Positions 1-45,907 of a stretch of 45,907 nucleotides of DNA are shown here, one piece after another. Each line of letters begins with the position of its first letter. The first letter of the stretch is position 1. The stretch is from a virus. The stretch covers positions 1 through 45,907 of IMG/VR virus record IMGVR_UViG_3300042517_000301; one strand, 5' to 3'. The notes beneath the pieces are model-generated. The model saw only the letters and a program-made list of their open reading frames with translations, did not search any database and was not told where the DNA came from. A program made the translations under genes and the position numbers.

Positions 1-134
1 GTAGGACAAGCAGCAGTCAGAGCCTCGTACTCTTCCTTAGTGATCTCCTCATAGGGTGCTTGGCGATAAGAATGATCAGACTTGGGCAGGAATGAGATAC
101 CAGAGACACTATCAAAGTTCTCGTATACCCAAGC
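1..134. repeat. Terminal direct repeat, left copy (contig overlap)
   Basis: These bases recur at 45774-45907. Positions 9-134 are identical to 45782-45907, position 8 (a) differs from 45781 (t), and positions 1-7 match again. The repeat lies inside the ribonucleotide reductase gene and joins its two halves in frame. It is therefore best read as the overlap of a circular or circularly permuted genome rather than as an element. The mismatch changes one codon between Cys (this copy) and Ser (the other copy). Confidence 0.93.
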
Positions 135-1805
135 GCCTACGCTCATCCACTCGTTCTCTTCGACACTGACAGTGATACTAGGCTTGTGCTCGCACCAAGC
201 ATCCTGATACGCCTTCCACAACTCTAGATGATCAATGGCCGTTAGAGCCTTCTTACGAGTCGTAGGAGCCTTCTGTGGGAAAGAGAATACCATAATCTCA
301 GAATTGGTTACATCCGCCTCACAGGGCACTCCAGAGGCTTCTAAGAAGCGTGTGAGAGGATCCTTGACATCTCCACGGACACGCCTAATGTAATAAGGAG
401 CGTGACGAGGATGAATACCACTAGCGGAATCAACCAATTGTGATACAGTACCACTAGGCTTAACGCAAGTAATCGCTGTTGACTGTGGAATCTTAAGTGC
501 CTTAGCGAAGTCCTTATTTGTTTTAATAGCAACTTCTCGCATCTCCTTGAGGTTGGGGACGATCTGCATGGTACCATTACCTGTCATCCACTTGGAGTCG
601 AAGATACCTGTGAGCGACACGCCGAGCAGACGCTCTTCTTCTGTGTTCTGCTTCCACACTTTACGCAAATACTTAAAATCTGTGAGAGTAGCCTGCATCG
701 TACCAAGAATTGTAGCGAGCCGAACCTTACGCTTAAGGTCATCAAGATTATCTGATGCACGAACCACAACCTCAGTAAGATTACAAAACTGGTGCGGACG
801 TAGAATAATCTCAGAGCATGGATTAGTGCCAAACGCATACTCTGTGTCGCGCCTCCCATTCTTAGCGGCCTGCTTGATTGCAGCCTCACGATTAAAGATA
901 CCACGCTCTCCACTCTTCGACTGGTAGAGGCTTAGCCATTCTTCCATGAACGCATCCATACCCGGCTTCTCAGAGTAGGCCACGCTGTTGTTAGCAAGAG
1001 AGCGCTGAACATTGTCCTCCCACCACTGACCCGACTTTGCATTACGCATCCGTCCGTCAGACAAATTACTAAGCGAAATGAGGGCTGAGCGCCGTACCCC
1101 ACCAACCACGACCACTTCAGCAATCTTACATACAAGATCATGACACTCCAAACTAGTCAACTTGCGTCCAGCAGCATTCTCAAACAAGCGAGTGGTAAAA
1201 AGAAACAAGTCTTCCAACGGGGCGGGTCCACTAGCACGACCACCAAACGTCTTAAGACGAGCACCAGACGGACGTACCTGAGAGTAATCAATGCTAGGCT
1301 TCTGACCAGCATACAACATAGCAATCAACTCTCGTAGTGCTCGTGCCCAACCAGCCTTAGAATCAGCAACAATAATGATAGTTGTACTATCCTCAAAGTG
1401 CTCATTTACTACGGGCAACTGATTAACCTCGTCGCGCTCAACACTAAACCCTACTCCTACGCCGTTCATGAGGATATAAAGGATCTCATCGAAGCATCGT
1501 GGATGATTGACTGGAGTGTAAGAACAATTATACCCAGCCACATTCTCACGAGTCAGGGCTGGGCCAGCAGTCATTAGTGCTCGCATACTGGGCATCACTT
1601 CTAGGCCAATGATAGCGTCAAGCAACTCTGCTTTCAACTCTGCTGTCATCTTATAATTATTATTAACACGGAGATGCTGATCCATGAACTCTACATAACG
1701 ACTGACCGTTTCGGGCCAGTACTCTCTACGATTCTCAGCGTCTAGCCAGCGAGCATAACGACTCGTTGCAATGAACGTCTGATAATCAGTTGGCAAACTC
1801 ATCAT
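1..1805 (-). CDS. nrdJ: Class II (adenosylcobalamin-dependent) ribonucleotide triphosphate reductase, main part
   Basis: This encodes residues 1-601 of a roughly 639-residue reductase that makes dNTPs from NTPs; the rest is at 45659-45773 across the circle joint. The sequence resembles the monomeric Lactobacillus-type RTPR. It has a disulfide-forming Cys in NCSYTP (residue 94) and the active-site block GTNPCSEIIL with Asn328, thiyl-radical Cys330 and Glu332, then Cys341 in FCNL. A CxxxxC redox tail lies in the other half. It is shorter than the roughly 740-residue Lactobacillus enzyme. The start at ATG 1805 follows AGAAAGG at good spacing (a second ATG follows at 1802). It is the downstream end of the replication operon, after a tRNA. 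No separate small subunit or glycyl-radical activase is present, which fits a B12 enzyme needing host cobalamin. Confidence 0.93.
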   Translation of the reverse strand, partial: MMSLPTDYQTFIATSRYARWLDAENRREYWPETVSRYVEFMDQHLRVNNNYKMTAELKAELLDAIIGLEVMPSMRALMTAGPALTRENVAGYNCSYTPVNHPRCFDEILYILMNGVGVGFSVERDEVNQLPVVNEHFEDSTTIIIVADSKAGWARALRELIAMLYAGQKPSIDYSQVRPSGARLKTFGGRASGPAPLEDLFLFTTRLFENAAGRKLTSLECHDLVCKIAEVVVVGGVRRSALISLSNLSDGRMRNAKSGQWWEDNVQRSLANNSVAYSEKPGMDAFMEEWLSLYQSKSGERGIFNREAAIKQAAKNGRRDTEYAFGTNPCSEIILRPHQFCNLTEVVVRASDNLDDLKRKVRLATILGTMQATLTDFKYLRKVWKQNTEEERLLGVSLTGIFDSKWMTGNGTMQIVPNLKEMREVAIKTNKDFAKALKIPQSTAITCVKPSGTVSQLVDSASGIHPRHAPYYIRRVRGDVKDPLTRFLEASGVPCEADVTNSEIMVFSFPQKAPTTRKKALTAIDHLELWKAYQDAWCEHKPSITVSVEENEWMSVGAWVYENFDSVSGISFLPKSDHSYRQAPYEEITKEEYEALTAACP

Positions 1806-1843
1806 ATTTAACCTTTCTATAAATTCTTCTATACTATTACTAG

Positions 1844-1925
1844 TAGGGCTGGAGAGAATCGAACTCTCACACCCAAGGGTAACGGATTTTAAGTCCGGCG
1901 CGTCTACCAATTCCGCCACAGCCCC
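1844..1925 (-). tRNA. tRNA-Leu (anticodon UAA)
   Basis: An 82-base cloverleaf can be drawn. The acceptor stem GGGGCTG pairs with CAGCCCT, the anticodon loop is CTTAAAA with UAA at 34-36, there is a long variable arm as expected for Leu, and a T arm with GTTCGAT. CCA is not encoded. It lies 4 bases after the metallophosphoesterase gene and just before the reductase, so it must be processed out of the operon transcript. It would read UUA and UUG codons, which this phage uses heavily. Confidence 0.93.
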
Positions 1926-1929
1926 CCGA

Positions 1930-2706
1930 TTAGACAGCCTTGCTGCCAATCTTCATGTTACGCGACCCGTAGGAAACCATCTCAGGCTTACCACGTTGAA
2001 TAAACCAGTAACCATTACACCAATTAGGGTATGTTGTAGTGCCCTGCAAGTACTCTGTCTGAGCAATGTTAAAGAAGCCGCCCAACTCGCCTACAACGTA
2101 CTCGCCACTAGCGTCCCAGCCCATAGCACAATGATGCGTGTGTGCCGTTAGAACGTGACACTTCTTAACGACTGCAATGGCTAGCGGATTATTAAGAGGA
2201 TTCTTAGAGTACGATGTAGGATGCGCAATAAAATACTTTTGACCATTACTGTTCAAGTATACGTGGTCAAGGTTAGTGATCTTAAGACGCGACTCGTACA
2301 TGGGAATATCATCAAAGACTTCGCGCATCGCTGTGACAAAATCCTTACGGAACTCTACGCTCTTAACGTACCGATAATCATGATTGCCCTTAACGAGAAC
2401 GATCTGCTTAAAATTCTTAGCAAGGGTACTCATGATGCTACGAGCCTCTTCGATTTCTTTCTCAATGCCAGCACTCTTCTGTTTAGGATAGTATTGACTA
2501 AGCGAGTCACCATTAAGAAAGTCTCCTGCGATGAGGAGGTTAGACAAGCCACGCGAAGCAGCGTCGTCTAGGAACTTATTAACTAGTTTAGCGTCGTACA
2601 GGGGCACATGCCAATCAGCAGTAACAGCCCAGTCTCCTCTAAGCATAAGCGGCTTATCTAAGCCATATTCGAACCTACTATAATCATTGGTATCTACGCG
2701 ACTCAT
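1930..2706 (-). CDS. Calcineurin-like metallophosphoesterase
   Basis: A 258-residue protein with the metallophosphoesterase ladder of metal ligands: TADWHVP (D-x-H) near residue 30, GDFLNGD, GNHDYR and the C-terminal AHTHH. Such phage enzymes hydrolyse phosphodiesters or phosphomonoesters with two metal ions; the substrate here cannot be told. The ATG overlaps the stop of the upstream sigma-like ORF by 4 bases (ATGA), indicating translational coupling, and GGGGA lies upstream. It sits in the replication operon after SSB and the sigma-like pieces, so a nucleic-acid or nucleotide substrate is a reasonable inference. Confidence 0.85.
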   Translation of the reverse strand: MSRVDTNDYSRFEYGLDKPLMLRGDWAVTADWHVPLYDAKLVNKFLDDAASRGLSNLLIAGDFLNGDSLSQYYPKQKSAGIEKEIEEARSIMSTLAKNFKQIVLVKGNHDYRYVKSVEFRKDFVTAMREVFDDIPMYESRLKITNLDHVYLNSNGQKYFIAHPTSYSKNPLNNPLAIAVVKKCHVLTAHTHHCAMGWDASGEYVVGELGGFFNIAQTEYLQGTTTYPNWCNGYWFIQRGKPEMVSYGSRNMKIGSKAV

Positions 2707-2993
2707 AAAACATCCCCATTCATTATCATTGTAAGGACATACAAACTATCATTAAGTCTACGAATAGTTTGACGCTTACTTACTTCTTGTAACTTTGCTT
2801 GTTCTTGAATAGGATTACCACTAATGAATACGCCAACTAGGGCTGTATAAAGATTAGGATAATTATGCTTTAACTTCTTTAACCCATTATCAAGATCAAT
2901 TTTATACGTAATAACATCAGCATGACTGCTGCCTAATAGTGCTGTATAGTTGCGTAGCATAGTTTCCACTTGCTGCGTACTATAGCGATCCAT
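2703..2993 (-). CDS. Sigma-factor-like protein, region 4 (HTH) half
   Basis: About 96 residues. The C-terminal part reads like a sigma-70 region 4 helix-turn-helix: a Tyr-rich repeat ending at FISGNP, then IQEQAKLQEVSKRQTIRRL as the HTH and a closing helix. The chosen start (ATG 2993) has GAGG nine bases upstream; ATG 3002 in the same frame is an alternative. The ORF begins inside the last codons of the region-2-like ORF in another frame, so the two look like one split sigma factor. It could instead be an independent HTH regulator. Confidence 0.6.
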   Translation of the reverse strand: MDRYSTQQVETMLRNYTALLGSSHADVITYKIDLDNGLKKLKHNYPNLYTALVGVFISGNPIQEQAKLQEVSKRQTIRRLNDSLYVLTMIMNGDVL

Positions 2994-3240
2994 CCACAAC
3001 ATCCTCGTACGACACGCTCTGGTGGTGCCTCAAGCGTTTGATATAACGAACCCAATCCTTCATCCTGTTATACACGGCTTGTGTTACAAAACGAGGATCA
3101 GCATCAGGAGGACACTTCCATACTGCGATCATGCCCTCCTGATACAAATCATCATACTCAGCCGCGTTCCTAAACTTCCAAGCAGCCGTAGAAATTACTT
3201 TCTCGTACTCCCTGACCCTGATCTGGTCAGGACTTTCCAT
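2980..3240 (-). CDS. Sigma-factor-like protein, region 2 half
   Basis: An 86-residue protein whose centre matches sigma-70 region 2: an N-terminal helix, then EYDDLYQEGMIAVWKC, which corresponds to the region 2.2 core-binding signature, and NRMKDWVRYIKR as the region 2.3/2.4 helix. It is far shorter than a full sigma factor and lacks region 4, which is found in the next overlapping ORF. The ATG overlaps the SSB stop codon (TAATG). Family membership is inferred from motif shape. It may direct host RNA polymerase to the late genes, which lack visible consensus promoters. Confidence 0.62.
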   Translation of the reverse strand: MESPDQIRVREYEKVISTAAWKFRNAAEYDDLYQEGMIAVWKCPPDADPRFVTQAVYNRMKDWVRYIKRLRHHQSVSYEDVVDGSL

Positions 3241-3593
3241 TAAAACCAGAGGTCGTCAGACCCAGCAGGTGCCGCTCCCGTGTCAGCAGTCGCATTAGGA
3301 GGCGATGCGCTAGTTGTGTTAGAGAAGTTGAGGAAGGTAATTGCAGAAAGATTATAATACGTCTGCTGCTCACCATTCTTATTCTGACCCGGAGACTGAC
3401 TAAACTTGCCGTCAGCAACAATAAAATCACCCTTCTTAACGGCTACGTGGGCATTCTCAGGCCACACAGTGATGCTAATCATCTTATGATTGGCGAGGCT
3501 ACGAATAGCCACATCACGAACGTCCTTACCACCAGCCTGCCGCTGACGCGGATCAAACTGTACGATGCCAGCAACGGTAATATACTCATCCAT
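3240..3593 (-). CDS. ssb: Single-stranded DNA-binding protein
   Basis: A 117-residue OB-fold-type protein. The N-terminal strand MDEYITVAGIVQFD, the central ITVWPENAHVAVKKGDFIVADG and a NLSAITFLNF strand match SSB architecture. A disordered Ser/Ala/Pro stretch follows, then an acidic aromatic tip ending DDLWF, analogous to the DDxPF protein-interaction tip of bacterial SSB. The start ATG has AAGGAAA upstream. It is encoded among replication and recombination genes and would coat single strands for the polymerase, the primase-helicase and the Rad52-like annealing protein. Confidence 0.88.
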   Translation of the reverse strand: MDEYITVAGIVQFDPRQRQAGGKDVRDVAIRSLANHKMISITVWPENAHVAVKKGDFIVADGKFSQSPGQNKNGEQQTYYNLSAITFLNFSNTTSASPPNATADTGAAPAGSDDLWF

Positions 3594-3912
3594 TATTAAT
3601 TTCCTTTGTATACGAATTCCAGAATTTTAAGAAAGTCTTGTATGGTACAACTACAAAACGTCTACCAGAGTGACTTTCCCTAAGGAAGAGGCTCCATTCA
3701 CTACCCCGAGCATTATGATCGGCTTGTTCAAGGTCAGCATTCTTTAGGGAAAGTCGCTTCTGATATTTACACTCGGGAGCGAATCGCTCCGGCAAATCAA
3801 TTACGTCAGGAACGTCGAAGCCTCTAGGTCCGGTGCGTGTACCCCCTAGATCCCTAGCGACTTCTCGTTCCCATTCCTTCCACTGCTTACTACGTTTAGG
3901 AGGCAGACTCAT
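3586..3912 (-). CDS. PD-(D/E)XK nuclease, Holliday-junction-resolvase-like
   Basis: A 108-residue protein with a small restriction-endonuclease-fold core: an N-terminal helix with a conserved Glu (WKEWEREVARDLGG), then PDVIDLPERFAPECKYQK carrying the catalytic D...ExK. The C-terminal RFVVVPYKTFLKFW is a typical last strand and helix. Such proteins in phages act as Holliday-junction resolvases or structure-specific nucleases. Three ATG codons occur in a row; the third (3912) is chosen because AGGAGG sits six bases before it. It overlaps both neighbours slightly. Confidence 0.72.
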   Translation of the reverse strand: MSLPPKRSKQWKEWEREVARDLGGTRTGPRGFDVPDVIDLPERFAPECKYQKRLSLKNADLEQADHNARGSEWSLFLRESHSGRRFVVVPYKTFLKFWNSYTKEINNG

Positions 3913-4222
3913 CATCATCCTCCTGCTCGTCGCCCGGATCCTGATCGGTAAGGAACTCTACCTCATCAAGCGGCTCGTCCCAAGACTTATACGTATCGGG
4001 CAGTAGTTCGCGCAACTCTGTAGCAGCATCATTAGCCGCAAACACGACAAGCGCCTCACCATTATCAGTCATAATATAATACGGAGCATCATTAACTGAA
4101 CGCATAGTAAGGAACTCTAGTACACCGCTGATACGATCACTGATAGCGTCGGGATCACCCTGACACTCGGAAAGCATACGCTCCATAGCCGTCTTAACTG
4201 GCTCTTCAATAACTTCACTCAT
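3896..4222 (-). CDS. Acidic hypothetical protein
   Basis: A 108-residue acidic protein of unknown function, with a C-terminal tail rich in Asp and Glu (GDEQEDDDESAS). The middle (PYYIMTDNGEALVVFAAND) looks like short beta strands. The start ATG follows AAGGAGGTG, a strong ribosome binding site. It lies between the primase-helicase and the resolvase-like nuclease, so a replication-linked role is possible but unsupported by motifs. Confidence 0.7.
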   Translation of the reverse strand: MSEVIEEPVKTAMERMLSECQGDPDAISDRISGVLEFLTMRSVNDAPYYIMTDNGEALVVFAANDAATELRELLPDTYKSWDEPLDEVEFLTDQDPGDEQEDDDESAS

Positions 4223-4234
4223 ATTTCACCTCCT

Positions 4235-5515
4235 TTAGAATACTTCGGTGACGGGAAGCAACTTAATGCCACCATCGGTTTGGTCCTTGATTTCAAGATG
4301 CGTCACACCACCGGCCTGTTTGCGGCGAGACTTAAAGTGGACTAGGCGGAACCGACCCGGCGCTTCTGCGCGAGCCTCCAAACCACAATCCACTGCTGCG
4401 CCAATGTCGCTGGAACCTCTTGTGCGCACGTAACTTGAATTCGCATCACCCTTATTGGTATGATGCAGGACAATTATAGCAGCCCCAGTCTCTTTTGTCA
4501 AGACATTAATCGAATCGTTAAAGAGCGCTGCCATAGCACCCGCATTATTCTCATCCTGCGTATGCAGGCGGGTAAGAGAATCTAGAACGATTAGACTGGG
4601 CTGATAAGCGATTGCATCGTCTAGGAAGCGGTCGAAGCGCCTGTCTAGACGGATGCCTTGTCGGTGTAGGTAGCGGAGATTATCAAAACTCTTGGCTCCC
4701 AACTGCTTGAGGCGATGATAAACAACGTCGTGAGGGTTCTCCTCGTCTACGTAGAGTACCTTGCCGTGATGATTAAGATCCCAATTGATCCATTTCTTAT
4801 CACCATTAGCGATAGCAACAGCGAGGCTTAGAGTGATCCAAGACTTGCCAACGTTAGGCTCACCAACGAGTAGGGTAGTATCTCCCTTAGCGATCATACC
4901 ATCTACGAGCCACTGATACTCTGGCGGAGGGAGTGTAAGGTCTAGGCTATTATAATTAAACGCTCCAGCCTTACAGTCTTTGACTAGACTAATGAACGTC
5001 TCCTTAGTGTAGGACTCAAAGAATTCTACAATGTCCTTAACGTCTTCGGGGAGGATCATGCGCTTAGCCTTAGACCCTAGCATTCCACGAATACTACCCC
5101 ACGCCTTCTCAATCTTAGCAGCAGTATTATAATCTGGATCATTATCAAGTACTACATACACAATCTCATACTTGTTTAGGATGTCAGCGTCTTCCTGCTT
5201 CAGGGCGTACGCGCCGGGGATGCCATAAACCGTTTTGATTCCTTCCTGCCAGAGCCGCATTGTGTCCGTCTCTCCTTCGACAAGGAAACAATAATTAGAC
5301 TCTTCTAGGGGGCCGTGGAACATGCCTAGCCGAACTCCCTTATCACTAGTAAACATACGCTTACCGGGACCAATGTACCTCTTCTTTTCTCCGTGAGGGA
5401 AGGGGAAAACTACCCACTCATAATCATCATCGGAGCGTACACCAAACGATTCTAGTGTCTCTACTTCGATGCCCTTACCATTCTTAAACCAGTCTTTCTG
5501 AGTCTCTGTAAGCAT
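4235..5515 (-). CDS. Primase-helicase (Toprim plus RecA-like ATPase)
   Basis: A 426-residue fusion. The N-terminal half is a Toprim domain with catalytic Glu in FLVEGETD (about residue 80) and DxD in VVLDNDPD (about 124-126). The C-terminal half is a RepA/DnaB-like RecA ATPase with Walker A GEPNVGKS (about 218-225), Walker B SLIVLDSL, and a downstream IIVLHHTNK plus RTRGSSDIGAA, typical of the RepA/AAA_25 family. It unwinds DNA and probably primes lagging-strand synthesis. There is no recognisable N-terminal zinc ribbon, unlike T7 gp4, so primer-site recognition may differ. AAGGA precedes the ATG. Confidence 0.87.
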   Translation of the reverse strand: MLTETQKDWFKNGKGIEVETLESFGVRSDDDYEWVVFPFPHGEKKRYIGPGKRMFTSDKGVRLGMFHGPLEESNYCFLVEGETDTMRLWQEGIKTVYGIPGAYALKQEDADILNKYEIVYVVLDNDPDYNTAAKIEKAWGSIRGMLGSKAKRMILPEDVKDIVEFFESYTKETFISLVKDCKAGAFNYNSLDLTLPPPEYQWLVDGMIAKGDTTLLVGEPNVGKSWITLSLAVAIANGDKKWINWDLNHHGKVLYVDEENPHDVVYHRLKQLGAKSFDNLRYLHRQGIRLDRRFDRFLDDAIAYQPSLIVLDSLTRLHTQDENNAGAMAALFNDSINVLTKETGAAIIVLHHTNKGDANSSYVRTRGSSDIGAAVDCGLEARAEAPGRFRLVHFKSRRKQAGGVTHLEIKDQTDGGIKLLPVTEVF

Positions 5516-5523
5516 TAGTATCC

Positions 5524-6261
5524 TTAGTTATTTACGCGGACAAAACCAATGACATCACTAACGTTGCGTGTCATGTGTGCAACCATCCCGCCGTCGGACG
5601 GGTTAGTACCAGAGGTGTTACCCTCAATAGTCGTGAACTTAGTAGCCTTCATTGGTGCCACCTCAACGATACCAATGTGATCAGCGATACCATCATCGTC
5701 CCAATCGAAGAGGACTACATCACCAGACTTAGCCTGATTAGCAGGCACAAGTGCAAGGTAGTTACGATTATACTTAGCGTCCTCTAGGACGTAGGGGCAG
5801 TAAGCGTAACGCTCATGCTGCTTCCAAGCCTTGCTCTTAGCGCCAACGAAACAATACGTTACGAACATGGCGCACCAAGGACCAGTGATACCATACCAGT
5901 TAGAGAACATAACCTTGTTAGACTTGGGCGGCTGCTCACTAACGCCAATGAACTGCTGTGCAATATCAATAGCAGTAGCACCAACGTACTTCTTACTGCG
6001 AGACTTTGCTCGCTGCTTCATCATAAGCGGCTGCTTCTTAATACCCGTCAGGTAAGCATGCAACTGATCATCATAATTAGAATTAATATTCTTCTCCTGA
6101 TAACCCAGATCCCACTTAGCAGCACGAGTAGCACGAGCACTAGCCTCACCATAGATGCTATCAATCTTACCAGTGTAATACCCAGTAGTCTTCAGCAACT
6201 TCTGTGCTGCGGATACCTCTGGACGCTTCATGTTCGGACTAGTCAACTTTAGTGTAATCAT
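5524..6261 (-). CDS. Endolysin with peptidoglycan-binding and CHAP domains
   Basis: A 245-residue lysin. The N-terminal part (about residues 12-75) matches a PG_binding_1 repeat (AAQKLLKTTGYYTGKIDSIYG). The C-terminal part (about 95-245) is a CHAP amidase/peptidase: catalytic Cys in GPWCAMFVTYC, His in ADHIGIVE, then TIEGNTSG. No signal peptide is seen, so release depends on a holin; the holin-like genes are over 38 kb away on the opposite strand. ATG 6261 follows AAAGGAG. Its place inside the replication operon is unusual. Confidence 0.87.
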   Translation of the reverse strand: MITLKLTSPNMKRPEVSAAQKLLKTTGYYTGKIDSIYGEASARATRAAKWDLGYQEKNINSNYDDQLHAYLTGIKKQPLMMKQRAKSRSKKYVGATAIDIAQQFIGVSEQPPKSNKVMFSNWYGITGPWCAMFVTYCFVGAKSKAWKQHERYAYCPYVLEDAKYNRNYLALVPANQAKSGDVVLFDWDDDGIADHIGIVEVAPMKATKFTTIEGNTSGTNPSDGGMVAHMTRNVSDVIGFVRVNN

Positions 6262-6494
6262 ACCATACTCCTTTGTGTTTTAATTTGTTCTTGCTCATAA
6301 ATATAGATGAGCCGATCAACGTACCATTTGGCTTTAAGTAGATCCTCCATGCCATTCTTGTGACGATACCTAGCAATATATTTTAGCACATTACCTTGGT
6401 GATAGTCAAGCCCTAAGCCTTCAATGGCTGTGATGACTTCCATATCGCCTTGTGTGTAGTGCTTCGGACTATTTACTGGATCATCAATCGCCAC
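6258..6494 (-). CDS. DUF3310 family protein
   Basis: A 78-residue protein starting VAIDDPVNSPKHYTQGDMEV and containing GNVLKYIARYRHK, the DUF3310 signature found in many phages (related to T7 gp1.7-type proteins). Its exact activity is not established here. The GTG at 6494 is chosen because AAGGAGGAG lies just upstream and the DUF3310 motif begins directly after it. An in-frame extension to 6566 would overlap the polymerase gene extensively. The last codons overlap the endolysin start. Confidence 0.82.
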   Translation of the reverse strand: MAIDDPVNSPKHYTQGDMEVITAIEGLGLDYHQGNVLKYIARYRHKNGMEDLLKAKWYVDRLIYIYEQEQIKTQRSMV

Positions 6495-7227
6495 TATACT
6501 CCTCCTTATCTGCCCAAGTTGTATAACTAATCTCACAATCAGTTTCGACTCTGACAAACTCTTCAACCACGCTGTTACCCATAAGGCGCGGCACAGCCGT
6601 CACTACATCACTAATCTCATTCTTGTCAGCATCAATGATGATCTCATCATGCACGATATTTACTATATGACTAGCATATTTCGTGCATAGAAAGTTATCT
6701 ACTTTAACCACCGCGTCGCGCATAAGATCAGCAGCACTGCCTTGAATGAGTGCGTTAAGAGCCTTGTGCTCTTCTTCTACGTGCAGCCTACGATTATACA
6801 GATTATTAATATAACCACGATCTTGGATAGCCGTAGCGATCTTAGCGTTGAGTAGTTTAATACCCGGCCTTGTCTCATGATACGCTTTCAGGAGACGCTT
6901 AGCCTCAGGATAATCAACACCTAACTGTCGCATGATAGTCGGGGTGCCACCACCGTAGATGATACTAAAGTTTAGGGTCTTGCCGACTTGTCGCTGCTCG
7001 TCTGTGACGTTCGACGTAGCGTATAAGCCTTGCGCAGTGACGAGATGCGGATCCGATCCATTGTTGATTTCGGATGCCAGTGATTGATCACCAATCCCTC
7101 TCGCCAAGTAGTATGCGAGGAGCCTGACTTCGATTGCTTTGTAGTCGAAGAACAGGAACGCGTCGAACTTGGGAACAAAGGCTTGTTTAACATCTTTCTG
7201 ACTCCTTGGAATATTTTGTACGTTCAC
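6484..7227 (-). CDS. polA: DNA polymerase A, C-terminal (palm/fingers) fragment
   Basis: A 247-residue piece with the family A polymerase core: NVQNIP at its very start, motif A-like FDYKAIEVR, motif B RQVGKTLNFSIIYGG (Arg, Lys and Phe at the expected sites) and motif C VHDEI. It begins with a GTG overlapping the stop of the exonuclease fragment (GTGA). It has no N-terminal exonuclease or thumb. An 8-bp tandem duplication just upstream put it out of frame; with one copy removed, the two pieces form a single polymerase. It could be translated by reinitiation at the overlap, but no strong ribosome binding site is present. Confidence 0.88.
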   Translation of the reverse strand: MNVQNIPRSQKDVKQAFVPKFDAFLFFDYKAIEVRLLAYYLARGIGDQSLASEINNGSDPHLVTAQGLYATSNVTDEQRQVGKTLNFSIIYGGGTPTIMRQLGVDYPEAKRLLKAYHETRPGIKLLNAKIATAIQDRGYINNLYNRRLHVEEEHKALNALIQGSAADLMRDAVVKVDNFLCTKYASHIVNIVHDEIIIDADKNEISDVVTAVPRLMGNSVVEEFVRVETDCEISYTTWADKEEYSGD

Positions 7228-8168
7228 GCTTCCACTGCTCCACTGCTCATACGACCAGTGCGAGTACCATGCTGACGAAAGTTAGGATGAAGGACACCAT
7301 CCCTAGCCTCTTCGTACAAGCCGTCAAAGTAAGTAGACTTGATCTTGTTGGCCTCGCGCAACTCTACGATCATTAGCGCCAGTTCGTCGTCCACCGCTGA
7401 AAGCGTAGCCTTGTCTGTCGCATCGACTCGTACTCCACGCTGTGCAAAGGCTTCGATGATCTGCTTAGGGGACTGTGGGTTGAACTCTTCCCCAGCAATT
7501 GTCCCAATCCGATGCTTAAGTTTGTAAATCCGATCACCATACTCCCGTCGTTGTGTTAGAACATACTCTTTATCAATAGCCATACCCCTTGCCTCTACAC
7601 CTAGCAGACTGATTGTCAGTTGTTTCTCCAACTCGTACAAGTCTTTAATGCTGTCAGGAAGTAGCGGACATAAGGCTTCGTAGAGTTGTAGCGTGAACTC
7701 AGCGTCTTTAATGGCGTATGGAGCCAGTATCTCGTGGGGGATAGGATAATAACCATCTTCCTTCTTTACTTTTAATTCGCGGCGTACTTTACGCAACGCC
7801 TCATCCTCGTCTGTTTCCTCTCCAAGGACTTCTCGTGCTAGAAACTTGAGGCCCGTGGAGCGCTGCTCGTCAATCAGATGCGCAATGGCTTGAGTGTCCT
7901 CAAACTTATCTTTGAACACGCTGAGTGGGATACCTAGGCGACACAACTTCTGGATATCAAACTTGGCATTGTGCATGATGATCTTATCACAATCGATAAG
8001 CATTGTGGATACGGTTTCTACCGCCTCATCCCAATCTTTGCCATGTTCGCAAAGACGCTTATCATAAACATGGCTCCAGTCTCGTGTCGCTACGCTAATC
8101 ATGAAAGCCTCGTCGTGCCAGCCTACGCCAGTTGTTTCAGTATCAATAGCCAGAAGACCCGAATCCAT
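7224..8168 (-). CDS. polA: DNA polymerase A, N-terminal (3'-5' exonuclease/thumb) fragment
   Basis: A 314-residue piece. The 3'-5' exonuclease begins at once (LLAIDTETTG, Exo I), followed by IIMHNAKFDIQKL (Exo II) and YAIKDAEFTLQLY (Exo III-like). A thumb region then runs to RTGRMSSGAVEA, where it stops. A normal polymerase would continue from TGRMSS into the NVQNIP motif, which lies in the -1 frame in the next ORF. ATG 8168 with GAGAGG upstream is preferred over GTG 8186. It overlaps the end of the dUTPase gene. Confidence 0.88.
   Translation of the reverse strand: MDSGLLAIDTETTGVGWHDEAFMISVATRDWSHVYDKRLCEHGKDWDEAVETVSTMLIDCDKIIMHNAKFDIQKLCRLGIPLSVFKDKFEDTQAIAHLIDEQRSTGLKFLAREVLGEETDEDEALRKVRRELKVKKEDGYYPIPHEILAPYAIKDAEFTLQLYEALCPLLPDSIKDLYELEKQLTISLLGVEARGMAIDKEYVLTQRREYGDRIYKLKHRIGTIAGEEFNPQSPKQIIEAFAQRGVRVDATDKATLSAVDDELALMIVELREANKIKSTYFDGLYEEARDGVLHPNFRQHGTRTGRMSSGAVEA
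7231..7248. repeat. 8-bp tandem duplication splitting polA
   Basis: The plus strand reads TCCACTGC twice in tandem (7231-7238, 7239-7246) plus two further matching bases. On the coding strand this duplicates GCAGTGGA. Deleting one copy changes the codons after TGRMSS to GGA AGC GTG AAC GTA CAA, giving SSGSVNVQNIP, the usual family A polymerase junction, and one open frame of 564 residues counted from 8186 (558 from 8168). Confidence 0.95.
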
Positions 8169-8574
8169 TATCGCCTCTCGTTCCACTCCAGATCATATCA
8201 TCACCGCGCAGCAAATTCAACTGCATAAGTGGTTGCATCATAAACTGTGCAATCTTATCGCCACGCTCAACAAGGTACGTTTTCTTACCCATGTTACCAA
8301 GGACAATCTTAATCTCACCACTATACTCGGCATCAATGATACCGGGCGCATTGAGTACAAAGATACCATGCTTAGAGGCTAGACCACTACGACTCATGAT
8401 AAGACCTACATGCCCTGTGGGGACGCGGATAGCCAACTCGGTACGGATAGTAGCAAACCCGTTGGGGTTGATAGTCTCCTCACTACTAGCCCTAAGATCG
8501 TAACAAGCATCAGCAGCGTGAGCCTTACTAGGGCTATGAGCATACTTAGTTAGGTGCTTATAGTGTACTAGCAC
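8143..8574 (-). CDS. dut: dUTPase (deoxyuridine triphosphatase)
   Basis: A 143-residue trimeric-type dUTPase that hydrolyses dUTP to dUMP. The motifs appear in order: AADACYDLRAS (1), SRSGLASKHG (2), APGIIDAEYSGEIKI (3, catalytic Asp), RGDKIAQFMM (4) and the C-terminal RGDNGFGSSG (5). It starts with GTG at 8574, sharing one base with the stop of the upstream gene (TAGTG). Next to polymerase and in the same operon as the reductase, it helps keep uracil out of phage DNA. Confidence 0.95.
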   Translation of the reverse strand: MLVHYKHLTKYAHSPSKAHAADACYDLRASSEETINPNGFATIRTELAIRVPTGHVGLIMSRSGLASKHGIFVLNAPGIIDAEYSGEIKIVLGNMGKKTYLVERGDKIAQFMMQPLMQLNLLRGDDMIWSGTRGDNGFGSSGY

Positions 8575-8954
8575 TAGTCCATCCTATAATCTGGAGGATT
8601 ACAAGTACACTCTTTGCCCCGCTTAAGACTAGCGTAGCGAGCACAATAATCACAAAGACACTCCGGATCATAAGCCTTGCGCCAGTAAAGATCAAACTCT
8701 ACATTATCCTCAAGAATGTCCTCAAACGTCTCAGGAGGATCATCGAACTTAGCCGCATAATCCTGATTAAGAATGCTACTCATAAGGTCAGAGTAAAGCA
8801 TATCAACAGGCTCATCCTCGCCAAGAAGACGCTTGTAAGAACTCTCCATTTTATGGAGACGATCCTCAATGTCATCTAGATAACTACGAACACTATCAAC
8901 ATTATCACGCACAATAGCCATATTAGTAATCAAACGATCCCGATCATTCATCAT
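8574..8954 (-). CDS. Hypothetical protein with Cys-rich tail
   Basis: About 126 residues, unknown function. The N-terminal half (to about residue 45) is a charged helix, likely coiled coil (ITNMAIVRDNVDSVRSYLDD). The C-terminus holds CLCDYC and, further on, CTC, a possible zinc site. ATG 8954 overlaps the Rad52-like gene stop (TGATG), with a G-rich run upstream. The position between the annealing protein and dUTPase suggests DNA metabolism, but no family was recognised. Confidence 0.7.
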   Translation of the reverse strand: MMNDRDRLITNMAIVRDNVDSVRSYLDDIEDRLHKMESSYKRLLGEDEPVDMLYSDLMSSILNQDYAAKFDDPPETFEDILEDNVEFDLYWRKAYDPECLCDYCARYASLKRGKECTCNPPDYRMD

Positions 8955-9535
8955 CACACAAGCCCCCTTGCCGCCATAACAGCACGCATATTCTCAACAG
9001 AAAGATCCTCAATACCAAGACACAACACAATGTTCTCTCGCGACGGCTGCTCATTAGGATCCAGCCCCAACTCGCGTACCGTATACTCCATGACCAACTT
9101 CTTCAACGCGACATCATCATTCATAGCGTCACGCTGGTGCTGAACAAATGTACGCTCATCCTCACTCCACAAGTAGAGAGCAATGCCAAACTGGTGACAA
9201 GCCTTCTTAAGCGCCTCAGCCTGCGCAGTCTTAACAGACGTATCAGGATCAAAGTTAAAACCCGCACCACTACCATCACGACTAGTAACAACATCATCAT
9301 GATTAATGCTCAGAGTACCATTCACAATAGCAATATACTGTGGCTTACCCTTAGCGGTAGGAGGACCATCACGGAACTCCCAAGAGTTAACAGCCCAATC
9401 CCACGTACTACCAAGAACATCGTTGAGACGATTAATATAACCATCAATCGCAACATAATCCTGATTAGACTGATTCTTCTTCACAAGAGAGTGGTGAAAC
9501 CTCTCAGTCAACTCGTCAGAAAACTTACTCGCCAT
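8954..9535 (-). CDS. Rad52/Rad22-like single-strand annealing protein
   Basis: A 193-residue protein resembling phage Rad52-type annealing proteins: YVAIDGYINRLNDVLGSTWDW near the start, a beta region around GKPQYIAIVNGTLS, then KTAQAEALKKACHQFGIALYLW, the conserved helix of the family. It would anneal complementary single strands coated by SSB, pairing with the exonuclease encoded just upstream. The C-terminal region (ENIVLCLGIEDLSVENM) is an accessory tail. ATG follows GGAGAAG. Confidence 0.82.
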   Translation of the reverse strand: MASKFSDELTERFHHSLVKKNQSNQDYVAIDGYINRLNDVLGSTWDWAVNSWEFRDGPPTAKGKPQYIAIVNGTLSINHDDVVTSRDGSGAGFNFDPDTSVKTAQAEALKKACHQFGIALYLWSEDERTFVQHQRDAMNDDVALKKLVMEYTVRELGLDPNEQPSRENIVLCLGIEDLSVENMRAVMAARGLV

Positions 9536-9719
9536 GCTTCTCCTTAATAGTAATCATAATATGATCCAGTGCTTGCTGACCATAAGGCGTGATGAGGTAC
9601 TTACCATAAGTCTTCTCAACCCAACCCATCTGCAAGTACCACGCAAGATCACCACCCGTAACCTCAATGGTAATCTTCTCACCAAAGAATCTAGTTTTAA
9701 CTTTCTGCAAGAACTTCAT
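9525..9719 (-). CDS. Small hypothetical protein
   Basis: A 64-residue basic protein. ATG 9719 (MKFLQKVKTRFFGEK) is preferred because the longer frame would intrude further into the nuclease gene. It overlaps the nuclease end by 23 bases and the Rad52-like start by 11. The sequence EVTGGDLAWYLQMGWVEK followed by YLITPYGQQAL resembles a winged-helix-like fold, but this is only an impression. No family is recognised. Confidence 0.65.
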   Translation of the reverse strand: MKFLQKVKTRFFGEKITIEVTGGDLAWYLQMGWVEKTYGKYLITPYGQQALDHIMITIKEKHGE

Positions 9720-10539
9720 CGGGCAATCCCTTGTCTTCGACAATTTTAGCATACCCATCCTCAACACTCAATGTACCTTTCTTCCACTCTGCAACGACCT
9801 TGTATGTGTCATTGCTACACCCACAAGGATCGTCGGCAAACGATTGCCAAGGACAAAACATGCTAGTATAGTGAGGCTTATACACTAGTTGCCAATACTT
9901 ATACTTCTTTTTCCAAACGTACTCGCCACTAAACGCGCTAGGCAGCGTACCATCATGGATGTACTCGTTAATGTAACGCTCAATACGAGCCATACGAGCC
10001 TCAATCTCATCCTTACTGCGCGGCTCAATCTCATAGAAGATTGGTTCTGACCAATGCCTCTTATAATCAGGACTACTAGGCAGGTAGAGGATACCAACGC
10101 GCATGTTAGGGATTGTGGGTCCAAAATGATAGTATGCGCTGACTTGAAGGACGTGATCAGGTTTAGGACCATCCATGAAGGATAGACTAGTGCCACTGAC
10201 AGTTTTATAATCGACTAGCCACGTTTCACCAGCAGGATTAGTAAGGTAAGCGTCAGCAGTGCCCGTCCAAGGATACATGCGCTCTCCCAAAAAGATTGGT
10301 TGCTCACTTACATAATTCCACTCTGAAGCGTCGTGCATAATGCCGTGAACATGCTCATGCACCGCAGTGCCCTGCAATAGTGGAAACGTATTCATCCAAG
10401 GCTTATCGACCAGTGGTTGCCCATGCACCCAACTGATACAAGTGTGTCTAGGGTTCTGCAAATCTGTAGAGAAATGCAAATACTTGTCTACGCGAGGCGT
10501 ATTAATACTAGTCTTGATTGTATCAATCAGACTCTTCAA
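9697..10539 (-). CDS. PD-(D/E)XK exonuclease (RecB/Cas4-like)
   Basis: A 280-residue nuclease. The core has a His in AVHEHVHGI, then GTADAYLTN and ETWLVDYKT, the D...DxK catalytic set of the RecB/Cas4 nuclease fold, and VLQVSAYYH as the conserved QxxxY helix. C-terminal cysteines (FCPWQSFADDPCGC) could bind metal or an iron-sulfur cluster as in Cas4/AddB proteins. TTG 10539 with GGGAGG upstream gives a start close to the conserved region; an ORF extension to 10608 would overlap the previous gene. It forms a probable exonuclease/annealase pair with the Rad52-like protein. Confidence 0.82.
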   Translation of the reverse strand: MKSLIDTIKTSINTPRVDKYLHFSTDLQNPRHTCISWVHGQPLVDKPWMNTFPLLQGTAVHEHVHGIMHDASEWNYVSEQPIFLGERMYPWTGTADAYLTNPAGETWLVDYKTVSGTSLSFMDGPKPDHVLQVSAYYHFGPTIPNMRVGILYLPSSPDYKRHWSEPIFYEIEPRSKDEIEARMARIERYINEYIHDGTLPSAFSGEYVWKKKYKYWQLVYKPHYTSMFCPWQSFADDPCGCSNDTYKVVAEWKKGTLSVEDGYAKIVEDKGLPDEVLAES

Positions 10540-10705
10540 GAAAATCCTCCCACTCACTAACCAACCGACTACTACCATCCTCAACCTGTACCATAATCTC
10601 GCCACCAACAGTCACAGTAGCATACATAGTGGCAATACGCTGACCATTATAGAATAGTGCCGACTCATTATCATGAGTATCACCCTTGCTAACAAACTTA
10701 AACAC
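10523..10705 (-). CDS. Small acidic hypothetical protein
   Basis: A 60-residue protein beginning at GTG 10705 after AAGGAGAAG, overlapping the end of the tiny basic gene before it. The sequence alternates polar and hydrophobic residues (GQRIATMYATVTVGGEIMVQ), suggesting a small beta protein with an acidic C-terminus. Function unknown. Confidence 0.62.
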   Translation of the reverse strand: MFKFVSKGDTHDNESALFYNGQRIATMYATVTVGGEIMVQVEDGSSRLVSEWEDFLEESD

Positions 10706-10832
10706 GCTGCTTCTCCTTGAGTTTACGCTCAGCACGAAGAGCCTTAGCCTTCATCTTCTTAGCGCCACGATCCTCACGAACCTGCTTATTAGCAACCAAC
10801 TTATTCTTCTTAATACTAGACGAAACAGCCAT
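10698..10832 (-). CDS. Tiny basic hypothetical protein
   Basis: A 44-residue Lys/Arg-rich protein starting MAVSSSIKKNKL and ending KLKEKQRV, probably one long helix. AGGAAGAAGAG precedes its ATG. It overlaps the stop of the upstream gene and the start of the downstream one, the usual spacing here. The charge suggests nucleic-acid binding; no family is recognised. Confidence 0.65.
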   Translation of the reverse strand: MAVSSSIKKNKLVANKQVREDRGAKKMKAKALRAERKLKEKQRV

Positions 10833-11062
10833 TACTCTTCTTCCTTAGGTGTAAAACACAACACAGTAGCATCAAACTTAACCTTATCACTAGCCGTCTT
10901 AGCCCGACGATAAGTATGAACCTTATAACCACGCTCATAAAGCATCTCAGTAGCAAGACCCAAACTAGGACTACGCCCAACCATATCACCATCCACGGTA
11001 ACAGACCAAGCACCCTTCTTATACACAATACTAGCCTCAGCCAGTTTCTTCTCACCTATCAT
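10832..11062 (-). CDS. Small hypothetical protein
   Basis: A 76-residue protein from ATG 11062, with GGGAGG upstream. It contains GAWSVTVDGDMVGRSPSLG and ends in an acidic KEEE. It resembles small beta-alpha phage proteins with no assigned role. A longer frame to 11122 would encode an improbable hydrophobic extension and is not used. Confidence 0.65.
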   Translation of the reverse strand: MIGEKKLAEASIVYKKGAWSVTVDGDMVGRSPSLGLATEMLYERGYKVHTYRRAKTASDKVKFDATVLCFTPKEEE

Positions 11063-11216
11063 AAACACCAGCCTCCCAATCAACAGGAGGATAATCCAAA
11101 TCATCCGAATCAATAGAAACAAAATACTCCATCAGCATCTCATACCTATCCTCATAAGCACTAGCCTCATGCAGAGACTCGTACGTCCAAAAAGGAACAT
11201 CATCACTAGTACTCAC
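11052..11216 (-). CDS. Small acidic hypothetical protein
   Basis: A 54-residue acidic protein reading STSDDVPFWTYESLHEAS after the start and ending DWEAGVYDR. The GTG start overlaps the previous stop (GTGA) and GGAGG lies seven bases upstream. It is too short for standard ORF cut-offs but has good coupling on both sides. Unknown function. Confidence 0.6.
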   Translation of the reverse strand: MSTSDDVPFWTYESLHEASAYEDRYEMLMEYFVSIDSDDLDYPPVDWEAGVYDR

Positions 11217-11392
11217 TCAGTGCCTCCATAACTAGACTCAAAATCATTAAGGGCTGACAAATACATCTCACGTACTGTATTAAGAACATCATAAACTATA
11301 AGAATCTCATCATCCTTATAAGAATACTTATCAGTAATATATTTTTCATAAAGTACATCATAAACCTCTATAAGTACCATATGGTCTAGCAT
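11213..11392 (-). CDS. First gene of the replication operon, small hypothetical protein
   Basis: A 59-residue acidic protein starting MLDHMVLIEVYDVLYEKY. The ATG at 11392 is preceded by AAAGGA at seven bases and lies about 20 bases after the predicted transcription start of a consensus promoter, so it is the first product of this operon. ATG 11380 is an in-frame alternative. Probably helical; no family recognised. Confidence 0.65.
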   Translation of the reverse strand: MLDHMVLIEVYDVLYEKYITDKYSYKDDEILIVYDVLNTVREMYLSALNDFESSYGGTE

Positions 11393-11419
11393 TTGTAGTC
11401 CTTTCTATTCTTTATAAGC

Positions 11420-11448
11420 ATTATATCACACAAAACACTAAAAGTCAA
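11420..11448 (-). promoter_or_regulatory. Consensus sigma-70 promoter for the replication operon
   Basis: The minus strand reads TTGACT (11448-11443), a 17-base spacer, and TATAAT (11425-11420). This is nearly ideal for host housekeeping sigma. It points into the gene at 11392 and so into the whole replication arm. Confidence 0.9.
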
Positions 11449-11505
11449 GGCATCGTTACAATGCTGATACATAAGCAATGCTTATACAAGCCAATTTATC
11501 CCAAA

Positions 11506-11587
11506 TACGAGTGAAGGGAATCGAACCCTCAAGCCTCGCGGCGGCAGATTTTGAGTCTGCTGTGTCTACCAGTTCCACCACACTCGC
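11506..11587 (-). tRNA. tRNA-Leu (anticodon CAA)
   Basis: An 82-base Leu-type tRNA: acceptor GCGAGTG pairs with CACTCGT, anticodon stem GCAGA/TCTGC with loop CTCAAAA (CAA), a long variable arm and a T arm with GGTTCGATTCC. No CCA is encoded. It reads UUG, one of the most frequent Leu codons in the late genes. It is transcribed from its own promoter directly upstream. Confidence 0.94.
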
Positions 11588-11594
11588 AAAAAGT

Positions 11595-11623
11595 ATTATA
11601 CCACAGGCTGATACAACAGTCAA
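11595..11623 (-). promoter_or_regulatory. Consensus sigma-70 promoter for tRNA-Leu(CAA)
   Basis: The minus strand shows TTGACT (11623-11618), a 17-base spacer, then TATAAT (11600-11595). The predicted transcription start falls at or one base before the mature tRNA 5' end, so little or no 5' leader would need removal. Both -35 and -10 hexamers and the spacing are identical to the next promoter 175 bases on. Confidence 0.9.
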
Positions 11624-11839
11624 ATCACAATATTGTAACAACGATTCTAAGCATAAAAATAGCCTCACCCGTGGGGTAACCCTCCCTAAACCCTCAAAAC
11701 CCCTTAGAACGCCCCCTAGACCCCTTAAAACGCATCCTAAACATTAAAAGACCCCCACAATAATACCCAAGGTTCCTACCCTCCCAAAAAATAAAAAACG
11801 CAGCAAAAAAACAAACTACCCCCACACTTGACAAGAAAC
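11624..11839. other. Non-coding interval between terminator and tRNA promoter
   Basis: No credible gene is seen. The plus strand is C/A-rich with several loosely repeated CCCT/CCCC tracts (around 11680-11770) and a short dyad ACCC-GTG-GGGT near 11668. The G-rich strand is the transcribed-sense strand here. Its role is unknown; it may insulate the two transcription units. Confidence 0.55.
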
Positions 11840-11867
11840 AAAAAGCAAGCGCCCGAAGGCGCTCACT
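11840..11867 (-). terminator. Intrinsic terminator ending the early small-gene block
   Basis: On the minus strand a 10-bp stem (AGTGAGCGCC with GGCGCTTGCT, two G-U pairs) closes a TTCG tetraloop and is followed by TTTTT. It lies directly after the 26-residue membrane micro-protein gene and before the tRNA promoter. Confidence 0.88.
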
Positions 11868-11869
11868 TG

Positions 11870-11950
11870 TCACCGAAGAAAGATACGAAACACACGCAAC
11901 ACAAAATACACTACAATCATGATAAAGCCCACGATCATAGTGTCACTCAT
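11870..11950 (-). CDS. 26-residue membrane micro-protein
   Basis: Encodes MSDTMIVGFIMIVVYFVLRV plus six residues: a single hydrophobic segment with an Arg-containing end. The ATG overlaps the stop of the preceding gene (ATGA), and the intrinsic terminator follows at once, so it is the last gene of its unit. Similar in size and form to the gene at 15765. It may be a membrane-active early peptide; function unknown. Confidence 0.55.
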   Translation of the reverse strand: MSDTMIVGFIMIVVYFVLRVFRIFLR

Positions 11951-12495
11951 GCAGCACTCCGACGATACGCGCACCACACACTAGCCTGAGCATCACGAGG
12001 AGAAATACCAAACACATCCGCGATCTGCCAACACGCCGTCGTCACTTCCTCACGAATACGAGGCGACACATCCGAACCATAACCAGCAGCCTGAGACATA
12101 ATACTATCCACAGTCACAGCATCCTCATCACCACAAAGAGCATCATAAAACACAGACACCTTAGGACCAGTAATAATATTACTATAATACCGACTAGTCA
12201 TAATACGAATAGCCTTCGTCTCATTCGCACGAAGCACACCATACGTACCAAAACCCTTACCAGCATTATGATCACCAATAATACCAACAGTAGCCGCAAC
12301 ATTAGCAGACCACCGAGCACGAGGACTAGTCACAGCCATAACAGCAGCAACACGCTTCGGACGAACATCATGCTGCTTAGCAATACGCTTACACAGATCC
12401 CAAGCAAGCGGATACCACGACGTACCATCATTAACAGCACGATCAACACCATAAGCATTCATATGCTTATAAAACTTATTAGCAACAGTAATCAT
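11947..12495 (-). CDS. DUF7178-like phage protein
   Basis: A 182-residue protein. VAAVMAVTSPRARWSANVAA and TGPKVSVFYDALCGDEDAVTVDSIM match, from memory, the DUF7178 group common in actinophages. Its helical layout (a GxxxG turn before a helix ending VTVDS) recalls helix-hairpin-helix base-excision glycosylases, but this is an inference without catalytic proof. ATG 12495 follows GAGG at seven bases; the upstream ORF extension to 12510 has no ribosome binding site. Confidence 0.7.
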   Translation of the reverse strand: MITVANKFYKHMNAYGVDRAVNDGTSWYPLAWDLCKRIAKQHDVRPKRVAAVMAVTSPRARWSANVAATVGIIGDHNAGKGFGTYGVLRANETKAIRIMTSRYYSNIITGPKVSVFYDALCGDEDAVTVDSIMSQAAGYGSDVSPRIREEVTTACWQIADVFGISPRDAQASVWCAYRRSAA

Positions 12496-12497
12496 AA

Positions 12498-12668
12498 TTA
12501 AACCTCGCAAATTTCGACATTACCATGAAGATCAGAACCTGAAATTTCAGGCTCACTATCCCAATACGCTGGATCATAAAAACGCGACCGCGCATCATCT
12601 TCATTCTCTGCTTCTACAAGCACAGAATACCAAACAACTTCATCCCAAAACACTTCGTATCGTGGCAT
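12498..12668 (-). CDS. Small DpnD/PcfM-like hypothetical protein
   Basis: A 56-residue protein starting MPRYEVFWDEVVWYSVLVEA, then ENEDDARSRFYDPAYW, and ending EICEV. The pattern of a beta hairpin, an (A/E)xxxDDA helix and a terminal strand resembles DpnD/PcfM-like proteins, and it is repeated in the C-terminus of the next gene. AAGGAGGCGTA precedes the ATG. The family assignment is tentative. Confidence 0.62.
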   Translation of the reverse strand: MPRYEVFWDEVVWYSVLVEAENEDDARSRFYDPAYWDSEPEISGSDLHGNVEICEV

Positions 12669-12677
12669 TACGCCTCC

Positions 12678-13112
12678 TTAAACCTCGTAGACTTCGCATT
12701 CGGCATCATAAGAATTCCAATCCAAATAATAATGATCCAGACCATTAGATTCAACATCATCCATAGCCTGCTCCTCAGCATCATCCTTACTACGCGCATT
12801 AACACGCACAGTAAACGACACAGGAAGCGTAACCGACACATCATACTCACGCCTAAGCAAACCCTCAGGCATAGCATCATGATGCTCAAGAATATCAATA
12901 ACAACATCACGCTCAATACTCATATTATTAAGCAAACGATCAATAGCATTATCAACATCACCACTAGAAACACAAGTATCTTCAATAACATTAAACAAGA
13001 CACTAGCAAGAACCTCAGTAACACGATCATTCCAGCGCTTATCAGACTCAACCTTAGCCTCAAGGCGAGCAACCTGCTCCTTAAGCATAGGATACGTTAC
13101 AATATCAGACAC
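12678..13112 (-). CDS. Hypothetical protein with DpnD/PcfM-like C-terminus
   Basis: A 144-residue protein. The N-terminal 85 residues are helical (LKEQVARLEAKVESDKRWND looks coiled-coil). The C-terminus (YDVSVTLPVSFTVRVNARS, KDDAEEQAMDDV, CEVYEV) parallels the small gene at 12498. GTG 13112 overlaps the previous stop (TAGTG) with GAGGAG eight bases upstream. Function unknown. Confidence 0.68.
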   Translation of the reverse strand: MSDIVTYPMLKEQVARLEAKVESDKRWNDRVTEVLASVLFNVIEDTCVSSGDVDNAIDRLLNNMSIERDVVIDILEHHDAMPEGLLRREYDVSVTLPVSFTVRVNARSKDDAEEQAMDDVESNGLDHYYLDWNSYDAECEVYEV

Positions 13113-13333
13113 TACACACACTCCTCAAAAAGAACATCATCAGTATAAAGCCACCAAGCATCACGAAACGCAAGTTCTGTCACAAAATCAACATTATCAG
13201 AACAACACGAACAACGCCAAGCCTCATCCATATCCTCCCAATAAGCATCATCATACAAAGGATAATCACGCTCATCAGCAAAACGCTCATAATCCTCAGC
13301 ACTAAGTACATTATAACTAGTCCTATCAAACAT
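13112..13333 (-). CDS. Small acidic hypothetical protein
   Basis: A 73-residue acidic, aromatic-rich protein starting MFDRTSYNVLSAEDYERFAD, with a CSCC cluster near residue 41 and a Cys near the end. The ATG overlaps the upstream stop (TAATG) with GGAG just before it. No known family; the Cys cluster might bind metal. Confidence 0.65.
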   Translation of the reverse strand: MFDRTSYNVLSAEDYERFADERDYPLYDDAYWEDMDEAWRCSCCSDNVDFVTELAFRDAWWLYTDDVLFEECV

Positions 13334-13506
13334 TACCACTCCAAATAATCGTCATCATAAGAATCAATATCATCATAATAATCATCAACCTCATTATAAT
13401 AATCAACACCATAATTACCAAACATACGCATCTCAACCAGATACTCCTGACCACAATCACAACACGGCCTATCCTCACACGAACAAGCCAACGGCACACT
13501 AAACAT
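13333..13506 (-). CDS. Small Cys-rich/acidic hypothetical protein
   Basis: A 57-residue protein. The start MFSVPLACSCEDRPCCDCGQ contains five Cys in eleven residues, a likely zinc site, followed by a Tyr/Asp-rich tail (DDYYDDIDSYDDDYLEW). AAGGAG is seven bases before the ATG. The longer reading frame to 13641 is a shadow of the next gene. Function unknown. Confidence 0.65.
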   Translation of the reverse strand: MFSVPLACSCEDRPCCDCGQEYLVEMRMFGNYGVDYYNEVDDYYDDIDSYDDDYLEW

Positions 13507-13669
13507 CAACAAACTCCTTAACCTTATCATCCAACCAATCACTAGCATCAAAATACGACTCAAAAACCTGCGAAAAACGAACACCCGACATCTCAAAAAC
13601 AGCCGTATGATACGCCTTACGCCACACATGAAAAGGCTCAATAAAAGCCATATAACCCTTATCAGACAT
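13499..13669 (-). CDS. Small hypothetical protein
   Basis: A 56-residue protein beginning MSDKGYMAFIEPFHVWRKAY and ending DKVKEFVDV. It starts just after the stop of the upstream gene (TGATTATG) and overlaps the next gene by eight bases. It has a G-run but no clear Shine-Dalgarno site. Unknown function. Confidence 0.6.
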   Translation of the reverse strand: MSDKGYMAFIEPFHVWRKAYHTAVFEMSGVRFSQVFESYFDASDWLDDKVKEFVDV

Positions 13670-13671
13670 AA

Positions 13672-13890
13672 TCAAAACCCCCAAGTAAGAATACGCTCAT
13701 CCAATTCCTTAAGCGCAGCACAACAACCATCATTAATATCAATAACCCAATCAGGCACAGACACACTATCACCCGTAGGATCCTCATACAAATCAAAATA
13801 ACAATCAAGACCATTATGAAGCACAAAAATAGCATTATTAATACTAGTCAAAGCCGCAACAGCCTCCCCACGCTCAATTAGATACTGCAT
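13672..13890 (-). CDS. Small hypothetical protein
   Basis: A 72-residue protein from ATG 13890 (MQYLIERGEAVAALTSINNA), preceded by GGAGGAG. It overlaps the last 17 bases of the ArdC-like gene. Predicted mostly helical with GLDCYFDLYEDPTGD in the middle. The longer frame to 13947 encodes an artefactual hydrophobic segment. Function unknown. Confidence 0.66.
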   Translation of the reverse strand: MQYLIERGEAVAALTSINNAIFVLHNGLDCYFDLYEDPTGDSVSVPDWVIDINDGCCAALKELDERILTWGF

Positions 13891-14776
13891 CAAACTCCTC
13901 CACACTAGCAACATTAAGAACCATATCAGCAGCACGCTGAGCAGCATTAACAGCCGTCACCAACAGACCCGGATCATCTTTACAACGCTTAGCCCACTGA
14001 CGAATATAATCAGCAGACTCCTCACGCTCAATAGGAACACCAGCATTCACACACACCATAGCCGCACCAAACTCAGCAACCAACTCTTCCTTAGCATAAC
14101 GCTCAGAACCAAACGACTCAACCTTAAAACGATTCTGACGAGACTCATGACCAGTAGAATGAATAACCTCATGAAACAACGTATGATAATAATTAAACAT
14201 ACCCATAAACTGAGACTTCTCAGGCATCTGAATCAAATCACCAGAAGGAGAGTAAAAAGCACGATCACCACCATGACCCAACACAACACCAGTATACTCA
14301 AACCAATCAGCACCAACTCCAGCAGCAACTCCAAACGGATCATCAGGAACAACCTCCTCAACAACCACAGGAACATACTCCTCAACACCATCAATCTGAG
14401 CAGCATTAAACACACGATAATACTTCATCAAATAAAACGACTTAACCTTATCAGACTCCTCATCCTTCTTAGACACACGCTTATTATACACAACAAGCGT
14501 AGACTTCTCACCCTCACGCACCTGACCACCAAGAGACTCAGCATTCTTATACGTAAAGAAACGAGGATCACTCCAACCACGATCAGCCATAACACACGAC
14601 AAATACAAACTATTAAAACCATTATACGCCGAATCATAATAACCATTACGCGGAGCAAACGGATCATTACGACCACGAACAATCCAAGGCTTAGTCCACG
14701 GAGCCTCACCCGACTCCATCAAACCAATAAGAGACTCAGCAACCTGACCATACATAGCATTACGATCAATCCCCAT
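13874..14776 (-). CDS. ardC: ArdC-like antirestriction protein (ssDNA-binding plus metallopeptidase-like)
   Basis: A 300-residue protein with ArdC layout. The N-terminal domain (about 1-130) starts with YGQVAESLIGLMESGEAPW and includes NGFNSLYLS and VREGEKSTLVVYNKR, matching the ssDNA-binding DUF1738 region. The C-terminal zincin-like domain has TLFHEVIHSTGH (HExxH at about 202-206) and the distal Glu in KEELVAEFGA. ArdC proteins protect incoming single-stranded DNA from host restriction; in a phage an early protective role is expected. It is the largest gene of the early block. Confidence 0.88.
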   Translation of the reverse strand: MGIDRNAMYGQVAESLIGLMESGEAPWTKPWIVRGRNDPFAPRNGYYDSAYNGFNSLYLSCVMADRGWSDPRFFTYKNAESLGGQVREGEKSTLVVYNKRVSKKDEESDKVKSFYLMKYYRVFNAAQIDGVEEYVPVVVEEVVPDDPFGVAAGVGADWFEYTGVVLGHGGDRAFYSPSGDLIQMPEKSQFMGMFNYYHTLFHEVIHSTGHESRQNRFKVESFGSERYAKEELVAEFGAAMVCVNAGVPIEREESADYIRQWAKRCKDDPGLLVTAVNAAQRAADMVLNVASVEEFDAVSN

Positions 14777-14796
14777 AACAAAACACCCACCAATAC

Positions 14797-14892
14797 CTAC
14801 ACATCATCAAAACCCCTTTCAAACAAAACATAAACAATAATAAACACAAAAATAACACACACAACAAGAAACAAACACTCAAACAAAACCAT
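14797..14892 (-). CDS. 31-residue membrane micro-protein
   Basis: Encodes MVLFECLFLVVCVIFVFIIV plus eleven residues ending ERGFDDV, a single strongly hydrophobic span with a charged C-terminus. GAGGG lies upstream at fair spacing. The G/T-rich base composition makes hydrophobic codons likely by chance, so the call is modest. Confidence 0.42.
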   Translation of the reverse strand: MVLFECLFLVVCVIFVFIIVYVLFERGFDDV

Positions 14893-14929
14893 ACTCCCGC
14901 ACCCTCACTAACGCCACCCGGCCCAGCCT

Positions 14930-14972
14930 CGAAAAAAAAAACAACCGAGCAGTTTAACGTCATACTCAGGAC
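14930..14972 (-). terminator. Probable intrinsic terminator after the 15.0-15.6 kb gene
   Basis: On the minus strand CCTGAG and CTCGG can form a bulged stem and are followed by TTG and a run of ten T. It begins 10 bases after the upstream stop. The stem is imperfect. Most of it is also the first copy of a 26-bp repeated element. Confidence 0.55.
14947..14972. repeat. 26-bp intergenic repeat, copy A
   Basis: GAGCAGTTTA then eight variable bases then CTCAGGAC. It matches 16421-16446 at 23 of 26 positions. Both copies lie about 10 bases after a stop codon in the early arm. Confidence 0.75.
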
Positions 14973-14981
14973 GACAAACAA

Positions 14982-15557
14982 CTAGTCAATCACCTTCTCA
15001 TCCTTCTCATCCATCGCAACCACCCAATCATGCGCACGCCAAGCCTCCAACTCCTCACGAGTAGCATAATCAACCTCGTAAGCCTCATCAGCCGCATGAC
15101 ACCTCAACCACTCAACACCCATCTTCTCACGCTCAATCAACTCCCACGACTGAAGATTAGGCTTCTTATCACGCTCCAACCGAGCCAAATCCTCCTCAGT
15201 CGCCTGACGAACCACCACAGGCTTCGTCTTCTTCGCAACATCCAACACGCGACCCTGTACCTCCACATCACCAATCACATGCGTACCCGGAACCACCAAC
15301 CCCGCAGGCCGAACAGAAGCCCACGACGAATTAGGCTCACGACCCTCCGCATACCACCAAACATTCAACCAAGCCACATCAAACAAATCATAACCATACG
15401 CAGCCACACCATTAAACAACTCTGGAATCTCAGCAATCCGATACGGCTTCGCCTCCTCCACAACCCACACATCATAATCCGCCTTCTCCATACCATTATA
15501 CTTGAAAGTCAGATGGATACGAATATTGGCAGACAACCACCACTTGCGATCAGACAT
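14982..15557 (-). CDS. Hypothetical early protein
   Basis: A 191-residue protein with many Trp (KWWLSANIRIHLTFKYNG; AWLNVWWYAEG). The N-terminal half is probably beta-rich and the C-terminal half (from EEDLARLERDKK) charged and helical. AGGAG precedes the double ATG; the second (15557) has the better spacing. No family recognised. Located between micro-protein genes and the ArdC-like gene. Confidence 0.7.
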   Translation of the reverse strand: MSDRKWWLSANIRIHLTFKYNGMEKADYDVWVVEEAKPYRIAEIPELFNGVAAYGYDLFDVAWLNVWWYAEGREPNSSWASVRPAGLVVPGTHVIGDVEVQGRVLDVAKKTKPVVVRQATEEDLARLERDKKPNLQSWELIEREKMGVEWLRCHAADEAYEVDYATREELEAWRAHDWVVAMDEKDEKVID

Positions 15558-15618
15558 CATAAACTCCTATACTAGTTGGAATGTACCGTTTATGGGCGGT
15601 ACCACCCCTCAAATTGTA

Positions 15619-15765
15619 TCAAACAAACGACATAAGCGCAGAAACCTCATCCTCTGCACTATCACGCGAATCAAACTCACCAACAAAACTCCAAAGATAA
15701 TCAAACTCATCACACACAAACCAAACCTCAAACACACCCGGCACTTGCTCTAGAATGTGAAACAT
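15619..15765 (-). CDS. Small acidic hypothetical protein
   Basis: A 48-residue protein starting MFHILEQVPGVFEVWFVCDE and ending EDEVSALMSFV. The ATG overlaps the preceding stop (TGATG), with AAAGG eight bases upstream. The pattern VFEVWFVxDE...FDSRDSAEDEV resembles the DpnD/PcfM-like proteins at 12.5-13.1 kb. Unknown role. Confidence 0.58.
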   Translation of the reverse strand: MFHILEQVPGVFEVWFVCDEFDYLWSFVGEFDSRDSAEDEVSALMSFV

Positions 15766-15845
15766 CACCAACACCTTTCAATAATGTAGACGGCTACAAG
15801 CATAGCCAAAACGGGTAGAATCACAATGTACAACACTGCATCCAC
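15765..15845 (-). CDS. 26-residue membrane micro-protein
   Basis: Encodes MDAVLYIVILPVLAMLVAVY plus IIERCW: a single transmembrane span. The GTG start has GAGAGG eight bases upstream and the stop overlaps the next ATG. Like the gene at 11870 it is exactly 26 residues. Function unknown. Confidence 0.55.
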   Translation of the reverse strand: MDAVLYIVILPVLAMLVAVYIIERCW

Positions 15846-15847
15846 GA

Positions 15848-16084
15848 TTACAACCTCTCCTCAATTGTTACGGATACGAAACCGCTCTCTTCTCCCGCCA
15901 ACTTTGCGAACCACACACCCAACTCGGCCTTGTTACCAGTGAACACGGTTTCATTCACCCAAACACCATCAGACTTGATACCAGTATGATTTACGTAGTA
16001 CTCCACGCCTGCAAAGTCTCCGTTATCTTCGAAGCCTACCTCCCAGTTTACATCGTAACGAGCACTCATTGCGTTGCTATTCAT
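15848..16084 (-). CDS. Small hypothetical protein
   Basis: A 78-residue protein from ATG 16084 (MNSNAMSARYDVNWEVGFED) with AAGGAG six bases upstream. The body has beta character (VEYYVNHTGIKSDGVWVNE). It overlaps the end of the previous gene by eight bases. No family recognised. Confidence 0.66.
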   Translation of the reverse strand: MNSNAMSARYDVNWEVGFEDNGDFAGVEYYVNHTGIKSDGVWVNETVFTGNKAELGVWFAKLAGEESGFVSVTIEERL

Positions 16085-16391
16085 CACTGACTCCTTCATC
16101 TTCATCAACCACCAATATATCCTCTTCACCCCCGAACAGAGTATCGTGAAGCCCCCCCGACAAGAACAACGCAGCATTTACTACCTCCGACTTTTCTGAC
16201 CGCTTCGCACTAATCAACTCATGCAACCGCTCTGCCGCTTTCAGCATCCCGTTATCCAAGCACATCTCCCACTCAATCAGCAACTCGCCCTCTTCTTCAG
16301 CCAACACGAACCACTTCTGCTTCAACAGCCTGATTATGAACAGTTCATGCTTGTTCAACACCAACTTATCCACACGCCAGTCGTAGTACAT
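16077..16391 (-). CDS. Small hypothetical protein
   Basis: A 104-residue protein; GGGAGG lies five bases before the ATG. The N-terminal half (DKLVLNKHELFIIRLLKQKW) looks helical and the tail is very acidic (EEDILVVDEDEGVSDE). A structured leader with nested inverted repeats precedes it. Function unknown. Confidence 0.7.
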   Translation of the reverse strand: MYYDWRVDKLVLNKHELFIIRLLKQKWFVLAEEEGELLIEWEMCLDNGMLKAAERLHELISAKRSEKSEVVNAALFLSGGLHDTLFGGEEDILVVDEDEGVSDE

Positions 16392-16409
16392 GATTACCTC
16401 CCAAGGTTT

Positions 16410-16461
16410 AGTAGAATTGTGAGCAGTTTACAGTCCTACTCAGGACCACCATCATTCTACT
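16410..16461. repeat. Nested inverted repeat in an intergenic leader
   Basis: An outer 8-bp dyad AGTAGAAT/ATTCTACT (16410-16417, 16454-16461) encloses an inner hairpin GTCCT-ACTC-AGGAC (16433-16446). It spans the stop codon of the gene ending at 16457 and the leader of the gene starting at 16391, and contains copy B of the 26-bp repeat. Confidence 0.7.
16421..16446. repeat. 26-bp intergenic repeat, copy B
   Basis: Matches 14947-14972 at 23 of 26 positions. In this copy CTCAGGAC forms part of a short perfect hairpin (GTCCT/AGGAC), whereas copy A lacks that pairing, so sequence rather than hairpin is conserved. Confidence 0.75.
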
Positions 16462-16726
16462 TCTTCTCGTCCAACGTGGACTGACACCCGTTCAGCAGGC
16501 TCTCCAACGCCCAACCCAAGTCCGTCTGCGCCTCCATCTCCAAGTCCCACATCTGACACACCACGCCACGGCTCATCTCCGCCGTCGTCGTCAGGTACAG
16601 GTTCTCCGGGTCGTGGTAACGCATCACCACCTCGTGCATCGCCTCCGCCTTGTTGAGCATCTCCATGCTCACCTTCAGGTGCATCCAGCACTTCTCCACG
16701 TTGTCCACCATCTTCTGATCGAACAT
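16457..16726 (-). CDS. Hypothetical protein with atypical C/G-ending codons
   Basis: An 89-residue helical, Met-rich protein starting MFDQKMVDNVEKCWMHLKVS. Codons end mostly in G or C (CTG, AAC, GAC, ACG, TAC), unlike the T-ending codons of nearly every other gene here. AGGAGG precedes a double ATG; the second (16726) is chosen. Its leader carries the GCACAC hairpin shared with the next gene upstream. The composition suggests recent acquisition or selection for high expression. No family recognised. Confidence 0.7.
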   Translation of the reverse strand: MFDQKMVDNVEKCWMHLKVSMEMLNKAEAMHEVVMRYHDPENLYLTTTAEMSRGVVCQMWDLEMEAQTDLGWALESLLNGCQSTLDEKK

Positions 16727-16763
16727 CATGACCTCCTAGGTCTAGTAGATTGAAACCCACAAA

Positions 16764-16782
16764 GCACACGCAAGTGTGCTAC
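16764..16782. repeat. Leader inverted repeat GCACAC-GCAA-GTGTGC (copy 1)
   Basis: A 6-bp perfect dyad followed by TAC and preceded by ACCCACAAA on the plus strand. The same block with a one-base-shorter loop occurs at 17146-17163. It lies between the stop of the 16779-17084 gene and the start of the 16457-16726 gene. Could be an operator or an RNA hairpin. Confidence 0.75.
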
Positions 16783-17084
16783 ATATCCTGATCCAGCCAG
16801 TATCCCCCAGAAGCCCGCCACTCAGCCTCCTGCCGATCCCAATCAGCCTCCTCCCCCACTTTACCAAGACCAATCATAAACCCCAACACGTACTGAAAGA
16901 CACACTCAGCAGCATCATCCGAAGCAACCAAACGCAGCGTCTCCTCACGCATCGCCTCCAGAATGATCTGCTGCGCCCCAGCCTTCCCAACACCATCACC
17001 AATCGCGGCCTGCGCCACACCAGTAGCGAAACCCAACGCACACGCCGTATCCGGCGACTCATTGATCAGGCTCTTGCTGTTCAT
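16779..17084 (-). CDS. First gene of the early arm, hypothetical protein
   Basis: A 101-residue protein. Residues 12-45 are Gly/Ala-rich (CALGFATGVAQAAIGDGVGK), perhaps membrane-associated or a packed helix pair, and a second stretch FQYVLGFMIGLGKVG follows. The C-terminus is charged (DWDRQEAEWRASGGYWLD). GAGGAG precedes the ATG by seven bases. Codon use is richer in G/C endings than the genes downstream. It lies closest to the divergent control region, so it may be among the first proteins made. Confidence 0.7.
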   Translation of the reverse strand: MNSKSLINESPDTACALGFATGVAQAAIGDGVGKAGAQQIILEAMREETLRLVASDDAAECVFQYVLGFMIGLGKVGEEADWDRQEAEWRASGGYWLDQDM

Positions 17085-17102
17085 AGCGGAACTCCTCAGG
17101 AC

Positions 17103-17128
17103 ACAGAGAGACGGTGTTGTTTCTCTGT
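17103..17128 (-). promoter_or_regulatory. Leader hairpin upstream of the first early gene
   Basis: A 7-bp dyad ACAGAGA/TCTCTGT with a 12-base loop, ending about 9 bases before GAGGAG of the gene at 17084. It could affect translation or mRNA stability. Confidence 0.5.
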
Positions 17129-17145
17129 ACTACAACCCACACAAT

Positions 17146-17163
17146 GCACACGCAGTGTGCTAC
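17146..17163. repeat. Leader inverted repeat GCACAC-GCA-GTGTGC (copy 2)
   Basis: A perfect 6-bp dyad plus TAC, preceded by ACCCACACAAT; matches the block at 16755-16782. It lies about 60 bases before the start of the first early gene. Confidence 0.75.
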
Positions 17164-17367
17164 TCGTAAGGACACACAAACACAGTTGATATCACATACT
17201 TGATTGTGTATGTTGGCACAATAAAAGAGTGTGGCTGATAGGGTATGGGCTGATTGTTACTCGTTTGTTAGGTGTATACTATGAGGGTATTATACTACGA
17301 CGCGTACTTGTGTACGTATCGTTGTCATACTGTAGGCTTGTAGGATAGGTGGGGTGGCTACTAGTAC

Positions 17368-17393
17368 CGAAAATAGTTGACAATCGAAAATAG
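17368..17393. repeat. Direct repeat CGAAAATAG x2
   Basis: Two perfect 9-bp copies (17368-17376, 17385-17393) are separated by TTGACAAT, 17 bases start to start. TTGACA between them resembles a -35 box, but no -10 follows at 16-18 bases. This may be an operator or an iteron-like site. Confidence 0.7.
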
Positions 17394-17622
17394 AGGAGCA
17401 AACCCCCGTTCTCCCCTACCTGACTAGTATAAATTAAAGGTGAGATATTTTTGGCACTGTGTGGTTTGTGTGGGTTTTGTTATGGTTTGTTAAGTTTGTG
17501 TTGTGTTTTTGTGTTTGGTGTCACTTTTTCTTGTTTGGTTTCGTTATAGTATATGTAAGTCTTTTTTGTTCTTTGTGTTATTATTGTTTTTGTGGTTCTT
17601 TATAGTCTTATGGGGGTGGTTT

Positions 17623-18246
17623 GTGGCTAAGGCTTTTGGTGGTTTGGGTGTTACTGCTGGTTTGGCGGCGGATCGTACGGCTATGACTGGTATGGTTGCT
17701 GGTCAAGACTTTTTTGAGACTGATACTAAGTTGTTGTGGTATTATGATGGTGCTGCGTGGCAGCGTATTCATCCTGCTGGTAGTGTTGTGCAGACTGTTT
17801 GGGTGCGTAGCGATACTCCAGTTTCGTATGGCAGCGGCGGGGTGATAACCCAACTTAATTTGGCGATTACTCCGAGGTACGCAAATTCGAAGTTGTTGTG
17901 TCAATGGGTAATTAGTGGCGAGGCCGCTTCGTATAACGCTGGCTTTCGGGTTGCTAAGAATCTCGCTATTGCTACCAACCCTGCTGGGTTTAATAGTGTT
18001 CGTGGCGGTTTATCAAACTCGTATATGTCTATGTTTAGTTTTGAAACGGATTACGCAAGTACGCCAGATACAACGTCGCTTTTTTATATGGATGACGCAA
18101 ATACGACAACGGTTACAAGGACATACTCTCCTGTTTACCATACCGAGGCGGGAGGAAATTTTATCCTTAATAGGGCCATTAGTGATTCTGGCGCTGCTTA
18201 TGAGTATGTTGTTTCTACTGGTGTGTGTCATGAGATTATGGTTTAA
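17623..18246 (+). CDS. Putative tail appendage/fibre-like protein (first late gene)
   Basis: A 207-residue protein. The N-terminal part carries the FFETDTKLLWYYDGAAW module common at the base of phage fibres (compare YETDT...YNGxxW in the genes at 31748 and 33218). The rest is beta-rich (QLNLAITPRYANSKLLCQWV) and ends GVCHEIMV, like small receptor-binding tips. GTG 17623 after GGGGGTGG is chosen; the frame open upstream to 17503 encodes only T/G-rich low-complexity hydrophobics. Lying before the terminase gene is unusual for a fibre. Confidence 0.65.
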   Translation: MAKAFGGLGVTAGLAADRTAMTGMVAGQDFFETDTKLLWYYDGAAWQRIHPAGSVVQTVWVRSDTPVSYGSGGVITQLNLAITPRYANSKLLCQWVISGEAASYNAGFRVAKNLAIATNPAGFNSVRGGLSNSYMSMFSFETDYASTPDTTSLFYMDDANTTTVTRTYSPVYHTEAGGNFILNRAISDSGAAYEYVVSTGVCHEIMV

Positions 18247-18255
18247 GGAGTTCTG

Positions 18256-18393
18256 ATGTTTGGTAGTAATGTGCAGCCTAAGCGCCGCATTAAAAATGTT
18301 AAGAAGGAGCCTTGGTATTGTCACACTTGTGACTTAGAGCATCCTCATTATTATTCTAAGTGTCCTAAGTGTGCGGGGCATCGTCCACATTAA
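18256..18393 (+). CDS. Small zinc-ribbon protein
   Basis: A 45-residue basic protein with two knuckles, CHTC and CPKC, spaced 14 residues apart (YCHTCDLEHPHYYSKCPKCA). AAGGAG lies upstream of the ATG. It stands immediately before the terminase large subunit, and a DNA-binding role in packaging or transcription is plausible but unproven. Confidence 0.72.
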   Translation: MFGSNVQPKRRIKNVKKEPWYCHTCDLEHPHYYSKCPKCAGHRPH

Positions 18394-18404
18394 GGAGTGG
18401 CGTA

Positions 18405-19877
18405 GTGCCTAATTATAATTTTAAGGATGGTGCGCCTAGTGATAAGGCGGCCCTTAACGAGATTTTTTTGAAGTATCCTGAGAAGATTGGTTGGTTCTTA
18501 TCTAAGGGGTATGCGCCACACTTGTGGCAGATGCTTTTTCATACTAATTCTAATGAAGATAATTTGACGCGTTTTAGGCATCTGGTCGCTGGTCGTCGTG
18601 GCGGTAAGACGCTTTCTGCTGCGTGGGAAGTGTTATTCTATGCGTTGTATCCGGAACAATTCCATTTGGATGCGCATGGTCGTAATGATAAGAGTCCCTT
18701 GTGGATTTGGGCTACTAGTAAAGATTATAAAGTCTTGCGTCCCGCTCTTTTAACTTTGCGTAAGGTTATTACGAGTGCTGGTTTAGAGATCGGTAAAGAT
18801 GTAAAAGAGAACCGTGGCGCTATGACTTTTGAATTTCCTAATGGTAGCCTTATTGAGTTTAAATCTTCGGATGATCCTCAATCTCTTCGTGGTGCGGGTT
18901 TGGACATTCTTTGGATGGATGAGGCTGCGTTTATTAGAAGCGAAGAGCCTTGGCAGGTCATGCGGCCTGCTTTGTCTGATAAGCAAGGGCTTCTTATTAC
19001 TACGACCACGCCGGATGGTAAGAACTGGTTCTATGACGAGTTCTGGTCTAATGATTCTCTTAAGGATCCTATGCAAGGCCGCGTAGAGTATCGTAGCCTA
19101 GACAATCCTTACTTTCCTAAACGAGAGTGGGAGTACACTAAGCAGCGTTACCACCCCTTATTATTCGCACAAGAGTACATGGCTGCGTTTGATAGTATGG
19201 CTGGCCGGGATCTTGCTGGTGATTGGCTCCAATACTACACTAACGAGGATTTTCCTCGCAAAGAAGACGGCACATTAGAGAAAATGAGTACGTATATTGG
19301 TGTTGACCCTGCTGTTAGCATGAGTGGACGCGGCGATAGGTTCGTAATTACTGTAGTTGGCGTGTCAAAACGCAACCAAGTCTTCTTATTAGACCAGTAT
19401 GCGGCTAAAATCCCGTTTGCAGACCAGTTAGAGAAGATTCAAGAGTATCATCTTCGGTATAATCCTGATATTATTGGTATTGAGTCGAATGCTTATCAGG
19501 CTGCGCTTGTGCAGCAGGCTGAGAGGCTGCCTAGTATGCCTCCTGTGGTGCCTATTTTTGCTAAGGGTAAGAAGTTTGAGCGTATTATGGCTATGTCTCC
19601 TCTTTTTCGTATTGGTAAGGTGCGTATTCGGGCTGAGCATCGTGATTTTATTGATGAGTGGATTAATTATGATGCTAGTGTGTCTAATCCTAGGGATGAC
19701 TGTTTGGATAGTATGGAGATTGCGTTGCGTTGTGCTGGTGCTTTGTTGGGTGAGTCGTTTTTTTCGACTGATTCTGATTCTACGTCTTCTCTTCCTTCGT
19801 GGGTGTTGAATGATCGTCCTACGGAGTTGAAGAGTGAGGATAAATTTGTTGACGAGTTTATGGGGAGTATGTGGTAA
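18405..19877 (+). CDS. terL: Terminase large subunit
   Basis: A 490-residue packaging motor. ATPase: Walker A GRRGGKT (about 63-69), Walker B LDILWMDEA (about 167-174) with catalytic Glu, coupling motif TTTPDG (about 200-205). RNase H-like nuclease: first Asp in YIGVDPAVS (about 301), Glu in IGIESNAY, and last Asp in RDDCLDSMEIA. GTG 18405 follows AAGGAG. It packages DNA into the prohead through the portal encoded downstream; the small subunit is uncertain. Confidence 0.95.
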   Translation: MPNYNFKDGAPSDKAALNEIFLKYPEKIGWFLSKGYAPHLWQMLFHTNSNEDNLTRFRHLVAGRRGGKTLSAAWEVLFYALYPEQFHLDAHGRNDKSPLWIWATSKDYKVLRPALLTLRKVITSAGLEIGKDVKENRGAMTFEFPNGSLIEFKSSDDPQSLRGAGLDILWMDEAAFIRSEEPWQVMRPALSDKQGLLITTTTPDGKNWFYDEFWSNDSLKDPMQGRVEYRSLDNPYFPKREWEYTKQRYHPLLFAQEYMAAFDSMAGRDLAGDWLQYYTNEDFPRKEDGTLEKMSTYIGVDPAVSMSGRGDRFVITVVGVSKRNQVFLLDQYAAKIPFADQLEKIQEYHLRYNPDIIGIESNAYQAALVQQAERLPSMPPVVPIFAKGKKFERIMAMSPLFRIGKVRIRAEHRDFIDEWINYDASVSNPRDDCLDSMEIALRCAGALLGESFFSTDSDSTSSLPSWVLNDRPTELKSEDKFVDEFMGSMW

Positions 19878-20215
19878 TGGCTTATATTAAGAATAGTAGT
19901 TCGCATAATATGGATTGTGTTACTGGTGAGCGTATTGATCGTGATGTTTTTGTTGTTGAGGTGCCTTTTCGTAATAAGGGTAAGAATTTGGGCGCTTCGC
20001 GGTTAAAGTTGTTGAAGGAGGAGACTATTGTTTGGCTTGCGGAAGAGGCAGGATACGTTGTTACTAAGCGTGATGGTGGAGATTCTGGAGACGCAGCGGT
20101 CGTGGACGGAGCGGATGTTATCGTTGGAGGAGGAGAGGATTCGGTTGGAGCGGCTTCGGCTGGAGGGCGCAAGCCCGTTAAGCGGGGTTCCAACGGGTCA
20201 TCTAAGGATAAGTGA
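19877..20215 (+). CDS. Hypothetical protein overlapping the next gene
   Basis: A 112-residue protein; the ATG overlaps the terminase stop (TAATG). Residues 1-65 look like a normal domain (CVTGERIDRDVFVVEVPFRN; KLLKEETIVWLAEEAGYVV). The last 47 residues (Gly/Asp/Ala/Ser-rich, ending NGSSKDK) coincide with a second open frame and look disordered. It may have been extended or frameshifted into that frame. Function unknown. Confidence 0.62.
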   Translation: MAYIKNSSSHNMDCVTGERIDRDVFVVEVPFRNKGKNLGASRLKLLKEETIVWLAEEAGYVVTKRDGGDSGDAAVVDGADVIVGGGEDSVGAASAGGRKPVKRGSNGSSKDK

Positions 20216-20327
20216 GGATGAGCAGGATCTTGATTGGGCTTTGCAGAATAAGTTGATCAGTCCTAGCGAGTATAAGGGTTTGTTGGATCAGTCTGGTCTT
20301 GTTCCTACTGATATTGTTTTTGACTAA
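20073..20327 (+). CDS. Coiled-coil hypothetical protein in an overlapping frame
   Basis: An 84-residue protein: a Glu/Arg coiled coil (ILETQRSWTERMLSLEEERI) followed by SEDEQDLDWALQNKLISPSE and a C-terminal tail. Its first 143 bases overlap the end of the previous gene in another frame. No strong ribosome binding site precedes ATG 20073. Either a true overlapping gene or the natural C-terminus of the preceding protein reached by frameshift. It sits between terminase and portal. Confidence 0.6.
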   Translation: MVEILETQRSWTERMLSLEEERIRLERLRLEGASPLSGVPTGHLRISEDEQDLDWALQNKLISPSEYKGLLDQSGLVPTDIVFD

Positions 20328-20339
20328 TTGGGGGTGGTA

Positions 20340-22670
20340 GTGTTGGATTCGCAGACATATTCTAGTGAGGGTGCGCCTGCGGGTTATGCTCCTGCTAATA
20401 AGTTGGTTAAGAAGGTTGATGAGTTGCGTCGGCAGCGTGATTTGTTGGAGCGTCAGTGGAAGTTGAATTTGGCGTTTTATAAGGGTAAGCAGTATGTGTT
20501 TTATAATCGTAAGTCGCGTCGTATTGAGGCGCTTCCTACGGATGAGGGTGATAAGCCTCGTTATCGTGTGCGTTTGGTGTCTAATCAGATTGCGCCTAAT
20601 ACTAATAGTTTGTTGTCTCGGCTTGTTAAGTCGAAGCCACAGTTTTTTGCGACTCCGGGTCAGGCTTCTTTTGAGGCTCAGAAGGCTACGGAGGTTGCGG
20701 AGAATCTTCTTGAGTTTTGGTGGGATTCGTTCCATTTGACTGAGAAGCGTGAAGAGGCGATGATGTGGAGTATTATTTGTGGTAATGGTTTTTGGAAGAT
20801 TAGTTGGGATGATAAGTCTGGGCCGGGTATGAAGGTTATGATGGATCCTAATGGTCAGCCGATTGTTGAGCCTCTTGTGCAGCATTTTTTTGAGAAGAAT
20901 CTTGAGGCTGAGGGTATTGATGCTAGTATGTTTGAGCGTCGTGTGTATCAGGGTGATATTCGTGTTGATGTGATGAGTCCGTTTGATGTGTTGTTGGATG
21001 ATTCTGCTCAGGTGTTTGAGGATTGTCAGTACGCGTTTTGTGTGCATCCGATGAGTCCTGAAGAGGTTGAGAAGCGTTATGGGGTTAAACTTAAGGCTAA
21101 TGCTGTTAATAAGTATCCTGATGAGGCTTTGCCGGGTGTGTTTGGGTCTATGGAGTCTAAGTCGGATGAGAATGTGCGTGAGGTTATTTACGGGTATTTT
21201 TTGCCGGGTTCTAAGTATCCTGATGGGCGTTTTGTTGTGTTTACGCGTTCGCCTGATATTGTGTTGTATGATGCTCCGTGGCCTTTTCCGTTTGAGGAGT
21301 TGCCGTTGGTGAAGTTTCCGGGTATGCGTATTCCGGGGCAGTTGTGGGATTCGTCTGTTGTTGAGCAGGCTATTCCGCTTCAGAAAGAGTTGAATCGTAC
21401 GTTGTCGCAGATGATTGAGTATAAGAATCTTACGTTGAAGCCGCAGATGTTGGCTCCGGTGGGTTCGCTTCGTCAGCGTATTACGGATGAGCCGGGTGCT
21501 ATTTTCGAGTATAATCCGGTGGCTGGTAAGGTTCCTGAGGCTATTCCTATTCCTAGTCTTCCTTCTTATGTGTTTGAGCATTTGCAGGATCTTGGTGTGC
21601 GGTTGAAGGATACGTTTGGTTTGAATGAGATTATGGAGGGTAGTGTGCCGCCTAATGTTGAGGCTGGTATTGCTATTGATCTTCTTCAGGAGGCTGCTAC
21701 GGATCGTCTTGCGCCTCAGATTATGCTTATGGAGAAGGGGTTGGAGCGTGCTGGTAATCAGATGCTTCAGTTGGCTCAGTCTTATTATCGTGAGCCGCGT
21801 ATGCTTATTATTAATGGTTCTGGTTCTAAGCCTAAGGTTGAGCGGTTTGAGGATGCTGATCTTATTCAGGGTGTTCAGATTCGTGTTGAGGCTGGTTCTG
21901 GTCTTCCGCGTACTCGTGCGGGTCGGCAGGCTCGTGTGATGCAGTTGTTGACGATGGGTATTTTGTCGCCTACTAAGGCGTATAAGTATCTTGATATGGC
22001 TGATTTTAAGAGTCTTCAGATGCAGTTTGAGGCGGATGAGGAGCAGGCTATGCGTGAGCATGATAAGTTGCTTGATGGTGTTGCGGTTAATATGAATGCG
22101 GCTAATAAGGCTGCTAGTGATATTATGATGGCTATGCAGAATCCTCAGGTTGATCCTGAGACGGGTCAGGTTGCTTCGTTGTCTCCCGAGTTGTTGAAGG
22201 AGAGTATTGAGGCTGGTTTGAAGCCTTTGCCGTTTGAGAATTCGCCTGTTCATATTGAGACTCATGCTATGTTTATGAAGAGTGCAGAGTTTGATACGCT
22301 TCCTATGAGTGTTCAGGCTCGTTTTTATCGGCATTTTGAGTTGACGCAGGAGAAGATTAAGTTGGAGAATGTGCCGTCGTCGGATGCTCCGAAGGTTACT
22401 ATGCAGTTGCGTGGTGCTGTTGGGCCGACTACTGGTTCTAAGATTCTTAATCAGGCTGGTGTGCAGAATGTTACTCCGCAGGAGTTGTTGGAGCCTGCGC
22501 TTGATACGGTTGTTATTGATAATAAGGATAAGCCTAATGCGCCTGAGACTCAGTTTGAGGGTATGCAGGAGTATCAGCAGGGTGTGATTAATAAGTTGGT
22601 TGGTAATCAGGCTTTGGAGGCTCAGAAGGTGGAGCAGAAGTATATGGAGAAGGCGGCTAATATTGAGTAG
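20340..22670 (+). CDS. Portal protein
   Basis: A 776-residue podovirus-type (P22-like) portal. N-terminal helix KLVKKVDELRRQRDLLERQW and FYKGKQYVFYNRKS start the wing region; PNTNSLLSRLVKSKPQF, then the conserved SPFDVLLDD and IYGYFLPG beta domain. A long C-terminal helical part (QVASLSPELLKESIEAGLKP onward) could be the barrel. It forms the dodecameric DNA channel at one capsid vertex. GGGGGTGG precedes GTG 20340 (TTG 20343 also possible). A long minus-strand ORF here is a mirror artefact. Confidence 0.9.
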   Translation: MLDSQTYSSEGAPAGYAPANKLVKKVDELRRQRDLLERQWKLNLAFYKGKQYVFYNRKSRRIEALPTDEGDKPRYRVRLVSNQIAPNTNSLLSRLVKSKPQFFATPGQASFEAQKATEVAENLLEFWWDSFHLTEKREEAMMWSIICGNGFWKISWDDKSGPGMKVMMDPNGQPIVEPLVQHFFEKNLEAEGIDASMFERRVYQGDIRVDVMSPFDVLLDDSAQVFEDCQYAFCVHPMSPEEVEKRYGVKLKANAVNKYPDEALPGVFGSMESKSDENVREVIYGYFLPGSKYPDGRFVVFTRSPDIVLYDAPWPFPFEELPLVKFPGMRIPGQLWDSSVVEQAIPLQKELNRTLSQMIEYKNLTLKPQMLAPVGSLRQRITDEPGAIFEYNPVAGKVPEAIPIPSLPSYVFEHLQDLGVRLKDTFGLNEIMEGSVPPNVEAGIAIDLLQEAATDRLAPQIMLMEKGLERAGNQMLQLAQSYYREPRMLIINGSGSKPKVERFEDADLIQGVQIRVEAGSGLPRTRAGRQARVMQLLTMGILSPTKAYKYLDMADFKSLQMQFEADEEQAMREHDKLLDGVAVNMNAANKAASDIMMAMQNPQVDPETGQVASLSPELLKESIEAGLKPLPFENSPVHIETHAMFMKSAEFDTLPMSVQARFYRHFELTQEKIKLENVPSSDAPKVTMQLRGAVGPTTGSKILNQAGVQNVTPQELLEPALDTVVIDNKDKPNAPETQFEGMQEYQQGVINKLVGNQALEAQKVEQKYMEKAANIE

Positions 22671-23187
22671 GATTGAGTGGAGTGATCAGGATAAGGCTGA
22701 TGCGTATGTTCAGTGGGTTTTGAATGATCATAATGTGCGTAAGACGAGTCGTGAGACTGGTGTTCCGCATGGTACTCTGCGGTATTGGATTAAGGATTGG
22801 GAGGCTGAGGGTGCGCCGTCGAATGGTGGGGCACAGTTGGTTGAGCAGTCTGCTGAGAGTTTTGTTCATCATGCGAGTCGTGTGCGTGAGCAGGCTATTA
22901 TTAAATTAGAAGAATTAATTCCGTTGGCTGAGGTTAAGCAGTTGAGTGCTATTGCGACTGTTGTTGGCATTATGGATGATAAGATTCGTTTAGCGTCTGG
23001 TTTGGCGACTAAGCGGACTGAGACTGTTCATACGCTTCCTTCGCGTGATGATATGAAGGAACTTATGAGTGGTTTTGTTGATGGTCTTGTGGTTGCGGCT
23101 GAGGCTCGTACTGCGGAGATTATTGATAGTGAGGTCGTTGTTGAAGAGCAACCCAAATACGTGGGACTCTTAGAAAACAAGGGGTAA
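22663..23187 (+). CDS. Helix-turn-helix protein, candidate small terminase subunit
   Basis: A 174-residue protein. The N-terminus has a clear HTH (DKADAYVQWVLNDHNVRKTS, RETGVPHGTLRYWI), followed by long helices (EQAIIKLEELIPLAEVKQLS) and an acidic tail. This order of DNA-binding head and oligomerisation helices is typical of small terminases, but its place after the portal is not. TTG 22663 overlaps the portal stop, with GGAGAAGG upstream. Alternative: a structural-gene regulator. Confidence 0.62.
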   Translation: MSRIEWSDQDKADAYVQWVLNDHNVRKTSRETGVPHGTLRYWIKDWEAEGAPSNGGAQLVEQSAESFVHHASRVREQAIIKLEELIPLAEVKQLSAIATVVGIMDDKIRLASGLATKRTETVHTLPSRDDMKELMSGFVDGLVVAAEARTAEIIDSEVVVEEQPKYVGLLENKG

Positions 23188-23190
23188 TTG

Positions 23191-24006
23191 ATGAGTGAGA
23201 TTGATATTGGTGGCGCTGAGGAAGCGTTATCTTTGGAACTTCCTGATTCTTTGAATGAGGAGGCTCTGATTGATTCGGGTGAGGCTATTGTTGAGGACAA
23301 TCCTACTGATGTGGAATCCTTTACTGGTTTTAATCCGAATGATCTTCCTGAGGATATGCAAACGGTGTATAAGTCTATGCAGGCTGATTACACTCGCAAG
23401 ACTCAGGAACTTGCCGAGTTGCGTACTAAGTTTGGTGCGTTTGGCGAGGTTGAGGTTGATCCGGAAGAGGCAGTACGGATGGTACGTTTTGTTCAGCAGT
23501 TAGATTCGGACCCGGCTTTTGCAAAAGAGTTTGTGAGTCATGTTTCTAATCAGTTGGGCATTGCGGATCATAACCAGATCCCTGTAATGGCTGAACCTAT
23601 TGTTTCGGAGGATTATGGGACGCTTCCAGATGCGGTTGTCCGCGAGTTAGAAGAGATGCGTGAGTTTCGTCATCAGATGACGGAGCAGCAGGAACTTCAG
23701 GCTTTGGAAGCAGAGTTAACGGTGCAGGAGCAGACTATTCGTACGTCGAATCCGAATTTTACGGATGATGATATGGATGCTGTTTATACTCTTGCACATG
23801 CTACTAATGGGGACTTGTTTGCTGCGGCTGACCAGTATCATGCTATTCAGCAGCGATTATTGGGTAATTATTTGCAGTCTAAGCAGGTTCCTCATGGTGC
23901 GACTCCGGCTCCCGGTGGTCCGGCTAGTGTTCCGTCTAAGGATTTTGGTTCTAATCTGGATGCGGCGCATAAGGCGGCTATGGAAGCGCTCCGTAATATC
24001 TCCTAG
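23191..24006 (+). CDS. Capsid scaffolding protein
   Basis: A 271-residue acidic, helical protein lying directly before the major capsid gene. It starts with an acidic disordered region (EEALSLELPDSLNEEALIDS), has central coiled coil (ELEEMREFRHQMTEQQELQA) and a basic C-terminal helix (DAAHKAAMEALRNIS) of the type that contacts coat protein. AAGGGG precedes the ATG. Identification rests on composition and gene order. Confidence 0.8.
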   Translation: MSEIDIGGAEEALSLELPDSLNEEALIDSGEAIVEDNPTDVESFTGFNPNDLPEDMQTVYKSMQADYTRKTQELAELRTKFGAFGEVEVDPEEAVRMVRFVQQLDSDPAFAKEFVSHVSNQLGIADHNQIPVMAEPIVSEDYGTLPDAVVRELEEMREFRHQMTEQQELQALEAELTVQEQTIRTSNPNFTDDDMDAVYTLAHATNGDLFAAADQYHAIQQRLLGNYLQSKQVPHGATPAPGGPASVPSKDFGSNLDAAHKAAMEALRNIS

Positions 24007-24033
24007 GTTTATCTACTAATAGGAGGTGTGAGA

Positions 24034-25335
24034 ATGGCTAGTACTGATGGTGCTACTCTCTCTACGCTCTCTAATATTCTCAAGGAGTATTACCTTGGGC
24101 CTGTTGCAGAGCAGTTGAATAATGAAGTTCTTCTCTTGTCGCGTCTTGAGTCGCGGTCGGAGGATTTGGTTGGTAAGTACGCGTATGTGCCGTTGCATAA
24201 GACGCGTTCTGGTGGTATTGGTGCGCGTGGCGAGTCTGCTGCGTTGCCGGTTGCTGGTAAGCAGGGCTATGACAAGGCTAAGTATGATCTGAAGTACCTG
24301 TATGGTGCTGTTCAGGTTACTGGTCCGTCGGTTGCTAAGACGAAGAGTGATGCTGGCTCGTTCTTGCAGGTTTTGAAGGCCGAGTTGGATGGTCTTCGTA
24401 ATGATCTGCGGCGCGATATGGCTCGTCAGGTCTATGGTGATGGTACTGCTCGTATCGCTAAGTGTGGTGTGACGAGTGCGGCTAATGTCGTGGTTCTTGC
24501 GGCTGATGCTGCTTCGGGTACTGATGTGTTTGCTGGTAAGGAAGCGATTCGTAAGGGTCACTTGTATGTTGGTATGCTGATTGATATTGGTACGGCTGCT
24601 GATGTTAATACGATTGCTGCTGGTCGCGAGATTACGGCTGTTGATTATGACAATGGCACGATCACGATTAGTGGTGCTGCCGTTACTACGGGTGCTACGC
24701 ACTTTATCTTCCGCGCTGGTGCGGGTGCCGATGGTGGCGTTTCTGCTACTGGTTCGCGTTCCAACGAGGTTGATGGTTTGTCGCGTATTGTTTCTGTCGC
24801 TACGTCAAGTAATTATCTTGGCGAGTTGGATGGTTCCACGGAGAAGTGGTGGGACAACCAGCGCATGGCGATTGCTGACACGACGAATTATCGTTTGTCG
24901 AAGGAAGACTTGCAGAAGGCGATCAATCTTGTTCGCTTGCAGGGCGCTTCGCCGACGGCTATGGTTACGTCGCTTGGTGTGCAGCGCGAGTTCTACATGC
25001 TGCTTGAAGATGATGTCCGTTATGTTGAGCCTGATTCGGGTCTTAACTTGGGCGCTGGCTTCAAGACGCTATCGTATAATGGTATGCCTCTGATCGCTGA
25101 TATTGATGCACCGTATGGTCGTATCTATGTCATTGATGAGTCCACTATGAAGGTGTTCTCTGATCAGGATTGGCATTTCCTTGATATGGATGGTAGTACG
25201 CTTCGTCAGGTGCAGGGTTATGATGTCTTTGAGGCAGTTATGGCTCGTTACATGAATCTTGGTGCTACGCGCCGCAACAACCAGATTGTTGTGACGGGTA
25301 TCAAGGTGGACGACGCGTTCGACACGGGCGTTTAA
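24034..25335 (+). CDS. Major capsid protein
   Basis: A 433-residue protein with an N-terminal helix (LSNILKEYYLGPVAEQLNNE), a basic loop region (HKTRSGGIGARGES, E-loop-like), a middle beta insertion, and a C-terminal domain (YNGMPLIADIDAPYGRIYVI; WHFLDMDGSTLRQVQGYDVF) as seen in podovirus HK97-fold coat proteins. AGGAGGTG stands before ATG 24034. Codons are clearly richer in C endings than flanking genes, as expected for a highly expressed gene. A strong terminator follows. Confidence 0.88.
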   Translation: MASTDGATLSTLSNILKEYYLGPVAEQLNNEVLLLSRLESRSEDLVGKYAYVPLHKTRSGGIGARGESAALPVAGKQGYDKAKYDLKYLYGAVQVTGPSVAKTKSDAGSFLQVLKAELDGLRNDLRRDMARQVYGDGTARIAKCGVTSAANVVVLAADAASGTDVFAGKEAIRKGHLYVGMLIDIGTAADVNTIAAGREITAVDYDNGTITISGAAVTTGATHFIFRAGAGADGGVSATGSRSNEVDGLSRIVSVATSSNYLGELDGSTEKWWDNQRMAIADTTNYRLSKEDLQKAINLVRLQGASPTAMVTSLGVQREFYMLLEDDVRYVEPDSGLNLGAGFKTLSYNGMPLIADIDAPYGRIYVIDESTMKVFSDQDWHFLDMDGSTLRQVQGYDVFEAVMARYMNLGATRRNNQIVVTGIKVDDAFDTGV

Positions 25336-25341
25336 GTTCGG

Positions 25342-25374
25342 TAGGGGGAGGGCTTCGGCTCTCCCCCTATTTTT
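25342..25374 (+). terminator. Intrinsic terminator after the capsid gene
   Basis: A stem of TAGGGGGAG with CTCCCCCTA, extended inward to a TTCG tetraloop, followed by TTTTT. It lies 7 bases after the capsid stop and would cap the capsid transcript or reduce expression of the tail genes behind it. Confidence 0.93.
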
Positions 25375-25407
25375 ATGTAAAGTCTTTGTGTAAAAGGATG
25401 GTTGATT

Positions 25408-25665
25408 ATGAGTGAGGCTTGGACTCGTAAAGAGGGTAAGAATCCTGATGGTGGTTTGAATGCTAAGGGTCGCGCTTCGTATACTAAGGGTAATTTGCAG
25501 CCTCCTGTGTCTTCTAAAGAGGCTAGTAAGTCTCCTCGTGCTGCTGCTCGGCGTAGGTCTTTTTGTGCGCGTATGAGTGGTATGAAGCGTAAGTTAACTA
25601 GCGCTAAGACGGCTAATGATCCGAATAGTCGTATTAATAAGAGTTTGCGAAAGTGGGATTGTTGA
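25408..25665 (+). CDS. Small basic protein (DUF6321-like)
   Basis: An 85-residue Lys/Arg-rich protein. The sequence AWTRKEGKNPDGGLNAKGRA, then FCARMSGMKRKLTSAKT and a final NSRINKSLRKWDC, resembles a widespread phage family I recall as DUF6321. Function unknown; the charge suggests DNA contact in the virion. ATG 25408 follows AAAGGATGG. Confidence 0.72.
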   Translation: MSEAWTRKEGKNPDGGLNAKGRASYTKGNLQPPVSSKEASKSPRAAARRRSFCARMSGMKRKLTSAKTANDPNSRINKSLRKWDC

Positions 25666-26081
25666 TGAGTGGTATTTATATTCCGGGGCATGGTGAAATG
25701 AGTTGGGATGAGGTTCGTATTGATCGCGCTGTTAAAGAGTATGATGAGAGATTATTTTTTGCGCGGAATGCGGATACGTGGGATTGGTGTATTTATATTA
25801 AGATGCCTAGTCCTGAGCCTGCTTATCCTGTGATTGGTTTTGGGTATAATGTTCCTCCTGTTGATCATGTTATGCAGCGTGTTCGTGCTGCTGATACTAT
25901 GAGGGCGGGTAATAAGATTTATGATGATATTGTGAAGTCTCAGAATGATTATCGTAAGAATTTGGAGTATGAGGCTAGTCAGGCTAGTTCTGCTGCGGCT
26001 GAGCCTACGGAGTGGTTGCTTCGTAAGCATGGTAAGTCGCCTATTGTTAAAAGTTTTGCTAAGAAGGGGGTGAGTGCGTAA
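25665..26081 (+). CDS. Hypothetical structural-region protein
   Basis: A 138-residue protein; the ATG overlaps the previous stop (TGATG). N-terminal IYIPGHGEMSWDEVRIDRAV and a mid-section YIKMPSPEPAYPVIGFGYNV are followed by a long helix (NDYRKNLEYEASQASSAAAE) and a basic end. Its place between capsid and adaptor suggests a minor head protein; no family recognised. Confidence 0.65.
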   Translation: MSGIYIPGHGEMSWDEVRIDRAVKEYDERLFFARNADTWDWCIYIKMPSPEPAYPVIGFGYNVPPVDHVMQRVRAADTMRAGNKIYDDIVKSQNDYRKNLEYEASQASSAAAEPTEWLLRKHGKSPIVKSFAKKGVSA

Positions 26082-26734
26082 TGGATGTTCAGGATATGAT
26101 TGACGAGTTGGATTTGTATGGTTTTGATGATATTGATACTAATCAGAAGGTTCTGCTTCTTAATGAGGCGTATTTGGATATTACTACGCGCGAGCCTTGG
26201 CCTTTTTTGGAGAAGTTGATTACGGTTACGGTTCCTACGGGCGAGTCTAAGATTACTAATAATGCTAGTGTGTCTACTAATGTGACTGATTTGGCTAGTG
26301 TGCTTAGTTTTGTTAATACGACGGATGATGTTATTATGGTGCCTGAGCGTACGGATGTGATTGAAAAGTCGTATCGTTCGTTTGGTACTGATCCTAGTTT
26401 GGCTTCTAAGTATTATTTTGTGGGCGAGGATTTGTTTGTGTATCCTGAGGTTCAGGGTTCTACGACGTTTAGGTTGTATTATGTGCAGATTCCTACGGAT
26501 TTGACGAGTACGACTGTTGCGGCTAATATTCTGCTTCCTAGTCGTCATCATAGTATTATTGTGTTTGGAGCATTGGTTAAGGCGTTTCTTGTTAATGATG
26601 ATCCACAGTCTGCTGTGTTTCAGAATATGTACGAGTCTCGTTATGCGCAGATGCGGAATGATTTGTGGTTGAATCAGTATGATCGTACTGAGCGGGTTCA
26701 TGTTATTAGCGAGTCTAGTGATTGGTCTTATTAA
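26081..26734 (+). CDS. Head-tail adaptor (connector) protein
   Basis: A 217-residue protein resembling podovirus adaptors: a helical N-terminus (LLLNEAYLDITTREPWPFLE) where the ARE/WPF block is typical, a beta domain (YYFVGEDLFVYPEVQGSTTF), and a C-terminal helix bundle (HHSIIVFGALVKAFLVNDDP; YESRYAQMRNDL). It would sit below the portal ring. Shares one base with the upstream stop. Family is recognised by order and layout, not by a unique motif. Confidence 0.75.
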   Translation: MDVQDMIDELDLYGFDDIDTNQKVLLLNEAYLDITTREPWPFLEKLITVTVPTGESKITNNASVSTNVTDLASVLSFVNTTDDVIMVPERTDVIEKSYRSFGTDPSLASKYYFVGEDLFVYPEVQGSTTFRLYYVQIPTDLTSTTVAANILLPSRHHSIIVFGALVKAFLVNDDPQSAVFQNMYESRYAQMRNDLWLNQYDRTERVHVISESSDWSY

Positions 26735-26746
26735 GGGGGTGGTTTT

Positions 26747-29700
26747 GTGTCGTTGACGTATGTTAATCAGATTGGTGCTGATGGGGGTATTGCGCAGTCG
26801 GCACCTAATACTGCTATTAGTGAGGCTAATCTTGTTTGGGCGCAGGATGTTTTGTTTGATCGTCCGGGTTTTATTCGTCGTCGTGGTCCTTTTAATGAGA
26901 AGACGCTTACTAGTGCTTTAGCCGCTAATGAGATGATTATGGGTATTACGAGTACGCTTGATCCTAATGGTGAGTGGCGTTTGTGTGCGCTTGTTGGTGA
27001 TGGTAGTGCTTCTCGTTTTGTTTTTATTGATGCTTCTTCTAATATTAATGGTTATTCTTGGTTGCCGTTTAAGCATCCTAATGGTTCGTCTTTGTTTAAT
27101 AATACTGTTTCGCAGAATGAGGATATTCGTTCTAGTAATCCTATGACTATGTTTGTGGGTCGTCCGGCTCTTAGTGAGGGCGCTTTTCTTAGTGTTTTCT
27201 CGTATTATGGTGTTCCTATTTTTTCGGATTCTAGTCAGTATCCTCGTTTCCAGTCTTTGTATTATTGGCGTGGTGGGCATGGTATTGATTGTTATGTTCC
27301 GGGTAATGGTTCTACTTCGGGTGCTAGTATTGCGGTTGAGGGTAGTGCTGCTACTTCCCAGTTGTCTAGTACGATTACTATTACGGGCGCGTCTTTGGAT
27401 GTTGCTACTAATGGTACTCCTCGTGTGACTCCGGGTATGTTTGTTTTTGATGCGGATCCTAGTGTTACTGGTCGGCCTTATCAGGTTATTGGTGTTGTTA
27501 AGAGTGTTGATTCTGAGACGGCTCCTACGCAGATTATTCTTGAGAAGAAGCCTATGCTTGCTCATGATTCTAGTGTTTTTACGGGTGCTACGAGTACGGT
27601 TAGTGCTTATAATTTTAAGACGCTTCATTTTCGTAATGTGCGTGGTTTTCAGCATTTGCATGGGCGTGGCCTTGTAACGCTTGCTTCTGGTGCGGTTGTT
27701 ACGAGTGGTCTTGAGGGTACTGATGCTGAGGGGCATTTTGGTTCTGCTAAGTTTAATGAGGGCGAGTGGTACGTGTATCGTAATAGTGATCATTCTATTA
27801 TTGGTAAGGTTGATCCGGCTGGCGCTCTTAGTAATACGCAGTTTACGCTTACGGGTAGCACTGTTAAGGTTAAGTTGAATAGTGATGAGTATGTTGCTGT
27901 TAAGAAGGCTACTATTCTTAGTTCTGATTTGAATACGACTAATGTGTCTGGTTCGCGGTGGGCTATTGAGCCTTCGCCGTATTATCAGACGCGTATTAGT
28001 GGTCGTGTTGATGATTCTGCTAGTGGTACTTCGTATGATGCGTCTGCAAGGACGTTTAAGGACGTTCCCGGCGTGTTTACGGCGACGTACGCGGGTTACC
28101 AATGGTTTGGGTCGCTTGGACAGCGAGGCTATGAGAATCAAATTGTGTTCTCCTCGTATCATAATCCTGAGGCTGTTGATTTGTCTCCTGACGCTGCGGA
28201 TAGCATTGTCATTCCGGGTAATAATATTATGCGTGGTCTTGCGACGAGTAGTGCTGGTCTTATTATTTTTATGTCTGATAATACTTATATTCTTCGTGGT
28301 AATAATAGGGCTAATTTTAGTCTAGAGATTCTTTATCCTGAGGGTTGTCTTGGTGCTGGTAGTATTGTGGAGATTGGTGGCGGCGTTATGTGGGCTTCTC
28401 CGTCGGGTATCCTCTATTTTGATGGTGCTAGTGTCCGTAATCTTACTAATAATCAGTTGGGTACGTATTATTATGATGGTGTGAAGCATTTTGATGCTAA
28501 TAGTGATCGTATTTACGCTTTTGTTTATAAGAATTACTTGTTTATGCGTTTTTCTAAGTGGGAGTCGGCTTACTCGTTTAAGCAGTACGAGCCTGTGTAT
28601 GTTAATACGTTTGCTGGTGATACTGAGGGTAGTACCATTACTTATAATAGTGTTGTTTATCCTACTAGTACTTATACTTCTCAGGGTTATACTTGGGATG
28701 ATATGGTTAATCGTCGCGCAGCGTTGACGTATGATCGTATTATTAATAGTATTCCTTTTGTTACGTTTGGTATTTATTTGCCTACGGGTAGCATTACTAC
28801 TTTTAGTAATTTTGAGTTTACTGGTGCTGCGTTTGTTGATTCGGTTAATGCTATTTCTACGTCTGATCTTAATTATGATAAGGCTTGGGTTAGTGTTAAT
28901 GCTCGTAAGACGCGTAATTCGGCGTATAATAGTAATAAGCCTGCTAATCGGGTTACTAGTAGTACGGGTACTGGTACTGTTACGGTGAGTTTTATTCCTA
29001 ATCGTGATGCTACAACGGGTGTTGTTACTGATGTATGGGCTAATGGTGATTTGGTAGATTTGTTGGATCGTAATGATGATCCGCTTGTGTCTAGTGTTAT
29101 TATTGGTTCGCTTAGTTTGCCGGGTTCTGGTACGCCTTTGAATACTCCGGCTACGTTTACGTACTCGGGTAATGCTACTAGTGGTGTTGTTGCTTTGCAT
29201 AAGCCAGAGTTTAAGACTAATAATCAGGGCTTGTTTACTGGGTTAGATCAGATGCTTGATCTTGTTACGAATGATTATGATGATTATATTAGTTTGGCGA
29301 CTCGTTATCCGGGTCCGAATATGTATTTTCAAACTAAGATTTATACTGTGGGTGATCCGGTTATTAAGAAGTGGTTCCAGCGCCTTATGGTTAATATGCT
29401 TATTAAGGGTGGCGCTGTTCGTATTGATATGCTTGATTATGAGAATAATGATTATATTACTACTCAGGTTAAGCAGCGTAATTGGATGCTTCTTCCAGAA
29501 GTATTGTATACTTGGAGTAAGGCTCAGGATTCTTTGTTTTCTGAGATTACTAATAAGGGTAATTCGCTTAATGCGGATGGTTTTATTGGTGTTACGTGGT
29601 CTGATGTTGAGGCGTATGCTACTAGTGGTGGTGGTAATATTTCTTGGGATGATATTTTCTTTCCTGCGTTTGAGCGTCGTAATAAGCGTTTTAGTCTTCG

Positions 29701-29845
29701 TACGAATGCGCTTGGTTACCAGTTTTACCAGTTGAATCGTTGGAAGCCTGCGGAGTCTTCTACGGCTGCTATTCTTAAGCCGCAGCGTGTGGAGACGGAT
29801 GCTTGGAGTATTGGTTTTAAGACGCTGCGTAGTGGTAGGCAATAA
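26747..29845 (+). CDS. Tail nozzle/hub-like structural protein
   Basis: A 1032-residue beta-rich protein beginning at GTG after GGGGGTGG. N-terminal NQIGADGGIAQSAPNTAISE and LVWAQDVLFDRPGFIRRRG resemble tail-tube/nozzle propeller starts. NQIVFSSYHNPEAVDL and GGGVMWASPSGILYFDG recur in podovirus tail proteins of the gp10 nozzle type. The C-terminal part contains DQMLDLVTNDYDDYISLATR. It probably forms the short tail and the fibre attachment platform. The region about 28045-28170 uses more C-ending codons than its surroundings, hinting at mosaicism. Confidence 0.72.
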   Translation: MSLTYVNQIGADGGIAQSAPNTAISEANLVWAQDVLFDRPGFIRRRGPFNEKTLTSALAANEMIMGITSTLDPNGEWRLCALVGDGSASRFVFIDASSNINGYSWLPFKHPNGSSLFNNTVSQNEDIRSSNPMTMFVGRPALSEGAFLSVFSYYGVPIFSDSSQYPRFQSLYYWRGGHGIDCYVPGNGSTSGASIAVEGSAATSQLSSTITITGASLDVATNGTPRVTPGMFVFDADPSVTGRPYQVIGVVKSVDSETAPTQIILEKKPMLAHDSSVFTGATSTVSAYNFKTLHFRNVRGFQHLHGRGLVTLASGAVVTSGLEGTDAEGHFGSAKFNEGEWYVYRNSDHSIIGKVDPAGALSNTQFTLTGSTVKVKLNSDEYVAVKKATILSSDLNTTNVSGSRWAIEPSPYYQTRISGRVDDSASGTSYDASARTFKDVPGVFTATYAGYQWFGSLGQRGYENQIVFSSYHNPEAVDLSPDAADSIVIPGNNIMRGLATSSAGLIIFMSDNTYILRGNNRANFSLEILYPEGCLGAGSIVEIGGGVMWASPSGILYFDGASVRNLTNNQLGTYYYDGVKHFDANSDRIYAFVYKNYLFMRFSKWESAYSFKQYEPVYVNTFAGDTEGSTITYNSVVYPTSTYTSQGYTWDDMVNRRAALTYDRIINSIPFVTFGIYLPTGSITTFSNFEFTGAAFVDSVNAISTSDLNYDKAWVSVNARKTRNSAYNSNKPANRVTSSTGTGTVTVSFIPNRDATTGVVTDVWANGDLVDLLDRNDDPLVSSVIIGSLSLPGSGTPLNTPATFTYSGNATSGVVALHKPEFKTNNQGLFTGLDQMLDLVTNDYDDYISLATRYPGPNMYFQTKIYTVGDPVIKKWFQRLMVNMLIKGGAVRIDMLDYENNDYITTQVKQRNWMLLPEVLYTWSKAQDSLFSEITNKGNSLNADGFIGVTWSDVEAYATSGGGNISWDDIFFPAFERRNKRFSLRTNALGYQFYQLNRWKPAESSTAAILKPQRVETDAWSIGFKTLRSGRQ

Positions 29846-29847
29846 TT

Positions 29848-31548
29848 ATGCTTGGTATGCCTACTTTTGATTTTACGAGTGAGCGTGGTAAGCAAGAGTT
29901 TCAGAAGTGGGTTACTTTTTCTATTAAGAATGAGATTAATTCTTATGCTCGTCAGGTGCTTAGTATTGATAATACTGGTGTGTCTGGTGGTGGGGGTGCT
30001 CCTTCTGGGCCTGCTGGTGGTGTTTTGTCGGGTAATTATCCTGATCCTTCGTTTGCTGTTGATATGGCTACGCAGACAGAGTTGGATAATCATGCTTCGG
30101 ATACTACTAGTGTTCATGGTATTGCGGATACGAGCCTGCTTCTTACTACTGCGGATCTTACAGGGGTTGTTTATCAGAACACTCCTTACTTAGATTTTAA
30201 TATTGTTACTCCCGGCGTTGTTGCAGAGGGACAATTAGCGTGGAATGATACTGCTGGAACCATAGAGTTTGGGCTTAAGGACGGTAATGTTACGATGCCT
30301 ATTGGTACTCGTAGCGTTGCTAGAGTTAAACACGCTGATAATAGTGGACTTACCAAGGGTAAAGTTGTTTATATTGTAGGTTCTAGTGGTACTAATAAGA
30401 CTGTTCGTTACGCGCTTGCTACTTCGGATGCTACGTCTGCTCGTACTTTTGGTGTAGTATCTGAAACTGTTAGTGGTGGTGCTAAGGGTTTTATTACTAC
30501 TCAGGGTCTTATTGAGAATATTAATACTATTAGTCTTACTGAGGGCGCTGCTATTTGGGTGTCTCCTACTACTGCTGGAGAGTTAACTACTACTAAGCCG
30601 GTTGCTCCTGATCATCTTGTACTTGTTGGCTGGTGTATTCGCAGTCACGCTACTACTGGCGTTATTTTTGTTCATGTTGTTAATGGTTTCGAGTTAGACG
30701 AGTTACATGATGTACAGATTATTAGTGCTACAAATAATCAGGTTATTCAGTACGAGTCTGCTACTAGTTTGTGGAAAAATAAGACGCTTACTATTCCTAC
30801 TCCTGTTACTGTTAGTGATACGCCTCCGGCTAGTCCTAGTAGTAATGATTTGTGGTATAATTCGTCTAATGGTAAGACTTATATTTATTATGATTCTTTC
30901 TGGGTTGAGGTTGGTAATACTGGTGCTGTTGATCTTACTGCTGATATGGTTATTCCTGCTGGTATGATTATGCCTACGGCTGGTAGTGTTGAGCCTAGTG
31001 GTTGGTTGTATTGTTATGGTCAGAATCTTAGTCGTACTACTTATGCTCGTTTGTTTACGGCGGTTGGTACGACGTATGGTGTTGGTGATGGTTCTACTAC
31101 TTTTGGTATGCCGGATCTTCGTGGTCGTACTATTGCTGGTAGGGATAATATGGGGGGTACTACGGCTAGCCGTATTACTAGTGGTGGCGCTGGTATTGTT
31201 GGTACTACGCTTGGTGCTGCTGGAGGTACACAAACGCATACACTAGATACCACACAAATTCCTAGCCATAATCATGGAGGAGCCACAGGAAACGATAGTC
31301 CTGATCATAGCCACTCTACTAACCAAACCGCTCTTGGAGAAACGTCTGGTATGTATCATCGTACTGGTAACTTTACTTTTGGCTCTGGTGATACTGGTGG
31401 TGGTGGCGGGGCTGGCTCTAATCTTAAAGCAGTACCTAGCGGTGGTGCTAGCGCAAGGCACACACATAGTGTTACGGCGCAAGGTGGCGGACTTGCGCAT
31501 TTAAATACTCAGCCTACAATTATTTTAAATTATTTAATTAAAACGTAA
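29848..31548 (+). CDS. Tail fibre with collar domain
   Basis: A 566-residue fibre. The N-terminus may attach to the tail; residues about 50-68 hold a Gly-rich GNYPDPSF segment common in fibre shafts. A module DTPPASPSSNDLWYNSSNGK leads into a tail-collar domain (SGWLYCYGQNLSRTTYARLF, then GSTTFGMPDLRGR), ending with IPSHNHG and a His/Gly-rich tip. It probably recognises the host surface. The 30.2-31.5 kb part has variable codon use, indicating shuffled segments. Confidence 0.82.
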   Translation: MLGMPTFDFTSERGKQEFQKWVTFSIKNEINSYARQVLSIDNTGVSGGGGAPSGPAGGVLSGNYPDPSFAVDMATQTELDNHASDTTSVHGIADTSLLLTTADLTGVVYQNTPYLDFNIVTPGVVAEGQLAWNDTAGTIEFGLKDGNVTMPIGTRSVARVKHADNSGLTKGKVVYIVGSSGTNKTVRYALATSDATSARTFGVVSETVSGGAKGFITTQGLIENINTISLTEGAAIWVSPTTAGELTTTKPVAPDHLVLVGWCIRSHATTGVIFVHVVNGFELDELHDVQIISATNNQVIQYESATSLWKNKTLTIPTPVTVSDTPPASPSSNDLWYNSSNGKTYIYYDSFWVEVGNTGAVDLTADMVIPAGMIMPTAGSVEPSGWLYCYGQNLSRTTYARLFTAVGTTYGVGDGSTTFGMPDLRGRTIAGRDNMGGTTASRITSGGAGIVGTTLGAAGGTQTHTLDTTQIPSHNHGGATGNDSPDHSHSTNQTALGETSGMYHRTGNFTFGSGDTGGGGGAGSNLKAVPSGGASARHTHSVTAQGGGLAHLNTQPTIILNYLIKT

Positions 31549-31557
31549 GGAGTGTTA

Positions 31558-31731
31558 ATGAACCCTATTTTAATTTCATTTAAAAATCCTTTTTATGATG
31601 AAGAGGTCAAGGATATTCCTATGTTTTTAAATGTTGCATTACACATGGACGGTAATGATAAAAGAATGCTTATTTCTGGGACTGCTACAATAGAGTTAAA
31701 TGCCGATAATACTATTAAAGAAACTAATTAA
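31558..31731 (+). CDS. Small hypothetical protein in the fibre cassette
   Basis: A 57-residue protein starting MNPILISFKNPFYDEEVKDI and ending IKETN. AAGGAG precedes the ATG. It is A/T-rich (TTA, AAA, ATA codons) unlike neighbouring G/T-rich genes, indicating separate origin. It could be a fibre chaperone or tip subunit; this is only position-based. Confidence 0.62.
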   Translation: MNPILISFKNPFYDEEVKDIPMFLNVALHMDGNDKRMLISGTATIELNADNTIKETN

Positions 31732-31747
31732 AAGGTAAGGAGGTAGC

Positions 31748-33205
31748 ATGGCAATAGACTTTCCCAATAGTCCTACCTCCGGTCAACGTTTTGCTAGTGG
31801 TGGAGTAACATGGACGTATGATGGTTCTAAGTGGAACCTTACGGGTTCTACTACAGCGTTCGCTCCGGTCGGTACTATTATTTCTTATACTGGTACTTAT
31901 CCTCCTAATGGTTGGCTTAAGGCTGATGGGGCTAGTGTGCTGCGTAGTTCTTATCCTACCTTGTTTGGTCTTATTGGTGTTTCGTTTGGTCCGGGTAGTG
32001 TGCCGGGTACAACGTTTGCACTTCCTGATTATCGTGGTACTACGGGTATTTTTATTATTCGTGTTACGGATGATAGTGTTGCGTTGACTACTTCGGCTAG
32101 TCTTATTGGTGTGCCTGTTGGTTCTTTACAATTGTTTGCTATGACTAGTGTTCCTACTGGTTGGGTTCGTGCTGATGGTCAGGCGCTTAGTCGTACTGCT
32201 TATGCTGATTTGTTTGCTAGTATTGGTACTACTTATGGTAGTGGTGATGGTTCTACTACGTTTAATGTTCCTAATATTAGTGGTAGTGGTGCTGGTTCGC
32301 CTTTGTATTATATTAAGAGTGTTCTTAGTGGTGATGTGCAGCCTAGTACTGTTGCTCATGCGTCTAGTCATATTCGTGGTGGTTCGGATATTATTGATGC
32401 TGATCGTGCTCAGGTTGATTTTATTCCTACCCGTTATACGCGAGACTCTAGTCCAGCAGAGGCAGGAACAGTTACAGATCTTACGGCACATCTTAAGGGA
32501 ATTGATACGCTTGTTGGGCAAGGGCATATTGTCTGTACTTCTTCTACTCGTCCTACTAGTCCTTCAACAGGTACTATGATTTATGAAACTGATACTGGTT
32601 TTATTGTTATTTATAATGGTAGTGGTTGGATTCGAATGATGAGCCCTGCCAGTCCGCCGGGAATGATACTTATTAATCCTACAAGCGTTACTAACGCTAC
32701 TAATACTAGTGGTGCTATTACGTTTTCTAATGTTGCTAGTTTTAGCGTTAATGGTGTTTTTTCTTCTGCTTATACTAATTATAAATTAATTGGTAGTATT
32801 GCTAATCCTGCCGGTGTCCCTCAAAATGCTGTTATTAGATTACGCGCTTCTGGTACTGATAATACTTCTGCTGTTTATACAAAAATTCAACAGTATAGTT
32901 ATCCTACTTCTGGTCCTTCTAGAGACGCATATAATAATTTAACTTATGCTGGTTTTTGTTCTATGAGTAGTACTCAAAATGCTTTTAGTGGGGATATTAT
33001 GACTCCTTATGCCACTATGCCAACATACGGTTTATTTTTGGGAACTTTTATTGGATCTTCTACAAGTATTGAGGCTGGTACCTTTCAATGGACGCATAAT
33101 GCAAACTCATCGTTTGATGGTTTTACTATTGGCGGTCCGGGCGCGGGAGGTAGTAATAATGTTAGTGGTTGGCTACGAGTATATGCTTATAGAGATTCTA
33201 TTTAA
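31748..33205 (+). CDS. Tail fibre with two collar domains and a receptor-binding tip
   Basis: A 485-residue protein. FASGGVTWTYDGSKWNL opens it; two collar repeats follow (NGWLKADGASVLRSSYPTLF; GWVRADGQALSRTAYADLFA), then a linker module YETDTGFIVIYNGSGW. The last about 180 residues form a beta domain ending SGWLRVYAYRDSI, like receptor-binding tips of other phages. AGGAGGTAGC precedes the ATG. The tip-coding part is A/T-richer than the collar part. Confidence 0.82.
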   Translation: MAIDFPNSPTSGQRFASGGVTWTYDGSKWNLTGSTTAFAPVGTIISYTGTYPPNGWLKADGASVLRSSYPTLFGLIGVSFGPGSVPGTTFALPDYRGTTGIFIIRVTDDSVALTTSASLIGVPVGSLQLFAMTSVPTGWVRADGQALSRTAYADLFASIGTTYGSGDGSTTFNVPNISGSGAGSPLYYIKSVLSGDVQPSTVAHASSHIRGGSDIIDADRAQVDFIPTRYTRDSSPAEAGTVTDLTAHLKGIDTLVGQGHIVCTSSTRPTSPSTGTMIYETDTGFIVIYNGSGWIRMMSPASPPGMILINPTSVTNATNTSGAITFSNVASFSVNGVFSSAYTNYKLIGSIANPAGVPQNAVIRLRASGTDNTSAVYTKIQQYSYPTSGPSRDAYNNLTYAGFCSMSSTQNAFSGDIMTPYATMPTYGLFLGTFIGSSTSIEAGTFQWTHNANSSFDGFTIGGPGAGGSNNVSGWLRVYAYRDSI

Positions 33206-33217
33206 AGGAGGTGTTGT

Positions 33218-33757
33218 ATGCCATTATTTGGTAGTGGTCACGAAATAGTAACTAGTGCAACTCGTCCTAGTGTGCCTACTGATGGGCAAATTATTTATGA
33301 AACAGATACTAAACGAGTATTAGTATACAATGGTACTAGTTGGGTTATTGTAGATAATCTTAGTCTCACTTATACACCTACTTTTTGGGTTAGAAAATTA
33401 TCTTCAATGACTGGTGCAGGTACGGTTGTTTTTGATAATACTGTTGAAAATATAGGCACACATTATTCTACTTCTACTGGCTTATTTACTGTTCCCGTTG
33501 CGGGTTTATACACATTTACTTGTCAAACTATTGCAACTACTGTAGGAAGTTATTGGTGTTTTAGAATAAATGGAACTAATTATGTTGGTCCAACACCATA
33601 TAAAGATGTGGCTGGTTATTCAAGTTTAAGTGCAAGTATTAATATTAATTTATCTGTAGGAAATACAGTGGGTATTTATAATATTTCAGGGCAATTCTAT
33701 GGTGATGGTGGTAATATTCATAATAATTTTTCAGGAAGTTTAATTTCTTATCGTTAA
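33218..33757 (+). CDS. C1q-like receptor-binding protein
   Basis: A 179-residue protein: linker IIYETDTKRVLVYNGTSWV, then a C1q/TNF-like jelly roll (STSTGLFTVPVAGLYTFTCQ, DNTVENIG, ININLSVGNTVGIYN, and a C-terminal FSGSLISYR). Trimeric C1q folds serve as phage tips or minor virion decorations. AAGGAGGTG precedes its ATG. The codons are A/T-rich. C1q assignment rests on the typical GxFTxPxxGxYxF pattern. Confidence 0.78.
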   Translation: MPLFGSGHEIVTSATRPSVPTDGQIIYETDTKRVLVYNGTSWVIVDNLSLTYTPTFWVRKLSSMTGAGTVVFDNTVENIGTHYSTSTGLFTVPVAGLYTFTCQTIATTVGSYWCFRINGTNYVGPTPYKDVAGYSSLSASININLSVGNTVGIYNISGQFYGDGGNIHNNFSGSLISYR

Positions 33758-33772
33758 TAAAGGAGGTGTTTA

Positions 33773-34816
33773 ATGGCAACAACAAACTTTACATTCACAA
33801 CCTTCACAGGAAGTGAAACAGCCGGATGGAACAGTATCAACACTGTTATTAACAGCATTGATGCACAATTATACGCTAAGGCTAGTGGTATTGCTAGTGG
33901 TGGTTCGTCGGGTCAAGTATTGACTTGGAGTGGTACTAGTTGGGTTGCGGGTACTGTTGGGGCTAGTGGTATTGATAATAATGCTGTTGCTCTTGGTACT
34001 AAGACTACGGGTGATTATGTTGCTAGTGTTGCGGCGGCTGGTAGTGGTGAGGTTGTGGTTACTGGTAGTGGCGAGTCTGCTGCGGTTACGGTTCGTTTGG
34101 CGGATAATACTGCTCTTCGTGGTGCTGCTACGGTTGCTACGCCGCCTACTTATACGGCTGCTTCTACGGGTACTGTTGGTCGTATTCCTGATGCTAGGTA
34201 TGTTACTGATGCTTTGTCTTATGCTACGAGTGGTGGTGTTACTCTTAGTGGTGATGTGACTGGTGCTACTAATGCTAATAGTATTGGTACTGGTGCTGTG
34301 ACTAATACTAAGATTGATGATGTTGCTGTTACGAATACTAAGATTCTTTATAATGCGGTTACGAATGATAAGATTCTGCCTCAGACTTTAACGTTGGATC
34401 GTTTTGCTCCTAGTGTTGGTAGGTATACGCCGCTCTCTATTACTACTTCTGGTGATATTACTGTTGATTATCTTTCTTCTAGTACTAATGGTACTATTAG
34501 TGTTACGGGAACTAGTCCTAGTATTTATGAGACTCTTCCCGGTGTTAGTAATCGGTTTATGACTATTAATCATGCGTCTACGCCTATTGTATTGTCTCTT
34601 CCTAATACTCTTGGTGTTACTGGTGATGTTATTACGCTTTGCCAGACTGGTGCTGCGAGTGTTACGATTACTCCTAAGAGTGGTGCTACTGCTACTATTA
34701 ATGGTTCTACTAGTAATACTTATCTTATTGGTGGACAGTATGCTATTGTTACTCTTATTTGTCTTTCTAATTCTGGTTCTAATGGTACTTGGGTTATTAC
34801 TGGAGAGTATACTTAA
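33773..34816 (+). CDS. Tail fibre-like protein
   Basis: A 347-residue Ser/Thr/Gly-rich protein with coil and beta repeats: SSGQVLTWSGTSWVAG, TLSGDVTGATNANSIGTGAV, then paired VTNTKI repeats (shaft-like), and a C-terminal beta domain (DVITLCQTGAASVTITPKSG). AGGAGGTG precedes the ATG. It probably forms a long fibre shaft with a C-terminal trimeric head. Its stop overlaps the next start (TAATG). Confidence 0.75.
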   Translation: MATTNFTFTTFTGSETAGWNSINTVINSIDAQLYAKASGIASGGSSGQVLTWSGTSWVAGTVGASGIDNNAVALGTKTTGDYVASVAAAGSGEVVVTGSGESAAVTVRLADNTALRGAATVATPPTYTAASTGTVGRIPDARYVTDALSYATSGGVTLSGDVTGATNANSIGTGAVTNTKIDDVAVTNTKILYNAVTNDKILPQTLTLDRFAPSVGRYTPLSITTSGDITVDYLSSSTNGTISVTGTSPSIYETLPGVSNRFMTINHASTPIVLSLPNTLGVTGDVITLCQTGAASVTITPKSGATATINGSTSNTYLIGGQYAIVTLICLSNSGSNGTWVITGEYT

Positions 34817-36084
34817 TGCAAACTATTTTGTCGGGTAAAAAAGATAAGAAGTTGTATGCGGCTAATTTGACTGCAACAGGAGCATTGCATCCCACTGTTA
34901 TGCGCGTAAATAGTTATTATGATAATTATTTTTCTTCTCCACAGAGTCCTTTTCTTGCTTCTCCAAATGGCAAATACTTTTTTTGTAGAAATTATACTAA
35001 TGTTTATAATAATCAATCTAATTTTATTATTGTTCCAACTTCTTCTGATTGGTTATACAGTACTGATTATGGTAAAACTTTTACAGCAATTACTTTAACA
35101 GGAACCGGACAATTAAATCCTAGTAGTACTACTGGTGCAGCGTATCCGGGAACTTATAATAGTAATATTAGTAATACAGGCATGTTATATTATTCTTATA
35201 CTACTTATAATGGTAGCGGAACATTGCAAAGGTTGGATTTAAATACTAATACAACAACTAGTATGGGTACTTTTACTGCTGGAGGAACTAACAATGGCGA
35301 ATTAGGTTCAAGTGTTAGCGCAGATGGTACTACTATTTTTGTTACTATTTATGCGGCTAGTAATAGTGCTTTAAATTCTGTTAAATATTGGATATCTACT
35401 AATAGTGGTGGTTCGTTTACTGAGTACAGTATTACTGGTTTTACTAATGCTCAAAGTATTCCAAATAGTGTTTTAATTAGCGAAAATGGTCAAAATATTT
35501 TTTGGCTTAATAGAGTTGGAGCAAGTGGTGGGGGATATTTTTGGAGATACTCTACTAATTATGGTACTACTTTTTCAATTGCTACTGGATTACCAACTAA
35601 TATTGATCTTTATGGGTCTAATAGTATGAGTGGTAAATGTATTACTCTTACCGATTATTCAAATAATATTTATTATTCGGATAATTATGGCGCTTCTTTT
35701 ACTACTCAAAGTCTTACTGATTTTCCTTTAGGTTCTAATGGAGGTAGTAGAAGGGTTTTTTATGGTCCTTATAGCGGATGGGTCAAGCCATATCAAACAT
35801 ATAATAGGCAAGACACTACAATTGGTGCATATATGGATTATAATAATTTTAATGTCTATAACTATGCTGGCTCTACTAGTAATAGAACTATGTTTAAACA
35901 ATCTTTTAAACAAAACAACTATGGTAATACAAATATTTTTTCTAGTTTATCTGCTGGTCAGTGCGCTTTTGCCGCGGCAGGACAAACAAATTATTGTTAT
36001 GTTGCAGAATTTTTGTATAATCGTGCTAACACAAGCAGTTTATTTTCTGGTACGTTTAATTTATATCGTAAATATTTACGTTAG
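34816..36084 (+). CDS. Asp-box (sialidase-like) beta-propeller tail protein
   Basis: A 422-residue protein with four Asp-box motifs (SxDxGxxF type): STDYGKTF (about 82-89), STNSGGSF (194-201), STNYGTTF (246-253) and YSDNYGASF (near 288-295). These mark a beta-propeller related to sialidases and WD40-like glycan-binding proteins. No complete Arg triad of a sialidase can be assigned, so it may bind rather than cleave sugars. Coding bases are A/T-rich, unlike the flanking internal-protein genes. Likely host-range factor. Confidence 0.75.
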   Translation: MQTILSGKKDKKLYAANLTATGALHPTVMRVNSYYDNYFSSPQSPFLASPNGKYFFCRNYTNVYNNQSNFIIVPTSSDWLYSTDYGKTFTAITLTGTGQLNPSSTTGAAYPGTYNSNISNTGMLYYSYTTYNGSGTLQRLDLNTNTTTSMGTFTAGGTNNGELGSSVSADGTTIFVTIYAASNSALNSVKYWISTNSGGSFTEYSITGFTNAQSIPNSVLISENGQNIFWLNRVGASGGGYFWRYSTNYGTTFSIATGLPTNIDLYGSNSMSGKCITLTDYSNNIYYSDNYGASFTTQSLTDFPLGSNGGSRRVFYGPYSGWVKPYQTYNRQDTTIGAYMDYNNFNVYNYAGSTSNRTMFKQSFKQNNYGNTNIFSSLSAGQCAFAAAGQTNYCYVAEFLYNRANTSSLFSGTFNLYRKYLR

Positions 36085-36094
36085 GAGGTGAGTA

Positions 36095-36832
36095 ATGGCT
36101 TTTATTACAGATAGTGTACGCGCACAAAACGCGTTCAACACAGCCTTAGATCAGGCTAAAACAACTACAAGAGACTTATTCTCCTCTTTTGGTTTAACTA
36201 AACAGGATCCTCAGACTGGTTCTTGGAGTAGTAGTATTCCCGGTCAGGAGTATGCTCCTAGTAATATGGTTAGTTTTAATCAGGAAACGGGTACGGCTAC
36301 GATTAATCAGACGGCGTTGGATGCGGCGCGTAGTGGCGAGTTTGGTACTTCGTTTGGTTATAATCGTATGAGTCAGGCTATGGGTCAGGGTGCTTCTCGT
36401 GAGGCTCAGGCTGCTGCTGATGTTCGTGGTCGCGGGTTGGGTGGTGGTGGTCTTGGTCGTCAGGCTAGGGCTGCTGCGGAGTCTCAGCAGGCTGTTGAGC
36501 AGACTGGTGTTGTTTCGGATTTGTTGTCTAGTCTTGGTCAGACGTATGCTGGTACTGCGGAGAAGTTTGGTGATTGGATGGGTAGTCGTGTTGAGGGTGC
36601 TGGTGCTGTTGGGCAGAGTGTTGCTGAGACTAATGCTTCTAATCCTTATTCGGCTCCCGCTGCTGCTCCGGTGGCTCCTGTTGCGGAGACTGGTGGTTAT
36701 AGTAAGATTGGTACTCCGGGTGGTAATGCGCCTAGGCAGCCTAAGGGTGGTCAGTTGTATACTGGTCCGGGCGGCGTTAGTTGGCAGTATCGTATTAATG
36801 GTCCGTCGGGTAAGGGTTGGTATAAGAAATGA
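36095..36832 (+). CDS. Putative internal virion protein
   Basis: A 245-residue Ala/Gly/Gln-rich protein (NRMSQAMGQGASREAQAAAD; LGGGGLGRQARAAAESQQA), with a Gly/Pro-rich C-terminus ending NGPSGKGWYKK. AGGAGGTGAG precedes the ATG. Its place before two more large virion genes and its low-complexity helical nature fit a podovirus ejection protein; no family is recognised. Confidence 0.6.
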   Translation: MAFITDSVRAQNAFNTALDQAKTTTRDLFSSFGLTKQDPQTGSWSSSIPGQEYAPSNMVSFNQETGTATINQTALDAARSGEFGTSFGYNRMSQAMGQGASREAQAAADVRGRGLGGGGLGRQARAAAESQQAVEQTGVVSDLLSSLGQTYAGTAEKFGDWMGSRVEGAGAVGQSVAETNASNPYSAPAAAPVAPVAETGGYSKIGTPGGNAPRQPKGGQLYTGPGGVSWQYRINGPSGKGWYKK

Positions 36833-36847
36833 TTGGGGGTACGTATT

Positions 36848-37903
36848 ATGGCTAGTCCGAAGGCTGGTAAGGGTGGTAAGGGCGGTAAGGGCGGCAAGGG
36901 TGGTCTTGCGGCTTCTTTAAAGGCGCTTGGAATTAAGAATGTTACTCCTGAACTAATTCGTGCTGCTCAGGATTTGACGGGCACTAGTGGTGTTATTGAG
37001 TCGCTTAAGAAGCCTAGTGGTGCTGAACAGTATTATGGTAATGCTGTTGGTCGTTTGAAGTCGGATGCTGATATTGCGGCTGAGTCTGCGGGGGCGTTTG
37101 ATCGTACTCGTAAGATTGCGCAGGATATGGCTATTAGTGTTCCTGAGGTTGTTTCGGGTTTTACTAGTGCTTTGGGTGGTTTGACTGGTGATTTGGGTGC
37201 GTTTTCTGGTGGTGATTCTCGTGCTTTGGGTGGTTTGACTAGTGCTGGTGAGTCTGTTGCTGGTGCTGTGACTAGTGCTGGTAGGTCTGCTCAGGGTGTG
37301 TCTGCTAGTGTGGCTGATTTGATTGCTGCTAATGCTGATTTGTATAGTGCTCAGTCGCGTACTAATCGGGATTCTAAGCGTGAGGAGTTGTTGTTGGCTA
37401 AGCGTAATGCTGAGGATACTCGTAAGAATGCGCTTATTACTGCTCGTTCTGGTGCTAAGACTGGTTTGTTGTCTAATTTGTCTACTTTGTTGGGGCTTGT
37501 TCCGTCTGGTGGCGGTGGGGGTTATGGTTCTGGCGGTGGTTCTGGCGGTGGCGGTGGTGGTTCTGGCGATCTTACGCAGGGCGTTGAGTGGACTCCGGCT
37601 ATGCTGAATACTAGGGATCAGGGTATTCGTATGGAAGGTATGATGGGCGGTATGGGCGCTAGTGGTACTACCGTAAAGCCTGCTTCTGATGTTACGGGAA
37701 CGGGTTCTATAAGTTATAGTAATTCTGGTGCAAACGCTGGTCCTCCGAGTAGTGGGTTCCGGCGTGCTCCGGGTTACGGGTCTACGTATGGTCCGGGCAC
37801 TCCTTATAAAACTTTAAGTGATTATAATAAGGCTATTAAGAATGAAAAGACTAATCAAATCTTTTCTAGCGGTAAATTTGGTCAGTATAGCAGTCAAAAA
37901 TAA
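36848..37903 (+). CDS. Putative internal virion protein with Lys-Gly repeats
   Basis: A 351-residue protein. The N-terminus carries four KGG units (residues 8-19), then helices (AASLKALGIKNVTPELIRAA), repeated ALGGLTG/ALGGLTSAG segments, a charged helix (SKREELLLAKRNAEDTRKNA), and a Gly/Ser run (about 220-245). The C-terminus is Gly/Tyr-rich. ATG 36848 follows GGGGGT. A basic flexible protein of this type may bind packaged DNA or line the ejection channel. Confidence 0.6.
   Translation: MASPKAGKGGKGGKGGKGGLAASLKALGIKNVTPELIRAAQDLTGTSGVIESLKKPSGAEQYYGNAVGRLKSDADIAAESAGAFDRTRKIAQDMAISVPEVVSGFTSALGGLTGDLGAFSGGDSRALGGLTSAGESVAGAVTSAGRSAQGVSASVADLIAANADLYSAQSRTNRDSKREELLLAKRNAEDTRKNALITARSGAKTGLLSNLSTLLGLVPSGGGGGYGSGGGSGGGGGGSGDLTQGVEWTPAMLNTRDQGIRMEGMMGGMGASGTTVKPASDVTGTGSISYSNSGANAGPPSSGFRRAPGYGSTYGPGTPYKTLSDYNKAIKNEKTNQIFSSGKFGQYSSQK
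36869..36904 (+). repeat. Tandem 9-bp repeat encoding KGG x4
   Basis: Four copies of AAG-GGy-GGy in frame give a Lys-Gly-Gly tract near the protein N-terminus. Codon drift between units (GGT/GGC) suggests it is not a fresh duplication. Confidence 0.85.
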
Positions 37904-37914
37904 AAGGAAGTTTA

Positions 37915-40900
37915 ATGGCTACGGTTTATGATCCGAAAACTAAGCGTTATGTTGATCAGGGGTCTGCAAAGACGCGCCCTAAAAAGAATTATGATTTTAG
38001 TCTTTCTATTGAAGATTTTAATAAGAAGTATAATACTGTTAGGTATACTCCTGACGAGTTTAAGGCGCTTGGACAGCGTGGTTATGTAGGCTCGTTTGGT
38101 AGTGGTAATCTAGGTTTTAAGGCTCCCGCTTATCAGATTAAGCAGGCTCTTAAGGATGTGCGTTCGGGTAAAACTCCTTCGCATTTTACGCTGCCTGCTA
38201 ATTATTCTGGTTCTAATCTTGTTGATTTGGCTCAGACGCCTAATCCTACTGCTGGTGAGATGGGTGCTTGGTATAATCGGGCTAAGGATTTTAATCTTAA
38301 CGATTATATTAAGCAGTATGGTCATGCGCCGTCTGAGGATAGTGTTTATTATCAGATTTATAAGCCTGCTGAGGGTATTGCTTCTGGTTTGACTGATATG
38401 CGTGATGATGCTGTTGAGGTTTATGGTGTTGAGCGTGATCAGGCTGATAGGTATGCTCTTATTCGTTTGGCTAAGGCTACTAATGATCCTAATATTCGTG
38501 CTTTGTCTGAGACGCTTCCTACGGCTAGTGCTTTTACGAGTAGTCAGCGTAAGAAGGCTACTCAGGTTCTTCGTGATTTTGGTTTGACTGGTGGTGGCGC
38601 TGCTACTGTTCCGTTTGATCTTGGTTCTAAGTATATGCTTCCTGCTAGTGATCCGTCGGGTTCTTCTACTAATTCGACTGGTACTACTATTGCTGATGCT
38701 AATCCTGAGGGTGAGAAGAGTGTTGCTAGTAAGATTTTCTCTTATAGTGTGTTGGGGCAACTTGCTGAGAGTGAGACGTTAAAGGATCTTGTTACTAATC
38801 CTGAGGGTCCGCTTGCGCCTACTAAGGCTGCTGATGTTAATCCGATTAGTTTTATGGGTAATCTTGTTAAGGGTGCTGCTCGTGCTGGCTTAGGGTTTCC
38901 TATGGGTGTGGCAGAGATGGTGGCTAATCCTATTGAAACTACTAAGAGTATTCTTAAGGATTACGAGTATCGTTATGGTTCGTTGTGGGGTAATGAGGAT
39001 TCTCAGTTTATTGCTTCTATGTTAGAGGATCCTCTTGCTCCGTTGATGGATGTCCTTAGTGCGGTTCCTATTGTGGGCGCGGGTGTTAAGGCTGCTCAGG
39101 TTGGTAAGATTGCTGCTACGACTACTAAGGGTGTTCGTCCGGCTGCTGGTGATATTAATGCTGAGGCGGTTGCTAGGGCTGTTACGATTGTTGAAGAGGC
39201 TGAGAAGGCTACTGGTCCGTGGGCTACTAAGGGTGCTGGGGTTGCGGAGGCGCGAGAAACCATTGGGCAGGCTGCGGAGGGTATCATTCGTGCTGCGCCG
39301 GATACTACTGAGCGTGTTACTAGGCAGGGACTAAGCGCTTACGAGTTTGCTCGTATTCAGAGGGCTGCGCTTAATAATGATGTTCGTGCAGAGTTGGCTA
39401 TGGGCGAGTATGGTTCTAATGGTTATATGGGTATTAATAGTGGTTATGCTCCTACGTTTATTGATAAGGCTGCGGCTTATTTTGAGCCTCGTTGGAGTTA
39501 TTATACGACGGCTGATGTGCTTCCTGATAGTCCTGATCCTGCTGCTGTTCGTTCTTTTAATAAGCAGATTCGTGATGCGGATAATGTTACTGGTAATGAG
39601 ACTATTGAGGGTTTTGCTCCTATTCGTTTTGCGGGTAGTCCTTTGGCTCGTGCTGCTCAGAGTGTTCTTTTTTCTTCGCAGAAGGCTGTTGCTCGGCGTA
39701 GTTTGGATGGGTCTGGTAATGCGGGTGTTCAGAAGATTGCGGGAACTATTGCTAATTTGCCTTTGACTGGTTTTAATTATAGGTATGCTAAGGCGCTTCA
39801 GTCGGATGTTAATTCTGTTGGTACGCTTATTCAAAGAGAGTTTCTTAATCATCGTATGTTTGAAGAGTTGATTGATGTTAAGGGGAATCATAAGGCTGGT
39901 GCTTTGAGTGATGCTGAGCAGTTGGCTATTATGAGTCAGGTTAGTGGTAAGATTTATTCTCCTCAGATGCTTCGTAGTATTGTTCTTCGTCGTCTTGATT
40001 TGGATGAGAAGAATCCGGGGCTTCTTAGTGAGGATTCTCGTGCCTTGTTGGAGCAGCGTTTGGCTGAGTATGAGTCGGACGAGTTTATTAATGCTTATAT
40101 TAAGGCTACGCGTGAGATGTTAGAGCCGGGTGCTGAGGGTGCTCGTACTCCGCGTGGTCAGCGTCTTGCTGAGGCTCGTGATCATTTTAAGCGTAAGCAT
40201 GATTTGATTCATCATGAGGCTGGTATTGAGTTGTCTGCTTTGGACGTTGAGGCTCAGGCGCGTATTTATGCTCCTGTTATTAATGCTTTGCGTTTGGAGC
40301 CTGAGACTATTCTTACTGAGATTAATGACGTTACGCGGGGTAGTAAAACTCCTGCTGTAAGGCGTGTTGCTAAGTTAAATCCTAATAAGGATTTGTTTGA
40401 GATTATGCGAGTGTTTGATATGCCTGCTAGTAGTGCTGGTACTACGCTTTTGACGCGTATTAATAATGGTGACTTTGATGATGTTTCGGTTAAGGTTTTT
40501 GGCGAGGCTGATCGTCCGCTTACTCGTGCTGAGCAGAAGGCTGAGTATGCTCGTTTGCAGGAGGAGTTTGAGGTTGCTCGCGAAGAGTTGGCTTCTGAAC
40601 CCGCGTTTCGTAGTGGTGGCGGCGCTCCGTTTATGGTTGTTGAGAGCGTTGAAAAGACTCCTTTTGGTACGTGGGTTGCTAAGGTTAAGGTTGCTAAGGT
40701 TAGTGGTAGGTACGATGCTCCGGGCGCACCTGCTGAGCGTTCTCCGATTTTTTCTGGGGAAGAGATTTCTCTTCCGTTAGAGGTTTTTCTGCGCGGAAAG
40801 GGTAAGACTAAGGACGGTGCTCCTAGGTTACAGTATTATCAGATTAAGAAGAAGGATAAGGATACTGGGTTATACATTCCCGATGAAGAGTTTTATGAGC

Positions 40901-43620
40901 ATTTGCAGCGTGGCGCTGTTAATTATGCTATGAAGCAGTTCCCTGATGCTCGTGATTTTTCTGATAAGATTGGTGTTGAGAACTTTAAGGGTAGGGAGCA
41001 GTTTGAGCAGAAGCAGAATGAGGGTACTGTTGTTGCTAGTGGTTTTCTTGATTATCATTTAGAGACTCAGTTTGCGGCGCATCGTAGTGCTGTTAATAAT
41101 CGTTTTAATAGGGATATTCAGCAGACTGTTCAGAATGCTGCTATTCCTGTTACGTTGGCTTCTTTTAGTGCTGTTAAGGATCAGTATGTTGCGTTGCGGA
41201 CGGCTAAGGTTCATGCTACAAAGGCTGAGGCTGATAATTATGCGGCTAATTATAGTTCTAGTGGTTATAGTGAGCCGGGTCGTGTTGATGAGGTTACTAT
41301 TAATGGTGAGACGCGTTTTGTTACTACTATGAAGTTTGTTGATGCGAGTAAGGAGGCTATTAAAGAGACTCGTTTGAAGCAGACTATGAAGGCGGAGGAG
41401 TGGCAGCAGAAACTTGTTAAGCCTTTGGAAGAGTTAGATTTTAATAGTCCTGATGATATTGTTATGGTTGTCCCTAAGCGTTTAATGAATGATCTTACTA
41501 AGTCTTATGAGCGTAGTACTGCGCTTAGTGCACAGATTTTTTCTGGTGCTACTGACTTGTTTAAGTTGGCTGCTTTGTCGTTGAATCCTCGTTTTGTTTC
41601 TCAGCAGGTGTTTGGTGGTGCTGTGATGATGATGTTGGCGGAGCCTATGCAGGCTGGTCATATTATGTCCGCGTTTATGCAGTATGGTTATCGTAATATG
41701 TCTCGTTATGCTAAGCGTAAGGGTGGACGGGATATTGATGATGCGTTTATTAATCATAAGGATGATTACGATATTTTTATGAATAAGTTTATTCGCGATT
41801 TTGAGGATAATATTTATATGCAGGATGCGCAGGATTCTTTTCTTACTAAGTTTGGTCAGGGCGGTAGTGCTGTTGGTAAGAAGGCTGCTAGTGCGCTTAA
41901 TATTGGGTATACGTTGTCTTTTGCGTTGGAGAAGAATCTTCGTGTGGCGATTATGCGTAGTGCTGCGATGAATTTTCCGGGTTTTAAAGACTTTTTAGAT
42001 TCGGATGCTGTGGCTATTCGTGCTGCTCAGGGTATGCCCGAGTTGGGTTATGCTGAGATTAGTAAGTTTAATGCTGCGGTTGATTTGCTTAGTGATACTT
42101 CTAGTCCGTATCGTAATGATATGTTTCTTAGGGAGATTAGGCATACGGCGGATACTGTGTCTGGTAATTATCGTGATTTTACTAAGGCGGAGCGAGCGGT
42201 TCGTAATACGCTTATTCCGTTTTATGCGTGGACTAGGCATTCGGCTATGTTTACTAAGCGGCTTGTTCAGGATCGTCCGTTGACGGCTAATTCTGTTTAT
42301 AATGTTGGTAATTATGGTTATGAGCAGATTTTTGAGCGGGGTGGTATGCCTGAGTGGTTGTTGGAGTCTGTTCCGATGCCTGATTTTGTGGAGAATATTC
42401 TCGGGTTGGATCCTGAGCGTGATAATCGTATTGGGTTTGGTAGTATTAATCCGTTTGGTACTACTGCTAAGTCGATTACTACGCTGGCTAATATTGCTAT
42501 TGGTGATGGGTTGGCTAGTCCTAATAGTGCTTTTGATTTTACTAATCCGTTTATTAATCTTGCTGTTGAGCAGCAGACTGGTAAGAGTCTTCTTACTGGT
42601 GCTCCGTTGCCTACGGCTGGTAAGGGTATTTTTCCGGGTTCTGCTCAGATGCTTGGTGGTTTGCCTTTGGGTAAACTTATTCTTAATTCGTATAAGAGTA
42701 GTAATCAGTTGAATGAGTTGCGGGGTCGTTCGAATCCTTTGGATGTGTTTAAGGATCCTGATGATCCAGAGTCTAAGTTGCGTGTTCCGGAGGATAAACT
42801 TAATTATAAGTTTCCTACGTTTACTCCGGCTGGTTTGTGGAATGCTTTTGCGCCTTCGACTGCGTATAGTCTTGATCGTAAGCAGTTGGGTGAGGCTATT
42901 GATCGCGAGTTTGAGGCTCGTGGTATTGAGTATAAGCAGAATGAGATGGATCGTACTAAGGGCGCTTGGAAGACGATTGGTAGTTTGTCTAAGTGGATGG
43001 CTACTCGTGATTATATTAATAATGTTTGGTTGCCTGAGTTTGGTCAGCAGGATCCGGCTTTGACGGCTCGTGTTTTACAGCAGATGCAGGCAGAGTTTCC
43101 GGATATTCCTGATACGTTTCCGCGTAGTATGGTTAATGATGTTTTAACTGGGCGTTTGACTATTCCTGAGGCTGCTAATACTATTGTTGGTACGGATACT
43201 TCTAAGCCTATTACTCGTGCTCCTAGGGTTGAGGTTGTTAATCCTGATCCTGTTGAGGTTAGTCGTATGGGTTCGGATCCGAATAATGTTTCGTATGAGG
43301 CTCCGGCGGGTACGGTTAATAAGCGTAAGGATATTAGTGTTGATAGTCAGGGTTATTTGAAGGTTAATAATCGTGTTGCTGTTGATGCTAGGGGTAAGCG
43401 TGTTCGTTATCTTGTGGATGAGAATGGTCGTCTTGTTTTTGATGAGAATAATCTTCCTATTCTAGTTTCGGATGATGATGCTAAGGATTCTGCTTTTTGG
43501 GATTCTTTTAATCCTAATAATACTACGAAGCCTAGGGATACTTATTTGGAGCCTTGGACTATTGGTCGCGATGATTGGGCTGATGGTGGTAGTATTAAGC
43601 CTAGAGGGGTGGAGGTGTAG
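37915..43620 (+). CDS. Giant virion protein (putative internal/ejection protein)
   Basis: A 1901-residue protein covering an eighth of the genome. The N-terminal third is soluble with ordered alpha segments; around residues 325-385 there are amphipathic or hydrophobic stretches (LGFPMGVAEMVANP; MDVLSAVPIVGAGVKAAQVG). The central and C-terminal parts contain SAQIFSGATDLFKLAALSLN, FGGAVMMMLAEPMQ and RNTLIPFYAWTRHSAMFTKR, typical of very large podovirus internal proteins. No lysozyme or protease motif could be identified. AAGGAAG precedes the ATG. Most likely ejected with the DNA into the host envelope. Confidence 0.68.
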   Translation: MATVYDPKTKRYVDQGSAKTRPKKNYDFSLSIEDFNKKYNTVRYTPDEFKALGQRGYVGSFGSGNLGFKAPAYQIKQALKDVRSGKTPSHFTLPANYSGSNLVDLAQTPNPTAGEMGAWYNRAKDFNLNDYIKQYGHAPSEDSVYYQIYKPAEGIASGLTDMRDDAVEVYGVERDQADRYALIRLAKATNDPNIRALSETLPTASAFTSSQRKKATQVLRDFGLTGGGAATVPFDLGSKYMLPASDPSGSSTNSTGTTIADANPEGEKSVASKIFSYSVLGQLAESETLKDLVTNPEGPLAPTKAADVNPISFMGNLVKGAARAGLGFPMGVAEMVANPIETTKSILKDYEYRYGSLWGNEDSQFIASMLEDPLAPLMDVLSAVPIVGAGVKAAQVGKIAATTTKGVRPAAGDINAEAVARAVTIVEEAEKATGPWATKGAGVAEARETIGQAAEGIIRAAPDTTERVTRQGLSAYEFARIQRAALNNDVRAELAMGEYGSNGYMGINSGYAPTFIDKAAAYFEPRWSYYTTADVLPDSPDPAAVRSFNKQIRDADNVTGNETIEGFAPIRFAGSPLARAAQSVLFSSQKAVARRSLDGSGNAGVQKIAGTIANLPLTGFNYRYAKALQSDVNSVGTLIQREFLNHRMFEELIDVKGNHKAGALSDAEQLAIMSQVSGKIYSPQMLRSIVLRRLDLDEKNPGLLSEDSRALLEQRLAEYESDEFINAYIKATREMLEPGAEGARTPRGQRLAEARDHFKRKHDLIHHEAGIELSALDVEAQARIYAPVINALRLEPETILTEINDVTRGSKTPAVRRVAKLNPNKDLFEIMRVFDMPASSAGTTLLTRINNGDFDDVSVKVFGEADRPLTRAEQKAEYARLQEEFEVAREELASEPAFRSGGGAPFMVVESVEKTPFGTWVAKVKVAKVSGRYDAPGAPAERSPIFSGEEISLPLEVFLRGKGKTKDGAPRLQYYQIKKKDKDTGLYIPDEEFYEHLQRGAVNYAMKQFPDARDFSDKIGVENFKGREQFEQKQNEGTVVASGFLDYHLETQFAAHRSAVNNRFNRDIQQTVQNAAIPVTLASFSAVKDQYVALRTAKVHATKAEADNYAANYSSSGYSEPGRVDEVTINGETRFVTTMKFVDASKEAIKETRLKQTMKAEEWQQKLVKPLEELDFNSPDDIVMVVPKRLMNDLTKSYERSTALSAQIFSGATDLFKLAALSLNPRFVSQQVFGGAVMMMLAEPMQAGHIMSAFMQYGYRNMSRYAKRKGGRDIDDAFINHKDDYDIFMNKFIRDFEDNIYMQDAQDSFLTKFGQGGSAVGKKAASALNIGYTLSFALEKNLRVAIMRSAAMNFPGFKDFLDSDAVAIRAAQGMPELGYAEISKFNAAVDLLSDTSSPYRNDMFLREIRHTADTVSGNYRDFTKAERAVRNTLIPFYAWTRHSAMFTKRLVQDRPLTANSVYNVGNYGYEQIFERGGMPEWLLESVPMPDFVENILGLDPERDNRIGFGSINPFGTTAKSITTLANIAIGDGLASPNSAFDFTNPFINLAVEQQTGKSLLTGAPLPTAGKGIFPGSAQMLGGLPLGKLILNSYKSSNQLNELRGRSNPLDVFKDPDDPESKLRVPEDKLNYKFPTFTPAGLWNAFAPSTAYSLDRKQLGEAIDREFEARGIEYKQNEMDRTKGAWKTIGSLSKWMATRDYINNVWLPEFGQQDPALTARVLQQMQAEFPDIPDTFPRSMVNDVLTGRLTIPEAANTIVGTDTSKPITRAPRVEVVNPDPVEVSRMGSDPNNVSYEAPAGTVNKRKDISVDSQGYLKVNNRVAVDARGKRVRYLVDENGRLVFDENNLPILVSDDDAKDSAFWDSFNPNNTTKPRDTYLEPWTIGRDDWADGGSIKPRGVEV

Positions 43621-43626
43621 TGTGTC

Positions 43627-43863
43627 GTGAATAATGATAGTATTGATGTTATTATGATTAAACTTGAGCATATGGAGGGTCTTATTTCTCAGATTCATGA
43701 GGAGGTTAAGCGTACTAATGGTCGTGTTACTGCGTTGGAGATGGATAATGCTAAGTGGGATGGTGTTGCGGAGGGTAAGCGTATGCAGACTGTGATTGCG
43801 ACGAGTGTTATTAGTGGTGGCATTCTTGCTGCTGTTGTTTGGTTTGTTACTCAGGCTATTTAA
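43627..43863 (+). CDS. XhlA/holin-accessory-like membrane protein
   Basis: A 78-residue protein. The N-terminal coiled coil (IKLEHMEGLISQIHEEVKRT, then RVTALE) and a C-terminal transmembrane segment (VIATSVISGGILAAVVWFV) match hemolysin XhlA-type proteins that accompany holins. GTG 43627 follows GGAGGTG at slightly long spacing. It begins the lysis cassette. Confidence 0.72.
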   Translation: MNNDSIDVIMIKLEHMEGLISQIHEEVKRTNGRVTALEMDNAKWDGVAEGKRMQTVIATSVISGGILAAVVWFVTQAI

Positions 43864-43874
43864 AGGAGATTATT

Positions 43875-44033
43875 ATGACTGATAAGAAGAAGAAGTTGGC
43901 TAAGTATAAGATGTCTAACAATAAGAAGGGTGGGTCTAGTATGATTAAGCCTATTGGTTCTGTTGTTTTGAGTCCTGATCAGCAGGAGAAGACGATGACG
44001 ATGGGTAAGCAGCCTATTAAGGTTTACCCGTGA
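43875..44033 (+). CDS. Small basic hypothetical protein
   Basis: A 52-residue protein starting MTDKKKKLAKYKMSNNKKGG and ending QPIKVYP. AAAGGAG precedes ATG 43875. It overlaps the holin start by four bases. Highly charged N-terminus; function unknown, possibly lysis-associated by position. Confidence 0.62.
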   Translation: MTDKKKKLAKYKMSNNKKGGSSMIKPIGSVVLSPDQQEKTMTMGKQPIKVYP

Positions 44034-44224
44034 ACTGGCGGCAGGTAATTACCCGTGCGGTGCTTACGTTTTTGCAGGCGTTTCTTGCTGTGATTATTGT
44101 TACTGGTGTTGAGAATCTTGGTTCGTGGGATTCGTTGAAGCCTGCTGTGGTTGCTGCGGTTGCTGCTTTGTTGTCGTTTGCTTATAATATTGTTAAAGAA
44201 TTGTCTGCGAAGGCTGGTGTGTAG
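44030..44224 (+). CDS. Holin candidate
   Basis: A 64-residue protein with two hydrophobic spans, AVLTFLQAFLAVIIVTGV (about 10-27) and PAVVAAVAALLSFAYNIV (about 38-55), joined by a short loop. The basic start NWRQVITR and charged end KELSAKAGV fit a class II holin. GTG overlaps the prior stop. It would time membrane permeabilisation to release the CHAP endolysin encoded in the early arm. Confidence 0.78.
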   Translation: MNWRQVITRAVLTFLQAFLAVIIVTGVENLGSWDSLKPAVVAAVAALLSFAYNIVKELSAKAGV

Positions 44225-44226
44225 TT

Positions 44227-45261
44227 ATGGCTACTGAGTTTAGTGGGCGGGGTGGTGATAGGTCGTATTCTGGGTTGGTTAAGTCTTTTGGTCGTGTTGG
44301 TGGTCCGGGGTATATTCCTTTTGCGGGTGCTAGTGAGGCTGCTCCTGCTAAGGCTCCTAACACTCCTCGTATTCGCGAGAAGGCTGCTAAGGCTGTAGAG
44401 GGCAAGGTTAAGCCTCGTACGTATAAGGGTGTTAGTGGTCCAGTTACAGTTACTTATCGAAAGCCTGAGGTGCCTAGCGGTACTAGGGCTGCTCGTTTGA
44501 GGACTCGTCCGCTTTCTTGGCGTGGTCTTAGCGCTGAACATTCGGAGGCGGCGGATCGTTCTGCTAAGAGTACGTCTACTGTTATGCACGAGGAGATGAA
44601 GGATGATACTCCTATGCGGCGTGATAAGGGTGGTAAACTTGTAAGCCGTGCGTATACCGATTTTGATAATGCGGATGATACGTATGAGGATCAGCGCACT
44701 AATAAAGGTCGTTTAAAGGATGCTGAGTATGGTCTGTCTAAGGAGAAGAAGGATACTGAGTCTGGTAAGATGGCTAGGTCTATTCTTAGGCAGGATCGAC
44801 CTAGGCGTTATTTGGAGTCTGCGGGGCGTGTTGGTGGTCCTTGGGCGCGTAAGGGTGCGGGTATTCCAGAGTTAGGTAAGGCTTTTAACGCTGAGGAGGC
44901 TGTTCAGGGTGAGGTTTGGAAGGCTCGTGGGCAGCGTTCTAAGAAGAAGAAGTTGGATTTGGCGCGTGAGGCTAGTCGGCAGAAGGCGGTTGGTATTAAA
45001 TCTCCAGTTGTTACTAAGCCGGAAGTTGAGGCGCGTACTAAGCGTGTTGCGCGTATTCAGCGTGGTATGCCGGGTACGCCTCGTGGGGGCGCTAAGAGCG
45101 TTCTAGGCTTTTTTGCAGAGCCTATAGTGGCTGCTGGTGTGGGCGCGGTGAGAGCCGCAGTAGATCCTAAGGTTAGTGTTGGAGAAGCGTTTGATTGGTG
45201 GAAGAAGAAGTATACTTCGGATCCACTTAAGAAGACGTATGGTGAGAGTAGAACGTTTTAG
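44227..45261 (+). CDS. Basic hypothetical protein, last late gene
   Basis: A 344-residue Lys/Arg-rich protein, mainly disordered or helical. GRVGGPGYIPFAGAS near the start and GRVGGPWARKGAGIPEL at about 205-222 form a loose internal repeat. A hydrophobic segment AEPIVAAGVGAVRAAV lies near the C-terminus. No family recognised; it may be a late virion or DNA-binding protein. A bidirectional terminator follows. Confidence 0.68.
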   Translation: MATEFSGRGGDRSYSGLVKSFGRVGGPGYIPFAGASEAAPAKAPNTPRIREKAAKAVEGKVKPRTYKGVSGPVTVTYRKPEVPSGTRAARLRTRPLSWRGLSAEHSEAADRSAKSTSTVMHEEMKDDTPMRRDKGGKLVSRAYTDFDNADDTYEDQRTNKGRLKDAEYGLSKEKKDTESGKMARSILRQDRPRRYLESAGRVGGPWARKGAGIPELGKAFNAEEAVQGEVWKARGQRSKKKKLDLAREASRQKAVGIKSPVVTKPEVEARTKRVARIQRGMPGTPRGGAKSVLGFFAEPIVAAGVGAVRAAVDPKVSVGEAFDWWKKKYTSDPLKKTYGESRTF

Positions 45262-45263
45262 AT

Positions 45264-45318
45264 AAAAAAAATAGGGAGACTATCTAGCATTATGCCGGAT
45301 AGTCTCCCTTTTTTATTT
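45264..45318. terminator. Bidirectional intrinsic terminator between converging arms
   Basis: An 11-bp perfect stem GGGAGACTATC (45274-45284) with GATAGTCTCCC (45298-45308), flanked by a run of A on the left and T on the right, works on both strands. It separates the end of the late operon from the end of the muralytic gene. Confidence 0.95.
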
Positions 45319-45585
45319 CATATGATCATTAGTGTAACAATCCCAAGCGAGCCAAGGATTGCCATAATTCTTTTTTACCCACATTGCTAGGCGATGCGCT
45401 GCCCATAATTGTTCTTTGATACTAGCATGATGCATACTATCAGGCTGACCCTTGCGTTTGAAGTCATCCCAGTTCTGGTTAGTCATTCCCATGCCGCCAG
45501 CAAAACTATAATTATAATTCTGTTTCCAAGCAATGCCCATCCAGCCTTTGCCGGGTTGTTCGCATTGTCCTATTTTTACTAGCAT
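45313..45585 (-). CDS. Lysozyme/Rpf-like (transglycosylase-like) muralytic protein, domain part
   Basis: A 90-residue domain with catalytic-type Glu in GQCEQPGKGW, then NYNYSFAGGMGMTNQNWDDF, the Gly-rich turn and WxxF helix of the Rpf/transglycosylase-like family, and a second Cys in LAWDC that may bond with the first. It would cut the peptidoglycan glycan strand. The ATG has only a weak AAG upstream. The frame continues upstream through one TGA into a signal-like leader, so the natural product may have been a secreted or membrane-anchored enzyme. Confidence 0.72.
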   Translation of the reverse strand: MLVKIGQCEQPGKGWMGIAWKQNYNYSFAGGMGMTNQNWDDFKRKGQPDSMHHASIKEQLWAAHRLAMWVKKNYGNPWLAWDCYTNDHMK

Positions 45586-45588
45586 TCT

Positions 45589-45672
45589 TCAAGTTGGAGG
45601 GTATTCTGGTGCCATTCTAGGCATAGGGATTAGTAAAGAGGCGGCTACAATAACAGCGCTAAGAGTTGCCAA
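45589..45672 (-). CDS. Signal-like leader ORF in frame with the muralytic gene
   Basis: TTG 45672 (GAGG nine bases upstream) opens a 27-codon frame with a hydrophobic core ATLSAVIVAASLLIPMPRM, ending EYPPT then TGA (45591-45589). Two codons later the muralytic ORF begins in the same frame. It overlaps the reductase end by 14 bases. It could be the original N-terminus (signal or SAR segment) cut off by a nonsense codon, or a separate small membrane peptide. Confidence 0.55.
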   Translation of the reverse strand: MATLSAVIVAASLLIPMPRMAPEYPPT

Positions 45673-45907
45673 TGTTCACTACCTCGCAACCATCGGCAGT
45701 ACACGCTAGTGTCTGACTAGAATCAGTATTGTCTTCCAACTCGTACTCACTAAGTTTCTCCCACTGAATACTAGTAGGACTAGCAGCAGTCAGAGCCTCG
45801 TACTCTTCCTTAGTGATCTCCTCATAGGGTGCTTGGCGATAAGAATGATCAGACTTGGGCAGGAATGAGATACCAGAGACACTATCAAAGTTCTCGTATA
45901 CCCAAGC
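45659..45907 (-). CDS. nrdJ: Class II ribonucleotide reductase, C-terminal part (wraps to position 1)
   Basis: This holds the C-terminus of the reductase, entered from the contig end: residues matching 1-134 are repeated, then SPTSIQWEKLSEYELE, and the end ACTADGCEVV with Cys626 and Cys631 (CxxxxC), the redox pair that re-reduces the active-site disulfide via thioredoxin in class II enzymes. The stop is TAG (45661-45659). It is partial here only because the window is linear. Confidence 0.92.
   Translation of the reverse strand, partial: AWVYENFDSVSGISFLPKSDHSYRQAPYEEITKEEYEALTAASPTSIQWEKLSEYELEDNTDSSQTLACTADGCEVVNIGNS
45774..45907. repeat. Terminal direct repeat, right copy (contig overlap)
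   Basis: Same sequence as 1-134 apart from 45781 (t against a). It allows the linear contig to be closed; the unique length is then 45,773 bp. Confidence 0.93.

Follow-up and report, generated by a model that had tools for sequence, protein, structure and literature searches.

Sigma factors normally consist of one chain in which the readers of the -10 and -35 elements are tied together, and in phage SPO1 gp33 acts with gp34. To our knowledge few split sigma factors have been described, namely SigO-RsoA, encoded in the chromosome of one bacterium, and gp55/gp33 of phage T4. For the former pair, that of B. subtilis (YvrI-YvrHa), sigma2 and sigma4 are described as residing on separate small proteins which must cooperate for initiation (PMC8103513, PMC10028694), and a table of PMC10141391 gives the two domains in the opposite order. 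For the late genes of T4, a "split sigma" has been described that is composed of gp55, with homology to sigma2, and gp33, a mimic of sigma4 at the beta flap (PMC2988020, PMC7892883); gp33 is reported not to recognize DNA, and T4 late promoters to be devoid of a -35 element (PMC2988020). The phiEco32-like phage 7-11 encodes the sigma factor SaPh711_gp47, which includes a region-4 homologue, and its late promoters are given as GTAAtg-(16)-aCTA (PMC8948821), while in SPO1 the phage sigma factors gp28 and gp34 are described as indispensable for the middle and late genes (PMC9429907).

Here we describe a pair of overlapping genes, ORF1 and ORF2, in a single virus record of 45,907 bases, the whole of which was analyzed and is hereafter referred to as the window. 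The pair may be likened, by description, to SigO-RsoA, since sigma2 and sigma4 would be carried by two small proteins; unlike the chromosomal and acid-stress-related SigO-RsoA, it is encoded by a phage, its genes overlap and the region-2 gene comes first. As in T4, the sigma2 and sigma4 roles would be divided between two phage proteins, but in contrast to gp33, ORF2 by its predicted fold keeps the region-4 helix-turn-helix, and in contrast to the T4 late promoters, the candidate late promoter displays a conserved -35 box, CCCCCGTT, located 16-17 nt from a -10-like box. A further difference from the T4 system is that no sliding clamp was recognized among the window proteins scanned. Phage 7-11 shares with the split-sigma family a bipartite late promoter with a spacing of about 16 nt (16-17 nt in the family), and differs in its one-chain sigma, its several late promoters and the boxes themselves; SPO1 differs in being a large Bacillus phage. 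By analogy, the split phage sigma thus appears to combine features of SigO-RsoA, T4 gp55/gp33 and phage 7-11. No report of a sigma factor of a small phage divided in this way was found in the literature searched, most subscription papers lying outside its coverage.

The window has two arms: replication-type genes occupy the minus strand from about 1.9 to 17.1 kb, and the plus strand from about 17.6 to 45 kb holds the terminase, portal, major head protein, internal virion protein and tail fibre genes. The phages carrying the split sigma are a podovirus-like family. Among annotated relatives, the portal of the window is closest to those of Arthrobacter phages Jasmine/Adat, Microbacterium phage Shocker and Cellulosimicrobium phage DS1 (26-29% identity), all of which display a similar two-arm layout, and due to this similarity the host is likely an actinobacterium. 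On the minus strand, the sigma gene pair is found towards the end of the replication arm and is flanked by an SSB-like gene (3240-3593(-); weak Pfam SSB match, 0.012), which adjoins ORF1, and a metallophosphoesterase gene (1930-2706(-); Pfam Metallophos, 2e-06), which adjoins ORF2, an order kept in 7/7 other genomes searched. No phage RNA polymerase was found among the 30 window proteins scanned. Other features of the genome include an antirestriction protein (13874-14776(-)) with a strong match to phrog_7245 (6.6e-72) and conserved across the phage family, two tRNA-Leu genes (1843-1925(-) and 11505-11588(-), anticodons taa and caa), and a strong terminator-like hairpin (25340-25371(+); 14 pairs, TTCG loop, T-run) directly after the major head protein gene. 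In a related genome (G002:C1) the major head protein matches in two pieces (33176-34036 and 34100-34531) that are offset by about 60 nt; both pieces share one open frame of 454 aa, which probably reflects an insertion in the protein.

Host-type promoters and a conserved element before the late genes

A first-pass annotation of this DNA had claimed two strong promoters in the early arm and late genes without visible consensus promoters. A scan of positions 1-20,000, which span the early arm, found 61 sigma-70-like sites against 36.2 +/- 7.4 in shuffled sequences, and the first claim thereby roughly holds; the strong minus-strand sites of this arm, however, are three rather than two (12/12 at 4501, 11/12 at 11448 and 11/12 at 11623). 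The late arm shows no enrichment (31 sites versus 24.9 +/- 5.2, and 33 versus 28.5 +/- 5.4) and its listed sites reach 10/12 at most, in agreement with the second claim. The perfect site, at 4501-4473(-), carries a TG, lies inside the primase/helicase gene and faces the sigma genes, and may serve the ssb-sigma end of the operon as an internal promoter. The two 11/12 sites, at 11623 and 11448, flank the tRNA-Leu gene at 11505-11588(-).

The first gene of the late arm is located at 17623-18246(+), in an open frame of 17503-18246 whose start is likely near 17623, and the terminase large subunit gene (18369-19877(+)) lies downstream of it. When the 650-nt regions preceding the first late gene were compared across seven near-complete genomes, CCCCCGTT was the sole 8-mer common to 7/7 regions, whose identity to the window is otherwise only 45-57%; any common 8-mer was found in 0/300 dinucleotide-shuffled sets. 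In all seven genomes CCCCCGTT is present exactly once, on the late strand and 145-298 nt before the first late gene. Since 0.68 copies per genome are expected by chance on both strands, it is the shared place of the element, and not its count, that is informative. In the window, CCCCCGTT (17403-17410(+), 220 nt upstream of the first late gene) is proposed as the -35 element of a late promoter and TATAAATT (17428-17435(+)), 17 nt past it, as the -10 element, and a further conserved element, TTTTTGGCAC (17448-17457(+)), is found just 3' of the proposed promoter. Likewise, at the sites examined a TATRWAWT-like octamer follows CCCCCGTT after 16-17 nt and TTTTDRHAC after 37-38 nt. A weight-matrix scan returned one strong site per genome (20.7-27.1 bits, the next separate site reaching 13.7 at most); because the matrix was built from 11 of the sites that it re-found, the high scores arise by construction and the informative result is the occurrence once per genome. 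A second regulatory site is possible at 17377-17391(+), where the window carries TTGACAATCGAAAAT, and a similar sequence, GACAATTGAAAAT, precedes CCCCCGTT in G001 and G002.

The sequence CCCCCGT is present in 12/12 sigma-bearing records that hold the region, as CCCCCGTT in 11 (window, G001, G002, G004, G005, G008, G009, G010, G017, G029 and G030) and as CCCCCGTC in one, G027, whose sigma pair (locus L023) is also one of the more divergent (54% identity for ORF1 and 41% for ORF2). Eighteen of the 30 sigma-bearing records have no terminase match and are not scorable for the element; the early antirestriction gene was found in four of these 18 and in none other of the 19 rechecked, the contig end being too near for the region. 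Seven fragments of 4.6-16 kb hold the element and a related terminase with no sigma match, which neither helps nor refutes the association. In the four annotated relatives that are devoid of the sigma pair, CCCCCGTT is absent (Jasmine) or occurs once, on the minus strand and away from the start of the late arm. The loose pattern CCCCCGTT...TTTTDRHAC was found in 120 stretches of the published collection, most of them without a TATA-like box. Taken with its TATRWAWT box, CCCCCGTT looks like a promoter read by the split sigma, a candidate link based on their joint presence in a single phage family, with members that are not independent of one another. The presence of a conserved, non-host-like candidate promoter before the first late gene supports the proposed role of the pair in late transcription.

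The same element could instead be a packaging site (cos/pac) or a site of another kind, with the split sigma reading other promoters, and its single copy per genome close to the terminase gene, together with contigs that begin or end near it (G007 and G031), would fit such a function. However, these contig ends differ, lying about 80 nt downstream of the place of the element in G007, whose contig begins there, and 62 nt upstream in G031, and six other near-complete contigs end elsewhere. Moreover, the layout resembles that of a promoter: the two boxes are spaced by 16-17 nt, lie on the late strand and precede the first late gene by 145-298 nt. We thus consider a packaging or other site unlikely, and favor a late promoter.

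Domain identity of ORF1 and ORF2

Relatives of ORF1 were found at 30 loci in viral contigs, and the alignments of ORF1 (A1) and ORF2 (A2) comprise 20 and 21, respectively, of the 31 sequences formed by the window and these loci. Near-identical rows were dropped (L002, L006, L007, L010, L012, L018, L021, L022, L027 and L030) and L019, in which both ORFs are fused, was included in A2 only. For L020, whose ORF1 start is ambiguous, position 4977 was used in A1 and 5001 in the dN/dS test. A further alignment, A3, which combined L019 with all halves, placed the ORF2 N-termini wrongly and was left out.

ORF1 (2980-3240(-), 86 aa) carries the motif DLYQEGMIAVW and matches Pfam Sigma70_r2 (PF04542) at 2.9e-07, with 30.6 bits against a cut-off of 24; the same family is matched by 20/20 aligned members (E up to 1). 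The AlphaFold model of ORF1 (pLDDT 86.3) has a sigma70 region 2 as its best solved match (Z 9.8, rmsd 2.3 over 68 residues), and the N-terminal domain of SigE scores Z 9.3. Profile A1 matched the sequences of solved structures weakly, the best match (0.0068) being a sigma factor, and a tblastn search of 50,697 phage records yielded three weak matches for ORF1 (best 0.03) and no matches for ORF2. Based on its sequence family and predicted fold, ORF1 is assigned as a free-standing sigma-70 region 2 and, by domain identity, as the putative core-binding and -10-recognition half.

ORF2 spans 2703-2993(-) (96 aa) from the homology-supported ATG, and 2703-3002(-) (99 aa) from the first ATG. By itself the window sequence scores under every curated sigma cut-off, its match to Sigma70_ECF being sub-threshold (0.0076, 16.6 bits against a cut-off of 21.1). 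Among the 21 aligned members, Sigma70_ECF is matched by 11 (best 7e-06), SigF by 14 (best 3.2e-05), sigma70-ECF by six and a phage family of sigma-K factors by 15 (best 6.6e-06). The AlphaFold model of ORF2 is confident (pLDDT 91.8, pTM 0.81), and among solved structures it is closest to SigL region 4 (Z 9.9, rmsd 1.9 over 69 residues). For either ORF the Foldseek E-values are weak (best 0.06 for ORF1 and 0.15 for ORF2), as expected for small helical domains, and nearly all top matches are sigma factors. Profile A2 found nothing convincing among the sequences of solved structures (best 0.058), and the viral structure library held no match with E < 0.001. The assignment of ORF2 as the region-4 half, with the helix-turn-helix preceded by a conserved N-terminal helical segment, is thus supported by the predicted fold and by the matches of its relatives to sigma families.

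The first-pass annotation had read these ORFs, at 86 and about 96 residues, as region-2-like and region-4-like. Both lengths, the motif and the positions, which are on the minus strand, stand, as does region 2, by profile search and by fold; region 4 holds for the fold of ORF2, the profile match of the window copy being sub-threshold. A placement of the pair in unrelated families, which that annotation had named as contrary evidence, did not materialize by HMM or structure, the sequence of ORF1 and the fold of ORF2 both pointing to sigma factors.

A different function for ORF2 deserves consideration, namely that of a Q-like or other sigma4-like late activator or antiterminator working with the host sigma, ORF1 being then a separate minimal sigma. 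The Q-like antiterminator family phrog_79 is matched by 14/21 members (best 3.4e-06), the window ORF2 not being among them, and Pfam Phage_antitermQ by 5/21 (best 0.0062); in addition, the Q protein of phage 21 matches the ORF2 model with Z 8.9 over 87 residues, nearly the whole of ORF2. Nevertheless, the best 50 solved matches to this model hold more region-4 than Q structures, sigma region 4 being the majority, and the ORF1/ORF2 pair is always adjacent. The proposed late promoter is, moreover, devoid of a host-type -35. In L019 the two halves are joined in one open frame of 181 aa (5001-5546(+)), whose chain matches the sigma70-ECF model TIGR02937 end to end, from residue 6 to 170 in a single stretch (2e-09; 37.3 bits, under the cut-off of 42.9). 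A Q-like role for ORF2 therefore seems to us quite improbable, and the region-4 half is the preferred assignment. The N-terminus of ORF2 also bears what we take to be a resemblance to ArpU/RinA late activators, and no such NCBIfam family was found among the 21 members; ClpX-like or other unrelated families were supported by no search.

Conservation of the split

The pair is kept in 30/30 loci, as two ORFs in 29, and only L019 carries both sigma domains on one chain. In the window and in 27/30 loci ORF2 lies in the +1 frame relative to ORF1 and the genes overlap, by 14 nt in the window (2980-2993(-)) and by variable lengths elsewhere, the ORF1 stop falling 8-53 nt past the ORF2 start. The first-pass description of two overlapping ORFs in different frames is thus confirmed, for the minus strand. 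In L001 and L002 the frame is shared: ORF1 ends in a TAA, and 12 nt further on ORF2 starts with an ATG of its own. One ORF2 was found per record in 21/21 records searched, and a scan of viral contigs with A2 yielded 28 loci, every one overlapping the ORF1 set; the corresponding scan with A1 gave no loci beyond the 30, and a direct scan with a single ORF2 sequence gave no matches. Sigma70_r2, A1 and A2 had no matches in the four relatives searched (Jasmine, Shocker, DS1 and ctEqG8), and a scan of genome contigs returned two distant matches which translate as one-chain sigma-like proteins.

In the window a GAGGA at 3002-3006(-), inside the 3' end of ORF1, is the probable ribosome-binding site of ORF2. 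Across the family, a survey found ribosome-binding-like tetramers before 16/20 ORF2 starts versus 13% of random places, and these tetramers often fall within the codons of a conserved Tyr-Glu-Glu stretch close to where ORF1 ends. The joint region of L019 is devoid of the Tyr-Glu-Glu codons which act as the ribosome-binding-like sequence in the split forms. In ORF1 and ORF2 alike, pN is lower than pS in 210/210 pairs. The median dN/dS is 0.21 for ORF1 and 0.30 for ORF2, over the 73 and 40 of 210 pairs that are usable, dS being saturated in many pairs, and a few ORF2 pairs reach up to 0.64. These sequence comparisons indicate that purifying selection acts on both ORFs.

The first-pass annotation had left a choice between a single product formed by frameshifting and two subunits. 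Programmed +1 frameshifting that fuses ORF1 and ORF2 would suit the +1 position of ORF2 in the window and in 27/30 loci, but the stop codon and separate ATG between the ORFs of L001 and L002 argue against it. Furthermore, no slip site common to the overlapping loci was seen over the varying distance between the ORF1 stop and the ORF2 start, and ribosome-binding-like sequences precede most ORF2 starts. We regard frameshifting as very improbable; due to the arrangement in L001 and L002, the varying overlap, the ribosome-binding-like sequences and the selection on both ORFs, separately translated and coupled subunits are favored over frameshifting or error. A sequencing or assembly error that has broken up an ordinary sigma gene of the window, which a fused homologue such as L019 (the one fused form found on comparing relatives, as that annotation had proposed) might have revealed, can practically be dismissed, since the same split, with separate starts, is found in 29/30 relatives, which come from many metagenomes. 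Judged from these comparisons, the split is real and old.

The DNA polymerase I of these phages is also found as two ORFs, located in the window at 7224-8186(-) and 6484-7227(-). The first ends in ..RTGRMSSGAVEA before the stop and the second begins MNVQNIPRS.., and the cut is at the same site in 8/8 genomes compared. The pieces touch in the window and in G003; the distance between them is 170-1943 nt in six others, among them G005, G008 and G009, where an open frame that starts with MISVITP.. and is presumably glycosyltransferase-like lies in the gap. A polymerase split with unrelated genes between its halves merits a separate study.

A putative two-subunit switch to late transcription

We consider it probable that ORF1 and ORF2 form a two-subunit phage sigma factor that switches the host RNA polymerase to one late promoter. 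This reading builds on the domain identities, the constant pairing and the conserved DNA element, and a one-chain relative exists. We infer from them that the subunits contact each other, bind the polymerase, recognize the promoter and act late. The early operon would be expressed first, from host-type promoters, and both subunits would be made in step, through translational linkage of their overlapping genes towards the end of this replication operon. ORF1 would then dock on the beta-prime clamp of the host RNA polymerase, where it would read and melt the TATRWAWT box, and ORF2 would dock on the beta flap and read CCCCCGTT. Together they would bring the polymerase to the one late promoter, at 17403-17435(+), from which the terminase, capsid and tail genes would be transcribed. 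Residues 1-21 of ORF2 are conserved and lie outside most region-4 matches, and this segment is a candidate surface for joining the two halves. We hold somewhat less firmly, as a moderately probable part of the model, that each half reads its own DNA box, region 2 TATRWAWT and region 4 CCCCCGTT, at one dedicated late promoter per genome.

The putative split sigma of these phages is compact and family-wide, has a natural fused counterpart and is accompanied by a single candidate late promoter. The availability of split and fused forms allows direct tests of whether the linker between the sigma domains is needed and of what the second subunit contributes. If the proposed function is true, the one-chain form of L019 would make a matched pair with the split form for understanding why and how a sigma factor can be cut in two.

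Follow-up and report, generated by a model that had tools for sequence, protein, structure and literature searches.

A conserved UGA between the leader and the muralytic domain of a tailed-phage gene is probably read through

RNA viruses and eukaryotes offer well-known cases of readthrough at a single conserved stop codon. In phage Q-beta, a leaky UGA decoded as Trp yields A1, a minor extended coat product made under the normal code of the host. SAR endolysins are signal-anchor phage lysins. In-frame stops also occur in stop-recoded phages (tables 15 and 4), where they may hold back lysis-type genes (Borges et al. 2022, as cited in PMC11210395). Our literature search returned no such readthrough in a muralytic gene of a standard-code tailed DNA phage.

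We analyzed a virus record of 45,907 bases, the whole of which is referred to as the window. A 134-nt sequence is shared, with one mismatch, by its two ends (1-134 and 45774-45907), from which we take the record to represent a nearly complete circular map of ~45.8 kb. The nearest capsids, at ~30%, belong to phages of Arthrobacter, Microbacterium, and Cellulosimicrobium, and judging by this similarity the hosts are probably actinobacteria; a search of genomes for a capsid match, made to find the host, returned none. Elsewhere in the window, the DNA polymerase is split into two ORFs, 8186-7224(-) and 7227-6484(-), which overlap by GTGA (ATGA in lineage L019) and match phrog_17 nearly gaplessly at 666-978 and 981-1238. 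There is no obvious slippery sequence, and the two ORFs could represent either split subunits or coupled translation. The window also encodes a C1q-domain protein in the tail region that is possibly involved in receptor binding (33218-33757(+); PF00386, E 4.7e-12) and an ArdC-type antirestriction protein with a zincin-like metallopeptidase domain (13874-14776(-)).

Translation of 45672-45313(-) gave a single reading frame of 120 codons with one internal stop, the TGA at 45591-45589, as the preliminary description of this DNA had claimed. The product reads LATLSAVIVAASLLIPMPRMAPEYPPT, then the TGA, then RMLVKIGQCEQPG and onward to a terminal HMK, and the joined leader-enzyme would have 119 residues. 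The leader ORF (45589..45672, minus strand) comprises 27 codons from a TTG start at 45672 to the TGA and encodes a hydrophobic stretch, a variable linker, and YPPT. That TTG is the only start codon available to the leader, with two in-frame stops just upstream. A Shine-Dalgarno-like GAGGT (45681..45685, minus strand), read from the sequence, lies 8 nt before it and is conserved in L001, L002, L003, and L018. The muralytic (lysozyme/Rpf-like) domain occupies 45313..45588 on the same strand, ends at a TAA (45315-45313), and contains the presumed catalytic Glu codon at 45559..45561 (residue 38 of the joined protein). A possible restart codon, the ATG at 45583..45585, is located 3 nt past the TGA and codes for Met30. 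The leader and the end of the upstream gene share 14 nt; this upstream gene, with its 3' end at 45659..45907 (minus strand), runs across the circular join at position 1. By inspection this gene is ribonucleotide-reductase-like, its sequence suggesting a B12-type enzyme, and its homologues in the relatives share 74-96% identity. On the 3' side, an inverted repeat with a T-run (45263..45312), also read from the sequence, is probably a terminator common to the UGA gene and a convergent plus-strand gene.

This locus resembles Q-beta A1 in that a phage gene carries a single, putatively leaky UGA under the normal code, with a minor extended product that is here predicted. The two differ in what the stop separates. 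In Q-beta it comes after a complete coat protein, to which the extension is an optional addition, whereas in this dsDNA tailed phage it severs a signal or anchor from the catalytic domain. SAR endolysins likewise join an N-terminal hydrophobic segment to a muralytic domain, but here the UGA detaches the leader, and the phage encodes its endolysin in a separate gene. In contrast to the stop-recoded phages, in which reassignment is genome-wide and often accompanied by a suppressor tRNA, this phage has one such UGA, a standard code, and no such tRNA.

To characterize the encoded enzyme, we compared its domain with known families. The match to PF06737 (Transglycosylase-like) was weak, at 16.7 bits and under the cutoff of 27, while the relative L040 reached 25.9, and one relative matched a transglycosylase PHROG (E 1.1e-8). 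The domain contains an invariant CEQP motif, in which the presumed catalytic Glu follows the Cys (CE) in 14 of 14 aligned proteins. It shares this catalytic-type motif with PF06737/Rpf-like proteins, together with a weak structural resemblance to RpfB and the Phi6 lysin. The structure model was of low confidence (mean pLDDT 62.5), and a fold search with it gave no match below E 0.69; in this model, a helix extends from the UGA residue to the presumed catalytic Glu, and the domain from Met30 retains nearly all of it. The phage also encodes an endolysin (5524-6261(-); phrog_21825, E 1.3e-29), located among the replication genes and not with the holin, and a holin (44030-44224(+); phrog_443; PF16945, 26.6 bits) that points toward the UGA gene from close to the convergent end of the late operon. 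Given this separate endolysin and holin, the product of the UGA gene would be an accessory muralytic enzyme.

We scanned IMG/VR for related loci and found the leader and the same TGA kept in seven of seven lineages, comprising the window and six further phage lineages from independent metagenome assemblies (L001/L004/L006/L017/L021/L022, which are near-identical copies; L002/L023; L003/L019; L018; L020; and L041). These lineages are related by shared ancestry and hence are not seven independent tests. In all seven, the context of the site is ACT-TGA-A[AG][AG]-ATG, so that codon 29, directly after the TGA, is always Lys or Arg and the +4 base is always A. The same +4 base follows only 2 of the 17 other TGA stops in the window. 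Variation among the seven lineages was seen at 27 of the 31 fourfold sites and 9 of the 11 A/G-twofold sites, which indicates that an ordinary stop had room to turn into TAA or TAG, and for several neighbouring genes the stop codon does differ between orthologues. Pattern searches that allowed TGG, TAA, or TAG at the site recovered no such version in the clade; matches in L024 and L025 were due to chance and are not members. The leader of L020 and that of L041 are uncoupled from the upstream gene, each starting at an ATG of its own behind its own ribosome-binding sequence, and the TGA is still present in both. In L041, the reductase-like gene and the leader are separated by an inserted HNH-like gene (by inspection; ~350-960).

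Both sides of the TGA were found to evolve as protein-coding sequence. Across the seven lineages, substitutions were of the coding type (third position) on either side, no other stop and no frameshift were seen, and one lineage had a 3-nt in-frame deletion in the leader. In six lineages, pN/pS was 0.26 for the leader and 0.12 for the domain. The YPPT before the stop is invariant in the seven lineages, and no part of the leader is more conserved; in the six, EYPPT underwent synonymous change only, and the linker just before it was loose (pN/pS 0.56). With the TGA and coding-type change on both sides kept in seven lineages, the arrangement is beyond chance. We then scanned every stop in all frames of the aligned genome, up to ~16 kb, requiring third-position-biased change on both sides. 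Besides one antisense case, confined to a single lineage, this recovered the TGA of the UGA gene in two lineages, under thresholds strict enough that lineages such as L002 and L003 fell short individually. The gene has the features by which readthrough genes are recognized: a single in-frame stop, coding conservation on both flanks, a conserved UGA with +4 A, and a sense codon in homologues. A stimulatory RNA structure is a non-obligatory criterion for such genes, and after this stop we found no covarying pairs and single-sequence fold z-scores of +0.4 to -3.5. A frameshift at ACU-UGA was considered and rejected: the +1 frame meets a TAG within a few codons, and the -1 frame encodes a different 26-aa peptide.

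Eight relatives were found to be unbroken, with one continuous frame and an N-terminal hydrophobic segment. At the position of the TGA they carry W, W, F, F, F, Y, Y, and W: Trp in L005/L013 and L012 (YPPHWRTWLRIGMCEQP) and in L040, Phe in L014-L016, and Tyr in L032 and L039. A hydrophobic leader is present in all proteins; by inspection those of L012, L039, and L040 are signal- or anchor-like, and that of the TGA clade has no N-terminal basic residues. The unbroken relatives share an aligned YPP, except L039 (WPP) and L040 (VPN), after a variable linker. Met30 is invariant only in the TGA clade, and the unbroken relatives have T, A, V, or similar residues there. The preliminary description had held that Trp is natural shortly before the CE. 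An aromatic residue is indeed usual at this site in the unbroken members, but the site lies 9 residues ahead of the Cys of the catalytic motif and is a different position from the Trp of Rpf proteins, which stands 6 residues ahead.

L032 is a same-locus orthologue of the UGA gene: it follows the reductase-like gene, overlaps its end, and is unbroken with Tyr at the site. By upstream-gene identity, L020 (TGA) is sister to L032 (93%), and both are ~75% from the window clade. This kinship of the backbones indicates that the lysozyme gene has been exchanged between them and that broken and unbroken forms occupy the same slot. L032 also has a second tRNA-like gene, of ambiguous identity, beside its tRNA-Leu (848-930(+); ARAGORN anticodon acca; Rfam tRNA, 35.6 bits). 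No cellular relatives of the UGA gene were found in the genome contigs searched, and isolated phages gave weak matches only. Relatives lacking the leader, or with unrelated sequence upstream, would have spoken against readthrough, and the relatives inspected showed neither; their TGA and aromatic residues instead support the readthrough suggested earlier.

Several explanations without local readthrough were weighed. A sequencing or assembly error is scarcely credible, as the TGA occurs in seven independent metagenome assemblies whose neighbouring codons differ. A recent nonsense mutation or decaying gene would fit a TGA within an otherwise open frame, but this is highly improbable, as all seven lineages share the TGA, both flanks are under purifying selection, and no further stop or frameshift is seen. 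Both options had been left open in the preliminary description and are excluded by the independent assemblies. Reassignment of UGA to Trp across the genome (table 4) could be invoked because one UGA aligns with Trp, and table-4 phages exist (PMC11210395). However, crude calling of 57 genes in the window gave TAA 26, TGA 17, and TAG 14 as stops, in agreement with the earlier view that TGA is a normal stop elsewhere and the event is local, and TGG is used 142 times for Trp in the long genes. The window has no tRNAs besides Leu(UAA) and Leu(CAA), no suppressor tRNA with a UCA anticodon was found in it or, leaving aside the ambiguous tRNA-like gene, in L032, and the scan of ~16 kb of aligned genome detected no other conserved in-frame stop. 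Since TGA ends many genes and no UGA-reading tRNA was found, the code is standard and the recoding would be local. Selenocysteine insertion would be at odds with the absence of a conserved hairpin after the UGA and of Cys at the site in relatives, and we regard either form of recoding as very improbable.

The strongest rival is termination followed by restart alone, in which the leader is released as a 27-residue membrane peptide, a cytoplasmic enzyme is initiated by the terminating ribosome at the ATG at 45585, and no joined protein exists; the peptide would be a small lysis peptide or a translation-coupling leader. A general mechanism of restart after leader peptides has been put forward for bacteria, Actinobacteria included (PMC4833913). 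At this locus, every one of the seven lineages has the ATG 3 nt from the stop, the Met is absent from the unbroken relatives, and its invariance in the TGA clade alone fits a genuine restart codon. In the structure model, a domain begun at Met30 would keep nearly all of the helix with the presumed catalytic Glu. Restart alone leaves unexplained why YPPT is conserved and matches the YPP of unbroken homologues, and why the stop is exclusively TGA with a +4 A and Lys or Arg at codon 29; the same-locus orthologue L032, moreover, makes one chain. We consider restart as the sole event unlikely. Restart may also occur alongside readthrough.

The explanation we favour, as the likely one, is that the UGA is leaky and decoded mainly by host tRNA-Trp, yielding a little leader-bearing enzyme and mostly the 27-residue leader peptide. 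That ribosomes read through some of the time is probable from the comparative evidence: readthrough would account for why the joint is conserved, why only UGA is used, and why it is followed by an A at +4 and by Lys or Arg. In E. coli, UGA-A is reported to be misread by tRNA-Trp with particular ease (Engelberg-Kulka 1981, cited in PMC5289835), which may not hold for the host of this phage. We propose that the gene codes for an accessory peptidoglycan-cleaving enzyme meant to carry an N-terminal signal or anchor, and that an aromatic codon just before the catalytic helix became UGA in this clade, in the leaky context UGA-A. The majority of ribosomes would stop there and release the leader peptide, while a minority would insert an amino acid, most likely Trp, and complete the 119-residue leader-enzyme, which would end up at the membrane or outside the cell. 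The AUG 3 nt on may serve as a restart site for some of the ribosomes that terminate; a cytoplasmic enzyme made in this way is plausible from the invariance of the Met, and the mixture of cytoplasmic and exported enzyme envisaged in the preliminary description could then arise. A more elaborate version, which we consider doubtful, is a regulated switch in which readthrough rises late or in a given host state (release factor 2, charged tRNA-Trp) and the leader peptide, cytoplasmic enzyme, and exported enzyme are made in a set ratio.

The UGA would thus work as an inherent brake on a wall-cutting enzyme that could do harm and is co-transcribed with nucleotide-metabolism genes. A low level of exported enzyme would suit an operon that may be expressed before lysis is wanted. 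If this is true, the leader escapes standard gene callers, and the enzyme is wrongly annotated as cytoplasmic. A leaky stop would then be a cheap way of rationing an enzyme that would kill the host too early, and a local counterpart to the genome-wide stop recoding of lytic genes.
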